A DNA stretch of 31,501 nt from a virus. Below the pieces are notes generated by a model. It saw only the letters and a list, made by a program, of their open reading frames with translations, was not told the DNA's origin and did no database searches. The stretch covers positions 1 to 31,501 of the IMG/VR virus record IMGVR_UViG_3300025276_000126; one strand, written 5' to 3'. Made by a program: the position numbers and the translations under genes. This document shows, one piece after another, positions 1 through 31,501 of this stretch. The stretch's first letter is position 1; each line of letters opens with the position of its first letter.

Positions 1-1
1 C

Positions 2-625
2 GACAGGTTAACAAACGGGGTTCTTGCAATAACCCTGAGTAGTACCTCCAAGACTTTGACTACGGGAAACGGATCTCTTACTGAGGGACAGCACAAGGTT
101 ATAGTAATCTCAGGAAGTCCTGGTGGCGCAGCAACGCTTACCATAGCTCCGAACACCAATGAGCATATTTATTTTATTTACAACAAAACAAACCAACAGA
201 TTACGGTCACACAGGGAAGCGGCGGCAACGTCGTGATTCCCGCGCTTTCGTCCGCCGCAGGCATCAACATTGTTTTTTGTGACGGCGCAGGAAGCAGTGC
301 TAAAGTAACAAGCATTACAGATAACATTGCGACCAATGCTATAAAGATCACTGGCGGAGTTATCACCGGGATAACAGACTTAGCGGTTGCTGACGGCGGT
401 ACTGGTGCGGGAACCGCTTCTGCTGCTCGTACTAGTTTAGGGGTTGCTATAGGATCTAATGTGTTGGCCTATGATGCCAACTTACAGGCTTTTGTTAGTG
501 CGTTGACACTGCCTACTTCAGACGGCTCTGCCGGACAAGTTATGACGACAAATGGTAATGGGACTTTAGCCTTTACCACTGTTGCTACGGCAGCAAGAGC
601 GTATACATACAATGTATTATTCTAG
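2..625 (+). CDS. Tail-fibre-like protein, C-terminal part (5' end outside window)
   Basis: The frame is open from base 2, so the true start lies left of the window; an internal TTG at 56 is not needed. The visible 207 residues are rich in Gly, Thr, Ala and Ser with short beta-strand-like stretches. They contain the segment VADGGTGAGTASAARTSLGV, a pattern very common in the shafts of phage tail fibres and tail collar proteins. The chain ends in a short hydrophobic tail (YTYNVLF). Such proteins sit at the tail tip or side and bind the host surface. It is followed after 9 bases, with a good AGGAG site, by the next structural gene. Tail-fibre role is inferred from the repeat-like motif and from gene order; receptor specificity cannot be read. 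Confidence 0.75.
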   Translation, partial: DRLTNGVLAITLSSTSKTLTTGNGSLTEGQHKVIVISGSPGGAATLTIAPNTNEHIYFIYNKTNQQITVTQGSGGNVVIPALSSAAGINIVFCDGAGSSAKVTSITDNIATNAIKITGGVITGITDLAVADGGTGAGTASAARTSLGVAIGSNVLAYDANLQAFVSALTLPTSDGSAGQVMTTNGNGTLAFTTVATAARAYTYNVLF

Positions 626-634
626 GAGACTACA

Positions 635-985
635 ATGGCAAACCCAAATCTTTTAACGGCATCCTCAGTTGTAGGGGAAAGCGTGACTTCTAACTTCATT
701 GGCACTGGTTCTACATCAATTTTGTCGGCACCGGGGTCCGGGCATGTTTTTAGGGTTGTTGGTCTGAGGATTTTAAACGCTACGAATGGGACTGCTTCTA
801 CTGTTACTATTACCGTTGAAGGAGCGGAAATCCTCCATCAAGTTAACGTCCCTGCTAATGGTACCTTAGATGTTATTACTAAGGATTTTCCATTGTATAT
901 AAAAGAGAATATCAATCTTAACGCTAGTGCAAGCGTAGCTAGTAATACTCTTAGAGCTTTAATCGTTTATGAGGATGTATCGTGA
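635..985 (+). CDS. Small probable virion protein, unknown function
   Basis: A 116-residue protein starting at ATG 635, eight bases after a clear AGGAG ribosome-binding site. It is dominated by Thr, Ser, Val, Ala and Asn with alternating hydrophobic residues, which suggests an all-beta sandwich. It has no Cys and no catalytic motif. It lies in the structural run between the tail-fibre-like gene and the 633-residue probable completion protein, and the next gene starts 3 bases after its stop. A small head decoration or tail accessory protein is a reasonable guess, but I do not recognise the family. Confidence 0.7.
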   Translation: MANPNLLTASSVVGESVTSNFIGTGSTSILSAPGSGHVFRVVGLRILNATNGTASTVTITVEGAEILHQVNVPANGTLDVITKDFPLYIKENINLNASASVASNTLRALIVYEDVS

Positions 986-988
986 TCT

Positions 989-2890
989 ATGCCTCTATCA
1001 AAATTACAGTTTAATCCCGGCGTTAACCGAGAAGTAACCGCGTACACAAATGAGGGCGGTTGGTTTGATTCTGACAATGTTCGGTTTCAAAAAGGTTATC
1101 CAGAGAAGATTGGCGGGTGGCAGAAACGCGGCTCGGATACTTTCTTGGGGACTTGCCGTGCCTTGCACCCTTGGGTCACTCTTGATCGGGATCAATTCAT
1201 TGGCGTCGGAACTACTGTAAAATATTACATAGACAGAGGTGGCGAGTATAACGACATCACACCTATTAGGTTGCAGACTTCTGCTGGAGCGGTAACCTTT
1301 GCTAGAGCCCAGGTGGGCTCCGCTGTTCTTGTTGTAACAAACTCTAACCACGGGGCTTTGGCGGGAGACTTTGTTACTTTTACAGGCGCAGCGACACTAG
1401 GCGCCAATATTACGGCGGCTGTTTTAAACCAAGAATACAAAATTGATCTTGTTGTAAACGCTAACTCGTACAACATAAGTGCTAAAGCTGCTGGCAGTTT
1501 AATTAATGAAACCCCTGTTCTAGTTCTTGCAGCGAATGGGGACAGCGGAAACGGTGGCGGGTCTGTCGTTGGCAATTATCAAATCAACATTGGTTTGGAC
1601 ACGGTTGTTCGGTCTTCAGGATGGGGCGCAGGTACATGGTCTAGGGGGACATGGGGCTCGGCCTCTACTGATGCCATCGTTAGCAACACTTTACGTCTTT
1701 GGTCTAACGACAATTTTGGAGAAGACCTTCTGATAAACGTCAGAGATGGCGGGCTGTTCTACTGGGACGCAACTAATGGTCTAGGCACTAGGGCCGTAAA
1801 CATTACAACTCTGTCTTCCCTTCCTAAGATACCTACCGTTGCAAAGCAGGTCCTAGTTTCAGACCGAGACAGGCACGTTATTGCTTTTGGCTGTGACCCT
1901 GAGTCTACGCCCGGCGTACAAGATCCTTTGACCATCCGGTTCTCGTCTCAGGAATCTATAACAGACTGGCAAGCGTCGGCTACTAACACTGCGGGAGAGT
2001 TGCGCCTTGGTTCTGGGTCCGAGATTGTTACGGCGATTGAAACCAGGCAGCAGATTTTAGTTATGACTGACACTACGCTGTACGCCATGCAGTTCTTGGG
2101 GCCGCCATTTACTTTTGGTGTTACAGCTATCTCAGAAAACATAACAATTGCAGGCCCTAACGCAGCTATTGCTGTGGACGACAACGTATTCTGGATGGGA
2201 CGATCTGAGTTCTATGTTTACAGCGGTTCAGTTCAACGCCTTCCTTGCATGGTCAGGGATTATGTTTTTTCTGACCTAAACGAGAACCAGCTAGAAAAAA
2301 TCAACGTAGCTCTTAACACTGAGCACTCCGAGGTTTGGTGGTTCTACCCTAGTTCTGACAGCGACGAAGTTAATAAGTACGTTGTTTACAATTACCTTGA
2401 GAAAGTGTGGTACTACGGTTCGTTTGGTCGAACCGCCTGGGTTGACCGTGGTATATTTGACTTCCCTATCGCGGCGAACAACGACGGTTCCTTGTACGAG
2501 CACGAGCTAGGATTTGATGATGGCACCACGAACCCCGCATCTGCGATCAACGCATTCATCCAGTCCAGCCCTATAGACATAGGCGATGGCGAACAGTTTA
2601 TGTTTATACGCAAGATGATTCCTGACGTAGATTTTAAGAACTCTACGGCAATTCTACCTGAAACAAACATAACTTTGGACGTAAAGAATGCGCCGGACGG
2701 TACATACAACAACAGTCAGACGGACGCGTTTGTTAAGACCCAGGCGGCGGCGGTAAGCGCACGAACAGAGCAGTTGTACTTTAGATTACGGGGGCGACAG
2801 ATGAGGTTTAAAATCTCGTCGGACGAACTTGAGGTCACTTGGCGGTTAGGTTCTCCCAGAGTTGATATTAGATCAGATGGGAGGCGTTAA
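989..2890 (+). CDS. Probable head-tail completion/stabilisation protein (P22 gp10-like type)
   Basis: A 633-residue protein starting LQFNPGVNREVTAYTNEGGW, then DNVRFQKGYPEKIGGWQKR. This opening (a request for free parameters, then 'D-V-RF..G.P..I.GW') is typical of phage proteins annotated as stabilisation or tail-hub-like virion proteins, of which P22 gp10 is the best-known relative. The body is rich in beta-propeller-like repeats with many W, Y and F residues, for example the region of residues 390-500. The length fits the family. It overlaps the next gene by one base (TAATG), so translation is probably coupled. The role would be plugging or extending the portal channel in a short-tailed particle. 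Family assignment rests on pattern memory, not on an alignment. Confidence 0.65.
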   Translation: MPLSKLQFNPGVNREVTAYTNEGGWFDSDNVRFQKGYPEKIGGWQKRGSDTFLGTCRALHPWVTLDRDQFIGVGTTVKYYIDRGGEYNDITPIRLQTSAGAVTFARAQVGSAVLVVTNSNHGALAGDFVTFTGAATLGANITAAVLNQEYKIDLVVNANSYNISAKAAGSLINETPVLVLAANGDSGNGGGSVVGNYQINIGLDTVVRSSGWGAGTWSRGTWGSASTDAIVSNTLRLWSNDNFGEDLLINVRDGGLFYWDATNGLGTRAVNITTLSSLPKIPTVAKQVLVSDRDRHVIAFGCDPESTPGVQDPLTIRFSSQESITDWQASATNTAGELRLGSGSEIVTAIETRQQILVMTDTTLYAMQFLGPPFTFGVTAISENITIAGPNAAIAVDDNVFWMGRSEFYVYSGSVQRLPCMVRDYVFSDLNENQLEKINVALNTEHSEVWWFYPSSDSDEVNKYVVYNYLEKVWYYGSFGRTAWVDRGIFDFPIAANNDGSLYEHELGFDDGTTNPASAINAFIQSSPIDIGDGEQFMFIRKMIPDVDFKNSTAILPETNITLDVKNAPDGTYNNSQTDAFVKTQAAAVSARTEQLYFRLRGRQMRFKISSDELEVTWRLGSPRVDIRSDGRR

Positions 2891-3186
2891 TGTCTCGCCG
2901 TCTAACTCGTCCGTTTTTCCCCGTGCCTCCGCCACAGTATATGCAAAACTATTTTGCAGAATTAGTGCGGTCTTTTTCTGTGTACTTGGAACAAATGCAA
3001 AACCCTGGGGATCTCAGGGCCACGACCCTAACTTTAACGGCCTTGCAAACTGATGATTCGGGTCTTGAGACAGGAGCCTTGTTTCAGAGCGGCGGGTTTG
3101 TTAAGATAACTTTAAGCAACAGCCCTAACTTGCGCGGTTCAGTGGGCGCAGGGCAAGTCGGACAGGTAACGGTGGTGATCACATGA
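2890..3186 (+). CDS. Small structural-operon protein, unknown
   Basis: A 98-residue protein whose ATG overlaps the stop of the 633-residue gene (TAATG). It begins with a basic, proline-rich stretch (RRLTRPFFPVPPPQYM), then an amphipathic helix with QNYFAELVRSFSVYLEQMQN. It ends in a beta-rich segment (GSVGAGQVGQVTVVIT). The stop overlaps the following 31-residue gene through ATGA. I do not recognise the family. Its fixed position between the completion-like protein and the Gly-rich virion proteins suggests a minor virion or assembly protein. Confidence 0.65.
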   Translation: MSRRLTRPFFPVPPPQYMQNYFAELVRSFSVYLEQMQNPGDLRATTLTLTALQTDDSGLETGALFQSGGFVKITLSNSPNLRGSVGAGQVGQVTVVIT

Positions 3187-3278
3187 CAAATAAACCTAAA
3201 AAAGAACCTAAAAAAGAACAAAAGGTTGATGCAACAGTCGTTGTTGTTGGCCCACCTCCAGCTACAGGAGCATCGTAA
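3183..3278 (+). CDS. 31-residue Lys- and Pro-rich peptide, unknown
   Basis: A very short open frame that fills the gap between two larger genes exactly. Its ATG overlaps the upstream stop (ATGA at 3183-3186) and its TAA overlaps the downstream ATG (TAATG at 3274-3280 region). The peptide has a strongly basic N-terminal half with KKEPKKEQK and a hydrophobic-proline C-terminal half with VVVVGPPPATGAS. The ribosome-binding site AGGAG of the next gene lies inside its 3' end. The double coupling is the main reason to believe it is translated. It could be a small virion or scaffold peptide, or merely a coupling device. Confidence 0.5.
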   Translation: MTNKPKKEPKKEQKVDATVVVVGPPPATGAS

Positions 3279-4042
3279 TGGGTTTATTATCTTCAATTGG
3301 TGGTTTGGTCGGGCTAGCCTTTGGCGGACCTTTAGGCGCGGCTCTTGGTTCTGGGATCGGGACTCTTGCTTCTGGCGGGGACATCGGGGATGCGTTAAAG
3401 TCAGGTATAATGGGATACGGGATTGGTTCTCTTCCTGGCGTGTCAGCTTTCGCAGCGAAAGGGGCAGGGGCGCTAGGAATGCAGGGCCTTGCAGGGCAGT
3501 TCACTGCCCAACAGGCTTCCCAGCAAGCGTTGATGTCTAAGGCGATGCCAGGAATATTTGGCACAGGCGCTGCACCCGGGGCAGCGGCAGGTGCAGGGGT
3601 AGCAGCTGGATCAGGTGCGGCTCCCGCAGCGCAAGCATCTATGGGACAAGGATTGTTTGGCGGCGGTATGATGGAGAATTTGATTCTTTCTGGTATGATC
3701 CAGTCACAAGAACCAAAAGCCGCGCCACTTACGGAATTACAAAAACGGCAGGCGGCAACGGGTGAACGGGTGCCTGGATATCAAGGAACTGTGGCTCCTG
3801 ATTACCGAGGCGGTATTATGTCGGCGGCACAAGGTGGCTACATTCGAGGTCCAGGCACGGGTAAAAGTGATAGTATACCTGCTGCAATTTACCAAGACGG
3901 AGGCCGGGTTCAGGAAGCTCGGCTTTCGGACGGAGAGTTTGTTATGACGGCGGACGCTGTTCGCGGTGCAGGTGGCGGCAACCGGAATACGGGTGCTGCG
4001 AAGATGTATCAAATGATGAATCAGTTTGAACGGAGAGCATAA
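3278..4042 (+). CDS. Gly/Ala-rich virion-type protein with DGEFVMTADAV motif
   Basis: A 254-residue protein. Residues 1-60 are Gly/Leu-rich and could be membrane-active (LLSSIGGLVGLAFGGPLGAA). The middle is Ala/Gly/Gln/Met-rich and probably disordered. The C-terminal 80 residues hold the pattern GGYIRGPGTGKSDSIPA, then EARLSDGEFVMTADAVRGAG, which recurs at the ends of many phage tail, tape-measure and internal virion proteins. The start is supported by AGGAG eight bases upstream. It overlaps the next gene by one base. The role is probably an internal or tail virion protein that helps DNA cross the envelope; that is inference from composition and context. Confidence 0.65.
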   Translation: MGLLSSIGGLVGLAFGGPLGAALGSGIGTLASGGDIGDALKSGIMGYGIGSLPGVSAFAAKGAGALGMQGLAGQFTAQQASQQALMSKAMPGIFGTGAAPGAAAGAGVAAGSGAAPAAQASMGQGLFGGGMMENLILSGMIQSQEPKAAPLTELQKRQAATGERVPGYQGTVAPDYRGGIMSAAQGGYIRGPGTGKSDSIPAAIYQDGGRVQEARLSDGEFVMTADAVRGAGGGNRNTGAAKMYQMMNQFERRA

Positions 4043-5208
4043 TGGTACAGACGGTCACTAACCAGACTTTAAACCTGCTTCCCGATTATCAAGAGAAATT
4101 CCTCAAAGATCTTTTGGCAAATGTATTCCGCACTGAGCAGCGCCCAGTGTTGGACGCTGAAGGAAACCCTCAGTTTGAGACGGACTCGGTAACAGGGGAA
4201 CAGGTTCCTGTAATGGAATCTTATGCTGCGGGTATTGGGTCTATAAATCCGTTGCAGGGCTCGCCTCAATTTGATGACGAAGGAAACCCAGTTTACCAGC
4301 GCGATGAAGCAGGGAACTTGATCCTTGATATTCGTGGTCAGCCGGTGCAGGAAGTTATTGGCGGTGTTCCAAAGCCTGACGTTGTGCCTCTCACCCCTGC
4401 GCAGCAAAAGGCGATTAAACTCGGTATATCGGGGATTGGTGCTTATGCTCCGATGTTGGAAGAATCCAAGGGGACGTATGAGTCAGGTTTGATGGCTCTT
4501 GAAGCTGGGTTTGATCCCCTGACAGGCGCGGCATTATCCTATGATCCTAAAACAGCGTACAAAGATTACTACGATCCGTTTGTGGAAGAAGTAATTGATG
4601 CAACACAAGCAGACATTCAACGGTCTGGAGACATAGAACGAAACCGTTCAGCAGGGCAAGCTGTTGGACAGGGAGCCTTCGGGGGTTCTCGCGCAGCAGT
4701 GGCAGAGCAAGAAATACAGCGCAACGTTGCGTCTCAACAGGCGAGGACAGGGGCGCAGCTTCGTTCGCAAGCCTACGCTGGAGCACAAAAACAGGGGCAG
4801 TCTGCATTTGAAAACCAGATGAATCGCGGCCAAAGCGGTGCGCAAATCTTCCAGGGTTTGGGGACTTCTCAAGCTGGGCTGGGTCAATTAGCTCAGACCT
4901 TTGGAGACCAAGACGTACGGAACCTGTTGAACGTGGGCGGCATAGAGCAGACGCAACGACAAGGAGAGTACGACGTGCAACGTCAGTCGGCAATCGAATC
5001 TGCATACGAGCCTTTCCAACGCTTTAGTTACATGGGTGACATCTTCCGTGGCGTTCCATCCACACAAACGGAGCTTGTTACTGGCACTTCTCCAGAGCAA
5101 AACGTGCTGGGCAGTGTGGTCGGTGGTGCCATGGGCCTTAACGCATATCAACAGAAATACGGCGGGGGGCAGTCTATCCTCGGCGGCCAAGTAAACACAG
5201 GTAGGTAG
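4042..5208 (+). CDS. Virion-associated protein, Gln/Ala-rich, unknown
   Basis: A 388-residue protein. Residues 20-120 contain repeated DEGNPxY/Q-type turns (LDAEGNPQF, FDDEGNPVY, RDEAGNLIL) and TPAQQKAIKLG. The middle, about residues 170-290, is a helical Gln/Arg/Ala/Gly-rich stretch (GQAVGQGAFGGSRAAVAEQE and similar). There are no Cys or enzyme motifs. The start overlaps the preceding stop (TAATG) with GGAGAG upstream. This kind of long-helix, low-complexity protein in front of a giant internal virion protein is typical of injected core or tail proteins of short-tailed phages. The exact role is not known. Confidence 0.6.
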   Translation: MVQTVTNQTLNLLPDYQEKFLKDLLANVFRTEQRPVLDAEGNPQFETDSVTGEQVPVMESYAAGIGSINPLQGSPQFDDEGNPVYQRDEAGNLILDIRGQPVQEVIGGVPKPDVVPLTPAQQKAIKLGISGIGAYAPMLEESKGTYESGLMALEAGFDPLTGAALSYDPKTAYKDYYDPFVEEVIDATQADIQRSGDIERNRSAGQAVGQGAFGGSRAAVAEQEIQRNVASQQARTGAQLRSQAYAGAQKQGQSAFENQMNRGQSGAQIFQGLGTSQAGLGQLAQTFGDQDVRNLLNVGGIEQTQRQGEYDVQRQSAIESAYEPFQRFSYMGDIFRGVPSTQTELVTGTSPEQNVLGSVVGGAMGLNAYQQKYGGGQSILGGQVNTGR

Positions 5209-5210
5209 AG

Positions 5211-6500
5211 ATGGACGGAGTTTACAACCGGAAGCTATTCGCTAAGAAATCCGAAGAAGCACGAAACAAGCTCCGTCAGATAGGGGGCGTAGAACCTATG
5301 CCCTCAAAAATAGGCGGCATCTTGGCTTCTTCCCCTGAACTAATGCAGGCAGCGGCGATGCGTCAACCTGTTGCGCTGTCTGGACCGCAATCTCCTATGC
5401 CTATGCCTATGCCTATGCCTATGCCTATGCCTATGACTCAGATGCTGCCGCCTTCTCAGCCTATTCCTAATATCGCAGGGATATCGCAGGGATCCGCGCC
5501 CGCGACTACCGCTCCTCGCCCTGCTCCTCGCCCTGCTCCTCGGGCCATGGCTCAAAAACCTGGGGTAGCAAGGTTTAACGAAGGCGGCTCCGCGCTTGCT
5601 GACCACTACATGACACCTAAATTACAAGCGCAGTTGGAAAAAGCCGCAAGTATGCAGGGCCGAATGGAAAAAAAGATAGGGATGTCATTTGGCAAAGCGT
5701 TTGAATTTGGTTCGACGGCGATTACGACTGAGAACCCCGCAGCACTTGGTTTTCCTGAAGGGGCAAGCATGAGGGCTGCTGCGAATTTGTTAAACAACCC
5801 TGAAAAGGCCGCAACGGCCATTATTACGGATATAGTACCTAAAGAAGAGCGAACAGGGGACATCAAGACAGATCTGCGCAAGGCGGCGACGGCTTCGGGT
5901 GTGGAATCCATTCCGGTAGAGGCAGAGATCGACGAGCTAAACAGAGCGATCTTTGGCGCGACTATGGCAGGAGCCATCGCGGGTGACTATGTCAACCCAT
6001 CTACGGGCCAAGCACTTCGTCCGTCTTCAGGAAAACGTATAGCAAACGCCGCCGTACAAGGTCTGGCCGTTCAACGCGAAACGGAAGAACGTCGCGCAGC
6101 ACAAGAGGCAACACTCGCAGCGGCCAACATCAGAGGCAGACCCAGCGCGAAGCCCGGTAAAGGCTTTTTGGAAACCTCACTGGGTAAGTCTATGCTGAAG
6201 TTCGTAGAAGGCGCGGCAGGTAAAGAGACTTATGAAACAGCCCAGATAGAGGATCTGTTAACGAGAGCTTATGGCGCTGACGCTGTTGTTGAGTTTCGAA
6301 CCGCTCTCGGATCACAGACTGCTGGAGGCACTCCGGCTCCTCCACAAACCGTAGATCCAGTAGAAACAGCCAATGTTTCGGAGGACTTCCTAATAGTTCA
6401 GGGAGTGACAGCATATCTCCCAGATGGCACCCCTATTAACAAAGATGAAAACGGCGCATGGCGCGATGCCGAAGGAAGAGACAGAAGCAATGGCCGATGA
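5211..6500 (+). CDS. Virion-associated protein with PM-dipeptide and PRPA repeats
   Basis: A 429-residue protein starting two bases after the preceding stop. Residues about 62-75 are seven consecutive Pro-Met dipeptides, then a Pro/Ala/Arg linker with PRPAPRPAPR near residue 105. The short motif ARFNEGGSALADHY follows at about residue 122. The remainder is helical and Ala/Glu-rich. The C-terminus ends with VTAYLPDGTPINKDENGAWR, which looks like a small beta hairpin. It overlaps the next gene by 11 bases. Function unknown. Position and composition suggest an injected or internal particle protein. The CCTATG repeat makes its linker length prone to change by replication slippage. Confidence 0.6.
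   Translation: MDGVYNRKLFAKKSEEARNKLRQIGGVEPMPSKIGGILASSPELMQAAAMRQPVALSGPQSPMPMPMPMPMPMPMTQMLPPSQPIPNIAGISQGSAPATTAPRPAPRPAPRAMAQKPGVARFNEGGSALADHYMTPKLQAQLEKAASMQGRMEKKIGMSFGKAFEFGSTAITTENPAALGFPEGASMRAAANLLNNPEKAATAIITDIVPKEERTGDIKTDLRKAATASGVESIPVEAEIDELNRAIFGATMAGAIAGDYVNPSTGQALRPSSGKRIANAAVQGLAVQRETEERRAAQEATLAAANIRGRPSAKPGKGFLETSLGKSMLKFVEGAAGKETYETAQIEDLLTRAYGADAVVEFRTALGSQTAGGTPAPPQTVDPVETANVSEDFLIVQGVTAYLPDGTPINKDENGAWRDAEGRDRSNGR
5394..5435 (+). repeat. Hexanucleotide microsatellite (CCTATG)x7
   Basis: Seven perfect copies of CCTATG in frame, encoding alternating Pro and Met. Gain or loss of a unit keeps the frame, so the linker length in the 429-residue protein can vary. Confidence 0.95.
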
Positions 6501-9500
6501 CCTCCCTCCAGGTGCAACCCTAGTCAAGCCTGTCTCGGATCTCCCTCCAGGTGCAACCCTAGTCAAGCCTGTCTCGGATGAGCCAAGTTTTTTAGATAAA
6601 GCTAAGGAGTTTGATCAGTCTGTGGCACAAAAGATTGGTGCTGCCAGAAGTACTGTAGGCGACATAGGACGCGGTGTAGCAAACGCTCCTATCTCTATCG
6701 CTGGAGGCTTGGCGGAGACGGCTGCACTTGTCGTTGACTATGGTCTAGGAACCAACACCGCTTCTCAAGTAGAAAAAACATTCGACGCCATAAAGAATGT
6801 AACGGGAGCTAAAACCAAGGCGGGGCAGATTACTGACGATGTCGTGTCTTTTGGGGCCTCGTTCCTTATGCCTGCGTTGTGGGTGAGCAAAGCCACCTCT
6901 GTTGCTAGAGGGATGCAGACAGGCAAGGGACTACTTGGTTTCGCTCCAAAGAGTAAAATTGGCAAAAAGTTAGACAATCTTGCGGTTAGCTTTGGGAACA
7001 GCGCAAGTGGTAAGGCACTGCTTAATCCGAAGGTTTTGGGTGTCCGCCCGGGGGCCGTAGCGTTAACCGCGGCAGGAACCGCGCCCATTAGTTTTGCGGT
7101 CTCTCCATCAGGACGCGCGACTCTTTCTGACTCTGTTGATTGGATGCCAGACCTGACCAAAACCGATCAAGAGCAGGTTCAAGGTCGGGACGAGACCACT
7201 CGTCGTATTGGCAACAAGTTCAAGAATGCTGTCGAAGACACTGCTATGGGCGGTATTTTTGATGTGGGTATTGGGCTGGGTCTAACTGCTGCTAAAGGCG
7301 TAGGTAGAGGCGTAGGTGCAGTCGCTCGTTCTGAACCTGTCCAGCCTGTGGTTCAAGCGACCAAGGATATATACAAGCGTGTATACGACGCAGGCTTAAA
7401 AGACTCGATGGCCGAGAATTTTGTGAAGAAGAACCTGACCTCGTTTAGAGGGCTAGACCCCAAGGTAGCGATTCAAATTGAGCTTGGGGGCCAGCAGGGC
7501 AAAGAAGTGGACCGTGTGACGTACAAGGGCGCTCAAGACTTCGACAAAGCGGCTCGTCAGGTGCTGCAGTCGGCTCTCAAGAACTCAGATCAGAGCCCTA
7601 TAGACATGGGTATTATCAAAAGGGATCTAGAGGAAGTTCTTGGTGGTAAGAAATTACTAGAGGATCTTCCGTATCTGACACCAGAACTTGGGCGTTCGAT
7701 ACAACGAATGCAGCAAGTCAGTGCCCGGTCCACGGACGATCTAGTAAATGTGCTAGAAGAAGAGATCGCCTTGAATCCTTTAACGGGTCGCGCGGAGAAA
7801 GCTCAAGAAGCACTCGATATCATAAAAGCTAATCAAGCAGCGGGGGTCACGCACCTCCGTCGTTTGTTCCAGCGCCATGAAGACCCCGTGTCTTTCTATA
7901 AGCAACTAGACTTGGACTCGCCCGAGTATACACAGACCGTTGGCGATATGGTCAACTACATGACCTTTAGTAAACAATTTGCAGCAGATGCCTCGGACGC
8001 GCAAAAGCGCGTACTGGCAGAAGACGAAGTCCGTACTATGTTGGGTTTGGCAGCTACCTCGTCTGGGTTAAGTAACAAACAGCTTATTAAAAAAGTGCGG
8101 AAAGAGATCCGCTTGGCAGAGACTGTCGATGACGGCAGTGTTCTTGTTGCTCGAATACCAAAGATGAAACAGGCAACCGACCTTCTTGAATCTCGGGCCA
8201 CGTTCATGGATCAGAGTCAGGCTGCACGAAGCCTACTGAAGATGGTCGATGAAGACGCCGTTGGCCTTTGGCGTAAGACTGTAAACGACACAGCAAACCT
8301 TGTAGCTACACGAGACTTTTATCAGTCTATGGGTGCTTACTCGTTAAACGACGCTCGTGAACTCGTACAACAGGGTGGGAGACCACTGATTGTACGACCA
8401 CCGCCGGATGATTTCTTGGACTCTCCAGTAGTGTATCAAAAAGTTAAAGAAGGGGAAGCAGGGTTCCGTCCAGGCTTGGCCCCTGAAATGCAGCCCACAC
8501 TACGCGAAGTTATCGAAGAAGAAATGAAAGACCTAAGTGGCTATGTTAAGCTGGGGGAAGAAAGTTCCGAGCGCGTGTTCGGAGGCCAATTCGGTGAGTT
8601 GTCAGGCCTGTATGTTGCTCCTGAGTTTTACCAGTCGATCACGGCTCCGTATAAACTAAAGAGTGTTGCTCTCGACTATGTGCTTTCGCTCTTTCAAAAA
8701 GCTCGGGCCGGATCACAGAAGCTAACTGTTGTCCCAAGTATCACAGCTAACGTTCGCCAGATGTTCGGTAACGGATTGACTCTCGGGTCAAATGCAAACA
8801 TGGGGGCTGATAATGTGACCTTGGCCCTTCGGACCCAGATTGCAAGTTACGCAGATCTGGAAGACGAAGGACTCGAACATCTTGCTCGTAAACTATCGGC
8901 TGCAGGGGTGGCGGACGAGGGTGTGATCATAAATACTATGAAAGAGTATCGTGAAGTAGGAAAGGAGTTTTCTACGTTAGAGGCCCCGAATAAGCTCTTC
9001 GATAAAATTGGCGATGCACTGGGCATGAGGTACTTCGAAAAGTTCTACTCTGGCACAGACACTGTTGCGAAAGGTGCAGGTTTGTTAGGCGAAGAGGGTA
9101 AACTCTTGGATGTGTTTAAAGCCGCGGGTATTGCTGAGAACAATCCGACTATCAACAAAGCGTTCATGGAGAACAAGCTGTTTAGTGGTGCAGGTATGTC
9201 GGCTCAAGAAGCACGAGCCGGATCCACAGGTAAGCGCAAGTCGTTCACCTACTTAACACCCGTGGAGTTACAAGCCGCAGAGATTGTTAAGAATACGATG
9301 CCAACGTACAGCCGGATCGTTGAAGCAGCCAAGTTTGTGGACAAGATCCCAATCGTTGGTAACTTTACATCGTTTGCAGCGGAAAACACCCGTAACGCAT
9401 TTAACACTGTCGGACGTGGTATGCGTGAGATGGCCTTTGAAATTAGCCCATCTATCCGCCAAGAACTGGTAGGCGAGGGCTACACCGAGGCGCAGATCGC

Positions 9501-10887
9501 AGGGTTCGAGCAGGGTATCCGTGGCAATGGTGCGCAACGTCTAGCGGCGTTTGGTGCGATTAACTCAGTTCTTCCAAACCAGCTTGTAAAAATGTCTATG
9601 CAGGCTAATGGTCTAAGCCAGGAAGAATACGACGCGATTTTGCAATCGTCTGTTCCTGACTATTTAAAAGAGTCCGGCCACCACATTATGATACTCGACA
9701 CTTACGGCCCTGGTCGATACCAAGCTATCGATTTAAGCTACACCTTTCCTTACGCCTATCTGTCTGATGCAGCTAACGCTGCGGTGCAGACCTATCAGCT
9801 AAAAGGCAAGCTGGGAAAAAGCGAGGTGGAAGCAGCCGCGTCGGCAGCTTTAAATGGTCTGTCACGCTTTGGTGAACCATTCACACAAGAGACAATGATC
9901 TTTGAGCGCATCATGGATGTCATGCCCGAGAGCGTACCAGCTGGTCGCGCTGGGAAAACTAAAGCTATGGGCACAGTGTATGACACCATTGATGACGGAT
10001 GGGATCGTGCAATAAAATCAGCGGCACACATTTTTGGTGGTCTAACTCCAGAGTATACGCGCCTTATTTTGACAGAGAAAAACGGCAAAGTCGTTCCTGG
10101 ACGGCTGACCAAAACAGTCTTTGGCATGGAGTCGAGGCAAGGAGTCGAGAGTAAATATCACGACCCATACGTCGAAGCGATGCGCTTGGTCTCAGGCTTT
10201 ACGCCCATGGAACTTGATTCTCGAACCGCGCTTGAGTTTGCGGGGAAAGAGTACGCAGGTAATCGCTCTGATATCCGTGGCGCAGCATCGGCGGTTCTTG
10301 GTAACATGGAGTCCAGTGACAGACAGATTCTTAATCGTTGGGATGACTATCTTGATGCCCTGTACAAGGAGCAAAGCCGTCTGTACTTCGAGGTTCAGAA
10401 CATGAGAACTCTTGGACTAAGTGAAACTGAGATTCGTCAGCAATTAGTGCGGGACGCTAAAATCGGTCGTGCTGAGGCAGCTAAAATCGTTAATGGAATG
10501 TTTGCTCCCTCTAACGCCTCTAACGCTACTTTGGCTGGAATCAGAAAAGAAGCATTGACAGAGGGCACTGTCCGTCGTGCAACGGATTTAGTAAAACTGC
10601 AGGGGGACATGAACACTCGCTTTTTACAGGAAGTAAACAAGCCATTACAATACGATGCCCCGCTTCCTCCAGGCGCAACTTTGGTTGACCCTACGGTAGA
10701 GTCCAGCTGGCTGCCGTTTGTTTCCCCGGCGGCGGCGGCTACCATGCCTCCTATGCCCCCGGCGATGACGGCACCTGTTCGTGCTGCCCCACCCGTTTCA
10801 GCACCGCAGGGTCAAGTTGATCCTACGTTACTCGGCGGTGCCCCGGCGACACAGGCTTTGGCTAAATCTCTAGGACGGGCTCAGTAG
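6490..10887 (+). CDS. Giant internal virion / tape-measure-like protein with LPPGATLV motifs
   Basis: I chose ATG 6490, which overlaps the previous stop by 11 bases and has GGAAGAG upstream; an upstream ATG at 6424 would overlap the previous gene by 77 bases. This gives 1465 residues. The N-terminus has two identical copies of DLPPGATLVKPVSD, and a related PLPPGATLVDP sits about 80 residues from the C-terminus. The rest is mostly alpha-helical with hydrophobic Gly/Ala stretches near residues 60-230 and long charged helices. No transglycosylase or protease motif is obvious. Size, helix content and position at the end of the structural run fit a large ejected core protein. The role is inferred. 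Confidence 0.65.
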   Translation: MADDLPPGATLVKPVSDLPPGATLVKPVSDEPSFLDKAKEFDQSVAQKIGAARSTVGDIGRGVANAPISIAGGLAETAALVVDYGLGTNTASQVEKTFDAIKNVTGAKTKAGQITDDVVSFGASFLMPALWVSKATSVARGMQTGKGLLGFAPKSKIGKKLDNLAVSFGNSASGKALLNPKVLGVRPGAVALTAAGTAPISFAVSPSGRATLSDSVDWMPDLTKTDQEQVQGRDETTRRIGNKFKNAVEDTAMGGIFDVGIGLGLTAAKGVGRGVGAVARSEPVQPVVQATKDIYKRVYDAGLKDSMAENFVKKNLTSFRGLDPKVAIQIELGGQQGKEVDRVTYKGAQDFDKAARQVLQSALKNSDQSPIDMGIIKRDLEEVLGGKKLLEDLPYLTPELGRSIQRMQQVSARSTDDLVNVLEEEIALNPLTGRAEKAQEALDIIKANQAAGVTHLRRLFQRHEDPVSFYKQLDLDSPEYTQTVGDMVNYMTFSKQFAADASDAQKRVLAEDEVRTMLGLAATSSGLSNKQLIKKVRKEIRLAETVDDGSVLVARIPKMKQATDLLESRATFMDQSQAARSLLKMVDEDAVGLWRKTVNDTANLVATRDFYQSMGAYSLNDARELVQQGGRPLIVRPPPDDFLDSPVVYQKVKEGEAGFRPGLAPEMQPTLREVIEEEMKDLSGYVKLGEESSERVFGGQFGELSGLYVAPEFYQSITAPYKLKSVALDYVLSLFQKARAGSQKLTVVPSITANVRQMFGNGLTLGSNANMGADNVTLALRTQIASYADLEDEGLEHLARKLSAAGVADEGVIINTMKEYREVGKEFSTLEAPNKLFDKIGDALGMRYFEKFYSGTDTVAKGAGLLGEEGKLLDVFKAAGIAENNPTINKAFMENKLFSGAGMSAQEARAGSTGKRKSFTYLTPVELQAAEIVKNTMPTYSRIVEAAKFVDKIPIVGNFTSFAAENTRNAFNTVGRGMREMAFEISPSIRQELVGEGYTEAQIAGFEQGIRGNGAQRLAAFGAINSVLPNQLVKMSMQANGLSQEEYDAILQSSVPDYLKESGHHIMILDTYGPGRYQAIDLSYTFPYAYLSDAANAAVQTYQLKGKLGKSEVEAAASAALNGLSRFGEPFTQETMIFERIMDVMPESVPAGRAGKTKAMGTVYDTIDDGWDRAIKSAAHIFGGLTPEYTRLILTEKNGKVVPGRLTKTVFGMESRQGVESKYHDPYVEAMRLVSGFTPMELDSRTALEFAGKEYAGNRSDIRGAASAVLGNMESSDRQILNRWDDYLDALYKEQSRLYFEVQNMRTLGLSETEIRQQLVRDAKIGRAEAAKIVNGMFAPSNASNATLAGIRKEALTEGTVRRATDLVKLQGDMNTRFLQEVNKPLQYDAPLPPGATLVDPTVESSWLPFVSPAAAATMPPMPPAMTAPVRAAPPVSAPQGQVDPTLLGGAPATQALAKSLGRAQ
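6502..6579 (+). repeat. Exact 39-bp tandem duplication at start of giant virion gene
   Basis: Bases 6502-6540 and 6541-6579 are identical. Each encodes LPPGATLVKPVSD. Identity at every third base shows a recent duplication. Confidence 0.95.
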
Positions 10888-10893
10888 AGGCGG

Positions 10894-11136
10894 CTAATGC
10901 ACAGATTGCGAACCGCCGCGGGTAGGTCCTGGGTCAATATCAATTGACGTTGAGACGCCCACCCCTCCAAATAGTTTGATCAACTCGTCGCAGTGCGCTT
11001 CAGCTTCTTCTAGGATGTCTGCGTCTCTGGTCATGGCCGCAAGGTTCAATGTCATGCTTACTATTTCTATCAGGTGATTTACCTGCATAGGGTGCATGTC
11101 GCGTAGGCCTACCGTTTTCATCTTATCAAGTTTCAT
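10894..11136 (-). CDS. Small acidic helical protein, unknown
   Basis: An 80-residue protein read leftward. ATG 11136 overlaps the polymerase stop (ATGA), so this start is preferred to a TTG 15 bases upstream. It is mainly helical with a central segment (NHLIEIVSMTLNLAAM, DADILEEAEAHCDELIKLF) and a Gly/Pro/Ser C-terminal tail. It is the last gene of the leftward replication run and converges on the giant virion gene with only six bases between the two stops. Function unknown; coupling to the polymerase gene suggests a replication accessory role. Confidence 0.65.
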   Translation of the reverse strand: MKLDKMKTVGLRDMHPMQVNHLIEIVSMTLNLAAMTRDADILEEAEAHCDELIKLFGGVGVSTSIDIDPGPTRGGSQSVH

Positions 11137-13061
11137 TCGATCTCTCCCCAATTATCCTTGAGTTCATCGTCTACTTTGGAGGGAACCTTCAAGACATCCG
11201 CCAGTCCATTCTCCATGATGTCCTTGATGCGCTTCGCTTGTTCGTCACTCTCTACTGAGAAGCATAGTTCATCATGGACGGTGAGCATAGGCAAAAGACC
11301 CTCTGCATAGCAGTCAGCCATCGCCTTTTTTGTTTGATCCGCAGCGGACCCTTGGATCAGTTTGTTTAACGCCTTGTAAGTAAAGGCTCTTCTTAGAGGC
11401 TGACCATACTTCTTGATGGCATCCTCATATAGCATCGGCTTGCTGTACCCAAAGGTCCGCGGCTCCCACATATTGAATCTGCAGCGCCGTCCAAGCAGAG
11501 TCCGGATCTGTCCTGTCTTTTCGGCCTGCCTGCTAGCTAGGTTAGCTAAGTTCTTAACGAACGGAACTTTGTCCTGGTGCTTCTGCAATAGGTCGCCCGC
11601 TTCCTCAGTACTTATACCTAGTTGATCCCCAAGCTTGCCCTTACCCATGCCGTACATGATGCCAAGGTTCACAACCTTGGCCTCCTTGCGGGTAATCCCT
11701 GCCAAGTCTGCCACCATCTGGTGCAGATCAACGTCACCTGTGTTGTACTCTTCGACGATGGTCTCGACAAGCGGGTGCCGCATGTCCCCCTGCAAGCTGG
11801 CTGCAAAGTGAACCAGTAACCTCGGCTCTTGGCTCGAGTAGTCGAACGATCCCCACTTGGTCCCCTCTTCCGGAAGGAACAGGCCGCGGATCAGCTTCTT
11901 AATCTCTGGGTCCCGAGCCGGAATCTGCTGAAGGTTAGGGTTAGACGAAGAGAACCTCCCGGTCACCGTGCCTCCGCCATCAGAGCGCAGCTGGTGAAAC
12001 TCGCAATGGATACGACCCTTGTGCTCGTGCTTGAGGATGGAATCGATGAAGCTAGTCTCAGCCTTGTCGAACTCCCGCAGCTTCATAATCATCTGTGCCA
12101 CTGGATGCGAGTTTGCACTGAGCCACTGCTTGGTAAAGGAAGGCACCCCAGACTTACGGAGAAGGTCCCCCTGTGCGTCATCGGAGGTTGGATAGACCAA
12201 CCCTAGCTCATCAAAGACCGTAGCCACAGAGGCCGCTGCCCAAGGCTCTACCTTGATCTTAGTCTGGCGGTAGATCTCGTCCTTGATCTCCTTGCTCTTC
12301 TTTTTGAAGAAGACCTTAGCTTGTTCCGCCTTGTCCAAGTCAACCCGCACACCAAGCTGGCGCATGTCACACATCATGGGGATGAGGCTGGTCTCTAGGC
12401 CCCAGATGTTCCAGAGGTCCTGCTGGTCTAGCTCGATGCGAAGGCGCTCCCACAAACGCAGGGTCATCCCTGCATCCTGCTCGGCATAGCGACCTACGAA
12501 CTCGGGCGGCAGCTTGTACATCTCAGCCTTGGGGTCAAAGCCCCACTCAGCCGCAGCCACGCGCAGTAGCTTCTCGTTCTTGCGCTCGTTGAGATAGTCC
12601 CGACCAAGGTTGTTAAGGCTGTAGGAGAAACGGTTCTCGTCTACCACAGCACCAGTGATCATGGTGTCAATGATCCTTCCCTCAACTTTAATTCCCTCCG
12701 CACGTAGCCAGCCCAAATCATAGGTAGCGTTGTGCATAATCTTATCTATGTGAGGCGTAGCCATCTGTCTCTGTAACCACTTGAGAACAATCCTAGCGTC
12801 CATGTTGTGCCCGTTGGCATGTCGTATAGGGAAATACCCTTCCCAGTCTCCTGCGGCTACTGCGATGCCCACAATGTATCCGTCCTTACGCGCCCACCCT
12901 GGACCCAGTTTGGTCAGGTTCGGGTCACACGTCTCAAGGTCAATCGCAATTTGTTTGTGCCCAGTTAGATGAGGAAACTCAGACGGTATGTTCCAAGCCA
13001 GTTCCTTTGGTTGATTCATCTGCGCAGCAATGACGCTGTCTTTTGTAAAGCCACTACTCAT
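11133..13061 (-). CDS. polA: Family A DNA polymerase with 3'-5' exonuclease domain
   Basis: A 642-residue replicative polymerase. The proofreading exonuclease has ExoI D41-L-E43, ExoII N111-A-T-Y-D115 and ExoIII Y192-x3-D196. The polymerase domain has motif A (F406-D407-Y408-S-S-Q-E-P-R), motif B/O-helix (R458, K462, Y470-G471) and motif C (V595-H596-D597-E598), so all catalytic residues are present. The residue aligned with E. coli Pol I Phe762 is Leu466, a variant seen in many environmental phage polymerases. There is no 5' nuclease domain and no DnaJ-like insertion. It overlaps its upstream neighbour by 8 bases and couples to the downstream small gene by ATGA. Confidence 0.97.
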   Translation of the reverse strand: MSSGFTKDSVIAAQMNQPKELAWNIPSEFPHLTGHKQIAIDLETCDPNLTKLGPGWARKDGYIVGIAVAAGDWEGYFPIRHANGHNMDARIVLKWLQRQMATPHIDKIMHNATYDLGWLRAEGIKVEGRIIDTMITGAVVDENRFSYSLNNLGRDYLNERKNEKLLRVAAAEWGFDPKAEMYKLPPEFVGRYAEQDAGMTLRLWERLRIELDQQDLWNIWGLETSLIPMMCDMRQLGVRVDLDKAEQAKVFFKKKSKEIKDEIYRQTKIKVEPWAAASVATVFDELGLVYPTSDDAQGDLLRKSGVPSFTKQWLSANSHPVAQMIMKLREFDKAETSFIDSILKHEHKGRIHCEFHQLRSDGGGTVTGRFSSSNPNLQQIPARDPEIKKLIRGLFLPEEGTKWGSFDYSSQEPRLLVHFAASLQGDMRHPLVETIVEEYNTGDVDLHQMVADLAGITRKEAKVVNLGIMYGMGKGKLGDQLGISTEEAGDLLQKHQDKVPFVKNLANLASRQAEKTGQIRTLLGRRCRFNMWEPRTFGYSKPMLYEDAIKKYGQPLRRAFTYKALNKLIQGSAADQTKKAMADCYAEGLLPMLTVHDELCFSVESDEQAKRIKDIMENGLADVLKVPSKVDDELKDNWGEIE

Positions 13062-13386
13062 TGGACGTACTCAGTATCTTATCCAAGCGGTTTGATATTG
13101 CCTTCTCGCGTTCGGTAAACTCTCCGCCCAAGGCGCTGTAACCACACTTGTCGATCCACGAATCGTCATGGCGGATGTCGTTGAGCAGCCGTGCGGTCTT
13201 CACCCAGTCCATCATCAACGCAACATGCTGCGGTGTGACGTACCCATTGGTTGTCATGGCTTCGCGGATAATTATATTCCAGCCCTCGGCAATGCGAGAG
13301 AAGTTCTCGTATGCATCCCCGTAGTCCTTGGCCCTCTGTCCGTTGATGTACTTTTCGGCGGTGGCTAGCACTTCATCTCGTTTCAT
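13054..13386 (-). CDS. DUF6378-like protein
   Basis: A 110-residue protein with the pattern INGQRAKDYGDAYENFSRIA, then HVALMMDWVKTARLLNDIRHDDSWIDKCGYSAL. Conserved R-x-x-x-YG, N, K-x-x-R and HxDSWxDxxGY positions match the phage family I know as DUF6378. All-helical proteins with this layout resemble MazG-type nucleotide pyrophosphohydrolases, but no experimental function is known to me. It overlaps the helicase by ATGA (13383-13386) and the polymerase by 8 bases, so it sits inside the replication operon. A nucleotide-pool role is a plausible inference. Confidence 0.7.
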   Translation of the reverse strand: MKRDEVLATAEKYINGQRAKDYGDAYENFSRIAEGWNIIIREAMTTNGYVTPQHVALMMDWVKTARLLNDIRHDDSWIDKCGYSALGGEFTEREKAISNRLDKILSTSNE

Positions 13387-14912
13387 ATCTCGTACCTGTA
13401 TGATTTGTCCGACTCGATTAGATAAAGGTTCTGCTTGGCGCGGGTAACCGCAACATAAAAGATCCTGTGCTCATCCTCCGGATGTTTCCCTTCAACGCAG
13501 TTCTTGGTTGACCCCAAGTATACTGCCACGTTGTCGTCCTCTCCTCCCTTCATAGCATGGATGGTTGAGATCTTGATCCTCGGCTCTTGGTAAATGTTCT
13601 CGCCTCGCCGCTCGATGGCGCGGATGTAGATCTTCTCTTCCTCCGACATCTTGATAACGTCCATAGGATGCGTGTCCCGCGGTGCAATCAAGCCAAACTC
13701 TTGGACCAGCATGTCATACGTCAACAGGTCCTCGGACCCCGCAGCGTCAAGCAGAGTCATAGCCCCCCGCTGCACCGCCGCAAACTTCCCCATCTTAGGG
13801 ACAGCCTCGTACAACTTGCGCACCCTGCCGATACCAATAGCCTGACCGTCAACCAGATCACGCCACACCTCCATGGCCTCGACCTTCTTCTGGCTCACAG
13901 ACCAACGCCCCTTCCGGCTGTAAAAGTAACCGTCCTGCTCTAACCGCAACGCGATATCGTTGACGTACTTGTTGATCCGAGCTTGGATGCTCCACGATCC
14001 TTGGTTTAAGGGTAGATGCCACAGTGCTCCCACGGTACGGACGCTGCCTTCGTCCTCTCGGGGGTAGAACTCTTTCTCCAACCGCCCAGGTATCCGATCA
14101 GAAATACGCATAGCAAGCTTCCAGACGCTCCGTGGCAGGCGGTAGGACTGATTGAGAACTTCTACCCTGTCTGTGCTTTCCTTGAACCTGCGGATGTCTA
14201 CAGAGGTCCAGCGGTGGATAGCTTGGTCATCGTCCCCAGCAATCAGAACCTCGGTCGCAGTCTTCGACATCTTCTCAACCATCGTCCACTGCAAAGGCGT
14301 CAAGTCTTGAGCCTCATCCACAATCAACAGGTCTAGATGTGGGGTCTCCGCTAGGTCTATGTAGCTGGAAATCATATCGGTGAAGTCCACCTTGTTCTTC
14401 TTGGATTTGTACTCACCCAATTGCTGAGAAACCTGCACCAACTTGGAGAAGTTCAGCGAGTAATCCTCTTCGTAGTTATACTCATAGTCCAGTGTCGCTT
14501 CACGGTAGACCGCCCGCATGATTAGTTGCAGGTACTTGGACCCCGATCCTCCCATAATAGGTACAGGAATCCCATCGTCCATCGAGGTTGCATCCGCACC
14601 GTCAAAGGCTAGCCCCAGTATTTTACCAAGGACTTTGTAGTCTTCTCTTGCCATCACATCCCCACGCTCAAGGCCCAAGCCATGGTAGCCCGTAGCATGT
14701 AGCGTTCTGAAATGCGGGAAGTCGTTCTTGTTGAGGTTGAACTTAACACACGCCCGCTCAACAAACTCACCAATCGCCTTGGTTGTGAACGACACCACGC
14801 CTATACGAGAAGGATGCACACCCTCTTGCAGCTGGGCCTCAACCCGCTCGATCAAAGTGTACGTCTTACCGCAGCCAGGTGGACCGAGAATCAGTGTGGC
14901 ATTATCGATCAC
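13383..14912 (-). CDS. UvrD/Rep-like superfamily 1 DNA helicase
   Basis: I place the start at GTG 14912, preceded by GGAG at good spacing and overlapping the HTH gene by 11 bases. An ATG at 15011 would overlap that gene by 110 bases. The 509-residue protein has Walker A GPPGCGKT (10-17), motif Ia VVSFTTKAI, Walker B VDEAQD (198-203), motif III GDDDQAIHRW (226-235), motif IV-like NQSYRLP, motif V KISTIHAMKGGE and motif VI VAVTRAKQNLYLI near residue 487. It is therefore a complete ATP-driven SF1A helicase. It probably unwinds DNA during phage replication or recombination. No hexameric DnaB/gp4 helicase is seen in the window, so it may be the main replicative helicase. Confidence 0.93.
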   Translation of the reverse strand: MIDNATLILGPPGCGKTYTLIERVEAQLQEGVHPSRIGVVSFTTKAIGEFVERACVKFNLNKNDFPHFRTLHATGYHGLGLERGDVMAREDYKVLGKILGLAFDGADATSMDDGIPVPIMGGSGSKYLQLIMRAVYREATLDYEYNYEEDYSLNFSKLVQVSQQLGEYKSKKNKVDFTDMISSYIDLAETPHLDLLIVDEAQDLTPLQWTMVEKMSKTATEVLIAGDDDQAIHRWTSVDIRRFKESTDRVEVLNQSYRLPRSVWKLAMRISDRIPGRLEKEFYPREDEGSVRTVGALWHLPLNQGSWSIQARINKYVNDIALRLEQDGYFYSRKGRWSVSQKKVEAMEVWRDLVDGQAIGIGRVRKLYEAVPKMGKFAAVQRGAMTLLDAAGSEDLLTYDMLVQEFGLIAPRDTHPMDVIKMSEEEKIYIRAIERRGENIYQEPRIKISTIHAMKGGEDDNVAVYLGSTKNCVEGKHPEDEHRIFYVAVTRAKQNLYLIESDKSYRYEI

Positions 14913-15102
14913 GGCGCTTCTCCAGCCATTCTTCGATCTCCTTGGGATCCCAGCGGCTGGCCGCACGTTGAGCATCAGCGTTGCCCAGCTTGTAAGGCTT
15001 GGGAAAGTCACCGTCGCCCACCCACTTGTATATGGCAGACTCTGAGACGCCTAGCCACTCGGCCACATCCTTGGCCTTCATCATCTTAGAAAGGGATGTC
15101 AT
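14902..15102 (-). CDS. Excisionase/AlpA-like HTH DNA-binding protein
   Basis: A 66-residue protein starting at ATG 15102, which has AGAGGAG seven bases upstream and overlaps the primase stop by 17 bases. It carries a MerR-superfamily helix-turn-helix: KDVAEWLGVSESAIYKWVGD, then FPKPYKLG and a C-terminal RWDPKEIEEWLEKRR. This is the usual pattern of small excisionase, AlpA or terminase-type HTH proteins that bind a DNA minor-groove wing. Its position inside the replication operon, with no integrase in view, suggests a regulator or origin-binding protein rather than an excisionase. Confidence 0.8.
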   Translation of the reverse strand: MTSLSKMMKAKDVAEWLGVSESAIYKWVGDGDFPKPYKLGNADAQRAASRWDPKEIEEWLEKRRDR

Positions 15103-16621
15103 TATTAATCTCCTCTACAGGCAGGGATACATCTATGTTCTCGAAAGCAGGGACCCACCATACTCGGATCGTGGACCTTGAACCGTCTGCCTTGTTGATG
15201 GCTTTATGCCCGTGGCATTCTTTGTTGCCGTTTAGTTGCTTCAATATCTCTTGAATCTGGGCTCTAGTGAACGCCTTGAAGCGGCGGTTGTGTAGAAACT
15301 CCATCAGCCCTGCTATGGTAAACGAAGTGAAACCCTCGTTGTCTGTCCAAGGCTTGCCGCTCATCAGTTCCTCTGGGTGCATCGCCCTGATCTGGCTGGT
15401 GCAGTAAGTACGAAGCAGATCCTTGAACTCACCCGTCAGGGTCAACTCTTCCGGAACCTCTTGCTTGGTGGACTCCGCCATTAGCCGCTGCAATAAGTTC
15501 TGCCACACGCGAGGCTTCTGTATCGGAGGTACAACCTGGATCTGTTCCATACAGGCACGTTGAAACAAGGTCTGGTTCTGTAGCTGCTCCGAGTTCAACT
15601 GCACACGCTGCCCAGATACGGTCAAGAAATACAGGCGCGGCTCAGAAAGCTGCACCAACAAGCCCCCGACCTCGATGGTCGCAACCTCCGAATCACCCAC
15701 ACCAAACTTCCGAGACGTGCATAGTTCTTTGTCGCAGTAACTCTTGAAGGGCTCCTGTTCACAGGTGTAGAAGTAAGCCTTCTTGTCCAAGCTTTTTTGT
15801 AAAGTCAAAACTTCTTTGGCATCAAGGGGCGTAGTGAACAACTGCTGGTTCATTGTCTCAAACTGCTGCACCCAATCATCCGAGTGCTTCAGACGGCAGT
15901 ACACACCACAGTTAAACAGCTTCTTGTTCCGGTCATCGGCCACAGGACCATCGGCAAACATATGCTGCAAGCACGGTGGCCCATCGCTGAACTGCTTGCG
16001 CTGCTTCTTGGTCCGCAGTTTCTCCAGAGAAGAGATCGCAGTGCGCTTGCTCTCGATGGCATCCAAGAAAGCCTCAATCTCCATGGACTGTACCTTTCCA
16101 TCGTAGCAGTATCGCAGTGGTAAATCTGCGTCGAAGTAAGGCAGGTTGATAAAGTTCCCTACATCCCCGCGCTCAGACAGGATCGTATCTTGCTTTGGAA
16201 ATATCTCGCAGCCGCTGTGGCCCAGAGCTACAGCCATCTCAAGCAGATACTCTCGAACCACGCTGGCTTGCTCATACTCTTCAAGAAACAAATATAGATG
16301 GGCTCCGCCCGACTTGGAGCGGCAATGCAACAAAGGAAGTTTAAGCTTCTGAATCCGCGCTTGCAGTTCGTTCTGATCTAGATCGTAGATATCTATATCC
16401 AACGCTCCCCAGCGGCACTTGTTATCTTCGTTGATCGGGATTGCACCGATCCCCTGCTTACCATCAATGTGCCCTTTCATGATCGACTGTGTTAACGGCT
16501 CTCGGACAATGCGGCTGTCAGCCTCGGCTTTTCCATTGCGTCCAACCTTACCGACCTTGGTCGTGCCGTGTGCAACCTTCGATCCCTCAAAGGCAGCTAG
16601 CATTCTTTGTGCTAGTGACAT
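15086..16621 (-). CDS. AEP-family primase-polymerase (TOTE-type primase domain)
   Basis: A 511-residue protein. The catalytic archaeo-eukaryotic primase core shows motif I L74-D75-I-D77, motif II S102-K-S-G-G-A-H108, and EIFPKQD (139-145) followed by GNFINLPYF (155-163), the spacing expected for the TOTE conflict-system and phage AEP primases. A Cys-rich part follows (C217, C238, C242 and C287, C296, C301), likely metal-binding. The C-terminal third may be a helical PriCT-like domain. The last residues are EEINNDIPF, closely like the docking tail of bacterial SSB. RBS AGGAG lies upstream of ATG 16621. It would prime DNA synthesis for the neighbouring polymerase. Primer type (RNA or DNA) cannot be read. 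Confidence 0.88.
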   Translation of the reverse strand: MSLAQRMLAAFEGSKVAHGTTKVGKVGRNGKAEADSRIVREPLTQSIMKGHIDGKQGIGAIPINEDNKCRWGALDIDIYDLDQNELQARIQKLKLPLLHCRSKSGGAHLYLFLEEYEQASVVREYLLEMAVALGHSGCEIFPKQDTILSERGDVGNFINLPYFDADLPLRYCYDGKVQSMEIEAFLDAIESKRTAISSLEKLRTKKQRKQFSDGPPCLQHMFADGPVADDRNKKLFNCGVYCRLKHSDDWVQQFETMNQQLFTTPLDAKEVLTLQKSLDKKAYFYTCEQEPFKSYCDKELCTSRKFGVGDSEVATIEVGGLLVQLSEPRLYFLTVSGQRVQLNSEQLQNQTLFQRACMEQIQVVPPIQKPRVWQNLLQRLMAESTKQEVPEELTLTGEFKDLLRTYCTSQIRAMHPEELMSGKPWTDNEGFTSFTIAGLMEFLHNRRFKAFTRAQIQEILKQLNGNKECHGHKAINKADGSRSTIRVWWVPAFENIDVSLPVEEINNDIPF

Positions 16622-16644
16622 GCTTGGCTCCTGTTGTGAAAGGT

Positions 16645-16675
16645 GGGGGACGGAAGCCTATAAAAACCGTCCCCC
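16645..16675. other. 9-bp perfect hairpin between SSB-like and primase genes
   Basis: GGGGGACGG pairs perfectly with CCGTCCCCC around a 13-base loop. It fills most of the 61-base gap between the stop of the SSB-like gene and the start of the primase gene. No T-run follows it on the minus strand, so it is probably an mRNA processing, stability or partial-termination element rather than a classic terminator. Confidence 0.7.
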
Positions 16676-16682
16676 GAGGCTG

Positions 16683-17468
16683 CTAAAACGGGATGTCATC
16701 ATCCGATACCGCATGAGTATGTTCCGGATCTTTAGCAGCTTTCACTTCACCAGCCATGATCGACTCGCGGAAGGCTTTCGCTTCCATCAATATATCACGG
16801 CTATTAACAAGGGACTCTTTGGTAATCTGATAGTTCCCCCATGTGCCTTGGTCATTGGACTCTTCAGTTGTAGATAGACGCCACATCGTAGCGTATACCG
16901 CAGGGGTAACCATCGCACCAGTCTTCGGGTGCTTGATCTTCTGCATCGCGATCTGTGTTTTCCAGCGGCGGCTGACCTTTAACTGGCTCGACTTCATGTC
17001 GATCACCGCAGGTTGGAACCCACCGTCATCGTCCATAACCAAGCAGTAGTGTTGATCAGACTTAACCAACTCATTGCCATGAGGCAGGATCTCTTTGGAA
17101 CCCTCACGAGATGTACGCTGCAACATCGGATCGTTGGCAGGGATCTCACCCTTGAACCCGCCACCTTGATCGCGAGGTACGAACTCCAGATACTTCGTAG
17201 TCTGGTAGCATGGCACTACAACCAAGCCTTCTTCACCTTCCCAATGTTGACCAGTGACAGTGTTGTATATGTCAGAGGATGATGCCCCCTCGATGAACTC
17301 AGGCTTCTTCTTGTTTAACTGCGGTGACAGTGCCTGCAAGATACGAACAAACGGGATCTGCATCTCGTCTGCTGCAAAGGATGCACCATCCCCTGCTGTG
17401 TCAAAGATATCGTCCAACACGTCTGTGCTTAATTCTGCACTTTTTGCTTTTTCTACTGCGTTACCCAT
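16683..17468 (-). CDS. Single-stranded-DNA-binding-like protein with SSB-type tail
   Basis: A 261-residue protein. The central region (about residues 40-200) is beta-rich with aromatic and basic residues (VSRRWKTQIAMQKIKHPK, WRLSTTEESNDQGTWGNYQI). The C-terminus is an acidic linker ending SDDDIPF, almost the same as the E. coli SSB tail. No primary-sequence OB-fold signature can be proved by eye. Its ATG overlaps the preceding stop (TAATG), and it lies between the coiled-coil protein and the primase. Coating single-stranded DNA and recruiting replication proteins through the tail is the most likely role; this is inferred from the tail and context. Confidence 0.7.
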   Translation of the reverse strand: MGNAVEKAKSAELSTDVLDDIFDTAGDGASFAADEMQIPFVRILQALSPQLNKKKPEFIEGASSSDIYNTVTGQHWEGEEGLVVVPCYQTTKYLEFVPRDQGGGFKGEIPANDPMLQRTSREGSKEILPHGNELVKSDQHYCLVMDDDGGFQPAVIDMKSSQLKVSRRWKTQIAMQKIKHPKTGAMVTPAVYATMWRLSTTEESNDQGTWGNYQITKESLVNSRDILMEAKAFRESIMAGEVKAAKDPEHTHAVSDDDIPF

Positions 17469-18028
17469 TATGCTTTCCTCCGAATTTCTGCTGCGTTGTT
17501 AAGGTAAGCCCCGAACATGTCTAGGTCGATTGGCTTGCCGTCCATCACCCGTTCCTTGACAAAGGCCTTGAGTGTAGACGGGTGGATATGCGTCTTGGTC
17601 TTCGGATCAAAGCCACGCTCTTGCAGGATGCCAACGACATCTCCCGCAACATTGTCCTCGCCCTTGCCAAACGAACAGGTCACATCGTTCTTGATAATGT
17701 CATCCAAGTGGTTCTCGCGGAGCCAAGTGAACGCCTCCTCCTTGCGCTCGGCAGGGATCGACGCATGAACAATCATCTTACGCGATACGGTCACACCGTC
17801 CACATCAAGACGCTCCACGCCCATCTCATCCATAAGTGCAGGGATGTTATCTGTTGAGAGCTTGTGCTTGTCAGCCTTCAACGCTTTGAGATGCTGCTCC
17901 GCATCCTCCATCTGTGCTTCGATATCGCGGAGCTTCCGAACCAAGTCGCTTAGTTGCGATCCTGTTCCGGTGTTGACTTGGGAGAGTGCATCCCCCTCGT
18001 CTAAGTAGTCTTCGAATATGTCACTCAT
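17468..18028 (-). CDS. Coiled-coil protein, Gp33-like family suspected
   Basis: A 186-residue protein. I chose ATG 18028 over ATG 18037 because the GAAGAGG ribosome site touches the upstream ATG but is nine bases from the inner one. Residues 20-60 form a charged coiled coil (LVRKLRDIEAQMEDAEQHLK). Then comes IPALMDEMGVERLDVDGVTV and a domain with AFTWLRENHLDDIIKNDV. This pattern is common in phage proteins placed before SSB or recombination genes and sometimes labelled Gp33-like; some are suggested host-nuclease inhibitors. It is the first gene of the leftward replication operon and overlaps the SSB-like gene by one base. Function remains uncertain. Confidence 0.6.
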   Translation of the reverse strand: MSDIFEDYLDEGDALSQVNTGTGSQLSDLVRKLRDIEAQMEDAEQHLKALKADKHKLSTDNIPALMDEMGVERLDVDGVTVSRKMIVHASIPAERKEEAFTWLRENHLDDIIKNDVTCSFGKGEDNVAGDVVGILQERGFDPKTKTHIHPSTLKAFVKERVMDGKPIDLDMFGAYLNNAAEIRRKA

Positions 18029-18056
18029 AAGTTCCATCCTCTTCAGGTTAAGTTAG

Positions 18057-18085
18057 TTGACAAGTCATCTTGTCATCCGTAAGGT
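18057..18085 (+). promoter_or_regulatory. Candidate promoter with palindromic operator between divergent units
   Basis: TTGACA (18057-18062), a 17-base spacer and a weak -10 TAAGGT (18080-18085) lie in the 75-base gap between the leftward replication operon and the rightward SNF2 gene. Overlapping the -35 is a perfect 7-bp palindrome, TGACAAG/CTTGTCA with a 4-base spacer (18058-18075), which looks like a repressor site able to switch both directions. The weak -10 keeps confidence low. Confidence 0.4.
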
Positions 18086-18106
18086 GGACTCTACTGGAGG
18101 TATGTG

Positions 18107-19573
18107 ATGACTGTCAAGTACAATTTTAAATTAAAACCATTCGACCACCAACAGGTGGCACTGGATCATGGATGCTTTGAGGAAGAGTTCGGCTACTTCA
18201 TGGAGATGGGAACAGGAAAGTCCAAGGTCCTTCTCGATAACATAGGTATGCTGTTCCTCGCCGGTCAGATAAACTTCGCCTTGGTCCTTGCACCAAAAGG
18301 CGTGTATCGAAACTGGGTGACCAAAGAAATCCCCGAGCATATGTCAGATGATGTGCCGCACCGAGTGATTCGCTGGGTCTCTTCGCCCAACAAAAAACAA
18401 CAGGAAGAAATGCGCTCAGTCAAGGATAACTTCTCAGGCCTGACCATCTTCGTCATGAACATCGAGTCCTTCTCAGCGAAGAAAGGGCAGACGGCAGGCG
18501 AATGGATGTCCAAGGTCCTCGGTCCTCATGGCATGATAGCCATAGATGAAAGCACAACCATCAAGAACCACAAAGCCAAACGCACCAAGGCGCTCATGAA
18601 GATCGCAGCGAAATTCAAATACCGTAGGCTCTTGACTGGCTCTCCAATCACAAAGTCTCCGCTGGATATCTATTCCCAAGCAGAGTTCCTTAGACTAGGG
18701 CTTCTGGGCCACGAATCTTTCTACACGTTCCAAGGCCGCTACGCTGTTATGCAGCGGCGCACCATGGGCGCACACTCTTTTCAACAAATCCTCGGGTACA
18801 AAAACATCGAAGAGCTAACCACCAAGATCGCACGGTTCTCCTATCGTGTACTAAAGAAGGACTGCCTCGATCTACCAGAGAAAATATATACCGTCCGTTA
18901 CGTCACGCTGACCGACGAACAAGCAAAGATGTATTCTCTGCTCAAGCAAGAAGCCATGCTTCTTTTCGAAGGCGGCGAGATGGTGTCAGCCCCAGCAGTC
19001 ATAACCCAGATGCTCCGCATCCAACAGGTCATGTCCGGCCATCTCAAGACAGACGATGGTGAGATGAAGTACTTCCCGTCCCGCCGCATGGACGCGCTGA
19101 CCGAGATCATGGATGAGCACGATGGCAAGGCAATCGTCTGGTCACGATTCCGATACGACATCATCGAGATCACAAAGATGCTCAACCAAAAGTTCGGAAA
19201 AGGGTCCGCCGCTGCATACTACGGCGATACATCAGACGATGAACGCAATAGTATCGTACAGAGGTTTCAAGATCCTCGGTCCCCGCTCAGGTTCTTTGTA
19301 GGCAACCCATCAACCGCAGGGTACGGGCTGACTTTGACCGAAGCAAACCTCGTGGTATACTATGCCAACGACTTCAATCTGGAGACGCGCATTCAATCAG
19401 AGGACCGGGCACACCGGATCGGGCAAAAGAATAACGTGACATACATCGATCTAATATCCGAAGGCACTCTCGATGAGAAGATCGTCGAAGCATTACGCAA
19501 TAAAATTGACATCGGAGCCAAGGTTCTGGGAGAAAGGGCAAGAGAATGGCTGACTTTGACGCCAAAAAAGTAA
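18107..19573 (+). CDS. SNF2-like superfamily 2 helicase/translocase
   Basis: A 488-residue protein; ATG 18107 is used because GGAGGT is five bases upstream, while an in-frame GTG at 18104 is too close. Motif I is MGTGKS (34-39), Ia VLAPKGVYRNW, motif II IDEST (146-150, DEST instead of DEAH), motif III LTGSPI (176-181), then motif IV/V WSRFRYDI and TAGYGLTLTEA, and motif VI SEDRAHRIGQ near residue 431, the hallmark of SNF2 proteins. It is a full two-domain dsDNA translocase. Similar stand-alone SNF2 enzymes are frequent in phages and probably remodel protein-DNA complexes or branch structures in replication. It overlaps the next small gene by 28 bases. Confidence 0.95.
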   Translation: MTVKYNFKLKPFDHQQVALDHGCFEEEFGYFMEMGTGKSKVLLDNIGMLFLAGQINFALVLAPKGVYRNWVTKEIPEHMSDDVPHRVIRWVSSPNKKQQEEMRSVKDNFSGLTIFVMNIESFSAKKGQTAGEWMSKVLGPHGMIAIDESTTIKNHKAKRTKALMKIAAKFKYRRLLTGSPITKSPLDIYSQAEFLRLGLLGHESFYTFQGRYAVMQRRTMGAHSFQQILGYKNIEELTTKIARFSYRVLKKDCLDLPEKIYTVRYVTLTDEQAKMYSLLKQEAMLLFEGGEMVSAPAVITQMLRIQQVMSGHLKTDDGEMKYFPSRRMDALTEIMDEHDGKAIVWSRFRYDIIEITKMLNQKFGKGSAAAYYGDTSDDERNSIVQRFQDPRSPLRFFVGNPSTAGYGLTLTEANLVVYYANDFNLETRIQSEDRAHRIGQKNNVTYIDLISEGTLDEKIVEALRNKIDIGAKVLGERAREWLTLTPKK

Positions 19574-19791
19574 CCAAGCTAATGGAAGAGCGAGCCACAA
19601 GCTACGCTTCTCGCGACACCGCAGCCAAAGAGTTAGCTAAGATGACTGGGCTAGACCTCGATGTCGCCAAAGCATTCTTCTCGAACCTCAAACCCAGAGG
19701 ATCCGCAGGTATTGCCGAAGTCAGAGGATACAAGAAGGGCGAATGGCCCAAGAAAAAACCTCCCGTGCTTGGGGACACGGGAGGGCAGTAG
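19546..19791 (+). CDS. Small basic protein after SNF2 helicase, unknown
   Basis: An 81-residue protein whose ATG 19546 lies 28 bases inside the helicase gene, with GAGAAAGG upstream. The first 45 residues form helices (AKKVTKLMEERATSYASRDT, AAKELAKMTGLDLDVAKAFF), a possible small DNA-binding fold. The C-terminal 30 residues are Lys/Gly/Pro-rich and poorly ordered. The 3' end of the gene also encodes, on the other strand, the terminator of the opposing operon, which may explain the odd Pro/Gly ending. It is probably co-translated with the helicase. Function unknown. Confidence 0.65.
   Translation: MADFDAKKVTKLMEERATSYASRDTAAKELAKMTGLDLDVAKAFFSNLKPRGSAGIAEVRGYKKGEWPKKKPPVLGDTGGQ
19753..19784 (-). 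terminator. Intrinsic terminator of leftward regulator operon
   Basis: On the minus strand a perfect 9-bp stem (CCTCCCGTG with CACGGGAGG, 8-base loop) is followed by TTTTTT. It lies 24 bases beyond the last leftward gene. On the plus strand no T-run follows the stem, so it should act only on leftward transcripts. It is embedded in the coding end of the rightward 81-residue gene. Confidence 0.88.
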
Positions 19792-19807
19792 TACGGAGGA
19801 GAAGTGC

Positions 19808-19981
19808 CTACACTATATCAGTGCCATGCAGTTTTTCATAGTGCTTTCTTAAAATCACAGACAACTGCCTGGTCATAGTCCGCTGCTCGTCATCCGCTAA
19901 TCTCTTTAGTTTATCGTGGTCCTCCGGCAAAAGGGCCACGTTGCAGAACTTTCGTTCTTCTTTTTTCGCAGACTTGGTCAT
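19808..19981 (-). CDS. Ribbon-helix-helix (Arc/CopG-like) regulator
   Basis: A 57-residue protein starting at ATG 19981, which has AAGGAG six bases upstream; a GTG 33 bases upstream lacks such a site. After a basic N-terminus (KSAKKEERKF) comes a beta strand CNVALLPEDHDKLKRLADDE, then QRTMTRQLSVILRKHYEKLH. This is the strand-helix-turn-helix order of small Arc/MetJ/CopG repressors that bind DNA as dimers. It is the last gene of the leftward regulatory run, right before the terminator. The target could be one of the operator-like palindromes in the window, but this is not shown. Confidence 0.7.
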   Translation of the reverse strand: MTKSAKKEERKFCNVALLPEDHDKLKRLADDEQRTMTRQLSVILRKHYEKLHGTDIV

Positions 19982-20013
19982 TGGTTGCTCCTTCGTTGTC
20001 GCTTGCTCATACA

Positions 20014-20466
20014 CTACTTGTCCTTGGAGCGCAACATGTACGCTCGTACCGGATCAAATATCTCCGAGTTCTCGGCCAACGCTTCTTCAACCTGCTTCAC
20101 ATCCAGATCGATAGCCTCTGCTATGTCTTCCGGCAACCATACACCTTCCTCGTCGATCTCCTCCATGTAATCTGCAATCCGATTGGGAATCGAATCCGAA
20201 ACCACAGGCTTTATGTCCAGCGGCAACTCTGTAGATTCAACACGCATAGCCCTCCAAGGGGTGCTTGCTTGCTTGTCAGGGTAATTCGGCAGCAAGAACG
20301 CATCGTAAATGTCCCCAGCTAACACCTTCATCGTCTCAACCAGACGCTTGTTTAGGAATACTTGCTCTCCTTTCGGAGTAACAGCAAACGCACTACCAGT
20401 AGCCGTCAAGTACTCGACAAGTACTTGCTGGCGGCGGGTCGCACTCAGGTCAAAAAGTTGGGTCAT
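20014..20466 (-). CDS. Hypothetical protein with possible C-terminal HTH
   Basis: A 150-residue protein. ATG 20466 has GGAG six bases upstream and is preferred over an ATG 114 bases further upstream that would lie inside the preceding 56-residue gene. The N-terminal half (LFDLSATRRQQVLVEYLTAT, VFLNKRLVETMKVLAGDIYD) is helical. The C-terminal part is acidic, with WLPEDIAEAIDLDVKQVEEA resembling a helix-turn-helix. It overlaps the upstream gene by 17 bases. I do not recognise the family; regulation of transcription is possible. Confidence 0.6.
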   Translation of the reverse strand: MTQLFDLSATRRQQVLVEYLTATGSAFAVTPKGEQVFLNKRLVETMKVLAGDIYDAFLLPNYPDKQASTPWRAMRVESTELPLDIKPVVSDSIPNRIADYMEEIDEEGVWLPEDIAEAIDLDVKQVEEALAENSEIFDPVRAYMLRSKDK

Positions 20467-20620
20467 AGATTTCTCCTTCATTAAGTTTGTCTTCATAGTG
20501 ACGAATCTGATGTAGTATGGCCTCGATCCTTGGGTCTCGGGCATCGTCCCATACGATTTCGTCAAGCTCTTCTCGTGCATCGATTAATAATTCTGTTATT
20601 GAATTAAGCCTTGGGTCCAT
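20450..20620 (-). CDS. 56-residue acidic helical protein
   Basis: A short open frame starting at ATG 20620, directly after the TAA of the upstream gene, with AGGAAAG at suitable distance. The peptide is strongly acidic and helical, for example LLIDAREELDEIVWDDARDP, then IEAILHQIRHYEDKLNEGE. Its 3' end overlaps the next gene by 17 bases and contains that gene's ribosome site. Back-to-back packing on both sides supports a real gene. Function unknown. Confidence 0.6.
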   Translation of the reverse strand: MDPRLNSITELLIDAREELDEIVWDDARDPRIEAILHQIRHYEDKLNEGEIYDPTF

Positions 20621-20962
20621 TTACTTTCCTCTCTCGGGCTCTTCTGATTGCTCCTCGGCCCTTGGCAAATCAAACCGCTGCTTGGTCTCAGACACAAGAG
20701 CCATCTTAACCCCCAAGATGTCCGCGATATCCCGCATCGTCATACGCTGTTTAAACATCCGGTTGATGATCTCAGCCTGCTTAGACAACTTGAGCTTGTG
20801 CCTTTCCACCCTCCCAAACTTCGCAGTCTTCTGACCACCCCTTTGTTGAGGCGTGGGCTCCCGCGCCATCGGATTGTAAATCCTGTCGATCTTCAACTGC
20901 TTAAGCCACAACTCACGGTAGCGATCCTCGAACTTTTCTCTTTTTGTTAAACCCTCAGTCAT
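20621..20962 (-). CDS. HTH DNA-binding protein, unknown family
   Basis: A 113-residue basic protein. The C-terminal half has a clear helix-turn-helix: KQAEIINRMFKQRMTMRDIA, then DILGVKMALVSETKQRFDLP, similar to region-4-like or resolvase-type HTHs. The N-terminal half is Arg/Lys-rich and helical. It overlaps the upstream gene by ATGA and ends one base before the start of the 56-residue gene. It is probably a transcription regulator of the phage; the target is unknown. Confidence 0.65.
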   Translation of the reverse strand: MTEGLTKREKFEDRYRELWLKQLKIDRIYNPMAREPTPQQRGGQKTAKFGRVERHKLKLSKQAEIINRMFKQRMTMRDIADILGVKMALVSETKQRFDLPRAEEQSEEPERGK

Positions 20963-21150
20963 ATGTTCTTTCCTTCCTGGCGTAGTTTACTCACAAACAT
21001 TTTAAGATCCTCCGCTGCGTGCCAATACTCGTTTCGAGCATTCGGGCCTGCATCCTTACGGTATTGGCGCTCCGACTTGCGGTCTACCTCATTGCGCAAA
21101 TACTTTAAGATCGACTCGTCCGCGGGTGATAGTACCTGTTCCTCCCTCAC
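20959..21150 (-). CDS. 63-residue charged helical protein
   Basis: It begins at GTG 21150, which overlaps the stop of the upstream gene (GTGA), with GGAG about nine bases before. The peptide is rich in Arg, Glu, Lys and Tyr (ILKYLRNEVDRKSERQYRKD, NEYWHAAEDLKMFVSKLRQE) and should form one or two long helices. No known motif. It couples to the following HTH gene through ATGA. Position in a chain of regulators suggests a small adaptor or regulator, but this is only context. Confidence 0.55.
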   Translation of the reverse strand: MREEQVLSPADESILKYLRNEVDRKSERQYRKDAGPNARNEYWHAAEDLKMFVSKLRQEGKNI

Positions 21151-21392
21151 TCGTTTACTCTCCAGAACCGCTCCTTCCCAGCCCTCTCGCCCGTCAAACG
21201 AATTAAACCCTGACCATGCAACGTGCTTAAATTCGTCCGCACAATCGTAAGCCGCAAACCCATGCGATCCGATAACTGACGCGCGGTCCCCTGTCCTCGG
21301 GCCAACTCTTGGATTACCTGTTGTCCCCGCGTGAGCCGAGGAGCCTGTGCATTTGTCTTGATTTTATCCCATATCTTCTTCAGTAAGTTCAT
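21147..21392 (-). CDS. Winged-helix (MarR-like) regulator
   Basis: An 81-residue basic protein. After LTRGQQVIQELARGQGTARQ comes LSDRMGLRLTIVRTNLSTLH, then GQGLIRLTGERAGKERFWRV. This is the helix-turn-helix plus beta-wing layout of small MarR or Rrf2-type winged-helix proteins. RBS AAGGAG precedes ATG 21392 by eight bases. It ends in a GTGA overlap with the next gene. A role in phage gene control or in blocking a host regulator is likely but unproved. Confidence 0.7.
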   Translation of the reverse strand: MNLLKKIWDKIKTNAQAPRLTRGQQVIQELARGQGTARQLSDRMGLRLTIVRTNLSTLHGQGLIRLTGERAGKERFWRVNE

Positions 21393-21425
21393 TTCTTCAA
21401 CTCCTTGAATGTTACCTCATACGTT

Positions 21426-22520
21426 TTAAGCATAGTATCGATCCATCCTCTCTCCTAAAGTTTCGGCGTCCACATGACTTCCACTCTTTATTCGGGCCTC
21501 TTGTTCCTCCTCATTAGCCGACAACTGTATGTCCCCTGTAAATGAAAACATTGAATTGTGATGCTTGCCCGTCAAGGAAATATAAACATCGTACCCATTC
21601 CAAACGAACTTACGAAGCCCTCTGAAATGAGACTTGATGTGCTTTTCTGTGCCGTCCGACATCTTGCGCATGTGACCTCGAACAATGTGGAAAATCTTCT
21701 TGGTCTGACCCTTTGATGTTACAACCTTCTCCCTGTCCGAGAAAAAGTATGGGGTCCGCTCCATATCAATGGCAAAAGATATAACGCTTTTCTTCTTCTT
21801 TACACGCACAGTTAAACCGCTCTCACTCGACATGGCGAGGTGACTAATTATATTAAACCACCAAGACGCAACGCCCTCAATGTCAGTGTCCCCCCACTGC
21901 TTTGCATACCGCTCCAGTAGCCCTGGATATTCCCAAGTCATCCTTGAAAAAGACGACTTGCCAACACGCATAAAAGTAGGGCGGCAAGTCTTCAAAGCCT
22001 TGAGAGCGCCGTCTTCGCTCATACTCATATAAACTTTTTCCAAAATAGCAGGGGGAAATCTCGGCAGATGCTTAGTGTCATACACGATACCAAATTCATA
22101 GATCGTGTCATTGCTAGGCTGCACGTTGACGGGTCTCTTTATTTTGTTAAAGAAACAAATGATCGGCCACGCACCCTCGAAATCATCGTCATGTTGTTCG
22201 CCCACCAAGTGAGCACACCCAAAAGAAGGGGCGTTCTTGTAATCAATGTATCCAGACTTTGTTGCAGCCAACCGCATGTCCTTAGACACAATGGCGCAAC
22301 CAGTTTTGGAAAACAGTTTATGGATCTCAGGATCAGTCTTCTGCAACATATTTAAACCCAGAAAAGCACGGGGCATCACATCCAGCAAATCACTCAGGTA
22401 GTAATGTGTTCCAAAATGTTTTTTGTCTTTTCTTTTTTTAACGATCTTCTTTACTTTGTTCTGTATTTTCGAAGAGAACAAACCCCTCCAAAATTCTAAT
22501 AGTTTTCTAAACATTAGCAT
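21426..22520 (-). CDS. Hypothetical 364-residue protein with RGHxR...HxRG segment
   Basis: I prefer ATG 22520 (GAGG nine bases upstream) over an in-frame upstream start at 22541; ATG 22514 is also possible. The N-terminus is basic (KIQNKVKKIVKKRKDKK). The middle has mixed alpha/beta character with Cys and aromatics (GCAHLVGEQHDDDFEGAW, WPIICFFNKI). Near residue 290 it carries FHIVRGHMRKMSDGT, then HIKSHFRGLRKFVWNGYDVY. That arrangement, RGHxR, then G, then HxRG, recurs in uncharacterised phage proteins. The C-terminus is acidic. It is the only mid-size gene among the small regulators. The function is unknown to me. Confidence 0.65.
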   Translation of the reverse strand: MLMFRKLLEFWRGLFSSKIQNKVKKIVKKRKDKKHFGTHYYLSDLLDVMPRAFLGLNMLQKTDPEIHKLFSKTGCAIVSKDMRLAATKSGYIDYKNAPSFGCAHLVGEQHDDDFEGAWPIICFFNKIKRPVNVQPSNDTIYEFGIVYDTKHLPRFPPAILEKVYMSMSEDGALKALKTCRPTFMRVGKSSFSRMTWEYPGLLERYAKQWGDTDIEGVASWWFNIISHLAMSSESGLTVRVKKKKSVISFAIDMERTPYFFSDREKVVTSKGQTKKIFHIVRGHMRKMSDGTEKHIKSHFRGLRKFVWNGYDVYISLTGKHHNSMFSFTGDIQLSANEEEQEARIKSGSHVDAETLGERMDRYYA

Positions 22521-22776
22521 CCGCACAATCCTCACATACAATAGAAGCCTCGCCCATGATCAACGTAACCAACTCCCCGCAATCACACAGACGCTTAACC
22601 TCCCCGCCGCCGCCACAAGCCTCGCAAAGCTCCTCCTCAACGTAGATCTCTCCAATGTCGCAGCTGAAACTCTGAGGCTTCGCGACCTCTACATCAACGG
22701 TCCCCGTACCTTGGCACTCGGAACACGCATCCATAACAGGCAACCTACGCATGAACTCCTCTTTCATCTTACCCAT
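22507..22776 (-). CDS. Zinc-ribbon protein with DnaJ-like CxxCxGxG
   Basis: An 89-residue protein starting at ATG 22776, with GGAG upstream. It has three Cys pairs: CSECQGTG, CEACGGGG and CDCGE followed by CEDC near the end. The first two are CxxCxGxG repeats as in the DnaJ zinc domain, so it probably binds two zinc ions. There is no J domain. Its ATG overlaps the stop of a 22-residue frame (TGATG), and its 3' end overlaps the 364-residue gene. It may bind unfolded protein or nucleic acid; no specific role can be given. Confidence 0.7.
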   Translation of the reverse strand: MGKMKEEFMRRLPVMDACSECQGTGTVDVEVAKPQSFSCDIGEIYVEEELCEACGGGGEVKRLCDCGELVTLIMGEASIVCEDCADANV

Positions 22777-22844
22777 CACCACCGCTCCCCAAACACCTTG
22801 CGAAATACCTCGTCTAACATCTCTTCCATCTCACGCTCACTCAT
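22776..22844 (-). CDS. 22-residue acidic peptide
   Basis: A tiny open frame that bridges two genes exactly: ATGA overlap with the upstream gene (22841-22844) and TGATG overlap with the zinc-ribbon gene. The peptide begins MSEREMEEMLDEVF and ends in GERW, an amphipathic acidic helix. It contains the ribosome site of the next gene. Translation is likely through coupling; it may be only a translational relay. Confidence 0.45.
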   Translation of the reverse strand: MSEREMEEMLDEVFRKVFGERW

Positions 22845-23002
22845 TCACACCGCCTCCTCTTCTGGTTGCCAGCTTGATCTAATGGCATGGGTATAACAGT
22901 GGCACAAAAGCGTGGGTCACGGTTGTTCAGATTGAAATATAATTCTCGCACCATGTCCCTCGGGCCATAGATCGAAACAGTTTGATAACAATGGTTGGGC
23001 AT
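22841..23002 (-). CDS. Short Api92/DUF1281-like N-terminal domain protein
   Basis: A 53-residue protein starting at ATG 23002 after AAGGAG; a longer frame from 23053 lacks a site. It opens MPNHCYQTVSIYGPRDMV, the usual start of the ferredoxin-like Api92 (DUF1281) phage family (MPNHC-x-N/T-x-x-x-x-x-G). It then has LYFNLNNRDPRFCATVIPMP. The family is normally longer, so this looks like a shortened version that keeps only the first beta-alpha-beta unit. It is the first gene of the leftward small-gene run, downstream of a candidate promoter. Function of the family is unknown. Confidence 0.6.
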   Translation of the reverse strand: MPNHCYQTVSIYGPRDMVRELYFNLNNRDPRFCATVIPMPLDQAGNQKRRRCE

Positions 23003-23040
23003 TAGTTCTCTCCTTGTGTGTGTAATTGTTGAATGGTTGT

Positions 23041-23069
23041 AGGCTACCAACATAGAGGGCGGCTGTCAA
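23041..23069 (-). promoter_or_regulatory. Candidate leftward promoter of small-gene operon
   Basis: On the minus strand TTGACA (23064-23069) is followed by a 17-base spacer and TAGCCT (23041-23046). It lies about 40 bases before the start codon at 23002, in the AT-rich control region and next to the first GTTTAC element. The -35 is perfect and the -10 weak. Confidence 0.45.
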
Positions 23070-23202
23070 ATAAAAAGATCAGGAGGGGCTGTTTACGCTG
23101 TATACACATTTCTGGTAGATATTTTAAAAAAAGCCCAAAAGTAAAAAGTTTTCGTGTAAATCGTGTAAACAACGTAAACAAACCAACTATACTTGATCCG
23201 AG

Positions 23203-23220
23203 TGTTTACACCTGTTTACA
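23203..23220 (+). repeat. Left arm of exact 18-bp inverted repeat
   Basis: TGTTTACACCTGTTTACA; its exact reverse complement is at 23323-23340. The arm itself is two TGTTTACA half-sites overlapping around ACCT, so each arm can bind a dimer. Confidence 0.9.
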
Positions 23221-23322
23221 ATACGGCCTTATTGTTTACGTTTCAGGCTTTGGAATTTCTCAAGCAGCCCACAACCATGTTGTTGCTTGTTGTTGGCCGT
23301 CCACAAAATCCGGGGAAAGCCT

Positions 23323-23340
23323 GTAAACAGGTGTAAACAA
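23323..23340 (-). repeat. Right arm of exact 18-bp inverted repeat
   Basis: TGTAAACAGGTGTAAACA, the perfect reverse complement of 23203-23220. It lies 11 bases before the -35 of the rightward terminase promoter, a good place for repression or for DNA looping with the left arm. Confidence 0.9.
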
Positions 23341-23350
23341 CCGCGCCCCC

Positions 23351-23380
23351 TTGAACTGGGTCATCTCATTGTTGTATAGT
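23351..23380 (+). promoter_or_regulatory. Candidate rightward promoter for terminase small subunit
   Basis: TTGAAC (23351-23356), 18-base spacer, TATAGT (23375-23380). The predicted start would be about 15 bases before ATG 23404, whose ribosome site GGAGA is just upstream. Confidence 0.5.
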
Positions 23381-23403
23381 TGTTGAAAACATGGAGACCA
23401 TTC

Positions 23404-23973
23404 ATGCCATCAATCAAGAAGAAGATCGAAAAAGAACATGGGCGAAAGCTCACGAACAGGCAGATGACTTTTGCACAGAAGATTGTCGAAGGCATCTATT
23501 CCAACACCGAGTGCGCCCGAAAGTCGGGATATTCGCACGATGTGGCGCCGAAACAGGCATCCATTCTGTTGAATGGTCGGGACTACCCTCATGTCTTGGA
23601 ATACATAACTGAGCTACGACAGGAACGAGAGCGCCGATACGGTGTGAGCACCATTGGTCAGCTTGAGAGGCTACATCAACTGAGCGCGGGAGCGGAAGAG
23701 GCTGGTCAGTTTTCGGCTGCTATCAACGCGGAGAAGATACGCTCTGCTCTTGGTGGTTTGACCATCGACAGGCGGGAGACAATCAACACCATCGATCAGC
23801 TTTCACGGGACGAGATCACCACCCGACTTGCTGCATTACAGAAGCAGTATCCCCAAGCCTTCCAGATCGAAGGGACATATAAGGATGTGACCAATGAGCA
23901 AGGGACCGGAGGCGAACTTCTGGACGCAGTTAAGGCAGAACCTGCCGACGAAGTGCTTCGCAACGCGGATTGA
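23404..23973 (+). CDS. terS: Terminase small subunit
   Basis: A 189-residue protein starting at ATG 23404 with GGAGA nearby; the TTG at 23380 precedes that site. The N-terminus is basic (MPSIKKKIEKEHGRKLTNRQ). An HTH-like segment follows: MTFAQKIVEGIYSNTECARK, then SGYSHDVAPKQASILLNG, the usual pac/cos-recognition domain. A long oligomerisation helix region follows (ELRQERERRYGVSTIGQLER) and a C-terminal acidic tail for contact with the large subunit. The layout fits the phage small terminase family. It overlaps the nuclease gene by 80 bases. The large terminase gene is not in the window. Confidence 0.8.
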   Translation: MPSIKKKIEKEHGRKLTNRQMTFAQKIVEGIYSNTECARKSGYSHDVAPKQASILLNGRDYPHVLEYITELRQERERRYGVSTIGQLERLHQLSAGAEEAGQFSAAINAEKIRSALGGLTIDRRETINTIDQLSRDEITTRLAALQKQYPQAFQIEGTYKDVTNEQGTGGELLDAVKAEPADEVLRNAD

Positions 23974-24313
23974 AAACAAGCATGGAGGGGGCGTTCCTGA
24001 TGTGCATTTAGTTTGGGATGGGTTGCCGTTTTGGTGTGAGCTAAAGGTAAGCAAGGGAAACTCAGCAAACATCTCTCCTCACCAGATCGCGTGGAACGCT
24101 GCATATTGGGCTCGTGGCGGCTCAAATTTCTTCTTGGTAAAGAGGTCCCTTCACCGTGACATACTTTTATTTGAGGGGGATCAGGGTGCCGTGTTGTCTG
24201 GTGCTGGCCTTTCTGGGGCCCAGGGAGCTCGGTTTGAGAATCCTAAGTCGCTGTTCGCGGCTCTTCGTCCTCGGCTTTTGGAGCGTTGTCCTGCGGCCCC
24301 ACGCGGCGTGTGA
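23894..24313 (+). CDS. PD-(D/E)XK nuclease, VRR-NUC/Holliday-resolvase-like
   Basis: A 139-residue protein. Conserved residues fit a PD-(D/E)XK core: HGGGVPDVHLVW (the PD, residue about 35), then FWCELKVSKG (ExK), and SPHQIAWNAAYWARGGSNFF with the Q-x3-W and RGG positions typical of VRR-NUC or Hjc-type phage nucleases. It probably cuts branched DNA before packaging or in recombination. ATG 23894 has AAGGA about eight bases upstream and lies inside the 3' end of the terminase gene. The final 45 residues are Gly/Ala/Pro/Arg-rich and end inside a direct-repeat region, so the tail may be non-essential or recently altered. Confidence 0.85.
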   Translation: MSKGPEANFWTQLRQNLPTKCFATRIENKHGGGVPDVHLVWDGLPFWCELKVSKGNSANISPHQIAWNAAYWARGGSNFFLVKRSLHRDILLFEGDQGAVLSGAGLSGAQGARFENPKSLFAALRPRLLERCPAAPRGV

Positions 24314-24333
24314 TGGTCCTGCGGCCCCACGCG
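24288..24333 (+). repeat. 18-bp direct repeats at the nuclease gene end
   Basis: GTCCTGCGGCCCCACGCG occurs at 24288-24305 and again at 24316-24333, 28 bases apart. The first copy codes for the nuclease C-terminus; the second is beyond its stop. This is a local tandem duplication. Confidence 0.9.
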
Positions 24334-24366
24334 CGCGAAGCCCGTCCGAGCGCAGCGAGGACCATC
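24312..24366 (+). other. 9-bp inverted repeat just after the nuclease stop
   Basis: GATGGTCCT (24312-24320) and AGGACCATC (24358-24366) pair perfectly around a 37-base GC-rich loop. It could slow or protect the 3' end of the terminase/nuclease mRNA. A T6 run follows only about 25 bases later, so it is not a standard terminator. From 24367 to 24471 I see no gene. Confidence 0.5.
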
Positions 24367-24427
24367 GAACATCTTGTGTCGAAGGCACTCAGTTTTTTGT
24401 GCGTTGTGACGCGCAATGCGATCATGC

Positions 24428-24440
24428 CCGAGGAACGAGG
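24428..24440 (+). repeat. 13-mer repeat copy 1
   Basis: CCGAGGAACGAGG, internally CGAGG-AA-CGAGG. The same 13-mer is at 26444-26456 and 26643-26655. All three are between genes. Confidence 0.85.
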
Positions 24441-24471
24441 AACAGCATGACGCTCCTTTATGATAGTAGTT

Positions 24472-24493
24472 AAAAGAGGGACCGAAGCCCCTC
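24472..24493 (-). terminator. UUCG-loop intrinsic terminator
   Basis: On the minus strand the stem GAGGGGC/GTCCCTC closes a UUCG tetraloop and is followed by TTTT. The sixth pair is a G-U that forms only on the minus strand, which fixes the direction. It lies 18 bases beyond the last leftward gene of the 26351-24511 run. Confidence 0.88.
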
Positions 24494-24510
24494 CCTTGTT
24501 GTTAGATGTC

Positions 24511-24741
24511 TTAGTAAATCCACTCGTCCGGATACTCTAGGATTCCTTGGACGGCCTCGGCATGTGCTGCCATTTCTGGATCTACCATGGCGCTTGAGCA
24601 TTTGAGATCCGTCTCCGACCAGGCATTGCAGCCTAGATTGCGGAACCGATTGGTCGCGTCTTTATAATTGTGGTCATCCATATCGTGCAGTTCATCCATA
24701 TCCCATGGTTCCCCGCAGTGTCGGCAGTAAATATCTGGCAT
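24511..24741 (-). CDS. Small zinc-finger-like phage protein
   Basis: A 76-residue acidic protein opening MPDIYCRHCGEPWDMDELHD, a CxxC site followed by EPWD-x-DEL, then NRFRNLGCNAWSETDLKCSS with two more Cys. Four Cys plus His residues could hold one zinc. The pattern CxxCGEPWDxxxLH recurs in small phage proteins of unknown role. It starts five bases before the stop of the upstream gene's frame ends (24746), giving close linkage. It is the last gene before the UUCG terminator. Confidence 0.65.
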   Translation of the reverse strand: MPDIYCRHCGEPWDMDELHDMDDHNYKDATNRFRNLGCNAWSETDLKCSSAMVDPEMAAHAEAVQGILEYPDEWIY

Positions 24742-24745
24742 TTGA

Positions 24746-25426
24746 TTAGTGCTCCACTATTGCGATTGATTTGCCTAGGCTCGAGCCCTTGCAAAGTTTG
24801 CAGGCTGTACACTGAACGCGCCGCCCTGCTTCCTTTGATGCGGGGCAAAGTGCTTCGTTTTTCTTGTCCAGGTCGCCCAGATCCGCGATTACTCGGAAGG
24901 TGCGCCGCCCTTCGGTCCAATGCGCAACCGCTTGCGTGTGGTTGTCTGCGCTTTGCATCGCAATATCGGGACGCCAGCCGGATTGATGTGAGTATGCTGT
25001 GAACGTGGTGGCTTCGGAAAGTAACGCTTCCCAAACGTGCGCGGGAACTGCAGCGGGGTCGCCGTAGGTTCCAACGCGCACGAAACGCCCGCGCCCTATG
25101 TCCGCCGGATCTGCGGGTTGATACACGCCTCGCTGGAATGCCTTCCAAACAATCAGTACGCCTTGGCCTAGGTTAACATAACAGCGCCGCCCTTTGGCTT
25201 GCTTGCGCTTTGGATCGTCGTTTACTTCCCCGCGCATGGTGCAGTCCCCGCAAATTGAGAAGTCTTCGCCCGTTTTGCTGGCCTCGAGTGGGTTGATATC
25301 CGACCGCAAGATATAAGTTTGCACAACTGCGCCGGTCTTAGTGTTACGATTTGAGAACGTCGCAATAACAACGATTGGCTTGCCATCCAATAGGCTTGGC
25401 CCGTTGTAGATGATTCCAGATTTCAT
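24746..25426 (-). CDS. Conserved phage/plasmid Cys-rich protein, unknown
   Basis: A 226-residue protein. It opens IIYNGPSLLDGKPIVVIATF, then NTKTGAVVQTYILRSDINPL, EASKTGEDFSICGDCTMRG and RRCYVNLGQGVLIVWKAFQR, and closes with CTACKLCKG. These blocks form a recognisable family found in many phages and plasmids (I recall it as DUF7227, but am not certain of the number). Cys pairs at both ends (CGDC...C and CTACKLC) suggest a metal centre. ATG 25426 has AGGAG nine bases upstream. No function is established; its recurrence on mobile DNA hints at replication or host interaction. Confidence 0.7.
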   Translation of the reverse strand: MKSGIIYNGPSLLDGKPIVVIATFSNRNTKTGAVVQTYILRSDINPLEASKTGEDFSICGDCTMRGEVNDDPKRKQAKGRRCYVNLGQGVLIVWKAFQRGVYQPADPADIGRGRFVRVGTYGDPAAVPAHVWEALLSEATTFTAYSHQSGWRPDIAMQSADNHTQAVAHWTEGRRTFRVIADLGDLDKKNEALCPASKEAGRRVQCTACKLCKGSSLGKSIAIVEH

Positions 25427-25452
25427 GATAGTAGTCTCCTAGTTAAGGTGGT

Positions 25453-25472
25453 GCGGGGACCGAAGCCCCCGC
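25453..25472 (-). other. UUCG-loop hairpin upstream of the Cys-rich gene
   Basis: GCGGGGGC/GTCCCCGC on the minus strand closes the same UUCG loop as the terminator at 24472-24493, with changed but still paired stem bases. No T-run follows, so it is more likely an attenuator, processing site or 5' stabiliser between the 78-residue and 226-residue genes. Confidence 0.65.
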
Positions 25473-25479
25473 TGGTTGG

Positions 25480-25716
25480 TTAGTCTACAGTGACTGTGAA
25501 GGTCTTCTCGTTGAGGATTGCATCTACTTTGTCGTCGATGTCGTATTCGTCCTCGACCATGGAGATGATGTCGGCACGATGATCCTCGATGTCGAACGCT
25601 GCTGCGCTTCGATACCCTGTCTGAATGTCGGCTAGCTTCATTTCGATCCGCTCGTCCACCTTGTCCTGAATGATGGCGAGGATAAGATCGGAAAGCTGGT
25701 TTGTAAGATTATCCAT
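25480..25716 (-). CDS. 78-residue acidic protein, unknown
   Basis: ATG 25716, with TAAGGAG upstream inside the preceding gene. The protein is acidic and helical (LILAIIQDKVDERIEMKLAD, DIISMVEDEYDIDDKVDAIL) and ends in a beta strand TFTVTVD. It overlaps the upstream 55-residue gene by 8 bases. Low pI and helices suggest a protein-binding or DNA-mimic peptide, but no family is recognised. Confidence 0.6.
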   Translation of the reverse strand: MDNLTNQLSDLILAIIQDKVDERIEMKLADIQTGYRSAAAFDIEDHRADIISMVEDEYDIDDKVDAILNEKTFTVTVD

Positions 25717-25876
25717 TGTTGGACTCCTTAGTTGAGTTGTGTTTGTCGCAAGCCAAGTTCCAAGCCATCATCGCCCCTGTGAGGATGTGAAATTGGTCTG
25801 ATTTGGGGTGTAAAAGGACCCACTGTAGCAGGTCCTCCCACGTTTCAGGTGTGTGAAACATATCCTGTTTTTGCAT
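25709..25876 (-). CDS. 55-residue protein, unknown
   Basis: A short frame whose ATG 25876 is one base after the stop of the 157-residue gene and whose TAA overlaps the next gene's start. It reads as a compact helical protein with many Trp, His and Met (FHTPETWEDLLQWVLLHPKS, FHILTGAMMAWNLACDKHN). The next gene's strong ribosome site lies inside it. The exact fit between neighbours supports translation, probably by reinitiation because its own ribosome site is poor. Confidence 0.6.
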   Translation of the reverse strand: MQKQDMFHTPETWEDLLQWVLLHPKSDQFHILTGAMMAWNLACDKHNSTKESNNG

Positions 25877-25877
25877 C

Positions 25878-26351
25878 CTACGACTGGTCCGTGATGTGAT
25901 AACCAGCTTGGTAGCGGAGCTTGATGGTCTGGCTGTTAATGCCCTCCAATTTATCCGCTTGCTCTGTGTAGTGAGCTTTCAACTCTTTGGTGTCGGATGT
26001 AATGGCCAGACCTCGCATCTCTGCTATGATGGTCTCGATTGCGCGTATGTTGTGCGCCCCTGCGGCGTCCTGCACTGTCGGCAGCTTGGCTACGTATTGG
26101 GTTGCCTCGGTGATCAACCCCTCTACTTCTTCGGTACTAAAGGGGGTGTCGTTACGAAGGCTGAACGATCTGTCCTCTCTTGCGCGGTATTCTGTTGAGT
26201 GATTGTGGGCAATATTGATATGAAGCCGACGATTGTAGGACCTGTGGCCGGGATCTTCGAGGCGGATGCTAACCTCCGCGTCTACATATCCCTTGTTAAG
26301 GATAGCTGCTTCAAGATTTACGATGGTTCTGTTTAAGGTAAAGATATCCAT
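25878..26351 (-). CDS. 157-residue protein, unknown
   Basis: The first gene of the leftward run, ATG 26351 with GGAGA six bases before. The N-terminus is mixed alpha/beta (LNRTIVNLEAAILNKGYVDA, EVSIRLEDPGHRSYNRRLHI). The second half is mostly helical (EEVEGLITEATQYVAKLPTV, IRAIETIIAEMRGLAI, ELKAHYTEQADKLEGINSQT). No Cys and no catalytic motif. Family not recognised. It is read away from the gene-free region that holds the putative RNA. Confidence 0.65.
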   Translation of the reverse strand: MDIFTLNRTIVNLEAAILNKGYVDAEVSIRLEDPGHRSYNRRLHINIAHNHSTEYRAREDRSFSLRNDTPFSTEEVEGLITEATQYVAKLPTVQDAAGAHNIRAIETIIAEMRGLAITSDTKELKAHYTEQADKLEGINSQTIKLRYQAGYHITDQS

Positions 26352-26443
26352 TGGATTCTCCGTATTGGTTAAGTTTCAACAAACACACAGGCATGAACCC
26401 CGTGCGTTGTCCAAGATACTTGCTGAAACACCAATCGCACTGA

Positions 26444-26456
26444 CCGAGGAACGAGG
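26444..26456 (+). repeat. 13-mer repeat copy 2
   Basis: CCGAGGAACGAGG, about 95 bases upstream of the first leftward gene's start. Confidence 0.85.
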
Positions 26457-26642
26457 GAGGGAATAGTCAAGGAAGCCTGACGTCCTCGTCAGGTTTGTCA
26501 GGCAACGCCGGTTTTCGTTGTGACGTTTTTGGTTCTGGATGCAACGTCATCTGGTCCTGGTTTTCTACTTTAGTGTGTGTGGCATTCAAGATGACGTAGC
26601 GTACAGGTTCTAAAATGTTACGGCGAAAAGACCTTCCGACCC

Positions 26643-26655
26643 CCGAGGAACGAGG
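26643..26655 (+). repeat. 13-mer repeat copy 3, within a CCCCC/GGGGG hairpin
   Basis: CCGAGGAACGAGG, here framed so that CCCCC (26640-26644) and GGGGG (26654-26658) can pair. It ends three bases before TTGACA at 26659. Confidence 0.85.
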
Positions 26656-26658
26656 GGG

Positions 26659-27364
26659 TTGACAATGCATTGGTTCTTCTAGCTACCCAGAGGGACAATG
26701 CCCACGGGGGATCATGTGTGTGTGTGTGTAGTGTGCCACAGCGCACCTAGCAGGCTGGCAAGGTGACGAGTGTTGCCGACAAGGAATCACTAAGTAATGG
26801 ACGAGCTTTTCCCCTTAGAAAAGTCGGGAATGGATTAGTGATTCCCGTGGTCACGCATAAGCTTGGCATCCGCAGACCCTGATAGAGCGCATAACGGAAC
26901 GTAGCATTGCATGGGGGTTTGATAGCGCCCTAGGCGCGTCCCCCATGCAGCGGTCTGTTATGTGTTCGCCCAATCCAACGGGGCGACGACCGTTGGCCGA
27001 TTGTCAGTTCGGAGACTGACACGGGCCGAAGGACCGTATGCGTCAGCGGTACTCACCCGAAGGGCCAAGACCTGAAGGGGCTTGGTTCATGAGTGACGCG
27101 CCCGGACGCCCGAACTAAGTAGCGGCATAACATATCGCATCTGTTCCCACCAAAAAACAAAAGGTCTAAACCAAAACTTTTCTGGAACTTGCAGCACCCC
27201 CGGGGGTATAGAAACGAGCTTACCCAGAGCACAGGTCCTAGAAACAATGACCACTGTGCTACACACATGCGTTAGGGGTTACTGGGGCGAATGCCTATCG
27301 ATATTGTGCCAGGGGCCGACCCCCATCACCCCCTTATTTGCGGGCCGGTAGATCTCTGCGCCCC
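26659..27364 (+). ncRNA. Candidate large structured non-coding RNA (about 0.7 kb)
   Basis: No protein frame is credible here, yet helices are packed end to end. Main ones: 26731-26736/26741-26746; 26757-26761/26773-26777; 26783-26793/26835-26845 (11 bp, perfect); 26888-26895/26957-26964; 26909-26917/26940-26948 (9 bp) with inner 26925-26929/26933-26937; an H-type pseudoknot at 26967-26996; 27002-27008/27015-27021; 27022-27036; a branched domain 27040-27099; 27228-27237/27249-27260; 27269-27273/27290-27294. Four helices contain G-U pairs that would be A-C mismatches on the other strand, so a plus-strand transcript is indicated. TTGACA at 26659 may be its -35. Size and phage setting recall giant ornate RNAs such as GOLLD or ROOL, but no identity can be claimed. 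Ends are approximate. Confidence 0.6.
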
Positions 27365-27372
27365 CTATAATG

Positions 27373-27401
27373 TTGGTGTTATAGATTCATTCGTATATAA
27401 T
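27373..27401 (+). promoter_or_regulatory. Promoter upstream of the HNH-like gene
   Basis: TTGGTG (27373-27378), 17-base spacer and a perfect TATAAT (27396-27401), 30 bases before ATG 27431. A second TATAAT at 27366-27371 and the inverted repeat CTATAA/TTATAG (27365-27370, 27379-27384) overlap the -35 area and could be an operator. Confidence 0.6.
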
Positions 27402-27430
27402 ACTGTTTGAGAACAGAAGGAGAACGGACC

Positions 27431-27685
27431 ATGGCCCGAGATTATAGATCTGAGTATGACAATTATCATTCCAAGGCGAAGCAGAAGAAGAACCGTGCAT
27501 CGCGGAACGCGGCTCGTCGTTCGATGGAGCGTTCTGGTCGTGTTAAGAAGGGTGATGGGAAGGACGTCACTCATCGGAACGGGGATCCGCGGGATAATTC
27601 TGCGAAGAACCTTGGGGTGCTTTCTTCTGGCAGGAACCGGAGTTTTGCTCGTAACGGGAAGGCTGGCAAGGTTCAGGTTCATTAG
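27431..27685 (+). CDS. Small basic HNH-like protein
   Basis: An 84-residue, strongly basic protein. ATG 27431 has AAGGAG nine bases upstream; a TTG at 27407 precedes that site. The N-terminus (MARDYRSEYDNYHSKAKQKK) and the Arg-rich helix (NRASRNAARRSMERSGRVKK) are followed by GDGKDVTHRNGDPRDNSAKN, then LGVLSSGRNRS. The latter block matches the HNH pattern (DH-x-NG-x-x-x-DN-x-x-NL-x-x-x-x-x-x-NR), but the usual D before the first His is Thr. It is therefore a minimal, possibly degenerate HNH nuclease or a DNA-binding relative. Phages often carry such genes near packaging genes. It lies right after the putative structured RNA. Confidence 0.7.
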   Translation: MARDYRSEYDNYHSKAKQKKNRASRNAARRSMERSGRVKKGDGKDVTHRNGDPRDNSAKNLGVLSSGRNRSFARNGKAGKVQVH

Positions 27686-27706
27686 GGGACCCTATGGTTT
27701 AAAATT

Positions 27707-27775
27707 ATGCGCACTTTATTTTCATTTGGGTTTGGAGTACTGTGTGCTTGCTGGATTATTTTTATAGGGGATTGA
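27707..27775 (+). CDS. 22-residue single-helix membrane peptide
   Basis: A tiny frame in the 94-base gap between the HNH-like and giant genes. After Met-Arg-Thr it is almost wholly hydrophobic (LFSFGFGVLCACWIIFIGD), one membrane span with two Cys. No strong ribosome site precedes it. The giant gene starts four bases after its stop. It could be a small holin-like or leader peptide, but it may also be chance. Confidence 0.35.
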   Translation: MRTLFSFGFGVLCACWIIFIGD

Positions 27776-27779
27776 TTTA

Positions 27780-30700
27780 ATGGGTTGGTTGTCGGACACA
27801 CTTTCTGAGGTCTTCTCGGGTGGGAATGCGGTTACGGACACGTACAATGGTAACAATAGCGGCAATAGCGGCGATGGGGAAGGCGGCAATAGCGGCAATA
27901 GCGACGACGGCACCACGATTATTCCTACGGGCGCTGTTTTAAAGAAGGGCACTGTTTTAAACAGCAGTAGCAACCCTGTTGTATTTTCCACGGACAGCAA
28001 TGGTGTTATCACGGGTCAGAACCAGTCTAATTCAAGCGGCGGCGGCACGGTTTCGCAGGAGATTCAGTATGGTAACACTGTTTCTCAGCTTGCGGAGGAT
28101 AACAACACTACGATTGGGCAGATCAAGATAGACAATCCCGGCATTGACATTAACAACATTCAGGCTGGTGCGACGATTAACATTACGGCTAACACGCTCA
28201 AAGAGGGTGAGAGCATTTACACTGGCATAACGCAGGGTGAGTTAGATGCTGGCAATGCTATGATTGCCGCCTCCGACACTGCGTCTACGAGTGCTTCGGC
28301 TATCACGGCTGGCGATACAGCAGCAGTAGACGATAAAGTATATGATCCAGTCTCTGGATTTGAAATAAGGACGTTAACGGGTGGAGATTTCGATGGCGTT
28401 CGATACCTTGTGGATGAGAATGATGTTTGGCAGGGTAACTTGCCGAAGGTAACTACGGCTAACGTTGGATTCGAATCTTATCCCCCAGCCGATTCGGTCG
28501 CGATTGATGGCGCGAATACAGGGCTTACCACCTCTACAGACGGAGCCAATAACTTTACGGAGGCGTTGCTGAATATTACTGGCATGGCTCCGGGAGATGT
28601 GGGAGTAGATGAGGCGTCCGCGACCTTAAAGTTGATAACGGACGAAGATCTTACGGCTAATGATGTGAGTGCGTTACTGCCCCCTGCTGCGACTACTAGC
28701 ACTGGCTACGACGATCTTGATGGTGTGCTGGGTACTATTACAGGCACTACTGCGGTAGTTCCTAGTGGGGATACTTCCACTGACCTCACTACTGCAACTG
28801 GCGGCACGAACACAAACGTCCGCCTTGGATATGAGTCTGGTCAGGACGTTCGTACGTCTAGCCCTGATTATTTAACTGGTTTAGACGGGAGTGGTATAAA
28901 CACGCTTGGTCCTGTTGATGATTCATTTTACGGTGGTTTGTCGAATACTACGGCCACTGATGTCACGTCTACTGATCAAGCTATGCAGGATCTGAAGGAT
29001 TTAACAGCTTTAGAGAAGGCGGGTTATTCTTTATCGGACATAGAGAATCTGACTAGGGCGCAAATTTCGGATGGTCTTGGCAGGGATGTACTCGCCGGTG
29101 CTGCGCAGGAGTTGGCGTTGAGAATCGCCGGCTCTAAGACAATGTTTGAAGATGCTTTTGGGGGGGGTAAAATTGACGTTAGCGCGGGTACTCTTGCAGG
29201 AGATCTATTTGAGTTGGGTGGAGGGGCTAATCAACCTGGTTCTGAGAGTGAGTTAGAGGCGGCTATTCAAATTGCGGTTGCACAAACGGAATTGAACAAA
29301 GGAGTTAAGGGACTCGGAGATTCCGTGAACGATGTGGTGAAAGATTTAAACACTTGGTCTGAAGGAATGTTTGATGGCCAGTCGGAGGCGTACAAGGCGG
29401 CTGTTTTGGCTGGAATGCCTGATCCGGACAACGACGGCTTTAATTATTTGGGAGAGCCTTTCACTCTTACGGACCCCGGTTTGTGGATGGCGAGTACAGC
29501 GGCTCAAGAACTGGTAGGTTTAGGCGTAGATGTAGTCACTGTTTTAGCCCTTGGTCCTGCGGCTGGCGCTGTGGTGGATATGCAGCAAGGTACAGCGGAA
29601 GCGGGTGAGGCTGCTGCAAACGAGACAGAAACTAAGTTGAATACGCTGAAGGCTAGTGGTGCGTTGGATCACTTGACGGATGTCCAGTATAAAGAGGTTG
29701 TGGATACGGCTTCGACGCAGGCGTTTTATACATCTGGTGTAGCTGGTGGCGTGGTAGACACGGCTATAGCGTTGTCGGCTGGTGGTTTTGCTCCGTTGGC
29801 GAAGGCCTTGCCTACTGCGATTAACAGCGCATTGACAGCACTTGGTGCTGGTACTGCCGAAGCTACTTCAGGGGGCTTGGAGCAGGTTGGTGTAAACGCG
29901 GCGGTTATCAAGGCCTTGGAGGATCAGGGCATTGATCCAGCGGATTACGACATAGGGTATTTGAATCAAGTTATTACGGCGATGAAAATGGAGCTTGTCG
30001 GTAGTGCGGGCGGGGTTGCGGCATCTACGGTTGGCTCTGCGGTACAGAACTTATCTGCGAAATCTGACACGGTTACGACAAGCACTGAGGGCGGGTCTGG
30101 ATATGATGATCTCGATGGTGCATTAACTACGGGTGCGGATGGTAAAACTGCGAGTGAGCAACTTCTGGTCGGCGACCCCGACGAGTTAGCAAATGAAGGT
30201 TTTAACAATCAAGGTGTTAATACGATTAACACGCAGGTGGTTACGGACGCGGATGGTAAGACTTACAAGGTTGATACTGCGGTTGACGCGAACGGCAAGA
30301 CTTCGGTCACGGTTACAAATGACGCGACGGGCGCTTCCACTACGACGGATGTTGGTACTGGGACATTGAACTCGGTAAACGTGGGTTCGGGTACAAGTAT
30401 TATTGTTGACTCTTCGGATACAACGAACACGAATGTGGTGAAAACCACTGTTCTTGAGAGCGGAAGCACTCTGACGCAAACGGGAGAAACTATAACGGGC
30501 TCTGAAGCGCTTCTTGGGGGCTCTGATAACGATGATTCAGCGGGTTTTACTGCTTCTGAAACGCTTCTTGGTGGCGCTAACTCAGGCACTATTAATGTCG
30601 TTTCTCCTTACGACTCTAATAAAATCTACAGACAGGACGGTGTTACATATGTTGGCGATCCAGCGAACAATGTTAAAGCAGAAGGCATAATTGACGGAAG

Positions 30701-31501
30701 TACGTATTCTGACGGTCAGGTTGTTGTTGAGACAGGCGCAACTACTGCTCCAGTCATTACTACTGCTCCAGTTATTACTACTGGTACGGATGACGTTACG
30801 GACGTAACAAACGTAAAAACTGGCCCAGAGGTGGGGATTTTAACAACTGGAAGTTTTAAAGGGGATGCGGCTGCTGCTTTAGCTCTTCAACAACAGGAGG
30901 ATGCGGCTGCTGCTTTAGCTCTTGAAGAGGATGCGGCTACTGCTTTAGCTCTTGAAGAGGATGCGGCTACTGCTTTAGCTCTTGAAGAGGATGCGGCTAC
31001 TGCTTTAGCTCTTGAAGAGGAGGCTGCTTTAGCTCTTCAACAACAAGAGGATGCGGCTGCTTTAGCTCTTCAACAACAAGAGGATGCGGCTGCTTTAGCT
31101 CTTGAAGAGGAGGCTGCTTTAGCTCTTCAACAGCAAGAGGATGCGGCTGCTTTAGCTCTTGAAGAGGAGACTGCTTTAGCTAATTTAGACACTGATGGCG
31201 CTGACTCAGACACTATTAATGTCGTTTCTCCTTACGACTCTGGTAAGGTCTACAGACGAGGCGGGGTTATGTATCTTGGTAACCCTGCAAACAATGTCAA
31301 AGCAGAAGGTAATATCGACGGAAACTTGTATGCTGATGGTCAAGTTGTTGTTGGAATGGGCTCCGAAGAAACTGGCACAGGTGGTATAGGCACCATAGTT
31401 ACTGGCGGTACAACCACTGGCGGTACAACCACTGGCGGTACAACCACTGGTACAACCACTGGCGGTACAACCACTGGCGGTACAACCACTGGTACAACCA
31501 C
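27780..31501 (+). CDS. Giant repeat-rich probable virion protein with LysM-like domain (3' end outside window)
   Basis: One frame runs uninterrupted from ATG 27780 (AGGGGAT upstream) to the right edge, at least 1240 codons. Residues 25-50 are Asn/Gly/Ser-rich. Residues about 91-136 fit a LysM domain (VSQEIQYGNTVSQLAEDNNT, IGQIKIDNPGIDINNIQAGA), a peptidoglycan-binding fold. Two hydrophobic Gly/Ala regions lie near 583-600 and 650-700 and could be membrane-active. Residues 937-985 and 1145-1190 are two copies of one module (INVVSPYDS..), separated by an Ala/Leu/Glu/Gln repeat array. Gly-Thr repeats start at about 1208. A tail, tape-measure or cell-wall-contact protein is most likely; the identity is open. 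Confidence 0.8.
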   Translation, partial: MGWLSDTLSEVFSGGNAVTDTYNGNNSGNSGDGEGGNSGNSDDGTTIIPTGAVLKKGTVLNSSSNPVVFSTDSNGVITGQNQSNSSGGGTVSQEIQYGNTVSQLAEDNNTTIGQIKIDNPGIDINNIQAGATINITANTLKEGESIYTGITQGELDAGNAMIAASDTASTSASAITAGDTAAVDDKVYDPVSGFEIRTLTGGDFDGVRYLVDENDVWQGNLPKVTTANVGFESYPPADSVAIDGANTGLTTSTDGANNFTEALLNITGMAPGDVGVDEASATLKLITDEDLTANDVSALLPPAATTSTGYDDLDGVLGTITGTTAVVPSGDTSTDLTTATGGTNTNVRLGYESGQDVRTSSPDYLTGLDGSGINTLGPVDDSFYGGLSNTTATDVTSTDQAMQDLKDLTALEKAGYSLSDIENLTRAQISDGLGRDVLAGAAQELALRIAGSKTMFEDAFGGGKIDVSAGTLAGDLFELGGGANQPGSESELEAAIQIAVAQTELNKGVKGLGDSVNDVVKDLNTWSEGMFDGQSEAYKAAVLAGMPDPDNDGFNYLGEPFTLTDPGLWMASTAAQELVGLGVDVVTVLALGPAAGAVVDMQQGTAEAGEAAANETETKLNTLKASGALDHLTDVQYKEVVDTASTQAFYTSGVAGGVVDTAIALSAGGFAPLAKALPTAINSALTALGAGTAEATSGGLEQVGVNAAVIKALEDQGIDPADYDIGYLNQVITAMKMELVGSAGGVAASTVGSAVQNLSAKSDTVTTSTEGGSGYDDLDGALTTGADGKTASEQLLVGDPDELANEGFNNQGVNTINTQVVTDADGKTYKVDTAVDANGKTSVTVTNDATGASTTTDVGTGTLNSVNVGSGTSIIVDSSDTTNTNVVKTTVLESGSTLTQTGETITGSEALLGGSDNDDSAGFTASETLLGGANSGTINVVSPYDSNKIYRQDGVTYVGDPANNVKAEGIIDGSTYSDGQVVVETGATTAPVITTAPVITTGTDDVTDVTNVKTGPEVGILTTGSFKGDAAAALALQQQEDAAAALALEEDAATALALEEDAATALALEEDAATALALEEEAALALQQQEDAAALALQQQEDAAALALEEEAALALQQQEDAAALALEEETALANLDTDGADSDTINVVSPYDSGKVYRRGGVMYLGNPANNVKAEGNIDGNLYADGQVVVGMGSEETGTGGIGTIVTGGTTTGGTTTGGTTTGTTTGGTTTGGTTTGTT
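30588..30735 (+). repeat. Duplicated module, first copy
   Basis: Encodes TINVVSPYDSNKIYRQDGVT and about 30 more residues (VGDPANNVKAEGIIDG, SDGQVVV). The second copy is at 31212-31359; the first 30 bases are identical and the rest has diverged. Confidence 0.85.
30864..31187 (+). repeat. Tandem repeat array encoding EDAAxALAL units
   Basis: About ten units of 30-36 bases built from GATGCGGCT(RCT)GCTTTAGCTCTT and either GAAGAG or CAACAACAAGAG. Protein units read DAATALALEE or DAALALQQQE, which should form a long charged helix or coiled coil. Several units are identical at the DNA level, so the array is young and unstable. Confidence 0.92.
31212..31359 (+). repeat. Duplicated module, second copy
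   Basis: Encodes TINVVSPYDSGKVYRRGGVM, then LGNPANNVKAEGNIDG and ADGQVVV. It lies just after the helical repeat array and before the Gly-Thr repeats. Confidence 0.85.
31401..31501 (+). repeat. ACTGGCGGTACAACC repeats (Gly-Gly-Thr-Thr-Thr)
   Basis: 15-base and 12-base units (ACTGGCGGTACAACC and ACTGGTACAACC) in a regular 15-15-12 mixture up to the window edge. They encode TGGTT and TGTT. All units keep frame, and the array may continue beyond the window. Confidence 0.92.

Follow-up and report, generated by a model that had tools for sequence, protein, structure and literature searches.

A folded element at a gene junction of a tailed phage shares its core with sites beside the F plasmid Frpo promoters and in ssDNA phages: a candidate single-stranded-DNA signal

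Single-strand promoters are already a known kind of regulatory element, and the Frpo single-stranded-DNA promoters of the F plasmid were reportedly described by Masai and Arai in 1997. At promoters of the Frpo type, host RNA polymerase starts transcription before the transferred strand has become double-stranded (PMC11541004, PMC7690428). The two F copies, Frpo1 and Frpo2, are 92% identical; they precede ygeA and ssbF and direct early expression in vivo (PMC9849209). In the IncI1 plasmid ColIb-P9, single-strand promoters known as ssi sites occur in the leading region, ahead of ssb, psiB and ardA (PMC9849209). Plasmids use such promoters to express anti-defence genes right after cell entry (PMC11541004, PMC9849209). 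Here we describe a folded, gene-free element of a tailed phage whose conserved core recurs directly beside each Frpo of F. Among the papers listed for Frpo together with bacteriophages, none has such a tailed-phage element as its subject.

The window, by which we mean the whole 31.5-kb stretch of DNA analysed, is a fragment of a tailed phage with near-complete relatives of about 56-58 kb. Its structural genes lie within a rightward gene set (1-10887), and a leftward replication block (11133-18037) encodes DNA polymerase A, a UvrD-like helicase and an AEP-type primase. Isolate relatives of the structural proteins are remote only, the best being Phage DSL-LC04 at 41% identity. A terminase small subunit gene was identified at 23380-23973 (PHROG 51, E 3e-12), and nearly all window-type loci carry a homologue 2-4 kb upstream of their core. 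The stretch 27780-31499 belongs to a LysM-like gene, very large (at least 1240 aa) and rich in repeats, that runs off the window. Between the leftward gene start at 26351 and the rightward gene start at 27431, no credible gene was found in 26352-27430, the sole site in the window with an ORF-free gap longer than 250 nt. A tRNA and tmRNA search returned none, and the region had no match in 50,697 phage records. We rejected a group I intron, since the left neighbour reads leftward and no gene is interrupted. The parts of the element and its flanking genes are as follows.

25878-26351, minus strand: first leftward gene, 157 aa, no family match; the plus strand is its template.
26379-26735, plus strand: giant folded domain adjoining the leftward gene, closed by long-range pairing.
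26422-26439 (5' strand) with 26666-26683 (3' strand), plus strand: long-range helix, 96% paired, with 11 covarying pairs.
26444-26456, plus strand: module CCGAGGAACGAGG, which can be read as a GAA triloop flanked by tandem G-A pairs.
26640-26658, plus strand: CCCCCGAGGAACGAGGGGG hairpin, with other hairpins in its place in relatives.
26736-26970, plus strand: lineage-specific hairpins, for example 26786-26847; relatives are not alignable here.
26975-27037, plus strand: hairpins H1-H3 (CCAACGG/CCGTTGG and others), with compensatory changes.
27039-27113, plus strand: conserved core of 75 nt, with the closing helix GCGTC/GACGC, then ACTCA/TGAGT, CCCGAAGGG and CCAAG/CTTGG.
27114-27269, no strand assigned: variable stretch, its sequence kept among the nearest relatives alone, with no supported consensus fold.
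27270-27405, plus strand: conserved promoter module, GGGGTTACT..ACCCCC followed by CCCTATAATGTTGG..TATAAT.
27431-27685, plus strand: first rightward gene, encoding an 84-aa basic HNH-like protein (PF13392, E 1.1e-5).

Searching IMG/VR for short patterns and for the downstream protein recovered about 30 different homologous regions from this same locus; one further candidate, L087, was discarded as a chance 17-mer match. RNA folding of 26659-27380 as a single sequence against shuffles gave z -3.38 on the plus strand and -1.06 on the minus strand, and 20 homologous 930-nt regions gave mean z -5.9 and -4.7, respectively. When DNA energies were used, 26352-27115 folded at z -7.5, and mean z was -8.5 on the core strand and -6.7 on the other strand, with the core strand displaying the better DNA z-score in 12 of 14 regions. 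Alignment of the relatives revealed that 95.8% of cells in the core are paired, with 36 double-changed cells (13.3 +/- 2.3 in shuffles), that the 5' domain (26385-26735, 11-row alignment) has 129 pairs with 86% of 1383 cells paired and 65 double-changed cells against a shuffle maximum of 33, and that H1-H3 are 94.7% paired with 35 double-changed cells against a shuffle maximum of 17; these shuffles ignore relatedness, and the counts are supportive evidence, not probabilities. Sliding the partners by 1-2 columns reduced pairing to 21-48%. In the core, the closing helix occurs as GCGTC/GACGC, GCGAC/GTCGC or GCGAT/ATCGC, and the inner stem as CCAAG/CTTGG, CCGAG/CTCGG or TCGAG/CTCGA. An earlier note, made from the window's letters, had proposed a large, gene-free, folded element read on the plus strand; the lack of a credible gene, folding far more stable than that of shuffles and covariation in about 30 relatives bear out such an element and show it to be conserved. 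The note had taken an absence of covariation as grounds for rejection, and strong compensatory change was found.

The limits of the element have been redrawn. The structured part covers about 26379-27113, so that the interval 26659-27364, proposed previously, misses about 280 bases at the left, where structure starts at about 26379-26385, and includes about 250 bases of something else. In this last part, 27113-27364, the sequence is conserved, and a 28-row alignment gave no supported consensus fold (alifold -23.7 vs -24.6 kcal/mol on the two strands). Within the giant domain, the long-range helix spans more than 220 nt, and an unbranched arm of 43 bp lies at 26510-26633, compared with a shuffle maximum of 31 when 26379-26729 was folded. 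The longest unbranched arm also exceeds that of its own shuffles in L155, L136, L117, L109, L006 and L004, but not in L121, L158, L002, L106, L005, L003 or L157, so about half of the relatives stay within their shuffles; in minimum-energy folds of Frpo1 and of the pWW0 copy, the arm is likewise not above shuffles. The letters of CCGAGGAACGAGG are repeated at 26643-26655 and also appear in the L005, L109 and L117 cores.

Several observations bear on which strand folds. The earlier argument for a rightward-read strand drew on G-U pairs in four helices, of which two fall in 27113-27364, where there is no consensus fold, and two in the lineage-specific 26735-26970. Such an argument cannot rest on single stems, because isolated wobble-containing stems number 7 with G-U and 10 with A-C and are uninformative on strand. 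What remains of it is a lean towards the plus strand, weaker than claimed and not settled: among pairs of the 5' domain and H1-H3 that are predicted on both strands, 20 show G-U and 11 show A-C. Across the core family, G-T occupies 33 of 1494 pair cells (2.2%) and A-C occupies 8 (0.5%), an excess that points to a fold of the plus strand. A G-T or G-U share of about 2% is low for RNA. Gene polarity was also evident in AT-rich phage contigs, in which the 5' neighbour of the core is oriented against it by 34:8 (p 7e-5) and the 3' neighbour in the same direction by 36:9; GC-rich phage contigs show no polarity 5' of the core (18:18), possibly owing to the poor gene calls there. In window-type loci, the leftward genes (26351 and below) take the plus strand as their template.

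Downstream of the core, the promoter module has TTGGTG (27373-27378) and TATAAT (27396-27401) separated by 17 nt. About 30 phages share a block of 40 bp here that hardly varies and in which two TATAAT boxes (27366-27401 in the window) are conserved at a distance of 30 bp; this block is likely a late promoter, perhaps involving a special factor. A possible intrinsic terminator at 27274-27335 consists of GGGG..CCCC followed by TTATTT, and its outer pairs hardly vary. The relative G013, whose replication proteins are 73-85% identical at the amino acid level (75-84% for most of them), keeps the promoter module (27270-27405) and lacks both the core and the structured domain, which indicates that the element is accessory and dispensable. 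In contig L178, at about 1000-1160, two perfect hairpins inside GGGG..CCCC stand before the same TATAAT/TTGGT block, forming a short version without the core.

The degenerate 84-aa HNH gene lies 3' of the element in all window-type loci long enough to judge and is absent together with the element in G013 (L177/L178). We rejected it as a functional partner; it is absent next to the element in L154/L155, which represent another phage type, and is therefore not required. In L005 (4018-4593), a homing-endonuclease-like gene, of HNH/AP2 type as judged by eye, lies between the element and the 84-aa gene.

The core belongs to a wider family, described by a model of 74 positions. R1, the earlier covariance model, matched the window core (27039-27113) at E 2.8e-17. 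R2, from whose training the window and its close relatives were withheld, as were F, pWW0 and the microviruses, matched the window core at E 2.7e-14 with all helices matched, exactly two sites in the F leading region (E 4.2e-16 and 2.5e-14), Gokushovirus (E 5.7e-17), MH572438 (E 1.6e-12) and three sites in pWW0. Across 81 distinct sequences of the family, 19 of 20 pairs covary, with 222 double-changed cells vs 61 +/- 6 in shuffles that again ignore relatedness. A degenerate core pattern detected at least 119 stretches in IMG/VR and at least 118 in GTDB genomes, with about 5 chance matches estimated in genomes; among the matches listed, the GTDB stretches are mostly from Pseudomonas, and R1 found 82 matches in 46 loci. 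A blastn search with a Pseudomonas core copy retrieved 373 plasmids, 318 of them typed as conjugative. Copies of the core are found in leading regions of conjugative plasmids, namely in a pWW0 region with recX, ssb and umuD (three copies) and by psiB, antirestriction and N-6 methylase genes of Klebsiella IncFII plasmids, and many tailed phages have one where early and late genes diverge; in L154/L155, the core sits within about 350 nt, between a leftward gene and the terminase small subunit gene. Among isolate phages, only two matched clearly; these are ssDNA Microviridae that carry the core in gaps between genes, on the strand as deposited. Searches of 48 records of relatives found via the structural gene 989-2890, 34 of which were searched again with R2, detected no core.

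Other features of these copies were noted along the way. The microvirus cores, at L391:1602-1679 and L392:2705-2782, are candidate complementary-strand start sites. L273, L280, L345 and other Pseudomonas loci have several cores within a few kb, and such clusters may mark integrated conjugative elements; Pseudomonas copies often lie just past the stop codon of a gene on the opposite strand. We found no paper that prints the letters of the core or describes it as a family; papers on the F ssi sites may still describe it.

In the 99-kb F plasmid, R1 has exactly two matches, at record positions 58089-58173 and 63477-63561. Each is the distal end of one copy of a 0.55-kb repeat; the copies are 90% identical, one preceding ssb and the other the gene at record position 64032. 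The two core sites thus adjoin Frpo2 and Frpo1, with positions and near-identity as published. Both F cores are on the strand opposite the leading-region genes, which is the transferred strand, and the same orientation relative to leading genes was observed in pWW0 and in most Klebsiella and Pseudomonas plasmid copies. The core is not Frpo itself. ColIb-P9, whose ssi sites match F from 10675 on, exactly outside the core, has no core of its own, and because it carries Frpo-like sequence without a core, we regard the core as a module beside Frpo and not as Frpo or a part of its minimal promoter. No leftward -35/-10 pair scoring at least 9/12 was detected in the window hairpins, and the same scan detected none in F either.

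Given this distribution, we consider a single-stranded-DNA signal of the Frpo/ssi kind the probable identity of 26379-27113; a switch acting on single-stranded DNA is likelier than a giant RNA because the core also occurs beside the F single-stranded-DNA promoters and in ssDNA phages. When the plus strand becomes single-stranded, during replication, recombination or entry, it would fold, with DNA rather than RNA as the folding molecule, and would carry the giant hairpin domain (26379-26735), the accessory hairpins and the 75-nt core (27039-27113). The 5' domain would do the job of the Frpo hairpin, and host RNA polymerase or primase would start RNA on the folded strand, presumably toward the leftward genes, as this strand is the template of the genes from 26351. 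The outcome would be leftward early transcription, a primer for the complementary strand, or both, and in ssDNA microviruses the core would act as the complementary-strand start. Against this proposal stand the double-stranded genome of the phage carrying the element, the lack of sequence shared with the Frpo hairpin beyond the core, the coreless ssi sites of ColIb-P9, the even polarity in GC-rich contigs and the relative G013, which does without the element. We advance a broader reading with more reserve, at somewhat under an even chance: the core may represent an undescribed class of ssDNA initiation signal, found alike in many tailed phages with dsDNA, in microviruses and in conjugative plasmids, among them F, where it lies beside Frpo, in which case the tailed phages would have an Frpo-like early/late junction, implying a functional single-stranded stage of the genome.

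The main rival is a large structured RNA, transcribed rightward from the plus strand in the manner of GOLLD or ROOL and perhaps acting as a homo-oligomer or scaffold. It is favoured by the better folding of the plus strand and the extensive covariation, by the conserved 3' core and variable 5' part, as in GOLLD (PMC12286853), and by the tandem-GA modules, which are stable in RNA too. However, membership of GOLLD, one of the options raised for this locus, or of ROOL, HEARO, OLE or any other family found no support in Rfam 15: cmscan gave no match at the gathering cut-off, one chance snoRNA match in the window when relaxed to E 10, and none in ten relatives at E 1. The share of G-U is low, no conserved promoter was found before 26379, the shortest versions (L154/L155) are only about 350 nt, and the F core lies upstream of Frpo transcription and antisense to the leading genes. 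Of the RNA reading in the earlier note, the conserved structure on the plus strand therefore stands, whereas the step from structure to RNA is weakened, because the core recurs beside Frpo, in plasmid leading regions and in ssDNA microviruses. We consider a large RNA unlikely.

Two further explanations were considered. The element could be a cis-acting RNA leader of the rightward late operon, working by antitermination or attenuation, as its place upstream of late genes, the 36:9 same-strand bias of the 3' gene in AT-rich contigs and the terminase small subunit gene directly 3' in L154/L155 would suggest. Yet the conserved promoter module intervenes between the core and the first late gene and persists in the relative without core and structured domain, and in F and pWW0 no gene read from the core strand can be clearly recognised on its 3' side, leaving a leader very improbable. 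The terminase small subunit gene, close in L154/L155 and about 3 kb off in window-type phages, could hint that the palindromes function in dsDNA, as a packaging or recombination site or as protein-binding cruciforms, and the mosaic architecture suggests recombination at the locus. Long-range helices that span more than 200 nt and multi-branch covariation are not expected of dsDNA sites, however, and copies are present in plasmids, bacterial chromosomes and ssDNA phages, which makes this highly doubtful and the least probable of the explanations considered.

If the element is a single-stranded-DNA signal, tailed phages with dsDNA genomes, in which the companion motif of the plasmid promoters occurs next to a comparable giant hairpin, may likewise make use of a single-stranded form of their DNA, or go through one, when early genes are expressed or synthesis is primed. 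Being searchable, the 74-position model, which links plasmids, ssDNA phages and tailed phages, could help to find early anti-defence genes and leading regions in mobile elements that lack annotation.

Among described systems, GOLLD resembles the element in being phage-borne and 0.8-1 kb long, with a conserved 3' part and a variable 5' part (PMC12286853), but it differs in that the phage element has no covariance-model match and has a core common to plasmids and ssDNA phages. The primase-type complementary-strand origin of G4 is a signal of folded ssDNA that follows the capsid gene in an intergenic region, which is also where Gokushovirus WZ-2015a has its core. Its hairpins and sequence are different, and we rejected an origin of the G4 type, with no R1 or R2 match at the G4 origin and none in alpha3. 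The ssi sites of ColIb-P9, placed in a leading region, are single-strand promoters, as the phage element would be if our reading is correct; they match the Frpo hairpin of F and lack the core motif. Frpo of F is a further counterpart. It differs in that phage and F share sequence only in and just beside the core and not in the promoter hairpin, and in that the phage element sits in a dsDNA tailed phage. The Frpo hairpin of F measures about 330 nt, and the longest unbranched arm is 115 bp in Frpo2 and 43 bp in the window. The likeness lies in the same core directly beside each Frpo, in driven genes that belong to the opposite strand, and in a common layout along the folded strand, which runs from the gene start through a large hairpin and small hairpins to the core.
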